Below are positions 1-64,000 of a stretch of DNA of 64,000 nucleotides, in pieces; position 1 is the first letter of the stretch; each line of letters starts with the position of its first letter. The position numbers were made by a program, and so were the translations under genes. The DNA is from Tieghemiomyces parasiticus (taxonomy: Eukaryota > Kickxellomycota > Dimargaritomycetes > Dimargaritales > Dimargaritaceae). The notes beneath the pieces were generated by a model. The model was given only the letters and a program-made list of their open reading frames with translations. It was not told the DNA's origin and searched no databases. The stretch is from assembly GCA_027575765.1 (NCBI GenBank), contig JANBPT010000143.1:1-64000 (forward strand), in the 5' to 3' direction.

Positions 1-1748
1 CTGCCCTCAAGTCTGCCCTAGTTAATCCCCCTGTTCTACTACTAGTCGATTTTCAACGCAATTTCACTGTTTCCACCAACGCCTCCCAGGTTGCCCTTGG
101 GGCTGTACTGCAACAAGACCACGGCCAGGGACTTCAACCCATTGCGTACAAAAGCCACCATCTCACGCCCACGGAGCAATGTTACACTGTTCAAGAACGT
201 GAATTCATGGCTATCTATCATGCCCTCCGTTTGTGGCGGCACTATTTGTTGGGCCGTCATTTCACTGTGTATACCAATCATTGAGGACTGGAAACGTTCA
301 TGACTCAGACGGGGTTGTCCGATTGTTTGTTTTGCTGGGTTCAAGCCCTACAATTGTTCGACTTCACCCTCAAGTATCAACCCGGCAAGTTTCAACAAGT
401 TCCTGACGCCCTTAGTTGCATTCACGCCATTGAGGCTACCCCACTGCCCAATCATGTCCTTTGTAATTGGCCTCAACTTGTACCCAACTTCTTGCATACC
501 AAGGTGCTACCCCATGCAGCTCCTTCCGAGGTGAAAGCCACCATGACACATTTGAAGGACAAGTTCACTTGGAATCCTGATTCTGCAACCTTGTATTTCC
601 AACGGACTGACGCTCTTGTTCCTTTTATCCCATATCCTGAATCGATTTGATATACTAAGGACCTTCACGATTCATTGGGCCACCCAGGGATTCAACACCT
701 TACTGTTCTTCTCCAAACTTGTGCTTGGTGGCCCCATCAGGACGCTACTATCCGCCAGGTAGTACAAGAGTGTCCCCTATGCCAGACTACTAAGGGTCAT
801 TCCCAAGATCCTCAACCGCCCCACGCCTTGGATCCGCCCTTGCTACCCTTTCAATGCTGGTGCCTGGATTTTATGGGCTGCTATCCCAAAACCAAGAATG
901 GGAACCGCTGGATTATCACCGCCATTGATCACGCTACCAACTGGCCTGTGGCACTAGCTGTCCCTGATGCTACCAAGCAAACAATTGCCAGGTTCCTGTA
1001 CAAGTGTATCCTTACGACTTACGGGTGTCCACATGAAATCCTGACTGACCGGGGCGCCAACTTCTGCAGTTGAGTGCTGAACAAATACTTGGCACAACAA
1101 CGCATTCACCATACCTTGACGTCTGCTTATCACCCCCAAACCAACGGTAAGCTGGAGCGATTTAATGGGTATTTGAAGAACATTCTACTTTGGCATGGCA
1201 CCAAAATGCGCAACAACTGGGAACAACATTTGTACGCCGCCTTGTTCTCCATACGGGTTTGAACGCATAGCATCCATGGTCATAGTCCCTTTAGTCTACT
1301 GTTTGGGGTCGCCCCTAAAGTTCTTGGGGATCCAATTCATCCATTGGCCGCAACCATTACGCCTCCAGAATTGGATCAATTGTTGCAAGCTAAATCACGA
1401 CTCCGTCAGGTACAAGAACACCATCAAGAAGCTCAGCAACGTACCCAGGTTCACCAAGCACGTGTCCTTCAACGTTATCAGAGTCAAAATTATCAACCGC
1501 ATCGGTATCAAATTGACGACCCTGTACTACTTCGGCATCCAGCACCTCTGGCCTTCGAACACAAATGGTATGGCCCTTTCCGAGTGCATGCAATGTTTCC
1601 CAACAATACCTACCATCTGATGGATATCCATGCGCGTTGGCTACCTGCTCTGATTCACGGTTCACGACTCAAGCTGGCACATGTTACTGCTGATACATTG
1701 TACAATTGGAATGTCCCCCATAGCCTTGAACGCCTAACTATGATTTAG
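1..1748 (+). pseudogene. Ty3/gypsy retrotransposon pol, 3' part (RT end, RNase H, integrase), inactivated by four in-frame TGA codons
   Basis: One reading frame runs from base 3 to a TAG at 1746-1748 without a frameshift. It is cut only by TGA at 282, 648, 1071 and 1260. The 5' part of the element lies outside the window. In order it shows the end of reverse transcriptase, an RNase H region (TNASQVALGAVLQQ near base 80; EREFMAIYHALRLWRHYLLG near 200-250), the integrase HHCC zinc finger (LGHPGIQHL then CPLCQ, about 672-790), and the integrase core with its three acidic positions: WCLDFMG near 860, LTDRGANF near 1045, and YHPQTNGKLERFNG near 1130. A basic C-terminal tail with an SH3-like or GPY-type region follows. 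A polypurine run (1748-1755) and an LTR starting TGTGATG at 1759 come directly after the stop, the normal order for a gypsy element. As it stands it cannot make full-length Pol. Confidence 0.9.
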
Positions 1749-1756
1749 GGGGGGAT
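1747..1756 (+). other. Polypurine tract preceding the 3' LTR
   Basis: A run of A and G with seven consecutive G (1748-1754) sits just before the first base of the LTR at 1759. This is where plus-strand priming occurs in gypsy elements. It supports taking 1759 as the LTR start. Confidence 0.7.
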
Positions 1757-1758
1757 AA

Positions 1759-2398
1759 TGTGATGAGTGCAGCACTTCCGGCTGCCTTAACCTCTAGCTT
1801 TCCTCATGTCTATGTCATCTTGTTGCAAGCTTATAGTTTGATGCTTACCAAGTCTATTTTAACTTATTGACTTTGGGGACATAAAACCCCAGGTTGTCGT
1901 CGCCCGGAACTAGGGAGGGGGACGAATTTCAGAACCTCTACTCTTGTTTTTTACTTTTTGGAAACTTGGATACTAAACTGTTGATACCTTTATATTACAT
2001 GTTTGTGGTGCCGACGCCCGCGGTGCCTCTTGAAGGCATCTGACGGGCACGTCAACATGAAAGACACAAAAATAATAGCCAAACCCATTGTGGAGAAGGC
2101 TAAGATTAAGTTTTAAGGTTACGCACCTTATGCAGGGGGATGTAGATCCTTTTTCCCCGCCCCCAGTATAAAAGCAAGCCCGCGCAGCTAGGCAAGGGCT
2201 TGGCAGCTATTTTTTCCCTCAACTTTTACTTTGAATTCGTTTATTAAATCGTTAGTTTCCTTATCATCAACAATTACAATCCCATACTATTTACTTTAGC
2301 CAATTATCGTAAACAACACCATTTTCTCCAGATGTTAGGCCCAGACCGTCGTCGCGTACAGCCTAACCAAAAACCCTTGCCCAGAGCCTAGCACCACA
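1759..2398 (+). repeat. 3' LTR of the gypsy element, long form (640 bp)
   Basis: It begins TGTGATG and ends GCACCACA, so it has the usual TG...CA ends. A TATA box (TATAAAAG) lies at 2167-2174. An internal TGTGGTGCC at 2004 repeats the terminal motif, and from that point the sequence is the same as the 395 bp short LTR that follows. This gives the family a long form with about 245 bp of extra 5' sequence and a short form. TGTT (2399-2402) separates it from the next LTR. Confidence 0.85.
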
Positions 2399-2402
2399 TG
2401 TT

Positions 2403-2797
2403 TGTGGTGCCGACGCCTGCTTTGGGTCTTGAAGGTATCTGATGGGCACATCAACATTGGGAAAGCAAAAACAATAGCCAAGCCCGTGGTGGGGAAGGCT
2501 GGGATTAAGGTTTAAGGTTACACACCTTATGCAGGGGGATGTAGATCCTTTTCCTCACTCACCAGTATAAAAGCGAGCCCGTGCAGTTAGGCAAGGGTTT
2601 GCCAGCTAATTTTTCATTTTCTAGTTTCAAATTGTTTTATTAAAATCGTTAGTTTTTCCCTTATCATCAACAAGTACAATCCCATACTATTTACTTTTAA
2701 TCGTTATTGTAAACAGCACCGTCCCTCCTGCCATTAGACCTAGACTGTTGTTGCATACGGCCTAACCAAACAACATTGCCCAGGGCCTAGCACCACA
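2403..2797 (+). repeat. Solo LTR, short form (395 bp)
   Basis: The ends are TGTGGTGC and GCACCACA, a perfect 8 bp inverted repeat. TATAAAAG at 2566-2573 is followed by the family's conserved downstream block. It is flanked on both sides by TGTT (2399-2402 and 2798-2801), a 4 bp target duplication. It is about 90% similar by eye to 2004-2398. Confidence 0.85.
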
Positions 2798-2801
2798 TGT
2801 T

Positions 2802-3456
2802 TGTGATGGTTGTAGAACTTTGCGTTGCCTTAACCTTTAGCTTTCCCTGTTTCTACGTCATACTGTTGCAAGCCTATAGTTTAATGTTTACTGAGTTTAT
2901 TTTAACTTAGTGATCTTGGGGACATGAAACCCCAGGTCATTGTCGCCCGGAACTAGGAAAGGGGACGAATTCTTGGTTTACACTTTTGTCTTTACTTTTC
3001 TGAACTTGCTTACTAAACCCTTGATACCCTTACATCACATGTTTGTGGTGCCGACACCCGCTTTCCCTCTTGAAGGCATCTGACGGGCACATTGACATTG
3101 GGGAAGCATAAACACTAGCCAACCCCTTTGTGGGAAAAGCTAGGATTAAAGTTTAAGGTTACACGCCTTATGCAGGGGGATGCAGATCCTTTCCCCACTC
3201 ACCAGTGTAAAAGCCAGCCCGCGTAGTTAGGCAAGGGCTCACCAGCTATTTTCTATTTTTTGATCTATCTAGTAAACTATATTTCTTGTATTTTTCTTAT
3301 CAATAACCAACTCCAAAACGATCCCATACTATTTATATTTTGCCGTTAAAGTAAACAATCCTGCCTGTTTCCATTTTCTCTCTGACTTGCCGTTGGGCCC
3401 AGACCGTTGTTGCATACGGCCTAACTGAAGACCTCCGCCTAGGGCCAAGCACCACA
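2802..3456 (+). repeat. Solo LTR, long form (655 bp)
   Basis: It starts TGTGATGG and ends GCACCACA. Like 1759-2398 it has the extra 5' segment (conserved CTTGGGGACATGAAACCCCA near 2914) followed by an internal TGTGGTGCC and the short-form sequence. TGTT precedes it and GTTG (3457-3460) follows. Confidence 0.8.
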
Positions 3457-3460
3457 GTTG

Positions 3461-3789
3461 TGTTGTGCGCGGACTATGATGAGTCCCAAAAAGATAAGAC
3501 GTGATAAGAAAAAAATAAAAGGAAAACTGGCGCAATTATGTAGAAATGAATAATGGTCAAAATAAAAGCTGTTTATTCATAGGGCCCGGCTTGGGCCCGT
3601 TTTATACTGGCTATCAGACGTCTAACTGAAGTCCGGTTATGACAAAGACAATAGGCTTTCCGTTTTGCAATCAAAGGAAGCTAGGATTATTGATATACTT
3701 GGCCTGGGCGTCCAGGGGCTTTGGTTACTGTCCTCTGGTGGCCAACGTTGACAAAACTAGTTGGTGGTTAACTGCGGCTAACCACAACA
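3461..3789 (-). repeat. Solo LTR of a second family, unit A
   Basis: The ends TGTTGTG and CACAACA are perfect 7 bp inverted repeats. Read on the minus strand it has a TATA-like TATAAAA and an AATAAA-like signal in the middle (about 3570-3610), as do units B and C. This suggests an LTR in reverse orientation. It sits 4 bp from the neighbouring LTR on each side. Confidence 0.6.
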
Positions 3790-3793
3790 GTTA

Positions 3794-4148
3794 TGTTGTG
3801 AATGGGGTCAATATGACTTCACAATGACGTCGTTGGTCATTGGCAATAGATAATAAAGGAAAGATATGATTATGAAAGGGAAGTCAGGTTGTAATCTGTT
3901 GGTTTATTGAGAGGACATGTTGGCCCTACTTATACTTGGTGAGGAGAGTGAGCAATGGCAAAAGAAACGAACACGTATACAAGAGTTTGATGATAGAAAG
4001 AAACAAAGGGGGCAATCCCTTTGATGGAGTGGTAGCCGTGATCATACTCAGAAGGCAGCAAAATCAATGGGGCATTCGAACCTGGTAACTGTAGTAGGTG
4101 AAATCAGAGGTTGAAAAGAAGGAGCTAGTTTAGGTCTGGTGCACAACA
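3794..4148 (-). repeat. Solo LTR of the second family, unit B
   Basis: It starts TGTTGTG and ends CACAACA. On the minus strand a TATA-like sequence and a CAATAAAC poly(A)-like signal occur around 3900-3945, in the same relative place as in units A and C. The primary sequence has diverged considerably from unit A. It is separated from unit A by GTTA (3790-3793). Confidence 0.55.
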
Positions 4149-4151
4149 TTG

Positions 4152-4497
4152 TTTTGTGAACAATGGCAGTTCAGGGTCTTTTGTACAGTGTAATTAATGA
4201 GGATGATTTAAAAATAAAAATCGAATTCAGTCAAAATAAGAAAAGAGAGAGTTTTTGATATTGTTTATTGTAAGGCGCGGTTCACGACTTTTATATTCAA
4301 AAGAGAAGAATCTTAATCAGCAAACAAGAAGGAAAGGCAGATAGTAAAGGTTCCTTTGACAAAGTGACAAGTCTGATATCTATTACATAGGATTGGAGTC
4401 AAAGGGTAGTGTGAACCTGATAAGCAAACGTAAAATCGATTTGTCAAAATTTAATAAAGGGAGTGATAAAAGGGGTTTTTAGGCCCTGCACGCAACA
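4152..4497 (-). repeat. Solo LTR of the second family, unit C
   Basis: The ends are imperfect (TTTTGTG and CGCAACA). On the minus strand ATATAAAAG and CAATAAAC lie about 4260-4300. A 3 bp spacer separates it from unit B, and TGT (4498-4500) separates it from the next LTR. Confidence 0.5.
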
Positions 4498-4500
4498 TGT

Positions 4501-5149
4501 TGTGATGGTTGCAGCACTCTGCACTGCCTTAACTCTTAGCTTTCCTTGTTTCTATGTCATATTCTCACCAGCATATAGTTTATTGTCTACCAAGTTTATT
4601 TTAAGTTGCTGACCTGGGGACATAAAACCCCAGGTTGCCATTGTCCAGAACTAGGGAAGGGGACGAATTCTTGGATCTCACTTTTGACTTTACTTTTTCT
4701 TGACTTGCCCACTAAACCGTTGATACCCATACATTACAATGTTCTGTGGGTCCAATGCCAACTTTTTTTCTTGAAGGCATCTAATGGGCACATTAATGCC
4801 TGAAAGATTTAATCAACTGCCAATCCCCTTGTGGGGGAAAGACAGGATTAAGTATTAAGGTTATGCATGTTATGCAGGGGGATGTAGATCCTTCCCCCAC
4901 ACCCAAGTAAAAGAACCAGGCCCACACAGGTAAGCAAGGGCTGGTCAGTTATTTTTGAAGATTTTATTTTAGCATTCTCATTACTTTCTTTATTTATTTT
5001 CCATGTAGCTGGGATGTCATTGTGATCTCATACTATTTACATTAATGCACTAAGTAAACAAGCCCATTCCATCCTGTTTTGCCATTAGACCTAGACTGTT
5101 GCTGTGTACAGTCCAGCCAAAGTACCTCCTGCCAGGGCTTAGCACCACA
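4501..5149 (+). repeat. Solo LTR, long form (649 bp), diverged copy
   Basis: It starts TGTGATGG and ends GCACCACA. It shares the GGGGACATAAAACCCCAGG block (about 4616) and the GCAGGGGGATGTAGATCC block (about 4875) with the other copies. CpG sites of the other copies are mostly TpG or CpA here, so it is an older, deaminated copy. Confidence 0.75.
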
Positions 5150-5262
5150 GTGATGATGAGCCAGGGTTAATAGGTCACAATGAATATTATGAAGAAGGAA
5201 ACAATGAGTTCTTGTGTTTTACTGGGTTGTTCAAGACCAGGTGTCCTTATATAGAGATGGTG
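5150..5262 (-). repeat. Probable truncated LTR remnant
   Basis: The sequence starts 1-2 bp after the preceding LTR with TGATGATGAGCC. It carries a minus-strand TATATAAGGA-like box near 5250, resembling units A-C. It stops where the foldback element begins at 5263. It is too short and diverged to assign firmly. Confidence 0.3.
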
Positions 5263-5614
5263 GTGTGCTGATATTAAGCCCAAGGCTATTCTACTGTCAC
5301 AGAATTTTTGGTTCTAAAATAGCAGACTTGGACTTTACCTTGGGATAATCTAATGTGGTGGTTCCCAATCGCCACAGCAGCCAACTATAGGCCCATTTTT
5401 GGTGGCCAATTTCCTACACAAAGTATGTTAAGAAGTCCTCCTAGACCCACTACAGGTCAGCCTTGCCAGCTTAGACTATGTGTGGTGATTGGGAACCACC
5501 ACATTATATCATCCCAGGGTAAAGTCCAAGTCTACTATTTCAGAACCACAAATTCTGTGATAGTAGAATAGCCTTTTGGTTATGGTATTAGACTTGGGCC
5601 TAATATCAACACAC
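5263..5614. mobile_element. Foldback element with long terminal inverted repeats
   Basis: The left arm 5263-5376 and right arm 5481-5614 are inverted copies, beginning GTGTGCTGATATTA on the left and ending TAATATCAACACAC on the right. The right arm has about 20 extra bases that the left has lost. Between the arms are about 100 bp with no transposase. A partial copy lies at the other end of the window (63745 onward). This is a non-autonomous foldback or MITE-like element. An apparent 72-codon frame inside it is not taken as a gene. Confidence 0.75.
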
Positions 5615-7052
5615 TATGGTCAATGTAGCTTCTACCCCAGTCACTTGACCCTGGAGTCCGCCTTGGTGCTCCACTGCATGGCATTACATACTCTATAATC
5701 CATTGAGGTTATCCTGACCTTCAGCATCAAGGTTGGTAATACCTAGGCCACCTGCAGCATGATCTCTGCTGCCCTGGAGACCAACAGACTCCACAGCTGT
5801 CCCAACCTCATGATCTGGGCAGTACTCTGCCAACCTCTCCATCAATAATGCCCTCTACCACAGCCACTTGTTCTAGTGCCTTGGCATGTTGATAAACCAC
5901 TGGGGGTATTGACACTAACACATTGAGGTACCATGTGCCAACATTTGGACCACAGTCTAGGAATTTAGTGCCAGTGATCTGGACCCCTTGGGACACCATT
6001 GCCCATTGGGTTATGGTTTATTACTCCTTTGAGTGCCCCTGCCTTGAATACAGCCTGGTGTTTCCCTGTAGATGGCAACTTATGACCAACAGGTTGCCTG
6101 CCTTATATTCACTATAAATAAAAATTCACTTCACCTGAATATAGCCTGGTCACAATTTTCACATACACCAAGCTAGCCCAGTGCCTGCGGTCCATTGAAA
6201 GAGGCATCCCTGATCACCTCCTAGGGATACCACCCACCTCATCCACAGGTATGGTTCTACCACTAACCAGCCTTGGCCCTACAATACACTGATGGTAGAC
6301 CCTCTCCACCTAGTATGCTTACTAGTACAAACTAGACCCAAATGGCCCCTGTCCTTTGTACACTACATCCTGCACCCCAACTGCCACAACACAAAATCTG
6401 TCACACAAGCAAGGTCCCTGAAGCCCCAACTCCACCAACCAGTTACCTTGGGCCTTGAGACTATGCTCTGGATTGCCCACAATCTTGCCATGGATACAAA
6501 AAATACTGCCAAGACTGTCATCCAACTAGGCCACTAGCTTGTGGCCCACCCCATATGCCAACTAGTCATGACCCATGACCCCAGGTCACCAAATGAAAGC
6601 ACGGCTCATTGAGTGGATGTTCAGACTACACCTCCAATGTGTCACTTGCCAGGTGCAGCTCACACTACCCCACACCCTCAATAGGTCCCGGCTCAATTGA
6701 CTGCTACCACTCAGCAGTGCTGGCCTCCCCTCCCCAAAGACAGCCATCTGGCTAGCATCCCTGCCAACCACCTCCTCCAAACCCTCCTGTTGCCACTGTG
6801 ACATCACCACCATTGGCATTCATTTCACCTGAATATGCTGCCTCATCTGGCAGTCCCTAATCCACACATGAAGAAACGCCCCCAGCTTTCCCAGCCCTAC
6901 TCCCACCCACCTCCTCCCCTTCCCCGCCTGCTGGGGACCCTTTGCCCAGTTGCCGTCAGTACCACATTTTCTCCTATCAGTGTTTAAGTCGAATGTACAA
7001 CACACCTGACGCCCACCCTATGTCTATCGTAGCGCTAACGTAACTTTTAATT
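5615..7052. other. CpG-depleted, gene-free repeat debris
   Basis: No frame of convincing length or composition was found. From 5615 to about 6830 CG dinucleotides are almost absent (only a handful by eye) while TG and CA are abundant. This is the signature of old, formerly methylated repeat DNA. CG reappears after about 6880. Confidence 0.6.
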
Positions 7053-7087
7053 CACACACACACACACACACACACTCTCTCTCTCTC
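7053..7087. repeat. (CA)n(CT)n microsatellite
   Basis: A run of about twelve CA dinucleotides passes straight into about six CT dinucleotides. It lies near the boundary between repeat debris and the gene-bearing region. Confidence 0.9.
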
Positions 7088-7774
7088 GCAACTCCCCCCT
7101 CCCCTCTCCTCTCGCCCATTCAGTACCAGGGATCTCCTCAGTCGGCAAGGATAAACTCTATTACGGTTCTCAGCAGGCCCAGACATAGAGTGAACCCGAA
7201 AAAGGACAGATCGACCAGACCCTGACACCAAAGTGCGAGCTATCGGCTATACTAGACTATGGGCTATAGACCTTCAATAAAGAGCAAACCTTCATCCCAA
7301 GGTTAATATTCCAGGTGGGGAGCACGGAAAACTAATAGATCGTCGTTATATGTAGCCCCAAGGTGCTGTGGAGCTATTGACGGTCGACTTGCCGTAGAAG
7401 GACTTGTAGGTTTCAGGGTAAGGTATGGCCAATCTTTATGGGTCGATTCTACATATGCGGTGTAGGTAGCCGGTTGACCAGAGGACAATGTGGGATCCGC
7501 GGACACCTGGTCTAAAAGAGATAATCAACTAATACTAGGCCACCACGGTTCACTGTGGAAAGGAAGTGGGAGATACGGTGCCATGCCAAGTAGTTGCCCG
7601 ACTCACCCTGCTGGATCGTGCCATTAGACCGTCCTCTTCACAATATTTTCCGCGGCCAACGGAGAAGTCCGCACTACCTGGCTTGTCCTGTCCTTTCGGA
7701 TAGTTTGAGAAAACCACGCGGCACCGGCTTGCTAAAATCCCTGCCTGGTTGGGACTCCGGTTCTGTCCATCCGC
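7088..7774. other. Intergenic, no gene seen
   Basis: CpG content is normal here. Short open frames on both strands lack start context and recognisable features. The last part is the likely upstream region of the small secreted protein gene at 7917. Confidence 0.4.
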
Positions 7775-7782
7775 TATAAATA
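7775..7782 (+). promoter_or_regulatory. TATA box of the secreted-protein gene at 7917
   Basis: TATAAATA lies 135-142 bp before the ATG at 7917, followed by a pyrimidine-rich stretch (about 7810-7900) typical of a fungal 5' leader. Confidence 0.5.
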
Positions 7783-7916
7783 CTATTCGGTACCCCCGCG
7801 GTAGCCTTAACCATCTCTCCACTTCACCAGCTTTCACCTCTCCCACGATCACATTCTCTTGTGCACACCCTCCCGACCCCTCCACCACCTCACAAGCTTT
7901 CCTATACGCCGTCGTC

Positions 7917-8162
7917 ATGCTCGTCTCCAGTCGCCTTACCGTGGCCTTGTTCGTCGTTCTTCAGGTCATCGCCCTGACCGCTACCGCCAAGAAAACCACT
8001 TCGACCAAAACCATCACCACCACCACTAGAACTTCGACCACGGCTTTTCCTACTCCCGCCACGACCAACGCCCCGTCAGCCATCCCCAACCAGGGCGGCA
8101 CCGATCCTCTGAGCAGCGGAGGCGGCGGCTCCGTGGGTCTCGGTGGCGGTTTCCACTGGTAG
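7917..8162 (+). CDS. Small secreted Thr-rich protein, GS[V/I]GL family member 1 (81 aa)
   Basis: I do not recognise this protein. Residues 1 to about 24 form a signal peptide (MLVSSRLTVALFVVLQVIAL then ATA). The mature part is short and dominated by Thr and Ser (TKTITTTTRTSTT), which suggests O-mannosylation. It ends in a Gly-rich segment with GGGGSVGL followed by GGGFHW. It has no cysteines and no membrane segment besides the signal. The same layout (signal peptide, variable middle, C-terminal GS[V/I]GL plus an aromatic tail) is seen in the genes at 9132 and 12622, which makes chance translation unlikely. The ATG at 7917 was chosen because it starts the signal peptide; the frame upstream is leader-like. 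A TATA box lies 142 bp upstream, and an AATAAA-like signal lies near 8450. Function is unknown; a secreted peptide precursor or effector is speculation. Confidence 0.65.
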   Translation: MLVSSRLTVALFVVLQVIALTATAKKTTSTKTITTTTRTSTTAFPTPATTNAPSAIPNQGGTDPLSSGGGGSVGLGGGFHW

Positions 8163-9131
8163 AGCGTCGTGCTCCACCCCTGGTACCATGGCAAGGATCT
8201 GCTCGGTCTCCCCTCTTTTCTCCACGTCCTCTAGACTATTCGAAAGAAAATAAGTCGGTGGTTGATCCACTCCTCGATATTGGCAAGCTCTCTCTGCTTC
8301 CATACTTACCGCGCGCTTTACGGCCTGCCATTGTCGGAACGAGGCCAAACCTTTCCCATCTTTTTGATGGACAGAAGCTGGTCGGCCGATGATCGAATTT
8401 GGCCTTCGTAACGACTCAATGTGATATCTTCTACTAATCTAGTACTTAATAATAAAATTTATAGCTAAGAGACGGTTTGAGACAAAAGTATGGTTAAGAA
8501 ATTCCCTCCTGGATAACGAGTAGTGTAAAAAAAACGTAGCGACTACTTGCATTTATTTTCAGGTGGAGTCGAAGCCAAGATGGAATATTGTTTCCCTACT
8601 CATCTGGCATGCTTCTTTGGCCATTAGAGGGTAAGCCTACTCGATCAATTCATGACCCGCTCGCCTGCTCGCTAGTCAATCGACCAAGCGAGTAGAAGAT
8701 CCCTGACACCTGAAGTGAGATGTCAATCGGTATAACAGGGGACCGGGGGCCAGCAATCAGTTGGGAGGAATGAAGTATCACAGCGACTAGCCTGGCTCGA
8801 GATTTACGTAGAGGTACGATCATTGCAGGGTATCCGTCGTCCGTCCCAGCAGCCGATGCTAGCTTATTTCTCACCCAAAGAAGGTTGACTGCTTGCACCC
8901 ACCCGCTGCGATGCTGCAAACGAAGCAGTCTGTCGAATAACATCTGGTTGTAAAGCAAGTTCAGAAATAATATAATAAGAACCGGTTTCCCTGCTGTCAT
9001 TGATGATACACCGTTTCCTCAAAGTTATTTTTAGAGCTTACTCCTCATTATCCCCTCTCTATCTACATATGCACTGCGAGCCCCGGGTCCTTTGAAATAT
9101 CATTTCGCTTCATAACGCTCTCTAAGTCACC
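8163..9131. other. Intergenic between two small secreted-protein genes
   Basis: No gene was recognised. A minus-strand frame of 116 codons (8650-9000) has no family resemblance and is probably chance. An AT-rich patch at 8400-8530 may hold the 3' end signal of the preceding gene. Confidence 0.4.
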
Positions 9132-9407
9132 ATGCTTCCCACCTGTCGCACCATGTCCCGCGTCGCGCTCCTAGCGGCATTTTGCATTGGAGCCTTCACC
9201 CAGGCGGCGCCAACCAAAATGGTTCCCAATTCGGATACGGTGGAGCAGCGACCCATCCTATGGCGGAAGGCGGTGCATCCCATGGGCAAGGACGACACTA
9301 ATAATTCGGACTTTCCGCCACTCTCCTTAGACGAAACTGCCCTCGATACCACCCTTTCCCCCAACCTTGGCGGTAGCGTCGGGCTGCGTTTTGGTTGGCC
9401 CGTTTGA
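9132..9407 (+). CDS. Small secreted protein, GS[V/I]GL family member 2 (91 aa)
   Basis: I do not recognise this protein. A signal peptide follows either the first Met or the Met at codon 8 (MSRVALLAAFCIGAFTQA), with a likely cut after Ala. The middle is hydrophilic and unlike the other two members. The C-terminus reads NLGGSVGL then RFGWPV, which matches member 1 (GGGGSVGL then GGGFHW) and member 3 (GLNGSIGL then HWYTYFNR). The only cysteines are in the signal region. The Arg-Lys after residue 40 could be a kexin-type site, but this is not conserved in the other members. No clear TATA box was found. The gene stands alone, 970 bp from member 1. Function is unknown. The positional conservation of the C-terminal motif is the main reason to call it a gene. 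Confidence 0.62.
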   Translation: MLPTCRTMSRVALLAAFCIGAFTQAAPTKMVPNSDTVEQRPILWRKAVHPMGKDDTNNSDFPPLSLDETALDTTLSPNLGGSVGLRFGWPV

Positions 9408-12403
9408 CGTCGTGACGCTAAATACAGTACTTGCCACCAGACAGTATTAGCCGCTATAAAGGGTTAACTTTAACTCTCGGTGAGGTTTTACGTTTCCGTC
9501 GAGTACGGTTGTGGACCACCACTTGGCGGTATGTCTATTGTACGGTCACCAGTTAAGAGTTGTGTTATTTATTAAAAAAAATCTGGGGGCTTCAGACTTT
9601 GACTGTGTAGCTGAAATGGAGTAGCGTCCGTTACGGCGAGTCGATTGGTGTCACCCATCCTAGGGCTAGATTTTATTTCGCAAGATGGCTTTAGGTTTGA
9701 GCTCTCCCAGCAATTCGGGTTCAACGCTCCATCCTCAAACCAACCTACTTTCACCAGGTGTGATGAGTGGAGGCCCTTGGGTGGTACGTGACTTCACATT
9801 GCCACGGGGGCGGGGACATCACCTTCATATCCACGGTCCCCTTGGTATTTACTATATCGTGCATCACCGTTACTTACCAATGGCAAGGCCGTTTTCATGT
9901 TGGAAGAGGCTCGCCTACATTGTGACCTCACAACGTGGTCGCCCATTGGAAAATGCTAGATGGCTTTCCAGGTATAAAACCTTGGGCCCTACCAGAAGAC
10001 GGGTCACAAAGAAATCGCGGGTGGCTGGCCTGTGTTCATCATAATACCTTAAACCATCCGACTCACCATCCTATCAAGGCTTTGAGTGTAGAAACCTGGC
10101 AATGTTGAATCCCTCCACGACCGCTCTGGTGACCATCGTCATCACCGGGCACGATGTACATCCGATTTGATGGGGGATTTTGTCGAAGTTGGTGGCTATC
10201 CGATTGGCTCCAGTGTTACCAGTGACGCCGTTCGTTGTCGGGGATTCAACTCACCTATTGATGCTAGGCACCAGAAATAGTACTCCAAAGACTGACCAAT
10301 GTCAAGCTAGCTCCAATTGAAGGCCAAAGTACCCCACGGCCATACTGGCAGCGTCTTTCCCTGGCTACCGTCCATTATACGGAAGATAAGGAACCCTGCT
10401 TACATTAAGGATGCAACCTACGTTGCAGTCCGCAATGCTCGGCCTGGGTGAAGCCATGTGGGTGCCTGGTACCTTGTCCTTGGATGTTCCATTGCAGACA
10501 TGAAGTTGGTAATCGTGCTGGCTTCTCTCTAATATATTTTTTTAGACACAGCGATCCAGGGTCTACCGGTGTGCGATTCGTTTCTTATCTGACACCTAGT
10601 GGCTTTAGGTCATTCGGGACTATCGCGTGGCGACGGAAGGTACAAGAGGTTTCCTAGGGAAGCGACCACAGTAGCTGCCTGGGAACTGAATCATTCTGGC
10701 GCCTCGCCTAAATATGTTAGGGCTCGATCGAGATACTGCTTGGGAATTTCACCGGGCGGATAATTATTTTAAAGATATACATAGTGTAATGGAATTTCTA
10801 CAGCACAGCTATTGGCAAATGAACTTAACTTGGGTTCGCCTCAGCCGGCACGAGGGTAGACCAAAATTGATCCTCTCCAATGGGATGGGTCGACTCGTTT
10901 CCAATGATGACCAGTATAAACTGAGCGACTTACCCATCTAGGATCCACCGTCTAACCTTTGCACCATCCGCTAATGTATCTGTGGATTGACGACAGCTGT
11001 GATAGCCCAACTTGTAGAGCAGAGTAGAGAAAGCAACCACATGTATGTCTGTCCCCCCCCGCCGCCTTTGTCTCGAGCTTTCCAGTCGAACACTAATGGT
11101 TTTAATGCATTCCGGTCCATCGATATGCGGCCTGGCATCTATTAGCCCTGCTGACCCGTGGTGTCTAGCAATAGGCGTGTCCCTAAGAGTCTCTTATTTA
11201 GAATGTTAGACTGAAAGTGCTCAGCTCGATCTTCACAGGTCAGGTCAGCTTAACTTGGATCTGAATTGATAACGGGGCCAGCACTGGTATCGCAGAGTCA
11301 GTAGTTGTATTATGTGGTCAAATATCAAGGTATAGGTTCAATAAAAACTAGCCGGCTGAGTTAAACGGTGGAGGGGGGAAGCACTAGGCATCGAGGATTG
11401 GACTCAAGTGCCACTCAAGGGCCCCATACAGTGGACAGCACTGTGTAATCCCGTTCAAGGGCGGTCCTCTCTCGGCTGTCTTAATACCTTGCGAGGTTGC
11501 CCGTATCATCAAATTCGAAAATTGTGCAGACAGCTTCTGGATTCTATCGGCCCCGCCCTTCTCTTCCGCACGCCCCCTTGTCGATCGACCTTTGAAATGG
11601 CATGGACGGAAAGGACCCCCGTGAAAGTTGATGAACCATACTCATCATTTGTACTATCGTCTGACACTTAAGATCACCGCCGTCCGTATTTCTAGCGGGC
11701 TCGGTAGGCTAAACGCGTACGCTGTGTAGGGCCTATCATCCTTTTACTGGGAACTGTCCTCCCCTTCCACCTGTGCGTCTACGCTGTTGTAGCGTCCTTA
11801 CAAAATCCACCGTCCCTTCCCACCTTATACTGAAGGCACTTGAGGATCCATTAATTTTCTCGCATTAGGATGATTAGAGAGGCCTGATGGCCCTTGAGTC
11901 GAAAGTTGCCTCTTCATCTAGCCTCAGTTAGTAAGATCGGCCCCTATGAGCTACCCTTGATTAACCACATCCAGGGTTAACGTAGCCCCGACTCCTCTCT
12001 CTGCACAGTGATTGGTCCATAGCAGACTCTACCTGACGATATAGCGCTGAGAGGTGTACGCCTTGGCCCCTCTTTATCCTAGTTCAAACTTCAGATAAAG
12101 AATTTGTGTGGTTAACTCACCAGCTTGTTGGAAACGGCAAATGCTGAGTCGTCTGATGATGGGCGGCTGGACGATCGGTAGCTCCTCACGGAAGATTACC
12201 TCCCACCGCACTCGTCGCTCCTTTCCCTAGTCTGGATCCTAGGATTGTCAGTGTATGACACGCACGTCGACGGCTAGGACTGTTGAGAAAAGGGAACATA
12301 GGTAGCACAATAATGAAGCTGGCAAGGTAAGGAGGGGGCTAGCTTAGCGTGCCCTCTACCCTGTGGCAGGAAAATGTGCCTATTAACATCATATATATAT
12401 ATG
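9408..12403. other. 3 kb gene-poor stretch
   Basis: CpG is not depleted, unlike the flanking repeat blocks. No frame longer than about 120 codons was found, and none has a signal peptide or known motif. I looked for a further GS[V/I]GL member on both strands and saw none. No tRNA was noticed. An (AT)n patch near 12390 precedes the next TATA box. Confidence 0.4.
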
Positions 12404-12411
12404 TATAAATA
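12404..12411 (+). promoter_or_regulatory. TATA box of the secreted-protein gene at 12622
   Basis: TATAAATA, the same octamer as at 7775, lies 211-218 bp before the ATG at 12622. The leader between them is pyrimidine-rich. Confidence 0.45.
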
Positions 12412-12621
12412 GCGCGGCCCACCCTCCGTTCCGGAACAATACTCGCAACCCAACTCATCATGTAGTGCCCTTTAATATCAGTACCAGCACTCATAGTAAT
12501 ATCCCTCACCTGTCTACTCCGACGATCGACCAGCCTCCCATTCCCTTCACTTCAGTTGTGACTATCCCTGGTCGGGTAAACACACTACGGCTTACTTCAC
12601 CCACTCTCCCCTTCTACCACG

Positions 12622-12861
12622 ATGGTTGCCCGCAGTACCCTTCTCCTAAGCTCACTGATCACGTGCCTCCTCGTTGCTGGAGTCCAGCCACGACCGCTTG
12701 AGGACCCCGAGGATACCTCACCATCCGATAGTGACACCGGTGCTCAGCCCACCAGCACTGTATTCACTTTGCTTAATGCCCAGGGTAAAAACATTGAGGA
12801 TAGCTCGGAAGGTCTTAATGGGTCCATTGGGCTGCATTGGTACACGTACTTCAATCGGTAA
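12622..12861 (+). CDS. Small secreted acidic protein, GS[V/I]GL family member 3 (79 aa)
   Basis: I do not recognise this protein. Residues 1 to about 23 form a signal peptide (MVARSTLLLSSLITCLLVAG). The mature part is acidic, with many Asp, Ser and Pro (LEDPEDTSPSDSDTG), then comes EGLNGSIGL followed by HWYTYFNR to the end. The C-terminal motif lines up with those of the genes at 7917 and 9132, while the middles do not align at all. This is what would be expected if only the C-terminal segment is functional after secretion. There are no cysteines after the signal peptide. The ATG sits in a good context (ACGATGG), and an upstream TATA box uses the same octamer as member 1. Function is unknown. 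Confidence 0.65.
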   Translation: MVARSTLLLSSLITCLLVAGVQPRPLEDPEDTSPSDSDTGAQPTSTVFTLLNAQGKNIEDSSEGLNGSIGLHWYTYFNR

Positions 12862-13747
12862 CCTACCATGCCCACACAATGCAACCCCCTTGCCACTTCT
12901 CCACCCAACTGTACTTCCGAACTCTATTATTTCCGCCCTTTTATTGTTAAAAGTCTTCCGGTCTTCTAAGACCCCGGCATCAAGCTTGCTTTAGTAATGT
13001 GTTGTTGCTAACTAACCAGGAACCAAGTAATCGGCTGATTATTATTGAGACTCCTCAATCTACAGGGGCCTCACGGCACTTTTATTTACGTAGAGTTATA
13101 GCCAAACGCCATTAAACCATCAAGCTCATCATTTTCTCTAGACAAACCGAAAGACTAATTACCCAATATATAGGAGAGCTCAACCGCTTGTTGCCCAGTC
13201 TGTAATGACGGTAATCTCAATGGCAATTGCCCTCACTGAGGTAGCGACCGTAAACAGGTGAATACCAACAGGGTGCGGGACATTGGGCCTCCGGTGTGGC
13301 AGGTCTTGAAGATTAGCCGTGACACAATGCCTGGCTGGTATAATATAAAATTACGGTTAGCCGAGCCAAGTAGTGCAATAATGCTTAACGTTGACGTGGA
13401 CCTGGCGTACCCACCGCCATTGTGTGGTTAAAGCAGCGTGGGTTCCAGAGCCCGGCTTCGCCTTCCCCTGCGTCTGAAGTAAGAGATAAACGTGACCCCG
13501 TCCGGTTGGCAGACAACCAGGCACCTCGGCAGCCGAGCCCCGAAACTCGCCAGCCGGGCCCCCCATTCCACCCGCCTCGACCCATCCCTCAAGGTTGTCA
13601 GCATGGGCGTTCGCAACTGCCCTCCGTACAATTCCCTGCTTCTAGTCCATCCCAACATCGCCCCTCCGCCTCATTCCCGGCTGTCCACAGTCCGGCATTC
13701 CATCGTAGTATTTGGCTCCGACCTCTGCAACCTTTCGTTTCGCTCCA
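12862..13747. other. Intergenic upstream of NOT1
   Basis: Nothing gene-like was seen. GC content rises steadily from 13390 and several overlapping frames open on both strands. That is a composition effect of the NOT1 promoter and leader. Confidence 0.4.
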
Positions 13748-16700
13748 ATGGACATGGCGCCCCCTGTCCCTGCACCCGTCCTCACAAGCGACATTGACGA
13801 CCGCATTTCCCACCTCGTCGACGGTCTCTCCGCCGACCGTGCCCAGGAGGGTTTCTCGAACCTCTTTCAGGTAAGAATGCGACCACCAGCTGGTGGCGGT
13901 TACCCCTTGACCGTTCACAAATCCAACGTTCCTGCGCATTTACAAACCGTCGGCGATTTACTGACCAGGGGACAAGGGACCTGTAGGCCGATCGCTACCC
14001 GTGCCTCCCAAGCCCATTGCTTTTCAGTCACTATTAGCTGGTGGTGGCTTCCGACAACGCCTGTATCTAGCCTTCTTACAGCCGATGGGGCCTGAAGCAT
14101 AGTGGGACCCAAAATCCAGCACGATGTAGCTACATTCCTAGAATGGGAGGTCCCAAGCCTAGGAAGTTAGACCGATAATGGCCTCAGCACCTGGGTCTTC
14201 GGCATAACACCCTGCTACCAACCCAGCATGCACATTACCGCCCACCAACTTTAGGTATCCTCACCGACTGGTGCCCCACAGCTTTCTCCCGTCGTGCTTC
14301 CCACCCTTCCGCGTCAAGTAACCGTTCAGCCTCTGATTTCCCCCCCCCTTCCTTTAGGTCCACTCTTTCTCACCCTCTCTCGCCTCATCTATCCGATCTA
14401 ATCGAGCCCTGCACATCTCTACACCCATCTATCATCTCGCTTCCCTTCTCTCGCTTCGCCCATCCCGCTTGTAGCTTGTCGTCTCACACGGCTCCGCGGG
14501 CTACATTTGCTTACTTCGCCATCTGTGCCGACGCGCCCATCCGGTCTCTGGCTCACCCGAATCAGGTTCAGGAGTCTGTCTAATCCTCCTCCGCCACCAG
14601 CTCCGCTACACCGTCGATCGTCTTACCTTCGCCGATACAATCGCCCGCGTTTTTACCCACTCCGCTCGCGACGCTTCCCCGATCCCCGCCCTCCCTGCCG
14701 TGTCCCTGACCTGGCTCCTCACCTTCGTGGCCGACGACCCACTGCAAACTCTCGCTCTCGTCCTCAACTGCCAGGCTCTGTCCGACAGCCGCCTACGTGT
14801 TCCTGCCGCTGACTACTTGCGTCAGCACCTGGAAACCTTGCTCAACGACCTTACCCGCACTCCGCCCGTCACCGCGGCCCGTCAGACCTTGTTAACCCAC
14901 GTCCTCTCCCGCCTCGACATCCGTTCAAATCCCACATTGACCATGTCCGCCCCATCCCCCGCGTCTGGCCCCATCACATTGGACGCCATCCTCCGCAAGG
15001 AGGGACCGGCGTGCCTCACCGATCCAGACCACTTTCTTAACGTCCTTCGAAACTATGACGTGGCTGACCATCGGCTCCCAGAACTCTTCAGTGAGGAGCA
15101 CGTTGCCCTCGCCCTGCACACCATGATGGCCGCTCCCGCCGGTTCCCTACTAGCCACTGCCAAATCCCAGGATGACTGGAATTTTAACACCTTCGCTCAG
15201 ATTCTGCGCCGCCTTTCCCCTCATCTGGCCTGGGCCAAAGTCATATCCATCTTCGGGGTCACCGATCTTGTTATCCCCTCACCCAAGGCCGCTCAGAACC
15301 TCCTGGACTGCTACGCTGCGGCTACTCAGGATACGGGAGCTGCCGGCTTTCCCGTAGCTGCCGTCAGCTTCCGGTGGAAAAGTATCCCCAGCCAGCTGAA
15401 ATTGTTTAGCGTTCTACTAGGTCGGGCGTCCAGCGGACACTGGGACTTAACCGGTTGCCGCCCCGTGGTCAAGCCCGAGGACCTCGAGGATTACCTTGTC
15501 CTCTATCGCGGATACGCCGCAAACCTGGGTGCGTCCCTGTGGGGCTCGCTCGACCTCATCGCGCTGTGCGCCGAACTCAGTGGGTCCCCGGAATATGCCA
15601 ACCCCATCAAGTCTCTCCTCGGCGCGGGCGTAGACCAGTCCCCGGAACTCATCCTATTGGGATTCCTCCAGCTGGATGGTCCTTGGTCGACCTTCGCCCA
15701 GACGGTGGTTGTCAAGCTGCTCACTCATTATCTGGGTCAACCGGCCGGGGGCGGCTTCGTTCTGCACCTGGCCTGGCGCCTCTCGCAGTCTACCGTATTC
15801 GCCACCATGCTCGAACTGTACAAGGTGGAGGCAGGCGCTGTTCCGCACCTCGTGGAGGTGGCGCACAACCTGCGCGCCGAGTCAGCCATCTTGCCCGTGC
15901 GGCAGTATCCCTTTGTGCTGGATTTCGCCCTCTTCTGCGCCCGGCGCGCTTACCTGGATCTGGAGCCCTGGCTGGCCGCGCAGGTTGTTGAGGGTGCCGC
16001 ACCCTCTGTTAACGCCATCTTGGAGTATCTACGCCTGAAGCTGGCTCTAGAGTCCCAGCGCCAGGAGGGGGCGCCAACCAACAAGGCCTTACTCCTGCGG
16101 CCTGAGGAGTTTGCCCTGTACCTCAAGGCCGTGTCCAACGCGCCGCTCAACAACGACCAGGTGGCCTACTTTAAGGCTATCTACCAGACCTTCGGCAAGT
16201 TTCAGCCGGCCCTGCTAGCCTCGGCTGAGGACGGCGGACTGGGAGTACCGCCCGAGGCCGAGAAGGCCGCCGAAACGTACTACCTGAAGTTGTACAAGGG
16301 AGACGTGGCGGTCACCATGCTACTTGAACACCTCACCAACCTGCGTGACTCGGTGGAGCTGCGCGAGCGGCAGATCTACGCCTGTGTGGTGCTCTGCCTG
16401 CTCGACGAGTTTAAGTTCTTGCCCAACTACCCGGATAAGGAATTAGACCTCTACAGCACCTTCTTCGGGTCCCTACTGGCCCGCCGTCTCTTCCCACGTC
16501 CCGAGCTGCGCACCGCCCTAGGACTGCTCGGGGAGGCGCTAAGGAGCGACCCGAACGGTCCCCTCTTCCGCTTCGCCCTCACGGTGCTCCATCAACTGCG
16601 AGAGCAACTCTGTCTGTGGCCCGCTGCCGCACGTCGACTTGGCCAGCTCCCGGCACTGCGTTCGTCCCAATCTGAGACGGCCGCCTTTGTGCGCCAGGTA

Positions 16701-19700
16701 GCCGATCGCATGGCCGACCCCGAAGTGGCCGCTCGGATCCCCACCGACCCGTACTATGCGGCCGCTGGTGAGGCGTGGCTAGGTGCCGATGCGCATCATG
16801 CGGTCGAAGCGACCCGCGCTCCAACCGGGCCGTTCACCACGGTTCACGCTGATGCCCTACCTGCGGACGCCCTGGCGGATGAGCCGAGCGAAGAGGTGCA
16901 GGACAAAATCCTCTTCATCATGAACAACGTTGCCCAGAATAACCTGACTGACAAGGTGAGCGAGATGAAGGAAGTCTTGACGGTGGCTAGCTACCGCTGG
17001 TTCAGCCAGCACATCTTGGTCAAGCGCGCCAGCAACCAGCCGAACTACCACCAGCTTTACTCCGACCTCCTGGACCGGGTCGACGACCGTTTGCTGGCAC
17101 GCTGCGTGCTCCACGAGACCCTGGTCAACATCCGCGTCCTACTCAACTCGGACAAGACGGTCCACGATTCCACCGAACGGTCCCACCTCAAGAACTTGGG
17201 TGCCTGGCTGGGTGGCTTAACCCTTGCCCGCAACCGCCCTGTGAAGCATACCCAGGTAGCTTTCAAGGAGCTACTGCTAGAAGGGTACGCTGGGGGGCGA
17301 CTAATCGTAGCCATCCCGTTCGTGTGCAAGGTCCTGGAGCAGGCTGCCCGCAGCACCGTATTTCGGCCGCCTAACCCATGGTTACTGGCCGTCCTCCGCG
17401 TACTTGTCGAGCTCTACAAGTCCGCCGAGCTCAAGTTGAACCTTAAGTTTGAGATCGAAGTGCTCTGTAAGGCCCTACGCCTAGACCTTCACGAGATTGA
17501 GCCATCAACCTACCTGGCGGCGCGCGCCGCTGGGACGGAGGCCGGCCCAGTAGCTGCCACCCCGGCTGCAGCCGCCGCCTTACTCCCCCGTTCGGCCGAC
17601 CCAACAACCGCCGCCACCGCTGCCGTTGGGGTGGCCGCCACGGATGCCCACAAGGCCGGAGCCGCAGGCCACTTTGCCTACGTGCCTCCGACGCTCCTGA
17701 CCCCCAACGAGATTAGCACTAATCTGACCCACCTGCTAGCCACCCACTCCAAGCTGACCAGTGCTGCAGCCCTGGTGGGGGCTCACCCGGCCCTCAAGCG
17801 GGCCATCCTAGCCACCATGGAACGTCTCCTACGTGACGTTATGCCTGTCCAGGTCGCCCGCGCCGTCCTTATCGCCGCCACCGCCACCAGTGAACTAGTG
17901 GCTAAGGACTTTTGTATGGAGCCCAGCGAGGAGAAGATGCGCTGGGCTGCCCACAAGATGGCCCGTGGGGTTGCTGGCACGTTGGCTATCGCCCAATGCC
18001 GCAAGCCCCTGCAGGACGGTCTCTACGGCCACCTCAAGGAGTTTCTGGTGGCGCAGGGCCTAGCCGATCCACTGGCCGAGCAGTTTGCCTTGGGCATCAC
18101 TAACGACAACATCGATCTGGCCTGTGCTCTGGTGGAGACGGAGGCCATGACCCGTGCCGCACATGAGGTGGACGAGAGCCTGGCCCCCGGCCTGTTGGCC
18201 CGCAAGCGCCACCGCGAGCGCACCGGTCAGCCCTTCTACGATACCGCCACCTACGCCAACTTGACGTACCCACCCCATGTCCCGGCCGAGCTTAAGGTGC
18301 GTCCGCAGGGCCTGCTGCCAGCCCAGTTACGTATTTACGAGGACTTTGCTGCCATTCCGCACTTCGCCAGCCAGACGGCCTCAGCCAACGACCACACCAA
18401 CCCGGAGACTTCCCCGCTCACTGCCCGCCAGTGCTACGACAAGTTTGCCCAGTACGTGCTTGAGCTCGACAAGCTGGTGGTGGCCACCCAGATCAACACC
18501 TTCGCCGAGCTGCCCCAGCAGCACGACATTCGCCTACTAATGCGTGAGATCTTGGTCCTGGTGATCCGGTCCGCCGCCCGCGACGATACCGCCCTGGACT
18601 TTGCCCAGACCGTGGTGCAGCTGCTGTACAAGAACGAGTCTAATCTAGCCCGCGAGGTGTTCGTCATTCTCCTCGATAAGCTGTGCGGCCTGTCCCCCAA
18701 GGCTCAGCGCGAGGTGACCCACTGGCTTACTTATGCCGACGACGAGCGCAAGTACAGCGTACCCGTCACGGTGGCCCTCATCAAGGCCCGCCTCATCAGC
18801 GTGCCTGAGCAGGACCGCCAGCTGGCCAAGCTCATGGAAGGCGGCCGCGCCCCTGTGGCCGAGTTCGCCGCCCACCTGATCCGCAAGTGTGTGCTGGATC
18901 CGCAGCCCTGTGGCTCCCGCGCCGACTTTGCCGCCTCGGTGGATGCCCTGGCCCGCCTTAGTGCCCGTGGACGCGCCCCCGCTGGGGCCACCGCCCTCCT
19001 TGAGGATCTCCAGCGCGCCACCCAGCCGCCTAGCGCCCCCACCCCAGCGGTGGCCGACACTGCGCAGTACACCTACCGCACCCTCCTGGCCGAGTGGATG
19101 CGCCTGTGCGACGCACCTGGCGGCGACAAAGCTCCCGTAGCCTTTGTCCTGCACCTTCAGCAGCGTGTGCCACTGGCCGACCGCGACGCCCACGCCGCCT
19201 TCTTCCGAGTGGCTTTCGAAGCCGCAGTCGAGCACTACACCCGCCACCGCACGGTGGGGCCTGCCGTTAACGCCGCCCCGGCCGCCGCTTACTCGGCCCT
19301 GGACGCCCTTGCCCGTCTTACCGTGTGCCTTGTGCGCTACCCGGCCAGTGGGCAGGGTGCTGAGCTGGCTGACGAACCGGACCAGCCGGCCGTGGCCAAT
19401 CTACGGACTGTCTTGGGCTATTTTGCCCTGCTACTCACTGTCGACCACCAGCGCCGCGCTCAGCTCTTTAACCAGAAGCCCTACTTCCGGTTTTTGGTCA
19501 GCTTACTTCACGAGCTGCGCTCCCAGGTGGCTCGTCTCCCAGCCGTCTACACCCGCCTGCTCGCCGACCTGGCGGAGGTGCTCCGCACGCTCCAGCCCGC
19601 CTATCTGCCCGGGTTCAGCTTCGCCTGGGTATCCCTGGTTGCCCATCGCTTCTTCCTACCGCGTTTCCTAACAGCCGAGGTTCGCTGGCCGCTCGCCGAG

Positions 19701-20591
19701 GGCCTGCTCCTTGATGGACTGCGCTTCATAGCGCCGGCCCTGGGCCGTGGGGCCTTAGACGAGCCCACCCGCCTGCTGTACAAGGGGTTGGTGCGCATCA
19801 TGCTGGTCATTCTGCACGATTTCCCCGAGTTTCTGTGCGACTACTACACCAGCTTCTGCGACGTAATTCCACCTAATTGCGTGCAGCTGCGAAATCTGGT
19901 GGTCAGCGCTTACGCCCGTGATATGCGCCTACCCGAACCACTGTCTCCGGACCTCAGGCTGGACCAACTACCGGAGGTCCAGGTCGCCCCACGTATCTTG
20001 TCGGACTACACCCGGGTGCTCACTGAGACCGGCACGCGGGCCGAGCTGGACGAGGGCCTCGCCGCCACCAGTGACGAAGCTGCCACCGCCCTTGCGGACG
20101 CCTTGGCTGCGCGATTTGGGGCCCGGGCGGACCCGTCGGCTCCTGGTGATGGATTCCCCGTGCCGCTTATCAATTCGACCGTCCTTTACCTCGGAGTGCG
20201 CGCCATGGCCGACCCATCAACTGCGGGGCTCGTCGTACACGCTACTTACGAGCGCCTGGCGGACCGTCTCACCCCAGATGTGCGTTACCGGTTCCTAAAC
20301 GCCTTGGCTAACCAACTTCGCCATCCCAGCAGTCACACACACTACTTTAGCCGGGCCCTTCTTCGTCTGTTCACTGAATCCAACGTCGAGGCTGTCCAGG
20401 AACAGATCACCCGTGTGTTGATTGAGCGTGCCGTGGTGAATCGGCCCCTGCCCTGGGGCCTGCTGGTAACTCTCATTGAACTCATGAGCAACCCTGCCTG
20501 CAAGTTTTGGGACCACAAGTTTACCACCGTCGCCCCGGCCATCACCCATATCCTGCAGGCCGTGTCCAAGAGCATCACCACCCGCTCGTAG
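13748..20591 (+). CDS. NOT1: CCR4-NOT complex scaffold subunit NOT1, join(13748..13870,14475..20591), 2079 aa
   Basis: This is the scaffold of the cytoplasmic deadenylase that shortens mRNA poly(A) tails. Exon 1 encodes DRISHLVDGLSADRA, like the NOT1 N-terminus. A 604 bp intron (GTAAGA...TTGTAG) joins in phase 0 to exon 2, whose first codons continue the NOT1 helix (LVVSHG...CLLRHL). Domains: N-terminal HEAT-like region (1 to about 650), MIF4G domain that binds CAF1 (about 846-1056; EEVQDKILFIMNNVAQNN, LKNLGAWLGGLTLARNRP), the DUF3819/CAF40-binding block (about 1113-1290; AHKMARGVAGTLAIAQC), and the C-terminal NOT1 superfamily domain that binds NOT2/NOT3 (about 1706-2079; HDFPEFLCDYYTSFCDVIPP). 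An Ala/Pro/Thr-rich linker follows MIF4G. Length is close to yeast NOT1 (about 2100). The start at 13748 is the ATG nearest the conserved block; 13712 and 13754 are alternatives. Confidence 0.95.
13871..14474 (+). other. NOT1 intron 1 (604 bp)
   Basis: The donor is CAG|GTAAGA and the acceptor TTGTAG|CTT. The TAG of the acceptor is an in-frame stop, so retention would end the protein. It is the longest intron in the window. Confidence 0.75.
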
Positions 20592-20852
20592 TTTCCGTGA
20601 TTCTACCAATTTTGCTTATCCATTACATCTCGTTGTGCTGACTTTTTATACAATATAATATTTTTTCTAATACCTACCTTACCCTAACTTTCTCAACCTT
20701 ACGCAAGCGCGCACAATGCCAACCCTATTTTGGTGGCAGACAATCAGTCTCTGTTATTATTTTTCTAATAGGCAATGCGCAAGTCCATTAAGATACAGTG
20801 ATTGCGAATAGGGTGGCTGGTACATACATTGTCCAAATTTATTACATCCTCA
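20592..20852. other. Convergent intergenic spacer between NOT1 and MUS81
   Basis: AT-rich (CAATATAATATTTTTT near 20650), as expected for poly(A) signals shared by two converging transcripts. No gene was seen. Confidence 0.5.
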
Positions 20853-23074
20853 TCATGGATACGTCGGTAGGGTCCAGGTCTCCGCAAGCTTTGCGGCCAG
20901 GGTCGGGCCGACCTTTCTCCTAGCCAAAGCCGCCGAACCACAATCCAGGATGACCCGGGCACGGCTTTCCTCGTCAGATTCGGCTTCCAGTGCTTCCATA
21001 AAGCTGTTGAAATCGGCGGTATGATGTATAGGGGCGAATTCGGCGGGCAGACAACGGTTAGGCAGGCGCGGTGAGCCCCTCCCTGACAGGTATTGTTCGG
21101 AGCCAACCGGGGGGGGGAAGGGGGAGGCCGCCACCTTTGTCTCTTCAGTTTCACAACTTACCTGATGGGGGTTGGATAGCGGCGGCTAAGATGTAGGGCC
21201 TTTTCAGCGCTCATACCCTTCACAGTCATGAGCATCTTGACGAAGAGGTCACCTAGGGTCAGATAACCAGACTTACTCGCAATGTGACTTAACGCCCGAT
21301 ACGAGATACACCAGATGCGGTCCGGGTACCGCGTCTGCAGGTCTCGTTTGAGAGCTGGATAGGTGGTGCGATCGACGTGGGAGGCAGGGATCCGATGGAG
21401 AGTGCGGTCCTGGAACTTGGCCTGGATCTGGGCGGTTACCCGGCCGAGGTAGTCCAAGGTGGCCTCAAGGCTTGCTGTACGTTTCATGGCGAACCCATGC
21501 AGGACCTGGGTTTCTGAGAGAACTGTCTGGATGGCGTTAGTGCCGATCCGGCGTTCTTCTTCTGCGTGGCTGCCTTCGACTAGGTAGATGACGTGTTCAG
21601 CACCACAGCTGCGCAGGCGATTCTACAGCACAGAGGGACGTACAGGTGGGCGAAGGGTAGTGAAATAATGTAGACACTCGCCGGTTAGTTAAGGTTTGAA
21701 AAATTAAGCCGTTATTTTCTACTGGCTACCCCTGCCGGCACGATTGGCACCGCCATTGATGCTGTAGCCGCCGAGGGTGGAGGGGGGGGGGTGCTTCGCA
21801 ATCCCGCCCCGTTAAAGTCCCCCTGGATCCATGTTACTTGACGCGCCGAGCTCATTCGAATATACCTTTTGTTCCTTGTAGCGGCCGTCCCGGATACTGG
21901 CCACCAGGTCGTCCATGCGCTTGCGTTCCACGATGTAGCCCAGGAACAGCTCTTCGTCAGCGTCCGTGCAGGAGTAGGGCCGGGCGACCCACATAATATC
22001 GCCCAGCTCCAAGTTGCGAATGAGGACGGGTACGCCACGGTTCTCCAGCTCGACGCGGATAAAGCCGCGATCTGTCCGGCTGCGGATTTCGCGATTATCC
22101 AACACCAAGAAGATCTGGTAGGCCCCCGCGGAGAAAGCAGCCGGGGTGATGGCCTGACCGTCACTCATGAGAATCGGCGGTTCGTCGCTCTGCGTAGGCG
22201 CGTGTGGTACGAGGAAGGGGCGGCGGGATGGCGCGGCCAGGCCCGGAGGTCTTGGTGGCCGCCCGGGGTCGGTCGCCAGCGGAGCCGGCGTGCAGAGCGG
22301 CTCGGGCTCTATTAATGCGGTTGGTGGATCGGTAGTGATTTCATCATCCAGGGCATCGAATCCTATATCCTCGAGGGTCGTGGCAAAGTTGGGGTCTCGC
22401 TCCTGCGTGACACTTAACATTTGTAAGGCGAGAGACTCTCCGTCTTCTGATAGGGCGTAGTCAGTGGCAGTGCCAAACCGGTAGACCAGTTCCTTATCGA
22501 CCAGGGCCTTCATGGCGCTCCAAGCTGAGTAAGCGCCACCACGTGCGGAGAGATCAAACGTGGCATCACAAAAGTGCTTAGCCACCTCCACGATGGCGAA
22601 CTTAGACAACCATGTCTCGTGGTCCGTCCCGTCGCCTCGGGTCCGCCGGCGCTCGCGGTGGGTGAGCACGTGGAGGGCGAGAAGGATAGCAAATGCCCCT
22701 GAGCGGTACCGTGGCACGTAGTTGGTGGTCCGCCGGCGGCGCGGGGCCGGGGCAGCGGCGACTGGTGCGACTGCGTCTGCCGCAGGGGATCCCGGGCCCG
22801 AGACCGCGGGCTCAGCGGGTACCTGCCCGATTTCCATCCGGTGCTGGTCAAGGCGGGCCTGTAATTTAGTCGCCAGCGCATCGCCAATACCCTTGAGCCG
22901 CTTGGCTTCTTGGGCAGTTTGGAGCACTTCGGTACATTCGGAGAGCGAGTCGTAGGCCCGGCGGTAGACGTGCTGCAGTCGGGAATTGCGCTGGCGAGCT
23001 TCGCGGAGCCAGCCGTTGACCCACTTGAGAAACAGAGGGTTTGCACACGTGACAGGCGCAGTCTGCGAGGCCAT
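20853..23074 (-). CDS. MUS81: Structure-specific endonuclease MUS81, complement(join(20853..21003,21162..21622,21866..23074)), 606 aa
   Basis: This is the catalytic subunit of the MUS81-EME1 nuclease that cuts 3' flaps, stalled forks and nicked Holliday junctions in the nucleus. The N-terminus has the MUS81 helix-hairpin-helix (NPLFLKWVNGWLREA; GIGDALATKL), then a Pro/Ala linker, a winged helix (about 125-230; YVPRYRSGAFAILLALHVL), and an ERCC4 nuclease domain with LVLDNREIR (about 320), LGDIMWV (about 357) and the catalytic ERKRMDDL (about 382). The C-terminal HhH2 domain includes TVKGMSAEKALHL. Intron 1 (21623-21865, GTATAT...TGTAG) lies after DGRYKEQK in phase 0. Intron 2 (21004-21161, GTAAGT...ACAG) is phase 2. 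All catalytic residues are kept. The gene is convergent with NOT1 and divergent from the transporter at 23856. Confidence 0.95.
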
Positions 23075-23855
23075 GGTGCTCGAGGCGGGCGAGGAAGAGG
23101 TAAATCCGGCGCCGGTGCAAGCGTGGGGATCAGGCTGGAGTTGTGAATGGGCACGTGCGGCGGAGTTTACAGGAACGAGGTTTCGCTGAGAAGCCCAGTT
23201 ACCCTCGTCATCGGGCGGGTTAGACTGGCCACCGACGGAAGGTTTCGTATCGGGAGATGGTTAAGAAGAACTGGGAACGATAAACAGCTCCCAATTGCTA
23301 GCTGTGGTGAGCGGCTAGTTTACGGCGACATTGTAAGGCTCAACTGCGGGGTGCACACACTTGTACCGACCCCCTGTCCCTTCCAGTCACAAGCCTCTCG
23401 TCCCATGGTGGGATTATTATACCAATTTGGACGCCGGCGGCTTTTAGCAAGGGCGGAGCCAATTCTCGTGTATCAATTTTGTCATTGACTGCTGCCAAGC
23501 GGAGTTCCCTATGGCGGTCGAATCAGCGGGTAGGAAAGGCCATAATCAAGTCCAATACCACCTTCCGCTGGTTCCAGGGGAGCGCAGGACCGTTATTCAG
23601 ACCCACGATATATGACCACCCCCCCCCTTCCCCCTTATTTCATTATCCGTGCCAGAAGAGAGTCAATAGACAGACCCACCCACCACTGCATCCCGTTCAA
23701 CACACACTAGCCTCTTCAGCGTCGTGTCTGTATCGACATCCTGTTCCCGTTCCACCGGCCATGTTACAACAACCGCAGTTATTTCTACTTGACCACCTGT
23801 ATCTATAATCATATTTGCCAGCATTCAACCCCCATTTATCTGACTAGGAACCTGG
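23075..23855. other. Divergent promoter region of MUS81 and the MFS transporter gene
   Basis: 781 bp between two divergent start codons. A pyrimidine-rich stretch (23610-23720) precedes the plus-strand gene. No separate gene was seen. Confidence 0.5.
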
Positions 23856-25961
23856 ATGGCGCCATACCGAGCTGGTCACCTTTACGCCAATGCTGACATC
23901 GACGACGCTAACGATGCGGTAGCGCTCCAGCCGCTCGGCGGTACCTCGGCAGTGAGCCCCCGCGGCAGGGATAGCTTCGAAGAGCCGATGCGGCCTCGGT
24001 TTCGCAGTCGGCCGGGTCACGTCTCGTCGACAGGCAGTGTCGCCGACGACGAAATGGGCGAGTCTGAGGGCGAGGAGGATGGACCTCACCCGGCCGGGAT
24101 AACCGCCCCCGACGACGGCCCGTGGGCCGGGGTTGAAATTAAGAAGTGGATGCGTGTGGTGGCCTTTACCTGTTCGGTGCTCACCGGAGTCGGAGGTCAC
24201 TTCGCGGCGCACACGCTGGGGCCGCTCAAAGATCAGGTCAAAGAGGTAACTCCTGGGCAGCTCTATGGTACTCGTTGATCGAGTGAAATCTTGTGATCTA
24301 GGATACTTGGGTGTAACCACCCTCTGCCTTGTACTTAAATTTCTACTGTGCCTGTTTTGCCCTACCTTGATCGCCCATCCTGTTACCAGCACCTCGGCAT
24401 CACCAACGCGCAGTTCGGGCTTATGCAGGCGTCCCTATCCGTGGTCCCCACCATCATGCCCTTCCTGGGTGGATTGTTTGTAGACCGCTTCGGAACTGGG
24501 TCCAGCTCGTTCATTGCCATCTCGCTCATCCTAGCGGGCCAGCTCCTGGTCGTGTACGGCGCGTTCAGTTCCTTGTTCGGTTGGATGGTCGGGGGTTACA
24601 TTGTGTTTGGGATCGGCGAGGGCTGGTTAGTCGTCATCAGCGAGACTGTCCTGGTCCACTTCTTCCACGGTCGGGGCCTTGCACTGATGCTGGGTCTGTA
24701 CACCGCTATAGGCAAGTGTGCCTCATTTTTGGCAACGGGTACGTCTATCCACGTTACCGAATGGACCGGGTTCTACGGCAACGCTTTTGTGGTTGGTGCG
24801 GCGTTGTGTCTGGCCTCGTGGGGGATCAATTTCGGATACCTGGCCCTGGTCCGTCACCTCAACCAGTCGGCCCGGGATGGCCATGGCGTCCAAACCTCCA
24901 ACTACGTCCCGCTGCCAATTCTCGATCGCCCGGACGATTTGTCTTCCACCGACCTAGATGTCGTGCCGATGGAACGGCTCGACTCTAAAGCAGCTAAGGC
25001 GGCGCGCCAGGCCTCCGGGCGTGGTGTCGGCATCCCGACTCAGGCCCCCAAGCGCGTGGACGTGGCCAAAGTCCTCCGCTTTTCAGATGTGGTTTGGTTC
25101 TTCTTTCTGGTTTGCGTGCTGTTCGGCTCGGTCTGGATCCCGCTGATTCACCTCTCCGCCAACATCGCCAAGGTTGAGTTTGGCCTGCTGGACGCGCAGG
25201 CCGCCTGGCTATCCTCGCTGGTATTCGCTCTACCCATGGTCCTCAATCCCTTGATGGGCCTGGCGGTCGACCGCGCCGGCCGGTTGATGTGGTGGGCTCT
25301 AGCATCTGCCCTCTGCCTCATGGGCGCCACGGGACTTCTCCTCTACCCACTCTTCACTTCACCGGTCGTGGCCCTCGTACTTTTCGCCCTGTCCATCAGT
25401 GTCGGCCCACTAGCCCAAATCACCGCCATCCCGCTCATGTTGCCACCACAGTCCACCCACCGGGACATTGGCACAGTCCTCGGCATCCGCCGCTGTGTAG
25501 AACATATTGGGGCCACCCTAGTGGACACCCTAAGCGGTGCACTGCAGGACGCCGAGGTGGACCACCGGTACACCTACGTCCTCCAAGTCTTTTTTGGTAT
25601 CGCCTGCCTCGCTACCCTGGCCGTGCTCGTGTGGGCCCGACTCGACCGGTCCCTACTGGGCGGTATACTGGCCGCCCCTCGCACAGTCCGACCTGATCTT
25701 ATCGCCGATCTCTCACGGAGTTACGCGCTGTACGGCAACGACCTGGCGAACCACCCCGCCTTACAACCCTCCTCCGAGGTTCCAGGCCCGTTCGATCCGC
25801 GGTACTACCTGCCACCGTGGCCTGCGGTCCGGTTACGTAAGCGCCTCTACGTCCTGGCCACCGTTTTTAGCCTGGCTGTGTCTTGGGCCGTATTCTGGGT
25901 CGCAGGCCTCCACGCCCTGTTCCGTACACCAACCAGCCCGCTAGCATCGGTGCGGGCCTGA
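23856..25961 (+). CDS. Major facilitator superfamily transporter, MFSD1-like, join(23856..24245,24390..25961), 653 aa
   Basis: A multipass transporter, probably of a vacuole or lysosome-like membrane if the MFSD1 resemblance holds. Exon 1 gives a long acidic cytosolic tail (about 95 residues, GESEGEEDG) and the first membrane segment (VVAFTCSVLTGVGGHFAAHT). The 144 bp intron (GTAACT...ACCAG) is phase 0. Exon 2 starts with HLGITNAQFGLMQASLSVVP and the MFS motif GGLFVDRFGTGSS between TM2 and TM3. A central hydrophilic loop (about 300-360) separates the two six-helix halves; the second half has LAVDRAGRLMWW. After the twelfth helix there is a hydrophilic stretch and one more membrane segment (LYVLATVFSLAVSWAVFWVA), unusual for the family. 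The substrate cannot be told from sequence. Plain MFS membership is secure; the MFSD1 assignment is moderate. Confidence 0.85.
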
Positions 25962-26285
25962 CATTCAATTGCGGTACTTCGTCGGCCAGTGTCCTCCGCA
26001 ACCCCTCTTCTCGTGAGGATGTTCATCATTTGATAAGGAGTGCCCTACTGCTTGGCAGTAACACGCGTATCCCAAATTACGCTGTGTTCGTCTTCCACTC
26101 ACTCGTCGTTTTTTTTCCAATGATCACTCCCAGCTCACCGCTGTGCAATATAGGTACTCTATTCTATTTATGGTCCCTCAAAGCTAGATGATACATTTTT
26201 TTTTAAAAAAAAATAGCAATAATCACGTACCGTTCGACGGGGTCCATTTTAGCTGGCCATCGAAGCAGACTCTAAAGTCACTTGG
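25962..26285. other. Intergenic, 3' side of the transporter gene
   Basis: Contains an A/T homopolymer patch (26188-26215, T8 then A9). No gene was seen. Confidence 0.4.
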
Positions 26286-27253
26286 TTAGTTCTCGGTGAG
26301 CTCAAATTTACGGGCGGCCACCGCAGCCTCCAGCGTGATGAACTTCTTACCACACAGCCGCTGTTTGACGGCCCTGAATAGCCAGAAGTTTTAGGGAATC
26401 AGGACTGGGCTGTAGGGAAGGGCTGGCAGAAGTTTGACTTTGGTGTCGGATATGTAGACAAGGGAGGCTATGGTACAATGTGGTAGTACACTATCGTGAT
26501 GGAGCGACAGAACTCGACGGACCAAGCTTCCATATATATTTCCCTAGACATGGAGCATGCGCTCAAGCCTACACTCCATGTAGTGGTTGGCGGAGACCTT
26601 AACACCAGGGGATTTGGCACTCATGTGTAACAGGTTACGTTTGGTAAACAATTCTGTCGGCATCCCCTTGGGTATGGTATGACCTTGGCAGGCCTAAGTT
26701 AGGACAGGGCCGCCTGTGGGGCACCACCTTTGGCCATCAGAGCCAGCAGGAGGATCGTAAAAGTACACCCAAGTCTCATCACCAGTGACGATAGAGTTCA
26801 GCAGGTACCTCCCACTGGCCCTATTAAGCTTCTCTAGGAAATTAGGGGATAGGATCTACCTACTGATGGTACTGGGGAGGGGGGTTGGCGAGGTTGTGGG
26901 GGAGGGATCCAGCGATTCAAATAGCTGTGCAACCCCAGGTCCCTGTACAGGACATTGCACATGATACTAGGAAAAGTGCGGCAGACATGACCCAGTTGGT
27001 CAGTAGCCAGTTGAGGGTCGTCCTCTAACGGTTCCACGATAAGGCATCCCCAAAGTTTGTCCATGATGTCTGCTGGACGGTCAGAATGAGGTACATCCTC
27101 AAAGGAATAATGGCCTATGCGAAAACACGTTGACCCCCTGGTAACGGTGGTGCGATTAGGAGCAGCCAATCTCCGAGTATAGCCAGTTTCGACTAAATTA
27201 ACTTTCCTTGCGGCCCTCGGACTATAGAGGATAAATGAGGACCCGCACATCAT
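26286..27253 (-). pseudogene. Degenerate mariner-type DNA transposase
   Basis: On the minus strand, pieces of a mariner/Mos1-like transposase appear in the right order. First comes an N-terminal HTH region (FEDVPHSDRPADI, then DDPQLATDQLGHV, then LNRWIPPP) in the frame ending at 26834. Then IVTGDETWVYFYDPP (about 26735-26785) appears in a shifted frame, with the first catalytic Asp. A second catalytic block, LHHDSVLPH, lies near 26490. Last is YSPVLIP, then a stop, then NFWLFRAVKQRLCGKKF (about 26310-26410), where mariner has the PDLAPCD-type motif with the third Asp. At least one frameshift and one stop codon are present, so it is inactive. I could not define the terminal inverted repeats or TA duplications. 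CpG is not strongly depleted, so this copy may be younger than the edge repeats. Confidence 0.8.
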
Positions 27254-27838
27254 GGTTGGCTATTTAGGCGGATTAAGAGATTGGGGAGGGAGGGTTTCAG
27301 AAGTCAACGTGATGGAAGCGTAAAAGGATTAATAACGAAGTAAGATATGGCTCAATTTATAATGGTATATCCCGTCCGATCCCTTATCTTGAATGTTCTT
27401 AAGCTTAAGCTTAAGCTTCAGCTACAGCTACAGCGCCAAGTCTGAGAGATCCAGCCTCGTCAAACGTGAGAATTTTCGCCCCCCGTTACACACGTATATT
27501 GCCTACTATCGAGTTACAGTTTTAACGTCCATCTACTATTTTTGATTTACGGGCCACTATATTAGACATATTACGTATCTTTTTAGAGACGGAGTATGCT
27601 AGAGATTTAGGGTTGTTAGACTGCAGATCCCTTTTGGTCTGTCCCGCAATACTATATGGCTAATACCGTATGTGCTGTATACGATCTTAACTAACCATGG
27701 TTCCAGAGAACACGGCGTTTATTAAGTGGCGGTGAAATCTAGAAACGGTTCTGTAATTCACTAGAAGTGGATGGGAAATTGAGTGTAGGCGAGGCACTCT
27801 CACAGTCTGCACTTGGTCGAGTACTCGAGTTTCGGAGT
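27254..27838. other. Intergenic with a short (TTAAGC)n and (TACAGC)n tract
   Basis: At about 27398-27441 AAGCTT units repeat three times and run into CAGCTACAGCTACAGC. The rest is AT-rich without a gene. The sequence near 27725-27838 is the 3' flank of the minus-strand gene. Confidence 0.5.
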
Positions 27839-28537
27839 TTAAGCAACGTTTCCGGTCCCGTAGTTGAGAATCTTGCACTTCGCATTCTCAGTGATTTGCA
27901 CGGTATCCTTGTTGAGCTTTCCATCAAGAACCTCGTAGTTCTTCTCGCTGAACGCGTAAAAGTCGATTTGGTTGTTTTTGAAACTCCAACTTTCATCGTC
28001 CACACGTCCGCACCCGTTGTGCTTGAGGACCTGGCCCGAAGCGCCCTTGATGGGCAACTCGAGGCCGTCGAATTCCTTAATGTAAACGATGGTGCCTACC
28101 TTAATGTCGTTAGCGGCCAGGCTCACGAACGGCACCAGTGGGTTATCGTTGGAGCCTAGGGGTCCATCGACCACGTCGAAGCACATGTAGCCCGTGCAGC
28201 CGCAGCTACCTAGGTTGACAAAGGTACCGTCCTTGAGGCGACCGCTGCCTTCCAGCACTAGGCTGTCAGCGAACTTGCGACTGGCCTTCCAGGTACGTTT
28301 CTTGTCACAGGTACCAATAGTGGTATCACTACCGTCGTTGTCCGGCTGCACCGCGATCCAGTAGTACGTAAGCTTGACCTTGCGACTACCAGCGAGGTTG
28401 TCCGCCCGGCGGTACGTTGCCACCGAGTCACGAGCCTGGACAGTACTACCGCTATCGGCCGGGTGGGCGGCCGCGATCGCGCCGACGCACAGCTGGGCAA
28501 GGGCCACGAGGCCAAGGGCGGTGAAGCGTAGGAGCAT
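27839..28537 (-). CDS. Secreted 3D-domain / double-psi beta-barrel protein (232 aa)
   Basis: A signal peptide (MLLRFTALGLVALAQLCVGA, cut near residue 24) is followed by one domain. KLTYYWIAVQPD opens it, then come TIGTCDKK, SLVLEGSGRLKDGTFVNLG, a Cys cluster CGCTGYMCFDVVD, LVPFVSLAANDIKVGTIVYI and HNGCGRVDDESWSFKNNQID. The HNGC.RVDD...W and LAANDIK.GT.VYI motifs are those of the 3D-type double-psi beta-barrel seen in bacterial MltA/RlpA-like proteins and in secreted proteins of several early-diverging fungi. In those families the Asp residues act on, or bind, cell-wall glycans. Both Asp of RVDD are present. Residues 215-232 are a short unstructured tail. The domain call is firm. Action on a fungal or bacterial wall, or a purely binding role, cannot be told. 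A minus-strand TATATAAA lies about 145 bp upstream. Confidence 0.82.
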   Translation of the reverse strand: MLLRFTALGLVALAQLCVGAIAAAHPADSGSTVQARDSVATYRRADNLAGSRKVKLTYYWIAVQPDNDGSDTTIGTCDKKRTWKASRKFADSLVLEGSGRLKDGTFVNLGSCGCTGYMCFDVVDGPLGSNDNPLVPFVSLAANDIKVGTIVYIKEFDGLELPIKGASGQVLKHNGCGRVDDESWSFKNNQIDFYAFSEKNYEVLDGKLNKDTVQITENAKCKILNYGTGNVA

Positions 28538-28680
28538 GGTGATGGGGAGGAGAAGGGGGAGGGTAGGGAAGGGAGGGGCGAATAGACTGGACTGTATAGC
28601 ACGTGGATGGCTTATAAGGAGGGAGGACTGAGTAGGAGGTGATGGGGTTCTATCGATACCAGGAACGGGTTGTCTCGCAG

Positions 28681-28689
28681 GTTTATATA
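28681..28689 (-). promoter_or_regulatory. TATA box of the 3D-domain protein gene
   Basis: On the minus strand this reads TATATAAAC, about 145 bp before the ATG at 28537. A second, weaker candidate (TTATAAG, 28610-28616) lies about 75 bp before the ATG. Confidence 0.45.
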
Positions 28690-28699
28690 CATCGGATTA

Positions 28700-31600
28700 G
28701 CAGCGTCAGCGAGTCGGGCCTCAGTCGTTGATGCAGCTCAAGGGGTAGGATTCCAGTATACCACATCGGAAAATGTGGCCGCGTAGCCGAAAGATACTTG
28801 GCAACTTATTTCTGCGCATCCTGCTCCTGTCGGAACCCGACGAGGCACGCCATACCTACCGGGACTTTATTGCCTGATTAGTACCACCGTTTCATAACAT
28901 CATGTTTGTCTACCAAATGCGGTCACCATTGTGTACGGGAACGAAATTACCGCATCGGGTCCATGTTTCGATTAAATTGGCCATACTAAATGGTGTGGAT
29001 TGACAGGCTTTTTCCGTGGTTGACCCCCAGCGCGTGGCTTCTGTAAACCCTAGGCTGGCAGTAAGGCGACTCCCACTGACAAAATACATGAAGCCCCCTG
29101 CCGCGCTTTTCTTTCGCGAAAGACGGGGCATGCAGCCACCCTGCAGGGTAGCACTGATCCGGTAAGGGGTGCCTCGCTTTGGCTTCATTGCGGAGACCGT
29201 TAGGGCCCTGGTGTTCTCTATACGGCGAGTGTGATGCGCGCTACTATCATGCACCTCTTACGTGCGACCAGATACACGTAAGGGAGGCTTGAGCATCTGA
29301 TACCCAGGGTATATACCATTGTTGGTATGTGAAACGTTGGTTAAGATGATAGTATCGGAGTCAGTATGATTCAGCACAGTAGAGAGTGAGGCCTGTTGGA
29401 GATAATCAATCACTGCAGGCTTATAACTGCCGTAGTGTCTCTACCCGCTACCAACTTTGCATAGCCAGTATTTTTTCCGGACGGTGCGCCTAAGTGGTTG
29501 TCAATATCAATGCCTGTAGATTTTAGAGTGCGCTACAATGGGATAGATGGTGTTTCAGCGCTTGATTAGAGCTATCAACCTTACGTTATTTGCACGGCCT
29601 CTAATTTGAAACCAGTCCCATCAAATCACCACTTTAACCAATACAGCACCGTAATCTCAAGAAACTTGACCCTGTAGGTATGCGAGGGAGGACAAGATCG
29701 ATCGAACTCCTGGTGAGTTGATTATAGCCTGAGGACCTCGATGAATCTTTCTCGGCTCGGCGTCCATTCGATCGGTGAGGGGCACGACATAAGGGTTGGT
29801 CGCTGTTCACAATCGTGGCGATATGCCGCCATACAACGTAGCTGGTTGGTAGGCTAATGATTCATTTGAAACAAATCCACTCGACCTCCCATGTGTATAC
29901 TGAGCCGGGCTAAGGCCCCATAGGGAACCCCACTCTAATGGCACATCGAATTCCGACGACAGATCCGGTCGCCTCGGAATAGCCCCTGCATCTGAAAATC
30001 CGACTCGGACTGGTTGGATATACCTGGGCTAGCCCTGAGACGGGACAAAGATTGAGGCCACTCACCCCTTGTTTTGTTGCCTGCCACTGATTATTCCGGG
30101 ATCCTTGTGGCGCCTCTGGGAATGTGGATACTACTAGGGCAGGCGTTACGTTGGGACGGCTCCCCTCTCGGCGTGCCACTCCGGTTTACCTAATGTGGAT
30201 CCGAGTGCAGGCAGCTCGAAGTCACGCGGTCTTTTGGTCTCACTTGCCTATCTCCACATCGGAGGAATGAGTTTTCCTTGCCAGCCTAGCAACCTGTCAA
30301 TTGGGTATACAGCATTGACAAAACCATGTTATTTCTCCTAGTGGCGTACAGGGTCGGAAGAAGTAGGTTTTTCAAGTATGAGAGTCCATTATCTGGCACA
30401 GGGCTTCCGCCATTTTAATGACCCCTTACAAAGCGCCTGATTGCACGAAGGCCTCAATTTGCTTGCTTACAGTGCCGTTGTGGCCTGGACGCGGTCCATC
30501 CCCTGCATAATTACATACTCTTCGCTTTAAGTCATAACCAAACCTCGCCATTGGATGTTAAATAATTGTTGCCAGAGAATCAGGCGCATCCAAAGGGGGT
30601 AAGTATAAGGAACACCCTCCCCCAATGGGAAGGGCGGCCCGCAGCCATGTCACTGCAACTTTCCTGACCACGACTGGGTTTGCGGTGCCAAAATTTGGCA
30701 CTGACCTTGCCGCTCAGTATCGCCTTATCAATTTTTCGCAATGAAGGTTGAATATCTGCTACGTTCAACAGTATCCCATCATCCTTCCGATTGGACCCCT
30801 CTCCCCCGCTAAATATGGCCCAGTCGCTCCGGCAACAGGTTCAAGGGGCTGTATGTAAGTTACGACACTTCATCCCAGCCTTTTTGGACCCCAAGCCGCT
30901 AAAATCTATGGTAAAAAGTAATAAAATTGTTGTCTAGGCAATGAGCATACTCCTTGACTCCACGGCTACTTCCTTGACGTACTATTGGCGCCCTTTTTGA
31001 GTGATCCATACTTTTAACTTGTAAATGTATGTGACGGTTGCCGATTGAAGTGACCCCGGCCTTGCGCTTCCAAACAGCTGGAGACCTAGGTATGGAATGC
31101 TGCCCTACATAAAAAGTGTGAATGGGGTTAATACGTAGTGATGGGAACTGGGAGGCCGCAAGCCTTAGCCTTGTAGCTAACGCTTGGCTGTACCAGGTAT
31201 ACTAGGCGGCCCAGTATATATCAGCAAAATATTAACTCGCTTCTCGTAGTATTAATTATTATCTTACGACCCCGCTACGTACAAATGCAAAGCACCCGCT
31301 TTGATCAACTGACGGCGTAAAACCCATCAGGGAAATATTATTGAATGTTTCAGACAGCGGTCTCGTCGATGAAACTTAGGAGTGTACAATCCCGACCCAT
31401 TGAATGATGGAGTCATTCTAGCATTGGATCGTTCTTCGCCGTATAGCTGTCCTTTTTACCTCACCACCACTTTCCCCTGTCCAACTCCAGTCCACATTTC
31501 CTAAAGAACCTTGATGGTCTTCGGCTTGGGTTAGTATCATTTTTGAAATATTAAGGTTACACATGTTCAAACATTCTAGCAGCTTGTGTATTACTGTCAC

Positions 31601-32768
31601 ATTGCCACGCCAGAATCTTCAAGTAGTTGGTCCGTCCCATACGGGCCATGGCACATTCAAGAGCAATCCTTCGTTTGGCCATTGGCGGCCAACCTCACGT
31701 GAGACCCAATCGGGGCTCTGTTGGTGGTAGCGCCTTAACTAATCAATAGGTGGTTTACTGAGGCCTACCCCAATCCCTTCCCCGCTCAAGATTATGTATA
31801 CTTTCCTGCCCAAGTACCTGTAGCTGCACGGCGCCATCGCTCCTAGAGCTTCCAAAAATCGAACCGACGACTGGTTCCCTCCCCCATCGCATATGATAGA
31901 TAGCTAGAACCCTCAGCAGCTTCGCCCAGACTAGTGACAAGGGGCTATAAGCCATCGTCACTGATTCTGTGACTCGTGTTCGTATTCGTAGCTTGCTTTT
32001 CAATCCCTGTTGCCAAGTGTGGTGCTTCAAACGGGAATTGGTGCCAACCCAGACCGCCTATAGCTGACAAAGAAAATCGAAGCTCCCCAGGACCTAGCAT
32101 GGCGACTTTGAGCGGTTGTATTATTAGATGAGAAAAAAGTGCTTACCGAGTGCCCCGAGAGGTGAGCCATGACTTGAATGAAGCATTTTTCTAAACTCAA
32201 ATTACCAGCTTGTTCGGCTGCCTGTGTACATATTTAAATTATGTACGCTACACGCAGGATTTTGGTCCTGAATGCCAAGGTGATCTCTGTAGATCTTAGG
32301 CCAACCCGCACCCGACAGAATAAGAAGCCTCTATACTAACGCTTGTTCGTTTGCAACACAGTGTACAGAAAAATGACATTTGCGTATGTATGCGTGGGCG
32401 TACCTTTAGTAAACTGGCGACCGGCTTCCCTCGGCCTCCCCACGCCCCTTGCTTTTGGCCCCTGAGGTTCCATCGACCAGATGCCCCCTTCCATACGTTG
32501 TGACTTCTCACGTTCTCGCGATACTACAGCCCGCCGCGTCATCGCGCTGAGGCTCCCACCCACTTAGGGTGACGTTCTTTCGCCTGTGAGCCTCACGAAG
32601 CTACGATGGCTGAAGTTGCGCATGGTCGCCCTGGCTATCTGGTACCAAACTACCACCCTCCCTACCGTCTGCCCCCACCCCTTTGGCCACCGTCATAAAA
32701 CTATTGCTAGAGCATCACATTCACCATCACTCGTACCACCCTCGTCTCTCTCATTGACCAGCCCCACC
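28700..32768. other. 4 kb gene-free stretch upstream of the sphingosine-phosphate lyase gene
   Basis: No frame over about 115 codons was found and none is convincing. CG dinucleotides are frequent, so this is not deaminated repeat DNA. I saw no tRNA, no long tandem repeat and no transposase fragment. The last 100 bp before 32769 are pyrimidine-rich and are the leader of the next gene. Confidence 0.4.
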
Positions 32769-34609
32769 ATGGCTAATGTCTCGTCCACGTCTGCCGGCGG
32801 CTACTTCATGTCGCTCATCAACTGGCGGGCTTTCGGCTCCTACGCCTGGGCGCATCCGCAGCGGGCGTTCCTGACGGCCGTGGGTTCCTACTACGTCTTC
32901 CGCCAAGTAGTCAGTGCTCTCCGCCAGGTGGCCGTGCGTGGCTTGACCGCGACCCTGGTCGGCCTCTACCGCCACACCGCCCACGCCCTCGTACAGGGGG
33001 TACGGGTCATTCCCGGCGCCAACGCGTCCATCCGCGGGCAAGTCGACCAGGTCCTGGCCGAACTCGAAACCCAGGTGGCACCGGACCTTCCGGGTGAACC
33101 CCGCTTCCGTGCCCTACCGGCCGCCAGCCTGAGCACCGACGAGGTCCTGGCGGCGCTGCACCGTCGGAGTGAGCTGGACGACAAGTGGCAGTCGGGCAGG
33201 GTGTCCGGAACGGTGTATCACGGTGGGGAGGAGTTGAATCGACTGCTGACCCAGGCTTTCGGGCTCTTCGCCGTCACCAACCCGCTGCATCCGGACACGT
33301 TCCCGGGACTACGTCGGATGGAGGCCGAGGTGGTGGCTATGGTCCTTCGCATGTTTAATGCCCCCGAGGAGGCCGTTGGGGTGACTACGTCCGGTGGTAC
33401 CGAGAGCATCCTACTGGCCGTGCGCGCTCACCTCAACTACGCTCGGCAGACCCGGGGCGTCACCGACCCCGAGCTGGTCATTCCCACCTCTGCCCACGCC
33501 GCGTTTAATAAGGCTGCAGATCTAATGGGCATCCGCCTCATTTGCGTCCCGATCGACGCCGACACCAAGCGGGTCAATCTCACCCGCATGCGGCGGGCTA
33601 TCTCTCGCAATACGATCATGGTAGGTTAGATTGAAATCTAGTGGCCTTGTAGGGAAGAACCCGCCTGGGCTCCTGGTGCTCGAAACAGTCTTCCCCTTAT
33701 TGTGCAACCACACATCATTATCATTACTGCTAACTCCCTCCCTCCCTCCTCCTCCTCTTCATTCTACCTTCTTATCGCAACCTTTTAAACTTTGATCGCC
33801 AGATTGTCGGCTCCGCTCCCAACTTCCCGCACGGTATCATCGATGATCTGGAAGCCCTGTCGGCTCTAGCCGTCAAGCACAAGATTGGGTTCCACGTTGA
33901 CAGCTGCCTGGGTGGGTTCCTGATTCCCTTTATGGAGCAGGCCGGTTACCCGCTCCCGTTGTTTGATTTCCGACTCCCAGGGGTGACCTCCATCTCGTGT
34001 GACACGCACAAGTACGGGTTCGCGCCCAAGGGGTCCTCCGTAGTAATGTACCGCCACAACGCCCTTCGCCGCGCGCAGTACTTTGTGGTCCCGGACTGGC
34101 AAGGTGGAATCTACGCCACCCCGAACCTCAGTGGCTCGCGCCCTGGGGCCTTGATTGCCGCATGCTGGGCAGCCATGGTCAAGACCGGGGAAGCGGGTTA
34201 CGTGGCTAGCGCCCGCCAGATCGTTGAGGCGACCCGACGTGCCAAGGCTGGGATTGCCGCCATCCCGGAACTCTGTCTCATGGGTGATCCTCTCGTGTCC
34301 GTGGTGGCGTTCAGAGCCTACACTCCCGTCAGCATCTACGGGGTCAATGACGTGATGCATGCCAAGGGATGGAACCTTAACGTGCTGCAGTACCCGTCCT
34401 GCATTCATTTTTGCTTTACCCTTCCCAGCGCTCCGCTCGCCGATCAATTCGTCGTGGACCTCCGCGCCGCCGTTGACGAGGTACTAGCTAACCCGGACCA
34501 GTACACCCAGGGATCCGCCGCCGTATACGGTATGGCCACCACCCTACCCGACCGGAGTATCGTCGACGATATTGCGGCGGGTTTCGTGGACTGTCTCTAC
34601 AAGGTGTGA
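32769..34609 (+). CDS. DPL1: Sphingosine-1-phosphate lyase, join(32769..33620,33803..34609), 552 aa
   Basis: A PLP-dependent lyase that irreversibly cleaves phosphorylated long-chain bases to a fatty aldehyde and phosphoethanolamine, in the ER membrane. A membrane segment near residues 30-50 (AFLTAVGSYYVFRQVV) is followed by the group II decarboxylase-like fold: SGTVYHGGEELNRL, TNPLHPDTFPGLRRMEAEVV, TTSGGTESILLAVRA, PTSAHAAFNKAADLMG, FHVDSCLGGFLIPF (Asp for the PLP ring nitrogen), and SCDTHKYGFAPKGSS with the Schiff-base Lys at about residue 354. Length matches the family (yeast 589, human 568). The 182 bp intron (ATG|GTAGGT...GCCAG|ATT) is phase 0, between RNTIMV and IVGSAPNFPHG-like sequence. 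The ATG at 32769 has a CACCATGG context. The gene is convergent with ELL, more than 2 kb away. Confidence 0.96.
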
Positions 34610-35406
34610 GGTCGAATAGGTTGGCCAAGTCGGCGAGTGTGAGGACAGTCGAACAGGGAACCTGTCATTATAATCGGGGACGTATCGCATGGTAGAGTGC
34701 GATGGGCACCAGGTCTATGCCATATGCCAATACTTCAGTCTTAATGTGAGGTACATTTCTAAATCCCCTCTGCGGTAACTTTCCTACGTCAAAGCCACTG
34801 CCCCACGTGACCCACATAAACCAAGAGTGGGAGTAAGTTAGGATTGCATTGGTAGGTGACTATTCAATTGCCCCGAAGTTTAGCCATTCAGCCCCATATT
34901 TTCCAACGCCAACGTATTCATATCGGTGTTTAGTCATTCGCACTGGTGGAGTACTGGCTAAAGGATATGGTCAAATTGACATTAGCAGACTGAGGATTTT
35001 CCGCCCGATTTTCATCATCAGGGTAAGTCTGACTATTCTCGTGATTGGCACTTAGGGTCATCTTATCCCCACGAAAGCCCTAGCTATGGTCGATATTAAT
35101 ATACATAGTGGTCACTGTACCCTCAACGATCGGCAGCTTGCTCTGCAGACGAAAAATCACGGCCCGCCAAACATTGCAGCGCACAACTCGGCACCACGTA
35201 CCCAAGGACGGAAAATCATCAAGATTGAAAAGACGGGAGGGGGGGGATCAGATGGGAGGCTTAGTCGACTTGAATTTTTCAATGCTGTGAACGGTCCCCT
35301 ACTGATCCCTGTCATGATGGTACAAGCTGGGCAAGTCAATCGTAGGGATGACGAGTTGATAAAATGCGGTAATCGAATGGATAGCACACCCTCCACTGGT
35401 TATTTA

Positions 35407-35446
35407 TACTCCCTTACCGGGTGGATCACTACCCGGTAGGGGAGTA
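35407..35446. repeat. Perfect-ish hairpin (16 bp arms, 8 bp loop)
   Basis: The arms 35407-35422 and 35431-35446 pair with one mismatch (TACTCCCTTACCGGGT with ACCCGGTAGGGGAGTA). It is not next to a recognised gene end. Confidence 0.7.
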
Positions 35447-36655
35447 GCGATTGATGGTCAACCACCTTTACACTCCCGACTAAAAAATAACTATAACATG
35501 CTAAAAATTCAAGTTTCGAATTTAGAGGTCAATCCTTTGCCCCCCTCAATTCCAGGTTTCATCATCCTGGAATTACCCTCCCCCCCCTCGGTAAGCAGTC
35601 CGCGTTTGGGTTCCCATGCGAGGCTGGAGCCTCGGCGTCTATACCCTGATGCTCACATGCGTAAACTACAATGGAAGGGAGTATCTTTAATAGCAGAGCC
35701 AAGGCACGAAACAAAAATAAAGGACGGGTGAGAGGGAGAGTCAGAGAACCGCTAATGCGGGGTCATTTTGGGAGGGGGAGTGAAGAGGAGATAACAAAGG
35801 TGGAGAGGGTGGGTAGAGAGAGAGAGAGAGTCACAGTACGGAGATGTGAAGGTCCTGGTCAGAACTCCAGCAGTACACGCATAGGTCGCCAAGCTGGGCA
35901 AGCCGCAATACCCAGCTTTAGACAGGAAGCGCGCAGCATGACTGGGAATCTAAGCCAGGATATGGGTATTGGACTGGGAAACAAGAGCACGACAGAAGGT
36001 GCACAGCACCTAATATATTACCCGTAGCAAAGGGTGGATCAGTGGAGGTGGCACAAAGAATCCAGTCGATCTGGCCAAGACCAGTGGGCGGAACGCAGTC
36101 GAGTTAAGGTCTCGGTAAAACGGGCTAATGGGAGAGCCACGAGCGGGTGGAGGGGTAGGAGGCGGGGTTTGGGCGCCGTTGCCGAGTGATGAGCCCGGAG
36201 CAGAGATGGCAGTGACTTAAGTGGGCGGGCGGTCAATGAGGGTGCGTTGCCAACAGCAGCGGTCCACTTAAGCAGGTGGGGGTCTGAGTAATTGAATTAC
36301 AAAGACTGGACACAGGGTGGCAAATTTAATGCTGGCCTTACTAGCAGAATCGGCCCAGATGTGACGAAAGTGGCGCACAGTTCGAGGGTCGGAGGTATGC
36401 AGGTTCGGGTAGAGAGGCAAATCACTGGTCGCGGAACGACAGAATTGGCCAGAGGTGGCCAAACTGACATGGGTGGCACTCAGCTTAGCCGTTGGATACT
36501 GTGTACGGGGGGGGGGAGAACCAGCAAGGGTTGAGGGAAAACTGAGTGATGCAAACTATGAGTATGTGGACAAAGTAGTTTAAGAAAGAGGTGGCGAAAT
36601 GAAGGAGAGGGGAAGGTTGGGTGAGAAGAGGTTGATGTACAGGGGGGAGGGGGAT

Positions 36656-36658
<3 letters not shown>

Positions 36659-36688
<30 letters not shown>
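36659..36688. repeat. (GA)n microsatellite
   Basis: About 14 GA units lie 80 bp past the ELL stop codon, in its 3' flank. Confidence 0.9.
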
Positions 36689-36689
<1 letters not shown>

Positions 36690-36764
36690 CGCGGGTAAGG
36701 GATGGTCGCAAATTGTATAACATCCACTAAGACGAGATGAGGTTGGGGACCAAGGCGGCACTCA

Positions 36765-39041
36765 TCAAATTCCCCCGACGGTAGCCCGGTTAGGCTTGGT
36801 AGGCCGGTTCGTCGTCACAGCAGCGGCGACCTTGTCCTTGGCCACCCGGTCGCGCTGGACCAGCTCCCGGGTCGCGCGCCAAATTTCGGCCTTGGTACCC
36901 TCAATCCAACGGTGTAGACGGTTGTAGCGCTCCTGCCACTGGGCGACCTTGTTGCCGTCCATAGCTTGGAAGGCGTGGTGAACTTCAGCGAGCAGGGCCA
37001 GCTCCTTATCAGTACCCCGGGCCTGGGCAAGGCGGGCATTGTACTCGTCAAAGATGGGGCGCAGATGTTCGATACGGTCATACAGTGACTTGTACTCGCT
37101 GTAGCGCCTCTCGAATTCGTCGGTGCGGAGTTTGAGCTCGGCCCGCGAGGAGATGCGCGGCACCTCCAGACTGTCGGCCGCCGACCGTGGGTGGGAAAGA
37201 GAGGAACTGCCGCCCAGGCTGGAGTGGTCGGAAAGGGTTTGGGTGGACGCGGTCGAGGCGTAGGCCTGAGACCCGGTACCGTTGGGTGGGGAATCGGAGA
37301 GGGTAACGGACGAGGTATCGGTGGTAGACGCGGGGCGAGGGTCGGCGGGGGCGTCGGGCAGCTTGGCGGTCTTGGAGACTGGCTTGCGGCGCGGAAAGGG
37401 TGCCGAGGATTCGACGCTGTTGGGCGGCGTCAGGGGTGTGGGGCGGGTGGGGAGTTTGGCGGTCGGGCGCAAGGCAGTAGTGGCAAGGGCCGATGGTTGA
37501 GCCGGAGAGGCGGTGGAGCCGTTCGAGATGGTAGGCTTGCGGGGCAGCTTGCGCGGCGAGTCCGGGTGGGCGTCTAATTCGTCGGCGGTCAGGACGATTG
37601 AGGCCTTCCGCTTGGCGGGTGAGGTGGCGGCGACGGTGCCTGTGGCCGACGAGACCGCGCGGGAAACGGATGGGGGCGGCCGGGAGCTGACTGGTACAGC
37701 TGAAGCGGTGGTAGTTAAAGTGGTGGGGGCGGCCAAATTAGCACGCTTGAGGGCCGGGGCGGGCGGGCTACGGACGGCGGTCGCCTCCGGCTGAAGAGCG
37801 GGCTTGGACGGCTCGGACGATCGAGCGGCGCCACTGCTAGCGGCCGCGCCTTGCCAGCCCTGCTTAGAGGAGATCTTGACCAGCTTTTGCACCGTGGACT
37901 CAGTGGTCGACGTGGTCGGTTTCCGCTTACGAGAGGTGAGTGTCGGGGACGGTGCCGCTGCAGCAGTAGTAACCGCGGATTCCATCTTGGTAGTTGTCGC
38001 GGCAGACATGGCAGCGGCGGCCGAAGGTATGTGCCGGCCAAATGAGGCGGCCTTGACCAGGGGGGTGAGTTTGGACCGCTCGGGGGCGTCCGGCGGTAGG
38101 CGCAACCGGTCGAAGGCAGCGCCGGCACGCTTTACCACATTGGCCCGGTCCTGGGCAACATACTGCGGCCAGTCGAAGATCTTTACCTCCCGATAGGCGT
38201 CGTCCAAAAGCGACCAGAGAGCGTCGGGGGAATCCGCAGCGGCCTTGCCCGATTTGGCAATGTGGACTAGGACGGCCAGAACGTCGTCGCGTTTGGCTTT
38301 GACAGCGGCGACCAAGGCATCCGTGCGCTCGGGCCTCAGCGCTAGCTTCTGAATGAGCCGGGTGCGCAGGGGTATCCCAGGGCCGCCCGTGCCTACCAGG
38401 CCAGGGCTGGTGACGCCCAGGGGGGCCGTGGCGGCGGGGGTCGTGACGGTGGCAGAGGCGGTGGGGGTGGCCACAGGAGTGGTGGTGGTCGAGGTCAGAG
38501 GAGCCGAGCCGGGGGCTCGAAGGGTACGGGAGGCCGGACGGCGGGTGACGGCAGCGGCGGCGGTCCGCGCGCTGCGGTTGATGTCTTGGGCCTCCCGCTC
38601 GTCCAGGAGCATGCTGGGGCGGGGGAACCGCTCACGGTCGGCCACCTGGGATTTTCCCTTCGTGCTCTCCCGTAGTTTGGAGCCGAGCTGGGCCTTCAGG
38701 ACGGCCCGGCTGTGGATGCGGCCGACGGGCTGGAGTTCGCTGGCACCTGGGGCGCGCCGGTACACTTGGTTGGTCTGCGTTTCGGGGGTGGCTCGGTGGA
38801 ACTCGAAGCTCTGACTGCCGACCGTCAACCGGTTCGTCGTACCGAAGGTGATGGACACCGGGGCCTTGGCGCCCGGAGCAGCGTGAACGGAAGCGGCGAG
38901 GAGCTGACGTAGGGCGGCTTCATTGAGACGGACGGCCACGATGTGCTTACCCGAGGCGACGGACGGTGCCGGGTTCAGGTTCGACCGCAGGGCCGTGCCG
39001 ACTGAAACCTTGTCGCGACCGCTGGCAGTAGAGGTCGTCAT
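36765..39041 (-). CDS. ELL: RNA polymerase II elongation factor ELL (758 aa)
   Basis: A nuclear factor that suppresses Pol II pausing. The N-terminal domain has VAVRLNEAALRQLL and a beta-rich stretch (SITFGTTNRLTVGSQSFEFH). A winged-helix region follows (about 225-320; LIQKLALRPERTDALVAAVK, then VKIFDWPQYVAQDRANVVKR), matching the ELL helix block that ends in the K-DWP-Y motif. A Ser/Thr/Pro/Ala-rich disordered linker of over 250 residues leads to the C-terminal occludin/ELL domain (about 630-740; EFERRYSEYKSLYDRIEHL, VAQWQERYNRLHRWIEG). The ATG at 39041 is used; an upstream extension would need a TTG start. One exon, no intron. Budding yeast lacks ELL, while fission yeast and many other fungi keep it with an EAF partner; no EAF gene is visible here. 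Confidence 0.85.
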   Translation of the reverse strand: MTTSTASGRDKVSVGTALRSNLNPAPSVASGKHIVAVRLNEAALRQLLAASVHAAPGAKAPVSITFGTTNRLTVGSQSFEFHRATPETQTNQVYRRAPGASELQPVGRIHSRAVLKAQLGSKLRESTKGKSQVADRERFPRPSMLLDEREAQDINRSARTAAAAVTRRPASRTLRAPGSAPLTSTTTTPVATPTASATVTTPAATAPLGVTSPGLVGTGGPGIPLRTRLIQKLALRPERTDALVAAVKAKRDDVLAVLVHIAKSGKAAADSPDALWSLLDDAYREVKIFDWPQYVAQDRANVVKRAGAAFDRLRLPPDAPERSKLTPLVKAASFGRHIPSAAAAMSAATTTKMESAVTTAAAAPSPTLTSRKRKPTTSTTESTVQKLVKISSKQGWQGAAASSGAARSSEPSKPALQPEATAVRSPPAPALKRANLAAPTTLTTTASAVPVSSRPPPSVSRAVSSATGTVAATSPAKRKASIVLTADELDAHPDSPRKLPRKPTISNGSTASPAQPSALATTALRPTAKLPTRPTPLTPPNSVESSAPFPRRKPVSKTAKLPDAPADPRPASTTDTSSVTLSDSPPNGTGSQAYASTASTQTLSDHSSLGGSSSLSHPRSAADSLEVPRISSRAELKLRTDEFERRYSEYKSLYDRIEHLRPIFDEYNARLAQARGTDKELALLAEVHHAFQAMDGNKVAQWQERYNRLHRWIEGTKAEIWRATRELVQRDRVAKDKVAAAVTTNRPTKPNRATVGGI

Positions 39042-42000
39042 GGCGGTGCGGTGACGCTGGGTGGTGGGGCGGGTCAAAGTGTATAGAGGGTGTGTGCGTG
39101 TGAGAGAGAGGGAAACGGACGCCGGGTTCGGGAAGGACGAAAGTAGACAGGGAGGTACACGGCCGTCGTAGACAGGACGGGACCCGGATGGGATGCGGGG
39201 GAGGGGGCTATAGGGTTCGTGGGGATGGCGTGGCTAGCAGCGGGGAGGGCGTACGAGGCGAGGGCGTTGTGGCGATGTGCCTTTAAATAATAAATATGGC
39301 TAGCAGGGTCAAGCTAGGCGGCAGAGGCGCCGACTTCCTAGAAGGGCATCCGACGCAGTACCCGGTGGCTCCAGACGACAGCAATGCGAACAGAACGGGT
39401 GGGGGTGGCGGCGAGGTCTTGAAGCGGCGGGGAGGGATGCAGAATGTTGGCCTGGTAGTGGGCGGCTGCGAGTGTAAAAAAGCGGGTTGGGAAGGTGAAG
39501 TGCGGCAGAACCTAAGAGGAAGGCGAAGGCTAGCTGGGCAGCGGAAAGGCAGACAGGTGACAGCTAGGGCAGTGAAAGAAAGGGAGGGGGTGGGGGGAGA
39601 ACTAAAGCGAATAAGGTAGAGGCGGGGCGGCTGGAAAGGGAAGGCGTATGGCGAGCCTGGTGCGCGGATCGTTGTGACGGTAGAAGTGGGAGGAGGACCC
39701 TCGAGGGGCGAGGCGAGACGGGGGCGCAGGGCGGGCCGCGGTCGGAGCGGGGTTGGGCGGCAGGTTTCGAGGGACGGCTAGACAAGGCCCGTTAGGTGGC
39801 GGACCGGTGCGGGGTCGCTCTGGCGAGGCGTCAAGGCGCGGACAAAGAACCTGAGCAGACGCAAGCCAGGAGGCGAGCCAGCAGCGGAAAGAGAGGGGGA
39901 GGGCGGCTGCCGCAAGACCCGGCGGTAGAAGAGTCTAGAGGGCTTGCAGCCAGAGGCACGCGTGGGTGTGCAAAAGGTAGCCGTGGGGTGGGGCGCGGGA
40001 AAGTGCGGGAGGGCAGGCTGGTGCGGCGGGGGAGAAAAGGCGGCCGCGCGGTGGGAGGGAGGCAGCGGGGCCCAGGGACCTGAAAAATATTATTCAGGCG
40101 TGGGCCGACTGGTGCGTTGTGGGGTTTACTGGCGGTGGAGCGGCCAGACGACTCACGTCTATACACCCCCAGTGGAGAAAAAAACAGTGGCGGCGGGCAA
40201 GACGCTCGGGCGAGGGGCCACAACGCAAGCGGAGGCGGTAGGCGGTCAGGGGCTCGCTCGTTGCGCAGAGAGGCGGCTCGCCTGATATCTATCGATAAAT
40301 AGGCTGGCCGTGCAAAACAGAGCGGAGACGCGGCTGGGCCGTTGGAGCAACCCAGAACAACCCTGTCAGTTAGCAAGGAACACGGCCGCGGGCAGGGCGA
40401 GAATGTGGGCTAGCCAGAACCTTCTGCAAGCCTCTATGCTCCGCAGAGAGTCGAGGAGACGGTGGAGAGAGAGAGGAGGGGGCGTGTTGTGGACGGAGAC
40501 AAAAAAGGGCTGGGCGCTGGCGGGCGAGGAAAAGCGGGGGTGGGGAGGAATCGGGCGGCTGAGGGTAGGTTGAAGGAGCGCGGCTATGGTAGCAGTTGTG
40601 GGATTGGCAGCCGGGGAAAGTAGTCGACAGACGAGGCGCCAGGAACAACAGGAAGGTCGCAATGCGTCAGGCACCGGTCGAAGTTGGTCGTGGTGATGTC
40701 AAGCGTCAGGCTAGAGAGGTGCAACCGGCCCAGGCACGTAGGGGGTATGGCTAACAAACGGGCAGCGGCACGGAAGGAGCGGTGGGCCGTTCGGTGTGCG
40801 GCGATGGGTGAGGCTGGCTGACTAACACGCACTGGGCCGGGTGAATAAGGCTGTGGGTGTCCAGCTAGTAGTGGTGAGTTCCGGGAGGAGCCGTGGTTGG
40901 CTAGAGGGGTGGTAATAGGCCACAGTGACAGGGAAAGGTCTTGGACGCACGCGAATAGCAGGGCGGGGACGGTGGCGGCCAGAGGCGTGTTGGAGGGGAC
41001 CTGGCAGCTTTTGATTCTATGGTGCTATAAGAGACCGTCTCGTAATCCCTGGAGAACGCTAATCATTCATCAGAAAGTGGTGGCACAGCTATAAAAGCGA
41101 AAGGAATCCGAGGCGGTCGGGCCGGGGCGGGCTGATATCCCCCCTCTCCTGGTCCAGGGGAGGGGCGTACTGACACACCGCCCAATTTCGGCGTGGCCAG
41201 AGGACCCCGCGCATGCAACCATGCACACCCCCAGTTGGATAGGAGAAAAGGACAGGCAGACTAGCCTCATCCTCCTTCTCCCTGCGTCGCACGGGAACGG
41301 TCCACTCGACAGTCGCCCCCCCCCATGGCCATCTGCCCCCTCCTTGGGATTCTACAGGCTGCCCACACTCTTTCCGCTCCACTAGTCAGCAGGGCCAGCT
41401 CGGCTCAGCTTGGTGATACACCGGCTCCCCTCGCCCACTGTTACTGAGCCTACGACACCCCTTCGCTTCACTCGACTCGCCATGGCCTTATGGGACAGAC
41501 GCCATCGCCAAAAAGGCCGGTAGGACATAGACCGGCGTATGGCCGGCAAGATCAGGCCTTCTTGCGGAACCGTTACAGCCCGGTCTCTGCTTGTTTGCCG
41601 CCCGGTGGGCCATGCGGGATAATGCACACGGCCTGCACTGGCTAAAGCGATAATGTGAGGGCGCAGACTCATTATTACCCACGCCGTGCGATTCCATCAA
41701 CATCCCTCACATAAATTTGACCTCATGAAGCGGCGGTCGGCAGCTCGCCCTCTCCTCAAACTCCGCAGTTTAACTATCAAGGGGCGCGGGGGGAGGCTTG
41801 AAGACCGTAATGGTCTAATCCAATGGCGTTCCTCGCTCAGCACCAGCCATTGCGGCCGGCACCTACAGGTGACGACGGCTAGGAAACTAAATGCGAAATA
41901 TGCGCGACAACGTCTGGTTGGCAATGTGGTGATTAAAGCTAGTGCCAGTGGTCCAATCATCACTAGCACTGTGTAAACCAATAAAGGGGACTTGTAGCAC

Positions 42001-43457
42001 TACAGGTGGAGGGGGGGCAGCGCGGCGATGAAGGGCCACTGACGCGGGAGAGGGAGGTGATGGTCAAGAGCCGCAAGAGGCAACGACCCTGTGATTAGCA
42101 CCCGCTCCACGCGTCGACCGTCCCAATACAAAGTGAACCCCATCGCCTTTCCCTCTAGCTTATGGGACGCCAGGACCAATGGTTAACCCAAGTGGTGGAA
42201 ACTCCAGGGATGTGCAGTGCCCCTCCTGTCCCTTATTAAAGAAAATTGGGGAAAGCCATGGCCGTTGGAAGGAGCGGCTGGCCAGGGACTAGCTGTAGCC
42301 CCCCTATAGTTGACCTACAAGGCCGCGCTAGGATCGCCCACCTTCCTTAGCCACCCCTCCACCTTCCGATTTACACATTCGCCTTCGGTCAGGGACCCTT
42401 ATGCCAGATGTTAAGGTTTACGGGGAGGACGCGGGTGCGAAGCGGGGGCCGGGCTGATGCGATAGGCTAGATGAGGAGAAGTGATGCTGTAAAGGCCCCT
42501 TGAGGCGCCCCGCCGTCCACGGAGGGAATTCTACACGTCAATATCAGTCCAAGAGCGAGGCAGCGAGGGCATACCAATGCCAACTTGATGAACCGAGACA
42601 CCTCCACGCTGGGGCAGGCTAGACCACGGGCAATCAGTAAAACGAGGGGGAGGGGGACGGACCCCCCCTCTTTCCGGTTAAGGCACGGCTCAATTCGGCA
42701 CCGCCCCTCGCCTCTTAGCCCCTGCCCGCCCTATCCGCTGCCTCATCTGCCCCGCGGAGATCCGTCGGCCCTGCCAACCGGACGGCAGATTGGACGTGTT
42801 CGCATGATGCTCCATCTCGTGGCAGTAGGATAGCAACCAAGGGCCGCTATAGCCAGGCAGAAGGACCTAGTAACCAACTGGCATCCAGCAGCCTATTTGC
42901 CGATCGATCATACCGCCAAGCTGAACCTACACTCCCCCCTTTACCCTCATTTCCGACACAGTCGTCATGACCCAACCGATCGAGCTGTCAGCCAGGTGTC
43001 ACCCCCCCCCTCTTGTCCACATGGCTACTCCACCTACCTTTCCGCAGCAACACGGCTCCCCGACAGCCTGTCGTTCCTTGTGCTTCAAACATTGTTCGGG
43101 GTTGGCCGACCGGATGAGAGAAACCGTGGTCGTGGGGTGGCGGGTTCCTATGGCAGAGCTTCATTAAGATAACAATTCAGGCGGAGTAATAGGCGAGGGC
43201 ACATGGCCAGATGATTGCTTTTGGATTGACTGGCAGGTGGATGAGACGGAGGGCAGGGATAGGCCACCCAGAAGGCCCAGACTGGAATGTATGGCATGCC
43301 CAACCAGAAAAACGAACGACCGGCGCGGGTAAAAGTACAGGGGAAAAAGGTGGCGTAAGTGAAAACGTGAGAGGATGATTGTGTAGCTGGAAAGAAGGTA
43401 TGCCTCCAAATGGTATGCGGCTTCGAGGCGGGGGCCAATGCGTCGATGGCTCGGCGG
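39042..43457. other. 4.4 kb gene-free, strand-asymmetric GC-rich stretch
   Basis: From 39050 to about 40900 the plus strand is strongly G/A-rich (many GGGAGG and GGCGG runs). This opens long spurious frames on both strands, for example 39831-40376 on the minus strand. None has a fold, signal peptide or family motif. From 41100 to 43400 composition is more balanced. TATAAAAG at about 41090 is not followed by a convincing frame. It may contain the long promoter and leader of ELL. Confidence 0.4.
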
Positions 43458-44186
43458 CTATGACTTGCAGCCGCAGTCGTAGAGCGAGTGGACGGTACTA
43501 CAGTCCAGGATGTCCTTGCCCAGCCGGGCGTTGACCTTGTTGTGGGCCTCGCACGCCCACTGCTCGGCTTCGTACCGCGTGTCGATACGCGGAGGCAGTT
43601 CGTGGAGGAGCTGCTGGAAATGTTCGGCGCTGTTAATATATATGTGTATATATGAAGCGAGGGGATGGGCGAGCGGTAGGGCCACGGATGTAGGTTAGAG
43701 TTGTTAAATTCGCGCCTGAAGGGTTCCGCGTGCACGTGGCAGGGCACTATGCCTATTAGGACGCACGCGGACCATCGCAGCCACTTACCAGTCACCGCAG
43801 GGGTACAGCCGGGACAGCAGAAATATAAACTGCTTGAGCGCACCCTTCTCATTCTCGGTGGGGTGCAGCGGGAACCTCGCCATCGTGGTATGGATGAGCC
43901 GCCACGTGGACTGGCCGAGCAGGGCACGGGCAGTTTCGTTGCCGAGGGGCTGCGAAATCACATACGAGTTCGCCTTGTCGTGGAACAGGGAAAACCGCGG
44001 GTCGCCAAACTCCGAGTAGCGGCCCGCGGCCGAGCCCGCCGAGGCGTCGTAGTTGGCGAAATCGCGGAGGCCGCCGGCAGCGCCTGGTTGGGATTGAGTG
44101 GTCTGCTGGATCCCGAGCAGGATGCCGCCGAAGGCTAGGAAGCCCAGGGCGATCAGCAGAAGGGGGAGGTAGCGACGTGTGCTCAT
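43458..44186 (-). CDS. ERV2: ERV2-type FAD-dependent sulfhydryl oxidase, complement(join(43458..43629,43789..44186)), 189 aa
   Basis: It makes disulfides in the ER lumen by passing electrons from thiols via FAD to oxygen. An N-terminal signal anchor (RYLPLLLIALGFLAFGGILL) is followed by a linker and the Erv/ALR domain: STWRLIHTTMARFP, then YPCGD at the end of exon 1. The 159 bp intron (TG|GTAAGT...AACAG|C) splits the next codon, so splicing completes the active-site CxxC (C130/C133). Exon 2 has HFQQLLHELPP, the FAD-binding WACEAHNKVNARLGKDILDC, and ends DCGCKS. The C-terminal CGC (C185, C187) is the shuttle disulfide that distinguishes ERV2 from ERV1/ALR. Length matches yeast ERV2 (196). Without splicing the frame would end right after the first active-site Cys (CGDW), so the intron is well supported. 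Confidence 0.93.
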
Positions 44187-45054
44187 CGAGAGGATCGTTG
44201 GAGAGGAGGGGGAGGCGAGAGAAGGTGGAGGCTAATGCCGTGCAAAGGGGACCAGGGCCACGCAGCGGGATGGGTGAGAGGAAGCAATGGGCTGGGGATG
44301 TAACAAGGCGCAGTAGGGAGAGGGCAGGCGAGGCGGTGAGGGAGGAGAGGAGCACAAGGGAGCCCAGGGGCGGCGGACCGGGTGGAGGGGGGTACTCTGT
44401 AGAACCGTAATTAGCCTTAGGCCACCGACAGCGCTGCTGGTGGGGGCGGGGTGGGGCAGGTGTAGGAGTGGATAAGAAACGGCTTAGATGTCGCTAAATG
44501 GAGGGGGGCGCCCTAAACAAAGACGATGCTTCCTGCGGGGTGGCCTATGAAGGTGCAGGCCTGCGCAGGGAATCGGTGGCTATAGCGGGGGGATGGTGGG
44601 TGTACAGATTACAAAGGTAGAGGTTAGAATGACAAGGGCAGTCGATAGTTAGCTATTGAGGAGTAGAGGCGGTGGCTGCTCCCACTATTTAAACCACCAT
44701 TGTCTGGCGGAATTGACGGGCCTCAAGGCACGGACACTGAAAGACATAGCCAAGAGGTGGTAACAAGGGAGGGAGGGAGGGGGGGAGACGTGCTCTCGAC
44801 GACTTCCGCTAGGGACTGCCCGATTGCCTTCCTATCTTCCACTACCCTTGGTGGTAGCAGTCTGTTCATCGGCCAATCTCGGATCCCCAAGCCGCGGCAG
44901 GACCCCCAGCGTTATCCGGCTCAATCGACAAGATTCACCTCCGTCTATTCTTTTCTTGCTGAGGGTTCGTCCCAGATAGTGGCAGGTTGAAAAGTTGAAG
45001 CAGTCCCCGCCACGAGACCATGTTTATGGATATATATTTATATATAAGCGGCCG
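44187..45054. other. Intergenic between two minus-strand genes
   Basis: Holds the leader of the ERV2 gene and the 3' flank of the snapin-like gene. It is G/A-rich on the plus strand to about 44500. TATATATTTATATATAAG at 45030-45047 lies just past the next gene's stop. No gene was seen. Confidence 0.4.
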
Positions 45055-46241
45055 TCACTCAATCACGGCCTTCCGTGCTGCACGCTTCTTGGTAACCACT
45101 TTCTTGATCCTGCCACTGGCGACTTCGACGGGCCGAGTTGGCGAATCCGATGGTGCCGATCGCGGAGAAGAGTCCGAAATAGACAACGTCACTGAGGAAC
45201 CAGCAGACGCTGTGACCGTTGTGGTAGCCTGGCCGGCAGAAACCGCGACCGTCGGCGTCTCTAACCGGGATGAGGCCGGAACGGGCCGGGTCGGCGGCAC
45301 CGGCCGGGGTGGCAGCTGAGGGGACAGCGAAAGTCCTTCCGCCTGGTCTATCCCAACCGGAGACCGCTGCTCGCGATCCGTGACCACCTCGGTCTGAGGC
45401 GGATTAGGAGGAACGCTTGTAGGCAAAGTGGTCTGGTCCATTAGGTCTGGGGCCAGCTGGGCAGTGATCTCGCGGTCCAAGCTGCGTTGCTCCATGGCGA
45501 ACCGGGTCTTCATACGGTCATAGGCCAGGCGCAGTTCGCGGAGCTTAGCGGACCGAGCATGTAGGTCGGCAGCCGTGCGGTCGGCCGCGGCCATGCGGCG
45601 GCGGAGGTTGGTGAGGCGTTGCGTATAGGCCGGGAGGCGGGCAAGCTAGCGGGAGGCAGGAACGAGCGTTGACGTGGCTGTTAATTAGGCCCCACACTCA
45701 CATGGCTAGGACCATTAGCCAGGGCCTGTCCTTGCAAAGGCGAAAGTAGTCTAGTTTGAGCACAGTCCGCCAGGCGCTCAAGGGACCCAGGTGCCATATA
45801 CAACTTGCCATGGGTTCTAAGCGTACAGTATCACCCTTTTCCCCGCCGACTTACCAGTTCATGCTGCTCCGGGCTGACGGCCGTCCCGGGGTCGGTCTCC
45901 CGAGCGACCTGGCCCAACAGCTCACGCAGCCTCATTTGCTTCTCGCTGAAGGGAGGGGGGTAGTGGATGTGTGTGCCAAGCTTGGATGGTCAGCCATAAG
46001 GTCGCTGCCGTCAAGATTGTGTGCCTCGGGCCTCTATCCGTTTCAACTGCAGTACTTACAGTTGGGTTTCGAGACTAGCACAGAGGGTCTCCAGTGGGTC
46101 AGCGGCACGGGTCAGGAAGCCTTGGGCCAATAGGTCTGACCAAGTGCCCTCCATGTCGGCGGAAGGGTTCGCTTTGGACAGCGGCTCAGACGGGTTAGGA
46201 GCATGACCGGCTCGCCGCAGACCACAGTCGGGTGTAGTCAT
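45055..46241 (-). CDS. Snapin-like BLOC-1 subunit, complement(join(45055..45645,45855..45945,46060..46241)), 287 aa
   Basis: Three exons joined by clean signals: CAACT|GTAAGT...TTCAG|C (phase 2, 114 bp) and CTG|GTAAGT...GCTAG|CTT (phase 0, 209 bp). The spliced helical core reads LLAQGFLTRAADPLETL, then EKQMRLRELLGQVARETD, then LPAYTQRLTNLRRRMAAADR and SAKLRELRLAYDRMK. This follows the order of snapin (BLOC-1 subunit 7): a short amphipathic start, a first coiled coil with a Q-x-LRE pattern, then a Y-x-x-(R/K)L-x-NxRRR second coiled coil. Snapin works in endosome-lysosome sorting with the other BLOC-1 subunits. The C-terminal 130 residues (Pro/Ser/Thr-rich, ending in basic KKVVTKKRAARKAVIE) are an extension not present in animal snapin. 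The start could be the Met at 46154 instead. The coiled coil is certain; the snapin call is moderate. Confidence 0.68.
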
Positions 46242-47173
46242 GCCGCGAGTCGAAAGCCCGGTTGTGGATGGGTGAAAGTCAGGGGGATGCAAAAGTGGTA
46301 TAGGGCAGGATGCCAAAAGTTACCGTGGCGAAGAGACGCATGCGGGCTTTGTCGGTATTCAGACATTGAGATGCGTGAGCTAAGTTATGTGGGTTTAGGG
46401 CTCGGTAGCCTGCTCTGGGAATGGTGCGGCCCCTTATTCGGGCATAGGCATGGCAGTGTCCGCGGAGTATGGCGAGTGCTGTCCATGAGCTCAGACCCTC
46501 GAAGGTCTTTAGGTTTCTTCACTTTTAAAAGCCCACACAATCTCTCCGCTTGCTTGATGATACGAGGAACTGCGTCAACCCAAGGTATTAGACATTCAGA
46601 ATAGCCGGCTCTCGGTGGCTACAGGCACGAGATGCCATTACCAGTCCCACCGCGTCCACCACCGTGAGAGCAGGTTTCAGCGCCCAGCCGAGGTGTAGCC
46701 CGTTCGGAATGTTCCGGGACCATAGTCGGCTAGGCTATCCTCAAGGGCGGGTGCCCTGAAGAGGTTGGAAGGGCCTACAGATTGTACTTCACCGCGCTGA
46801 ATTTTCCAATAGCGCCGGCCTACCAAGAGCGACCCGACCCTGGATAACTGAAACAGAGGCTGGAAACGGTCTCTTGTCCGATCCGGCCTTCGTACTAGGC
46901 CCAAAATGAGGGTACAGGTGGAGGAGTGGGGGGGGGTTGGGGCTGCTGCGGAACGCGCGGCCTTTTTCTGGAAAAATAACCGTTTAGGCGTTTATCGCTA
47001 CCCCTTTTAGTCACAGCAGCACCGTTTCGGGACCCACTCTCCCTCGCCTTGGCCTTGTCCACCTCAAAGACCCGCCTGTCCTGCTCACCCGCCATATTTT
47101 CCCAAACAAAGCCGTTCGATTGTAACCTTCCACACCCACCACGATTATTTACACAGCCCTCACCACTACCGCC
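46242..47173. other. Divergent intergenic region between the snapin-like gene and COX15
   Basis: About 930 bp. Small frames on both strands (for example 46677-46904) have no features. A pyrimidine-rich leader precedes 47174. Confidence 0.45.
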
Positions 47174-48799
47174 ATGCTCACCCTGCCCTGCACACGGATC
47201 GCACCGCGAATGCGCCCGGCTCGAGGCCCCTGCGGGTTGATCTCCCGCTCCCTGTCGCTCGAACGGTCCCGCATGGCCACCTCTCCGATCGCGTCCCCGG
47301 CCACCTTGAGCCCCCAGATTCGCCGGTGGGCCGGCGGCCTCGACCCCCTGCGCTCGGCCGTCTCCGTACGACCAGCCTTATCCTTCACCTCGAGGCTGGG
47401 CGGCTTACCTCGCTGCTTGTCCACCGCCACCGATGCCACCACGGCTGCTCCGGTCGCCCCAACAGCCGCGGCCGTCGATCCAAACTCCGGCACCCACGGG
47501 CAGGCCGAACCCACGACACGCAAGGTCGTCGGGTACTGGCTCCTCGCCTCGGCAGCCTCCGTCTTTGGTATCGTGGTGTGGGGCGGCGTGACACGGCTCA
47601 CCGAGAGCGGCCTGTCCATCGTCGAATGGAATCTGATCCGCGGGATGAAACCGCCGACCAGCGAGGCCGAGTGGATCGAAGAGTTTGAAAAGTACAAGCA
47701 GTTCCCCGAGTACAAACAGCTCAACCAGCACATGACCCTGGAGGAGTTCAAGTTTATCTTCTTTATGGAGTGGGGACACCGGATCTGGGGTCGGCTGATC
47801 GGGCTGACCTTTATTTTGCCCGGCGCGTATTTTGCGTACAAGGGATGGATGTCGCCCGCCATTAGAAAGCGCGTGGCCATCATTGCCGGTCTCATTTGTT
47901 TCCAGGTAGGTCCAGGACTCTAACGGGGCGTGTCGGGGCGGTGCAAGGCTCGGCTAGGCAACCCGACAGCCTCCAGCAAGCCACCGGCACGGATGATCCG
48001 ACAGACCAGGTTCGATACTTACCCTCTCCACTTCTCCCCCCCCCGCTACTTGACTTGCTCTCACGCTTATTCCCTTTAGGGCGTCCTCGGCTGGTACATG
48101 GTCAAGTCGGGCCTGGACCAAGCGCTGATGGAGAAGCCCGGTGCCGTTCCTCGGGTCAGCCAGTACCGCCTGGCGGCCCACCTGGGCAGTGCCTTCCTCA
48201 TCTACACGGGGATGGTAGCCACAGGACTCAGTGTGCTCCGCCAGAACAGTCTCCGCGCGGGCCGCCTCGCCTCACTGGCCCCTTTACTCAACAGTGCACA
48301 GCTGAACCGACTGCGCGGGTCCACCCACGGCCTGGCGATGCTCGTCTTCATCACCGCCATCTCAGGAGCCTTCGTTGCCGGCCTCGACGCCGGCCTGCTC
48401 TACAACACGTTCCCCCTGATGGGCGGCCGCCTGGTTCCGCCCACGGAGGAGCTGTGGGACCCGCACTTCGCCTCGGACCCGGCCACGCGGTCCGGAATGC
48501 TCAAGAATGTGTTTGAGAACCCGACTACCGTTCAGTTCAACCACCGGGTCTTGGCCGTCACCACATTCACTGCCATCACCGCTGTGTACCTGGCCTCCCG
48601 TCGCTTGTCTCTGCCCAAATCCGTCCGGGTTACCCTCCATTCTCTGATGGGTCTTGCCGTCGTCCAGGTCAGCTTGGGTATCTCCACCCTTATTTATCTC
48701 GTACCTACTGAGCTGGCCGCTGCCCACCAGGCCGGATCGCTCTCGCTCCTCACTGCCACCCTCTGTCTCATGAACTTTTTGAAGCGCGTGCCCAAATAG
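47174..48799 (+). CDS. COX15: Heme A synthase COX15, join(47174..47905,48080..48799), 483 aa
   Basis: An inner mitochondrial membrane enzyme that hydroxylates heme O to heme A for cytochrome c oxidase. A long Arg/Ser-rich presequence without acidic residues (about 1-110) targets the mitochondrion. Then come TM1 with VVWGGVTRLTESGLSIVEW, the matrix-side segment EFKFIFFMEWGHRIWGRLIG (heme-ligand His about 202), and after the 174 bp intron (CCAG|GTAGGT...TTTAG|GGC, phase 0) GVLGWYMVKSGL. The second half repeats the four-helix bundle, with STHGLAML (His about 326), FNHRVLAV (His about 398) and LHSLMGLAVVQVSLGI (His about 430). All four conserved His are present. Length fits the family (about 480). 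The ATG at 47174 follows a pyrimidine-rich leader. Confidence 0.96.
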
Positions 48800-49687
48800 G
48801 GAGGGGAAGGTAGCAGGGCGTGGAGGTTTTGATGTTTGGCATGTTGTCGGATCTTGAGTGACCTCATTTATATCATGCATTAAAACCCCGTGTAGATAGG
48901 CGGGGGTTTATCCGACAGGGATTAGATAAAACTTGGCAGCTGGTCTACCTAACGTTTTGTTTCGCATTCGTGACTTACTGACGCGACCATTAATGCCGGG
49001 AAGGCGTGGCACCATCGTCGCTATTTACCGCATCATCTCCATCATTATCGGTAGCTCAATCCTACCAAGGCGGACCGCACTGCCCCCCCCCGACGTTCGA
49101 TGGCGATGTAACGTTGACCATGGGTGTACGAATTCCCATCGTCACCGTCTTGCCGTCGTCGCCAAGGCTAGCCGAGTGCAGGGGGAGCGTAGGCCGGCTC
49201 GCTTCCGTCTCGCACCCGCCTTCGTCGAAGCAGGAGGAAAGGCGACGTGAAAGGAAGAAGTCCACGCGCAATAGACCAAATAGGTGCAACCTTTGTGTTA
49301 CCCACCGGCTCACCCTTTCTTTCATCCCCTCTCCACCGTCCCCCTTGGTCGCTTCCGTTTCCTACCTTCGCTTGGTTGACGTCTCCACCTCGTTTGCTGT
49401 TCGTACCTAACCCTTCCCTTTTCACACCCCCTTGCTGCCATATCTGGCGGGCGGTTTAAAAAGGCAGCCCGGACACACATCTCTGCGTCAGATTTCTCTG
49501 AGCATGGCACATATTGCGTCTATTTTAAAATGGTCAATTTCTGCCCTCGCCGACATTTTTTGTTTTCTGTTTGTCGTATTTATAGAGTAAAAGTCGGTAC
49601 ACTCACTAAGAGAGCATTTGCTGCCACTTATTCGCTTTTATTTCCTGTTCATTTTGCAAAGACTTCTCCCACAGCACCTCACGCGCT
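48800..49687. other. Intergenic between COX15 and the GH18-like gene
   Basis: No gene was recognised. A frame at 49006-49410 has no features. AT content rises after 49500 toward the next gene's promoter. Confidence 0.4.
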
Positions 49688-51060
49688 ATGCTGCACCTTT
49701 CATGGTTGCAATTGGGCGGGCTCGTCTTCCTGACGGTCAGCACCGTCAGCTCGGTTCATGGCAACCCCCCGGGAGAGCGCGATACCTACATTAACAGCTT
49801 TGCCAACGCGGGGGGCTTCACCGTCCCGATTTCGGCGGCGGCCACAAACTCCTTTGTCCACCAGGCGCCCGTCGATGCTAAACCGGTCAACAAAGGGGAC
49901 CGCTACTACCGGCGTACCTTCAAGCAGGCGGTGAAGGGCCTTGACGCTGAGGGAAGCGGCCAGAGTGTGGAGGTGACGGCCCAACGCTCCTTTTTCTACC
50001 TCGGTAAGTGTTGCCATAATTAGCTCGACAACGGGTGTCTGAAAGTGTTTGTTTACCCCACCCTCCGTTGGAAACGGGACATCCCTCCGCTACCCTGGAT
50101 TCCGCTTCGGAATGCCTCCTTGCGCTCTTCACTAGGGGAGGGTGTTGCATTGTATTGTGTCGGATATCCCTTGGCAAACTCTAACCCTGCAATTTTTATT
50201 CGTTCGTCTGCTTGACCTGGTTGACAGCCGATATCGAAATCTATAATCTCGAAAGCGTGGAGGTCGACCAGGTGACGGTTGTTTCAGAAAACGGCGAAAC
50301 AACCGTACTACGCCTCCACAGCGATCACTCCAAGGCCATGATGATGCTGGCATTTGCGGACCAACACAACACAAATGCACTGGCCGGAGCCGTGGCTCAA
50401 GCCGTCATCCAGTCCGGCGCGGGGGCCCTTGACATCAATGCCGAATGGATCAACCAGGACTTTTTAGGCGGCCAGTACGAGCCCAATCCCCTAGCCCTCA
50501 GGAGCCTTAATCAGTTCTTACTGACCCTTAAACACTGTTTTACTGGGACCACACCCCCAGTCCAGGTGATACTAACGGTCGGCGTCCAGCCCTGGCTGGA
50601 CATGTGGAACAAAATGAACCTCGGTGAGCTGGCCGCCCGGGTGAACTACTTGCGGGTGGTGCCGCCACCGTTTAACCTCAAGACCCGGCGCAAGGCCAAG
50701 GAGGCTCAGCTGCAGCCTGACCAATATTCCCTGGGCCGCGCCAAAACGTACACCGAAGCGCACGCCGGCAAGGATAAAAGTGACAAAGTCGAGGGCGTGG
50801 ACCCTCATAAACTACGGGATGAAATCGCGGTCGACCCCGCTATGTCCGTGCTTCATAAGGAATTGGCCCTGTCCCGACCCTGGCTGCATGCCGGGTTCCC
50901 TCTCGAGAGTTTGCTCATCGTGTACAACTTTGACAATACGTTGGTCAAGGATCGGTCGCTGGGTGGCTCGTCCGCTCCGGCATCCGTTATGACACTCACC
51001 ACATCTCGTCCACCCAATTCGGTTCAGTCCCGGAGGGGCCGTGTCTACACGCGTCATTAG
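49688..51060 (+). CDS. Secreted, divergent GH18 (chitinase)-like protein, join(49688..50003,50228..51060), at least the first 382 codons
   Basis: A signal peptide (MLHLSWLQLGGLVFLTVSTV, cut near 25) is followed by a soluble protein without membrane segments. The intron (50004-50227, CTCG|GTAAGT...GACAG|CC) is phase 1. The order of blocks suggests a GH18-type TIM barrel: KAMMMLAFADQHN, then SGAGALDINAEW where GH18 has its DxxDxDxE strand, then LALRSLNQFLLTLKHC, VILTVGVQPWLDMWN and LGELAARVNYLRVV. The catalytic strand here reads D-I-N-A-E-W: the Glu is in place but the middle Asp is Asn, so activity is doubtful. The frame stops at 51060, but sequence past about 50930 looks better in other frames (see the next entry), so the printed C-terminus is probably wrong. 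The fold call is tentative; the secreted nature is secure. Confidence 0.6.
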
Positions 51061-51247
51061 ACAGCCAAGTACAGTTCTAAAGCAACGATGGAGGTGGTGG
51101 AGCGGACGGGCTGTCCTGCCTAATACCTCTGGGGGGGGCTCGAAGGGCGGAAAGGGGCAATTTGACGCGGACGGCCTATACAACCTGGTCATTAACCATA
51201 AATTATCAGGGGCTTCCCTATTTTGTGTCGTTTATATAACCGGATAA
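50931..51247 (+). other. Probable further coding segments of the GH18-like gene
   Basis: Frame 0 between 50931 and 51068 reads protein-like (GWLVRSGIRYDTHHISSTQF). A GTACAG at 51069 and CGAAG at 51145 would splice it in phase 0 to a frame reading GGKGQFDADGLYNLVINHKL then SGASLF, ending at 51247. That resembles the final strand and helix of GH18 proteins (a D-x-x-SL...KL-x-GASLF pattern). I could not find a splice that moves from the main frame into frame 0 near 50940. The copy may carry a frameshift there, or an intron I cannot see. A further short coding-like run reads EDFMSTVLHANAVE near 51370-51410. Confidence 0.4.
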
Positions 51248-51576
51248 TAAACGCACCCGGCTATAATTTGAAGACGAGCTGCTGGTTCTATAGCCGGATG
51301 ATTTGAAATGTCTATCAGGCAAAATCTGACCTAAAGTGGCGAATAGGAAGGCTCTACAAGGTACCGTCGAGGACTTCATGTCCACTGTGCTTCACGCCAA
51401 CGCCGTCGAGTGAGTAACCTCGGCCAACATTCCTCCCACACGCTATAGGAAACCAGCCACGCCTTGCAAGCGAGCCTTGCTATCCTCCGTTCAGCATTGC
51501 TCCCCTCCCCTGCCAGCCTCCCTACTTCGAATCGGCACCCCCACCTACTTTTCGCTATTCGTCTCGAATCTCCCCC
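51248..51576. other. Intergenic before the Sel1-repeat gene
   Basis: It may include one more terminal exon of the preceding gene (about 51350-51413, ending TGA). The rest is leader of the gene at 51577. Confidence 0.35.
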
Positions 51577-53601
51577 ATGGCGTCGCACGGTGCCTCACGC
51601 CCGATCCACCCAACCCGCTGGCCGTTAGCATCGCGACCTCTGGGCCCTCATCGTCATCCCCGAGTCGCCTTGCCGACCAGACGCCAGTCTACACGAACAC
51701 TCCATGTTGCCCCTCTAACGACACCAACATCCGAGGGAGGAGTCACTGCTGCTGTGGCGGGGGTTCAGGACCCCGTCGTCGCCACTCAACGACGGAGTTT
51801 CCACGTCACGACCTACTCTTCCTACGCCCAGACCTCGTCGTCCATTGCGCCAATAACCGCTGCCGCCTCGCCGTCTCCTACGAACCAAGGACTACCACTA
51901 GTGGCGCTCCCGGAAGACCTGGATGTGGACGACGTGCTCGCCAGTTCACCCGCCGACCTGGACGAGTTTGTCCAGCAGTGTCCGGGGGAGCTCGTGTTAA
52001 CGGGCGACGCAGCACGAACTATGATCGAACTGTCCATCACCTACCTAGACCTTCTACGTCAGCTAGCTACTCCGTCGTCGTCGTCACCTTCTTCCACTGC
52101 CGCCACCCAACGGTCACCCCGGGCAACCAAGGAGCTGATTGCTCAGAAGGTTCAAATTCTCGACCGGCTTTGGACCTTAGCCAACCACCACCCGCTCCCG
52201 CTGACCCACGTGGGCCGGTTCCTACAGTTGGGACCTTACGGCTACCCACTTGCGCTCCCACTCTACCAGTGCGGAGCCACCCGGGCCACCGTGGTATCCA
52301 AGTCATCACCTTCGTTATCGTCCCACTCTGGTTCGCCGGACGCCGAGATCCGCTACCTCTACTATCATACCTTGATGGTCCGCCCCAACGCCTTGTTCGC
52401 CGCTGACTCGCGGGGCGCCACGCAAGCCATGGGCTTACTTGCCCGTCAGGGTCACCCGGCAGCCCAGGTCGCCATGGCCGATATGTTCTTGGCGTCTGGT
52501 CATAATTTGGAGGCCGCCGCGCGGTCCTTGCAGTTGGCCGTCGAGCATGGTTATCCTCCGGCCTTCGTGCGGCTCGCCCGTATGTACGCTGAGGGGTTGG
52601 GGGTGGGTAAGGATGCGATCAAGGCCCTAGAGCTTTACGAGGCAGCCGCGGCTAAAGGTAAGGTTGATTAGAGGCGAGCTAGGATAATTGTGCAGGGGAA
52701 GAGACAGAGAGACGCCCTTAGGAAATATGTGTGTGAACGATGAGTGAAACTTTAAGCTAACGACCGTTCTACTCCGCCGCCCCCCCCCCTTCCTCGCACC
52801 TGCTTTCGACTTTGGCAACATGCCACCAACCTCTAGGCTACCCCAAGGCCTACTATTTCATGGGTAATCTGTATAGCTCCGGCCACGCCTCCGCCGACGG
52901 AACTCCCCAACATGATAAGGCCGCCGCGAGTTATGAGAAGGCCGCTGAACTGGGTAAGTGATATCGCTGGCGCTTAGGCCGTCGTCCTTATGCCCACCAT
53001 ACGGTGCTCATGTGTCTACAACTGACCCAGGAGAAGGTTTCGCCACGTACTTAGCCGTATTCGCTCGTGGGCTAACCACACCACCTGCCACTCCAATTCC
53101 CCATTTATATGGCCTGATAACTCAACCCCAACGTTTAGGCGTCACGGAGGCCCTGCACAACCTGGCCTGTCTCTACCTCGAAGGCCACGGCGTCGAGAAG
53201 GAGGCCATGCGGGCCGCCGAGATTTTTCATATTGCTGCCGAGGCGGGAAATCCCTTTTCCATGGTAAGTCCGTTCGAGAGACTGGGGGAAGGTACGAGTT
53301 AGTGTTATGTCCTGACTGTATTCCACGCCTGAAGCCTTCCTGGGAAATCGTGGGGGGACACTTGGCTGACTGTATGATTTATTGCTCTATCCCTTGTGGA
53401 TGACCACTTTACATCTCGCAGATCAATCTGGGCAAATTGTACGAGACGGGCCAGACTTTTGACCGCGACCATCAGCAGGCAGTGCACTGGTACCGCAAGG
53501 CAATGGAGACCACCACTGACCCGACACTCAAGTCCCACGCCGAAAGTCTCCTGACACAGGCCAAGAACCGTCCGCTACGGTCACGGTGTCAAATTATGTA
53601 G
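51577..53601 (+). CDS. Sel1-like repeat protein, join(51577..52657,52837..52953,53139..53263,53422..53601), 500 aa
   Basis: The N-terminal 90 residues are rich in Arg, Ser and Pro with no acidic run (RVALPTRRQSTRTLHVAPL), compatible with mitochondrial import, but this is not proven. A helical region follows (about 105-270). From about residue 280 Sel1 repeats (TPR-like helix pairs) run to the end: ATQAMGLLARQGHPAAQVAM, AARSLQLAVEHGYPPAFVRL then ARMYAEGLGV, AYYFMGNLYSSG, ALHNLACLYLEGHGVEKEA and INLGKLYETGQTF then AVHWYRKA. Each of the three introns has good signals (AAAG|GTAAGG...CTAG|GC; CTGG|GTAAGT...TTAG|GC; ATG|GTAAGT...GCAG|ATC) and keeps the repeat in register. Sel1 proteins act as scaffolds, for example in ERAD or chitin synthase activation; the partner here is unknown. 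The stop lies 66 bp from the stop of the convergent reductase gene. Confidence 0.85.
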
Positions 53602-53667
53602 TATGATAACTCTCTATGGCCAGTAAAGAGAAAACAGAATCTCGCCCTACTCTTTCGATCGTACCGC

Positions 53668-54668
53668 CTAATCGTAATAGTCAATGTGGCAGCCCGACGT
53701 AAAGGTGTTGTCCAGGATGAGATCGACCGCCTTGTGGGCGGAGTCTTCCATACTAACCAAATTGCCCTTTAGTCGGGGAGTGAAAGGTGGGGGGGGGTAC
53801 AACGTGGTATGAAAGTGTCTGATTAGTGATGGTCAGCGATTGAAATGATATTATATCGGGACCAAAGTCCTCTAGCTTCATTTTCGAAACCTCTCCCGCA
53901 TCGAGCTTCCTTAAGTACCTTGTCGAACATGTTGGTGAAGTGTAACTTTTGTTCCGGATCGCCTAACGTCTCGCGCACAGTGCGCTGCATGTCGTTCGCC
54001 AGGGGCCCGGGGGAGTAGCTGAGCACCTTGGTGTAAGCGGGGTCCTCCTCCGCAGCAGCGACCTGGGCAAACATGTGACGGGCAGCCTTTGCTGGGGCAT
54101 AGGCACCCCAGTTGGGGAGCGCCTTAACGGCTAGTAAACTGGAGACGTTGACGACGGTCCGGTGGTCACTACATACGCCGCGGTCCACACGTTTCAGAAA
54201 GGCAGTGAAGAAGGCGGTGTAAGCGACAAAATTAACGTCGAAAAAGGTCCGCAAATCCCGCCAGGACCGGTCACGGACGGGGAGGCTCAGGCCACCCAGC
54301 GTCCCAGCGTTGAGGATCAGGGTGGCCCGCGCGTAGCGTGCCAATCCCGGTGACACGACGTCAGGGAGGGTGCGGCAATTGGTCGTTACCGTGTCGAGCA
54401 CGCGGTCGACGTTGGCGTCCAGGGCGTCTAGATTCGCAAGATCGACCTCCGCCACAGGGGTCAGGTCGACACGCGCGGGCCCGGTTGGCTGACAAGCGTC
54501 AGAGGTGGTTTGCAGGTCTGCCTGACGTCGACCTACCAGGACTAGATGCAGCCGGCGTTCCGCTGGAGTCTGGGCACAGAACCGCTCGGCGAAGGTCTTG
54601 GCTAGTGCTCGGCCAAAACCGTTGCTGGCACCCACGACGATGCAGAGGTCGCGGACAGGGACGGCCAT
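53668..54668 (-). CDS. SPR: Sepiapterin reductase-like short-chain dehydrogenase, complement(join(53668..53766,53919..54668)), 282 aa
   Basis: An NADPH-dependent SDR expected to reduce 6-pyruvoyl-tetrahydropterin or sepiapterin in tetrahydrobiopterin synthesis. The Rossmann signature is VVGASNGFGRALAKTF, cofactor-specific Arg follows in LVLVGRRQADL, and the NAG motif is LILNAGTLGGLS. The catalytic triad is VNVSSLLAVKALPNWGAYAPAKAARHM in the genome order Ser, Tyr, Lys (shown as VNVSSLLA and WGAYAPAKAA). YSPGPLANDM follows. The first exon alone reads into an unlike tail. A phase 0 intron (GACAAG|GTACTT...TAAAG|GGC, 152 bp) leads to a 32-residue last exon with MEDSAHKAVDLIL and FTSGCHIDYYD, the typical sepiapterin reductase C-terminus. 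The ATG at 54668 is nearest the Rossmann strand. Sepiapterin reductases occur in animals and in some early-diverging fungi. Confidence 0.88.
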
Positions 54669-55153
54669 AACGGGTAGCAGTGAGATGTGTGTGTGTGAGC
54701 AGAGGAAAAATCGGGTAGGTGGGGGGTATGCGATGATTAGAGTAGCGCAGAGAGTTAGCGATACGTAGGGGATGAGCACAAGGCTCTGGTAAAGAGGGCC
54801 AAAGGCCGATGCCCTACAGAACTGCTCTGGCGGTTTATCCGCCTCGGCCAACTGGGGCAAGCCACAGAGTTGGCGAGGTCAGTCAGTCTACTGCAATTGC
54901 CAGCAGGCACATTCTCCGGTCGGAGCATATACCCATTCCCCCTCTCTCCTTCCGTGGCATAACCTGCTGGAGCATTGCTTGGACCTACGATTACCTTTCC
55001 GTTCGACCATAATCATAGCCGCACCAAATATCCTCCGACCACACGAACTAAAGGAGATTCCCGTTCTCTGACCACCTGGTTGCCAGTCTACGCTCTCTGA
55101 GTGTCCCCATTTGCTTGTTTTCCGCCCCTCCCGTTTCCCTGAGCCATCCCACC
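54669..55153. other. Divergent promoter region (reductase / FMP32-like gene)
   Basis: 485 bp between two divergent ATGs. No TATA box is obvious on either strand, and no gene was seen. Confidence 0.5.
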
Positions 55154-56156
55154 ATGTTGCTCCCTGCACGCCACGGCTACCAACGGGTGCCCGCCCTGGC
55201 CTCCTGGCTAAGGGCTGGTGCGGCCCCCTCTATCCAGCTTATTCCCACCGTTGCTTTCCGCCGGACCACCCGGGCTCCGTACAGTGCGGCTCCCGAGAAC
55301 CACTTTGATACATTTAAGCTTAACCAGAAGCTCCAGGATAGGGGCTTCAGCCCGGAACAGTCCGAGGCCGTCATGGGCTGCCTACAGGATGTTATTAAGG
55401 ACAGGTACGTTAGCTAGGCAAGGTTTGGGCATTACCTAGGCAGAGCAAGTCATGATTTATGTGCGACGTGTTTCTGACTATGCTGTAGGCCAGGGTTTCC
55501 GCCTAACTGTAACCTCTGCCGACTTTCTTGTCACCCACCCCCCTCCCCGTCTATTTAACCGCCGTCCGCAGCATCCTCAATTTCAAAAAGGAGATGGTGA
55601 CCAAATCGGATCAAGAAAAGGTAAGGAGGTCTGTCCAAGCTTAAATATGGCAGCGTTATATCAAGGCGGCCCAGCCGCCGAAGGAATAATCGTACCAACT
55701 TGTGACGAGTCTGGCTAACTTACTTACCTCCCCTCCCCCTGGCACCTGCCTTCCCCGCGCACATCTTCCCTTCAGAACGTCTACATGTACAAGGTCGACT
55801 TTGCCCAGCTCAAATCGGAGATCCAGATGCTCGAGAAGAACGACTACACCATGATGAAATCGGATATTACTAAACTCGTGGCGGAGGTAGAGAAACTCAA
55901 GCAGAAACTCAAGGAGGAAATTACGCGGTCGCAGGCGGGGGTGCGGCTCGACATGAACCTCGAGAAGGGCCGAATCCGTGATGAGTCTGGCACCCAGATG
56001 CTGCGGGTCAAAGAGGCCAACACCAAGATCGAGGGTGAGATCGCCAACCTCCGCACCCAGATGGAAACCATCAAGTTCCAGATCCTCCAGTACATGATTG
56101 GTACTATCACTGGTACCGGCGCCCTAATCCTGGCCTACATGCGCATGTTCCGCTAA
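55154..56156 (+). CDS. FMP32/CCDC90 (DUF1640) family mitochondrial coiled-coil protein, join(55154..55404,55572..55620,55776..56156), 226 aa
   Basis: The family comprises inner mitochondrial membrane proteins (yeast FMP32, human CCDC90B and MCUR1), linked to cytochrome oxidase assembly or calcium uniporter regulation. An Arg-rich presequence (about 1-45) precedes the head domain FDTFKLNQKLQDRGFSPEQSEAVMGCL. A tiny 49 nt exon (SILNFKKEMVTKSDQEK) joins in phases 2 and 0 through good signals (ACAG|GTACGT...CGCAG|C; AAAAG|GTAAGG...TTCAG|AAC). Then comes the hallmark YKVDFAQLKSEIQMLEKND and a long coiled coil with RLDMNLEKGRIRDE. One C-terminal membrane helix (QYMIGTITGTGALILAYM) ends in RMFR. The length is typical. 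Which family member's role it plays cannot be told. Confidence 0.92.
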
Positions 56157-56736
56157 GCAAAGGCCGCCCTCACGCCGTTAGACCCCTCAGCCGACCATTG
56201 TTTTATCTCCCAAAACTAATCAGAATGAGATCAGGCCGATATCAAGTCCTCACTGTTAAAATGTTGCAAAGCTTAACAATGCAAGTAGGTCTTTTTTATC
56301 TGACCCCTATTAATTGATGCTCATCGGTCTCCATGCCACCATCAGCCCTGTGGCGGGTCACATGGGGCTGCTGTACGTAAACTGCCAGCCCTTGACCGGA
56401 GAGTACCTAGCCGCGTCTCTAAGACGGAAGCGAATGCCCAGGGCGGAGAGAGCGGGGCAGGCCATTTGAGACTTAAATATCATCCAATGCATAGTGCACG
56501 GGCCGATATAGTGGTAAGCTATTTATATAATAATATTGTAAAGACTGAAGTCCTTGGGTAGACTAAAAAGCCGTCTAGAAGGTGTAGATGAGCTAAAACT
56601 AAAAGTTAGGGGGGGGGGTAACGTCCATGTTCGTTGTGAAAGTAAAAGTATGAGAAAAAAAGTGAGGCCAAAAAGATATAAATAAAGTGTGCGCGGAGAG
56701 GTCGGTGAGAAGCCAACCGGTAATGTGAGACCACGA
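56157..56736. other. Convergent intergenic spacer
   Basis: AT-rich, with ATTTATATAATAATATTG near 56520 and AATAAAG near 56690 (within the minus gene's 3' side). No gene was seen. Confidence 0.45.
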
Positions 56737-57972
56737 CTACCAGTTGCTCCCTAGGAACCCCAGCATGACCAGGGCGGCGCCCACCCAGTAAATAGGGGTC
56801 GTGACGAGACCCTTGAGGAAGATGTCGCCTAGAAGGGCCAGTGGATTGGTCAAGGAGATACCCAAAGTAACGACCAGGGGCGAGGTCATGAGGACGGCTA
56901 GCAGCCATAGGTACTCTGACAAGAACGAACCCACCAGGGCGTTAAGGGCGATCATGCCCCAGACGATGGCGGTGGGGGGCAGAGCAAAGGTCTCCACACC
57001 CGTATAGTGGAAGAGAAAAAAGAGCGGCCAAAGTAGAAAAGTGTTAAACAGGCCCACGAAGCCAAGGAAAGTGGGCATATGGATTCGGTCCTCGTTGTCG
57101 ATCTTGAGCTTGATTAGGATGGTGTAGCAGCCATAGAAAAATGCGCTGGCCACAGCGAGGACGTCACCAACCAGGTGATTACGTGAGTCGGGACCGTCAG
57201 TGGGGGCCTGGACTCCGGTAGTGACGAGGTACACCCCGCCGATGCTGGCAGCCACGGACGCCACGCGCAGCCAGGTGAGCCGTTCGACGCGGAACAGGAC
57301 GCCCAGAATGAGGGTGAAAAGACCCGAAGTGGAACACAAGATAGTGGCGTTGGATACGGTGGTGTGGGCCAGGGCCGTATTGGACGAGCAGTTGGCGGCG
57401 AACCACAGCAGACAGAAGGTAAAACTCAGTTTGGCCGTCTCGCGCGTGGTCAGCTTGTCCAGAGGAGCTTCCTGCACCACAACCTCGTCGGTCGTGGGCG
57501 ACGGCGCACGGGCCCCCTCGTCACCAAACGAAGTGTCCGATTCGAGGCCCTGCTTGTCCTGCGGAGACGGGCAGGTGTCACTGGAGGCCTTCAAGGGCGA
57601 ACGAGACGTCGGAATGTCCGCGGCAGCAGCGACGGTGAGCTCTACCGCGCTAGCGGGGCGCTTTGGCCTCAGGGCGCGGAAGGCAGTCCCGATCAAATAA
57701 AACGTGAATGACGCGGTGTTGAGGTAAGTGACGAAAATGGGCTTGTCGTAACTGCTTTCGTTAAACATGAAGCTCATGAGGAAAGACGAGCCGACCCAGA
57801 TGAATACCACGCCGAGTAGAAACACGATGCCGAGGGCATAACGCCCGCGGCCCTTTTTGATGCTGGCACGCAGGCGGGCGGTGAGGCGGGCACTGTGTGA
57901 ACTGGGCTCCACCGCGGCTGCATACGGCGGCGGCGGCGACTGGGTTGCCAGGGCGGCATACGACGGGGGCAT
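56737..57972 (-). CDS. SLC35F5/THI74-type drug-metabolite transporter (EamA fold), 411 aa
   Basis: About ten membrane helices. The first is ALGIVFLLGVVFIWVGSSFL, followed by FMFNESSYDKPIFVTYLNTA, which is the conserved N-terminal block of SLC35F5-like proteins of the vacuole or lysosome membrane. A disordered Ser/Pro-rich loop (about 110-170) precedes ETAKLSFTFCLLWFAANCSS and NTALAHTTVSNATILCSTSG, the EamA repeat. The second repeat has GDVLAVASAFFYGCYTILIK and ALVGSFLSEYLWLLAVLMTS. It ends IYWVGAALVMLGFLGSNW. The ATG at 57972 was chosen because it starts a soluble N-tail before TM1. The open frame continues upstream to 58260, and a longer N-terminus from another ATG is possible. The substrate of this family is unsettled. 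Confidence 0.88.
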   Translation of the reverse strand: MPPSYAALATQSPPPPYAAAVEPSSHSARLTARLRASIKKGRGRYALGIVFLLGVVFIWVGSSFLMSFMFNESSYDKPIFVTYLNTASFTFYLIGTAFRALRPKRPASAVELTVAAAADIPTSRSPLKASSDTCPSPQDKQGLESDTSFGDEGARAPSPTTDEVVVQEAPLDKLTTRETAKLSFTFCLLWFAANCSSNTALAHTTVSNATILCSTSGLFTLILGVLFRVERLTWLRVASVAASIGGVYLVTTGVQAPTDGPDSRNHLVGDVLAVASAFFYGCYTILIKLKIDNEDRIHMPTFLGFVGLFNTFLLWPLFFLFHYTGVETFALPPTAIVWGMIALNALVGSFLSEYLWLLAVLMTSPLVVTLGISLTNPLALLGDIFLKGLVTTPIYWVGAALVMLGFLGSNW

Positions 57973-59959
57973 TGCCGTGTGACAAGGAGTGGGGCCAATA
58001 ATAATAAAAATGGTGAGAACGGGCAGTAAACTCGGGCGGGCTAAGCAAACACTAGCCAGGACGGGCAGCAGGAAGGGCCAGTGGCGGCGGGCCAAATGAG
58101 GCATCCGCAAGGACAGAACGGTTGAACATGAGCAGGGGCCCATGCAAGAGAAGGGGAGAAGGGATGGACAAGTGGAATGGGCTCCGTACGGCGCACCTGA
58201 AGGAGGCGCGGAGGACCTACAGCACATTGAAGGCGGCCCTGCCCGTCCCCTTCGTTTCAAGTGGCCGGGTGACTCTCAAACGACCTGCTGCACAGGACTC
58301 GCCAGCTCTCCTGCGATGGCGCCATCAGCGGCCTATATGGCAGTAGCCCCTTACCTGTACTTTTTCCATAACAGGCGATAATCGGCGGGCGGAATGGCGT
58401 GAAGGGAAAGGGCGCACCCACTCGAATTTCAACCGCGGGCAGGGGGCGCGGCGGGAGAAACGGGCTGAAAAAAATAAACCACTGCAGTTCCGGGGAAATG
58501 TCCGATACGCCGGCGGATCGGGCCAGTGGTCGGGGAGCCACGGCGGATGCGTGTGTGCAGAGAGGGCGGTGGGGTAAAGAACGGGTATTTAGTAACCGAG
58601 GACTGGGGCCATCTAGAGATGGCGCGGTAGAAGCAACTAAAAATACTGCTAAGTGCAAAGTGAAAAATGGGGGTCCATTTTTACCCGCATTGCTTCCTGC
58701 GGACACAGTGGCTTAAATAGTCGTCGGCTTTGTTTTCTATATTTGGCCTCGCCTGGCTGGACGGCACCTTAGCCCTACGTTCTTCCCCGACGTGCCCCTC
58801 GATTGGCTGACGCGAATATTCTCAACCCCCCCGCGCTGCCGAGGCAGAGACTGAGCACCATCGTTGCAAGGGGGAGCCGAGCGAAGGGACAGCTGAACAC
58901 CCTCGCGGAGCTGCCATGGGGATACGCAAACACGCCGCTGCGGGACGAAGGCGTCGCTCATAGTTAGGCGTACAAGGGTCGCACCGTTGGGATGCTGGCG
59001 ACTAGATATCGCCATCTCCATGCCATCCCAGCCAATGGATAGCCTGCTGAATCCGACCGAGGACAAGCTCCCTCCGCCCTCCCCCAACGCGACCCCCACC
59101 CCTACCAACTTCCTTGCTGAGTTAGAGCGTACAAGAGGGTAGAGTCAAAGGATCAAGTGCTCTGCGACCTCCTCTCCCCCCCTTGATGCCAACGCCAATA
59201 AAAGCGGGCCCACTCACCGTGGTAGGCGCAGAAGGCAATCCGGCCGTTGCATACCATGCTGTGTTCAGAAGACTTATCCCCACTTCTTCACACGTGAGCC
59301 GATCGCAGCGGCGGTCACGGGACCTGTCAGTCGGTGTCCAGCACAAGGCCGTGCATCAGCGCCGCCAACTACGGAGCAATAGTAGTACTAGCACTTTAGG
59401 TGAGATGATTCAGCCGTCGTTGAGTAGGGAGGCGTAGCTGTGATAGTGGGGAGGTGTCTACTTGTCGTCCTAATGCGGTGACCCATTAAGCGTCACAGGG
59501 CTGTGCCTGGGAAAACCGCTAATGCGGTGGCTCCAGGACGACTTGAGTCGCGTCGGCCAGATATCTGGCCCGCCAAGTGTCCAAGTAAACCCCGGCATCA
59601 TAGAAGGAATAATATCCATCGTTTCAACAAAAATAGATCTGATACTTCCGGTTACCTAATCATTCAGATCCGGGTCTATCAGCTGAACATGACGTGCTGA
59701 TCTAGTCCTCGGCTGCACTTTTCAGCCTTCCTGTAGTCTAGTTACACATCGAAATGGTGCACCGATCCTATATGAACATCTTAGGGTATTGTATGGGGCG
59801 AATTGCAACAGGTTGAAATTCCCAAAACGCGTTTATCAGCCTTTCTAGCCAGGATTTTAAAGGCAGAAAGTCTAGCTGCGACTATAAAGGACGCAACTGT
59901 TCGACAAGAAGGTAGGACAGCATAAAAGTGGATTCAAATTCTGAATCGAAGAAAAAGAT
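57973..59959. other. Intergenic between the transporter gene and the tRNA gene
   Basis: Short frames on both strands without features. CpG is normal until the tRNA. It marks the right end of the gene island. Confidence 0.4.
59949..59957 (-). terminator. Pol III terminator of tRNA-Ser
   Basis: Just past the tRNA 3' end, the minus strand reads ATCTTTTTCTT. A run of five T is the standard RNA polymerase III stop. Confidence 0.75.
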
Positions 59960-60041
59960 CGTCAGCAGCAGGATTTGAACCTGCGCGGGCGAAGCCCATA
60001 TGATTTCGAGTCATACCCATTAACCACTCTGGCATACTGAC
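59960..60041 (-). tRNA. tRNA-Ser (anticodon CGA)
   Basis: On the minus strand, acceptor GTCAGTA pairs with TGCTGAC. The D-arm is CCAGAGTGGTTAATGGG. The anticodon stem-loop is TGACT-CGA-AATCA-like, with anticodon CGA. A long variable arm (TGGGCTTCGCCC) marks a class II Ser tRNA, and the T-arm is GCAGGTTCAAATCCTGC. B-box sequence GGTTCAAATCC is intact. There is no intron. A Pol III terminator follows, and a solo LTR lies 10 bp beyond the 5' end. Confidence 0.93.
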
Positions 60042-60051
60042 AGCCATTTTT

Positions 60052-60444
60052 TGTGGTGCCGACGCCCGCGGTGCCTCTTGAAGGCATCTGACGGGCATGT
60101 CAACATTGAAGACCCACAAATAATAGCCAAACCCATTGTGGGGAAGGCTAGGATTAAGGTTTAAGGTTACGCACCTTATGCAGGGGGATGTAGATCCTTT
60201 TTCCTGCCACCAGTATAAAAGCGAGCCCGCGCAGTTAGGCAAGGGCTCGCCAGCTAATTTTCCTATCTTTTACTCTGAATTCGTTTGATTAAATCGCTAT
60301 TTTTCCCTATTGTCAACAAAAACCATCCCATACTATTTACTTATAACCGTTATCGTAAACAACACTATTTTCTCCGGACGTTAGGCCCAGACCGTCGTCG
60401 CGTACGGCCTAACTGAAAACCCTCGCCCAGCGCCTAGCACCACA
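60052..60444 (+). repeat. Solo LTR, short form (393 bp), next to tRNA-Ser
   Basis: The ends are TGTGGTGC and GCACCACA, with TATAAAAG at 60214-60221. TTTT occurs on both sides (60048-60051 and 60445-60448) as a 4 bp target duplication. It is CpG-rich, very similar to 2004-2398, and so young. It is inserted 10 bp upstream of the 5' end of the tRNA gene, with the opposite orientation to it. Confidence 0.88.
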
Positions 60445-60779
60445 TTTTGATTCGGCAGCGTGCTCTTATCCGTCAAAAGTCAAGGGCAGAGGAGTGGCAG
60501 TCGGCCAACCCTTGCAGTCAGTCAGGGGAAACGGCGCAGTCGGCGCAAAAGATCAATAGTAGGTCGAGCGCAGACGGCGCTAATTTAAAGGTCAGAAAAG
60601 AGTCTAAAGTTTTTTATTCAAGGCAGTCTCAGGATATTAAATATGAAATGAATATTGGCAATGTCGCCATAATTGTCGATGACGAAGCCTCTTCCAGCCT
60701 TTATCAGGTAGTGATAAAGGCTGGCTTAATCTTTGGTATTGGAGGTGATTGAGTTGTGGACAACAATCCACAACATTTT
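60445..60779. other. Spacer between two solo LTRs
   Basis: 335 bp of non-LTR sequence with a 101-codon plus-strand frame that has no features. A short inverted repeat (CCTTTATCA...TGATAAAGG) lies at about 60698-60722. Confidence 0.4.
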
Positions 60780-61200
60780 TGTGGTGCCAACACCCGCTTT
60801 CCCACTTGAAGGCATCTGACGGGCATGTCAACATTGGGAAAGCGAAAACAATGGCCAAGCCCTTGGTGGGGAAGGCTAGGATTAAGGTTTAAGGTTACAT
60901 ACCCTATGCAGGGGGATGTAGATCCTTCCCCCGCTCACCAGTATAATAGCAAGCCCACGCAGTTAGGCAAGGGCTTGCCAGCTAATTTTTGCATTTTATT
61001 TTGATTCATTCTAGTAAAAGCTTTAATTTCTTTATTTCGTTGTCCACAAACAAACCTCAGAACGATCCTATACTATTTACTTTTTGCCACTAATGTAAAC
61101 AATCCCTCCAGTTGACACTTTCCCTCTGCCTTACCATTGGGCCCAGACCATTGTCGCGTGCAGCCTAACTGAAGACCTCCACCCAGAGCCAAGCACCACA
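60780..61200 (+). repeat. Solo LTR, short form (421 bp)
   Basis: It starts TGTGGTGCC and ends GCACCACA. TTTT flanks both sides (60776-60779 and 61201-61204). A TATA-like TATAATAG lies near 60942. It is moderately diverged from the tRNA-linked copy. Confidence 0.82.
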
Positions 61201-61419
61201 TTTTCTGAAATGTTTAATATAATAGATGATAGTACCCCAAGGCAGGGTTGATGAAAAACACTCCCCAAGCTCAGAGGTGCTGGGGCTTGGGCTATAAATA
61301 GTAATTGTGAATCCTCAATAAGACTGTAGCCTGGCTGGCTACTCCAAGGTTGGCCATTTTGCCTATTGGCCCCTCCAGGTATGAAACAAAATAAATCAAA
61401 AAGTTTGTAAGACAATAGG

Positions 61420-61617
61420 TTGCTTAGGTCATGGGATGATGGCCTGTCAGCTGATGGGAAATCTGCTGAGGTTGCATAATTGAAAAGTTATCCTTCCCAG
61501 GGCCTCAGTCCTTTACCCTGGCCTTTGTAGTTTGTCCAGTTAAGTCACCCAGACTTTCCCAAATGTTTTACTACACTAGGAATCTTGAGGAGGCCGAAAT
61601 ACTATCTTGGCTCCACA
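61420..61617. repeat. Left arm of a large inverted-repeat element
   Basis: It is the inverted copy of 62525-62720. For example GATGGGAAATCTGC here matches GCAGATTTCCCACC there, and CTAGGAATCTTGAGGAGG matches CCTCAAGATTCCTAG. The element is split at its centre by two LTRs. It shows almost no CpG. Confidence 0.7.
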
Positions 61618-61621
61618 TTTT

Positions 61622-62101
61622 TGTGAAGCCAAGTGTGGCTTCTGCCTTTTAAAGAGCTGTGATAGGCTGTGCCTACACAAGGGTTAAAGATAAAAGAAGA
61701 AAAGAGACCGGGCAACCTCTGGGAGAGGCCCGGAAGAGACAGAGGGTCAGACAGGCCCCCCACCAATTAGTGCAAATCATCTACTATAGTCATAGTATAT
61801 AAGCTGGGCCCCAAGTATGCAACACAGGGCCTGGCAGCTTATTTCCCAATTTCTGTCTCATAGTGCCATCCGTTGGCACTATCCCATTAGTAAAGTCTAT
61901 TACCAATATTCCCTTAAGCTTGCTTGTTGGTAAACATTCATAGATTTTATTTGAGGTTTTCTCCATCAATAGTTAACCTATTGAACTTTGCATTACAGAT
62001 TAGGACAGCACTGGCCCAACTGTATATTCCTGAATTCCCCACTTCATCCTGGAGGTTCTTTTGAAGGCAGGACTGGCTTCCATATACTGATCTGCTTTAC
62101 A
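61622..62101 (+). repeat. Solo LTR of a third, related family (480 bp)
   Basis: It starts TGTGAAGCC and ends TTTACA, with TTTT on both sides (61618-61621 and 62102-62105). A TATA box (AGTATATAAGC near 61795) is followed by a GCCTGGCAGCTTA-like block, which corresponds to TATAAAAGC...GCCAGCTA in the main family. Confidence 0.6.
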
Positions 62102-62105
62102 TTTT

Positions 62106-62519
62106 TGTGGTACCAACACCCAGTTTGCTTCTTGAAGGTATCTAATGGGCATGCCAATACCCAGAAGGCGTAAACAATTGCCAACCCCCTTGCAAGGGAA
62201 AGGCAGAATTATGGTTTAAGATTACGTGTGATATGCAGAGGCATATAGATCCTTCCCCCACACCCAAGTATAAAAGCAAGCCTGCACAGTTAAACAAGGG
62301 CTTGCCAGCTGCTTTTTTATTTACTCTAATATTCTATACACTTTATTTATATTTCTATTATTTACAGTAGTAGTTGGACGCCATTGCAGTTGCTTACTAT
62401 TTACATTAACCCTAGTAGTAAACAAACCATTATTGGCATTTACCCCATTTTGCCATTGGGCCCAGACCATTGTTGCATACAGCCCAACCAAAGACCGCCG
62501 CCTAGGGCCTAGCACTACA
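62106..62519 (+). repeat. Solo LTR, short form (414 bp), diverged
   Basis: It starts TGTGGTACC and ends GCACTACA, with TTTT on both sides. TATAAAAGC lies near 62270. CpG sites have decayed relative to the young copies. It is placed directly end to end with the preceding LTR. Confidence 0.78.
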
Positions 62520-62524
62520 TTTTT

Positions 62525-62720
62525 TGTGGTGCCAAGATGGTATTTTGGGCTCCTCAAGATTCCTAGTATAGTAGAACATTAAGTAAAGCCCAGCCAACTT
62601 AACCAGACTAACTACAAAGGCCAGAGTAAAGGACTGAGGCCTTGGGAATGATAACTTTTTGTTTATGCACCCTCTGCAGATTTCCCACCAGCTGATGGCC
62701 CATTGTCCCTTGCCTAGAGT
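62525..62720. repeat. Right arm of the large inverted-repeat element
   Basis: Inverted copy of 61420-61617, starting TGTGGTGCCAAGATGG. See the left arm entry. No transposase lies between the arms. Confidence 0.7.
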
Positions 62721-63744
62721 TTCTGTAATTAATGTTCAGTAGTAGGCTGGTTCACAGTTGTCTCCAATACAAATTTGCCTACATGTTTTTTTTTTTAGAA
62801 ATATTCAATCTAATGATTATACTTTTTGGTACTTTATTATATCATAATATCACCCCCTACAACTCTACCATTATAATTACTAATAGTCATTATAATAAAT
62901 AAATAGAACATGATGTTAAAAGGTGGGAAAATGGCAAAGGCATTACAGAATGTAAAGGATCAATTGTGTGGATTTAGAATAGACCTTAATCAACTAGCCA
63001 TAATGTTATTAGTATTTCTGTGATTGTGGATGCCAGCTGATGGCATGCTATTGCTATCCCAAAGGCTAACATAACTGTGGCAGGAAGAGACCTAAGAGCC
63101 AGCTTAATGAGTGGGAATTTAAGGCAATGGGAGGTTAAGATATACTTAGGGAAGATAGGTTTATTGGCTATATACAGCTAGTGGGCATGCAGGATTTGTT
63201 GGAGCTCTGGGTGATTGGTTTGGGGGTTGGCTGTGGTGACTTGGTGGGCAGCTGTGGGTCATTTAACCAGGCCAATGGATAATGCTAGGGAGGCAAGGTG
63301 TTCCTGGGAGGTGCTGTCATGACTAGCAGAGCTTTTAGTTGCTGGCTTCTGGAGGCTGACAATGGTCAACATCAGCTTAACCCAACCACATAGTAGGACA
63401 AATTATCTCAAGTTTAGAAGGATAAATGAAAATGGACAGAGTGATACGTAAACTAGGGACAGAGAATGCAAGTCCCCAATTGGCTTAGGCAAGGGCCTCA
63501 AGAAGTATCAGTTCCTGTTTAGGCAGGGTTGGCATTCCTTAGTCCTTTGAACCCTGCAGAGTAGGGCGGGAATAGTAGGCACAGTTATGAGTATTCCAGT
63601 AGCTGTCCTGTCCTGTTTGCAACTGTGGTGCCATATACAGGGGTGGTAAGGTTGTGACCAGGAGGTCAGCAATATGATTTCACTTAGTGGTGGGCACCTG
63701 TTAGCTAGATGCCTGGCCAGCACCAGGTTGGAGATCCCTTATGG
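62721..63744. other. CpG-depleted repeat debris
   Basis: AT-rich to about 62930 (T10 at 62787), then TG/CA-rich with very few CG. No gene was recognised. A minus-strand 71-codon frame (63508-63723) is not convincing. Confidence 0.45.
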
Positions 63745-63879
63745 GTGTGCTGATATTAGGCCCAAGTCTAATACCATAACCAAAAGGCTATTCTACTATC
63801 ACAGAATTTATGGTTCTGAAATAGTAGACTTGGACTTTACCCTGGGATAATCTAATGTGGTGGTTCCCAATTACCACAC
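63745..63879. mobile_element. Partial copy of the foldback element at 5263-5614
   Basis: It begins GTGTGCTGATATTAG and matches one arm of the left-edge element base for base over most of its length. It includes the roughly 20 bp (CTAATACCATAACC) missing from that element's left arm. The second arm, if present, lies past the window edge. Confidence 0.75.
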
Positions 63880-64000
63880 TTACTACCAATGGTGGGGGGC
63901 CAATCTGTTGGCTGTGGCTGGTGGTAATACCTTGGTGCTGCCAGACATGCACTAGCTGGGTTTCACCTGCATCACAGCTTTTATCAGGGCTGGCAGGATG

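Follow-up and report, generated by a model that had tools for sequence, protein, structure and literature searches.

Kex2-processed repeat proteins (KEPs), among them the precursors of alpha-type sexual pheromones, are small secreted fungal proteins that, according to the excerpts available of two papers, occur in Zoopagomycota too (PMC7329392, PMC6339444). Kex2-processed fungal peptides are defined by repeats separated by KR or RR in the available part of one of these (PMC6339444), and surveys of secreted peptides in fungi rest, as far as the excerpts go, on such repeats together with Kex2 sites (PMC6339444, PMC7329392). A different layout is found in the CLE precursors of plants and in the CLE-like RiCLE1 of arbuscular mycorrhizal fungi, where a signal peptide and a variable middle precede a conserved C-terminal segment; GrCLE1 of Gigaspora rosea carries five CLE domains instead of one (PMC11538016, in excerpt). 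The Cys-free CFP of insect-pathogenic fungi are, in the portions of text available, small, secreted and narrowly distributed proteins of 120-145 aa, said to be exclusive to insect pathogens of the Hypocreales (PMC8546967, PMC9224661).

Three short ORFs, g1, g2 and g3, were analysed in a window of 64,000 nucleotides (contig C414) from the genome of Tieghemiomyces parasiticus, a member of the Dimargaritales in the Kickxellomycotina, which comprises 46.5 Mb in 1363 contigs. Dimargaritales are described as mycoparasites with haustoria in the part available of one paper, in a statement on the group and not on this species (PMC10386755), and no paper naming Tieghemiomyces parasiticus was found in the literature searched. 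As the original prediction had it, the three ORFs encode 81, 91 and 79 aa and all lie on the + strand. Their positions, with those of the associated features and neighbouring genes, are given in Table 1.

Table 1. Position of the g1-g3 ORFs, their predicted parts, upstream elements and neighbours in the window.
Feature	Position	Strand	Details
Probable TATA box of g1, TATAAATA	7775..7782	+	142 bases before ATG; in both copies
g1, small secreted protein candidate, 81 aa	7917..8162	+	Thr-rich middle; tail GGSVGLGGGFHW
g1 predicted signal peptide, 24 aa	7917..7988	+	ATA before KK; hydropathy, cut by -3,-1 rule
g1 C-terminal segment	8124..8159	+	Core GGSVGL, tail GGGFHW; unchanged between both copies
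g2, small secreted protein candidate, 91 aa	9132..9407	+	Tail GGSVGLRFGWPV
g2 predicted signal peptide, 25 aa	9132..9206	+	TQA before AP; hydropathy, cut inferred
g2 C-terminal segment	9369..9404	+	Core GGSVGL, tail RFGWPV; on C775 same core, tail RFGSPF
Possible TATA box of g3, TATAAATA	12404..12411	+	218 bases before ATG; several ATGs between box and g3
g3, small secreted protein candidate, 79 aa	12622..12861	+	Acidic middle; tail NGSIGLHWYTYFNR
g3 predicted signal peptide, about 22 aa	12622..12687	+	Cut site uncertain; hydropathy, cut inferred
g3 C-terminal segment	12817..12858	+	Core NGSIGL, tail HWYTYFNR; unchanged between both copies
NOT1	at 14943		
MFS transporter	at 24423		
EamA/SLC35F-like transporter	56740-58227		

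The N-termini of g1-g3 consist of a short stretch with basic residues followed by a hydrophobic stretch, and their hydropathy maxima rank first (g1), fifth (g2) and fourth (g3) among the 146 ATG-initiated ORFs of 50-150 aa in the window. The signal peptides that had been proposed were recovered, as signal-peptide-like starts, in all three; their cut sites follow the -3,-1 rule and not a trained predictor such as SignalP. We infer that the proteins are secreted. The predicted mature parts have 57 (g1), 66 (g2) and 57 (g3) residues, net charges of +3, -2 and -6, and Ser plus Thr contents of 37%, 17% and 23%, respectively, and contain no Cys. The three ORFs have the short length and (predicted) N-terminal signal peptide of small secreted proteins, and lack, with 0 Cys, the conserved Cys of Cys-rich effectors, hydrophobins and CFEM proteins. 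An AlphaFold2 model of g1, built on a six-row alignment, had a mean pLDDT of 55.6 and an N-terminal helix as its sole element, as expected of a disordered secreted protein, the alignment being thin and a poor model being no proof of disorder. This model was too poor to serve as the query of a fold search, and a profile search of the PDB returned two weak matches only, both with head decoration proteins of phages (E 0.1 and 0.2), which were judged to be chance.

Compared by description only, g1-g3 resemble the CFP in being small, secreted (here by prediction), Cys-free and narrowly distributed, and differ from them in length and in the fungi that carry them. They are also like lineage-specific small secreted proteins and candidate effectors, with which they have in common their size, signal peptide, absence of a known domain, rapid divergence and clustering. 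To our knowledge, it is unusual for such proteins to have, beyond the signal peptide, no conserved part but a C-terminal core.

A second copy of the locus is present on contig C775, which aligns with window positions 5613-9799 at 92.0% and 10870-38630 at 94.4%. The simplest reading is that the two copies are haplotypes of a non-haploid fungus; non-haploidy is likewise suggested, in the excerpt available, for Dimargaris cristalligena (PMC10386755). On C775 g1 lies at 4907-5152, g2 at 6122-6397 and g3 at 8545-8784, with lengths, starts, stops and cores kept and no indels. The nucleotide differences between the copies number 11/246 in g1, 15/276 in g2 and 17/240 in g3, corresponding to DNA identities of 95.5%, 94.6% and 92.9%, against 90.8-96.6% in the neighbouring noncoding DNA and 98.0% at the start of NOT1. 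As the DNA of the ORFs is hardly more conserved than its flanks, and less so than the NOT1 start, g1-g3 are weakly constrained proteins.

Between g2 and g3, the 1070 bases at 9800-10869 are present on C414 and absent from C775. A mobile element was considered for this stretch and set aside, as its genome matches were only to itself and no clean target-site duplication was seen by eye; as far as could be seen it is a simple insertion/deletion difference between the copies and not a repeat element. Repeats found in several places near both ends of the window (2029-5615 and 60077-63878) are common to C775:660-2591, with about 76-93% identity.

The ratio pN/pS between the copies was 0.32 for g1, 0.30 for g2 and 0.73 for g3. 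Pooled over the three it was 0.43 (one-sided Fisher test, p = 0.0044), with 19.0 changes at 196.3 synonymous sites and 23.0 changes at 556.7 nonsynonymous sites; read in its five alternative frames, this DNA gave 0.99, 1.36, 1.02, 1.04 and 0.51. Low values also came from two ORFs whose C775 counterparts are broken (0.43 at 13598-13939 and 0.22 at 13915-14100), so that a single ratio proves little. Between 5613 and 14900, g1-g3 are all intact on C775 (3/3), compared with 4/21 of the other mapped ORFs of at least 50 aa; this count covers 24 mapped ORFs, 7 of them intact, after five unmappable ORFs were dropped. With codon scores for which six long ORFs in the window served as training set, g1 ranked first, g2 second and g3 fifth (near zero) among 29 ORFs, and with synonymous codons alone the ranks were first, third and fifth. 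Given that frames and cores are kept on C775 and that the pooled pN/pS is 0.43, g1-g3 are probably protein-coding, g3 being the weakest case: support as genes is fairly good for g1 and g2 and comes, for g3, mainly from its company.

The view that these are the only gene candidates within 6 kb is roughly right, as the following ORF to combine a low pN/pS with intactness on C775 begins at 13748. This ORF (13748-14095) has 115 codons, a pN/pS of 0.31 and no Pfam match, lies just upstream of NOT1, and is possibly an upstream exon or a small gene. Elsewhere in the window, a predicted secreted protein of 232 aa is encoded at 27842-28537 on the - strand and is 98% identical to IWQ60_007218 of Tieghemiomyces parasiticus; its database relatives include bacterial 3D-domain (PF06725) proteins, and it has no Pfam match itself.

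The octamer TATAAATA, which had been noted upstream of two of the genes, is indeed found before g1 and g3. It does not mark the family, as the window has 11 occurrences where 0.82 would be expected and the octamer is missing upstream of the C775 copy of g3, which has TATATAT in its place; it was accordingly discarded as a family-specific promoter element. Such a frequency probably means that it is this organism's ordinary TATA box, and the enrichment suggests that this fungus uses a strict one. No TATA-like match was found within 260 bases upstream of g2. In the last 100 bases before the ATG, C+T amounts to 73-74% for g1, 65% for g2 and 66-68% for g3, where the mean of the region is 54% and its 95th percentile 68%; the leader of g1 is above this percentile, and those of g2 and g3 do not exceed it. 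Additional ATGs lie upstream of g2, of g3 and of the C775 copy of g1. The near-background codon score of g3, the missing TATA-like site of g2, the ATGs upstream of g2 and g3 and a DNA identity similar to that of the flanks are what would be expected if the three were chance ORFs and not genes, but this is very improbable in view of their intactness on the second copy, the pooled pN/pS and the fact that the protein database lists g1 as a prediction of 81 aa.

All three proteins end in GS[VI]GL followed by aromatic residues, which bears out the common tail from which the original prediction set out. Among the 146 ORFs of 50-150 aa in the window, GS[VI]GL is present in g1-g3 only. The best three-way ungapped 8-mer within the last 25 residues scored 78, whereas 500 composition-keeping shuffles averaged 28.6, the highest of them scored 64, and none reached 78; the word length was picked after the motif was known, and for this reason the numbers are somewhat flattering. 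Pairwise 10-mers over the whole mature parts gave a weaker signal, the score being reached by 1/300 shuffles for g1-g2, 8/300 for g1-g3 and 6/300 for g2-g3. At the DNA level there is no similarity among the three beyond short repeats of chance length, and the serine codon of the core is AGC in g2 and TCC in g1 and g3. Common descent, which we infer, thus rests on the architecture and about six residues, and if the three are paralogues their duplication is old.

Alternatively, g1-g3 could be young secreted ORFs without relation to one another, set in a gene-poor stretch and with Gly-rich tails that are alike by coincidence. The missing DNA similarity, the different serine codons and the weak constraint on g3 are in line with this, as is the genome count of the TCN form of the motif: the DNA pattern RRNGGNTCNRTNGGNYTN has 106 matches, not more than its reversed control (127), although the AGY form, RRNGGNAGYRTNGGNYTN, is raised (82 against 53). 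A coincidence is nevertheless quite improbable, since no shuffle attained the three-way tail score and since the motif occurs in just three of the 146 ORFs, which lie next to one another on one strand and all begin with a signal-peptide-like stretch.

The changes between the two copies were also located within the proteins. Residues differ at 0/18 positions of the cores, 2/20 of the rest of the tails (both in g2), 15/142 of the middles and 4/71 of the signal peptides. These numbers agree with a constrained core and are too small for proof; only 21/251 residues changed overall, which makes the conservation of the core between copies weak evidence.

With a predicted signal peptide, a variable middle and a conserved C-terminal segment, g1-g3 are laid out like CLE precursors, and a similar description is given of the CLE-like proteins that mycorrhizal fungi have, in the excerpt available (PMC11538016). 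By analogy, the three could be secreted peptide precursors from which a protease other than Kex2 frees a C-terminal peptide of about 12-20 residues, for signalling within the species or to the host fungus, as with CLE, and the significant three-way match of the tails would fit such a role. In contrast to CLE precursors, conservation in g1-g3 ends after about six residues and processing is hypothetical. The GS[VI]GL segment with its aromatic residues is presumably not a CLE domain, judging by eye against the CLE consensus.

In the window copies the dibasic pairs (KR, RR, KK, RK) are limited to KK at residue 25 of g1 and RK at residue 45 of g2, with none in g3; the g1 pair adjoins the predicted end of the signal peptide and is KR in the C775 copy. 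Unlike KEPs, g1-g3 have no repeats separated by KR or RR and one copy of the segment per protein, and the sole internal repeat found in them consists of two 25-base units, 72% identical, within the part of g1 that codes for Thr. The residues that follow the core differ among the three proteins and also between the copies of g2, which read FGWPV on C414 and FGSPF on C775 (2/6 residues different). With no dibasic site near any tail and variable residues after the core, the precursor with a released C-terminal peptide that had been put forward is unsupported, and we regard peptide precursors of any such kind as unlikely. The more far-reaching proposal of a new class of fungal secreted peptide signals, with one C-terminal GS[VI]GL-aromatic peptide per precursor, Kex2-free release and three diverged versions for different receptors or hosts, would be a long shot. 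Searches for the STE2 and STE3 receptors gave no match in the genome and none in control genomes either, and are therefore uninformative on a pheromone role.

Further members of the family were sought throughout the genome, and none has been found so far by genome searches and the reading of 103/188 motif matches, in disagreement with the expectation of additional copies. Searches with g2, with g3 and with all three tails returned the two copies of each gene and nothing else. The search with the whole of g1 returned its two copies and ten weaker matches (E 2.3e-4 to 5.2, the next-best being 0.002), of which six were read (L003-L008); the rest, two on C465 and the others on C776 and C488, have E values of 1.2 to 5.2. 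Four of those read, on C1199 and C435, were rejected as Thr/Lys-rich frames of apparent paired repeats in which NGGSFGI comes after a stop, and those on C518 and C424, the latter the start of a longer secreted protein, were unrelated by eye. The four on C1199 and C435 (L003-L006) form near-identical Thr/Lys-coding pairs 4.9 and 4.4 kb apart, one pair per contig, and are possibly the two ends of an LTR-type element.

For the TCN form of the motif, among the 100 of 106 matches listed, 30 were read with up to 1500 flanking bases on each side, 20 with about 700, one of these being shortened by the end of its contig, and a further 20 in 99 bases in total, in which upstream frames are unseen; two matches are the C775 copies of g1 and g3. 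For the AGY form, with all 82 matches listed, 30 were read, and one more is the C775 copy of g2. Part of these readings took in only matches with a stop within 30 codons. Apart from the six matches that are the known genes, the remaining 97 of the 103 showed, by eye and with 20 of them judged on 99 bases only, no small ORF with a signal peptide that ends soon after the motif. When ORFs were scanned more widely, over 118 loci with 297,023 bases including overlaps, g1-g3 and their copies were recovered and no others.

No match of g1-g3 above the cut-off was obtained in Pfam or NCBIfam, and a profile search of 5.8 billion proteins returned g1 alone, in keeping with the original remark that no family is known to have this signature. 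When g2 alone was used as the query nothing was returned, not even g2. As the database contains at least one protein of Dimargaris cristalligena yet missed even g2, the lack of relatives is weak evidence. The letters GGSVGL, NGSIGL and GSVGLGGG do not occur in the literature searched, and no such family is described in the titles and abstract starts retrieved by topic.

The proteins could also be effectors of mycoparasitism, delivered as whole proteins at haustoria to act on the host fungus, with the tail as a targeting or interaction motif. They are small, have signal-peptide-like starts and no database relatives, are weakly constrained and are encoded by clustered genes, in an order of haustorial mycoparasites; compared with candidate effectors of fungi in general, the host would here be another fungus. 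However, it is a role and not a class of sequence that defines effectors, and the named effector families are mostly rich in Cys, of which g1-g3 have none. This possibility is thus considered distinctly unlikely.

Our preferred reading, which draws on the sequence and to which we assign a probability of roughly 0.45, is that g1-g3 form an orphan family that diverges fast and consists of disordered secreted proteins free of Cys, in which the C-terminal segment serves for binding or assembly, perhaps at the surface between parasite and host. They would be real genes of an old, tandem and lineage-restricted family, and the mycoparasitic fungus that carries them would be diploid or have two copies in some other way. 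Each protein would be directed into the secretory pathway by its signal peptide, which would then be removed, leaving a mature part of 57-66 residues, largely disordered if the weak model of g1 is a guide, in which a spacer (Thr-rich in g1, neutral in g2 and acidic in g3) carries the C-terminal segment. The GS[VI]GL-aromatic segment would be the functional part, binding a partner or driving association outside the cell, either on the surface of the fungus itself or where it touches its host, and it is through the latter that a link to parasitism may exist. The spacer, we propose, could diverge freely because it would need only to keep the segment extended and soluble. The proteins would probably act whole and not as peptides released by Kex2. 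What stands of the original prediction is three probably real and probably homologous small proteins with a shared C-terminal segment, without the released C-terminal peptide; as an uncharacterised tandem family they are probably real, of an ordinary kind (orphan small secreted proteins) and with an unusual pattern of conservation.

If the tail should prove dispensable, g1-g3 would be just another orphan secreted family. A new class of peptide signals, if true, would belong to a lineage about whose signals for mating and host recognition little is known. The Dimargaritales are little studied haustorial mycoparasites, and a private family with one short common segment offers a testable candidate for molecules of the fungus-fungus interface or for signalling within this lineage.
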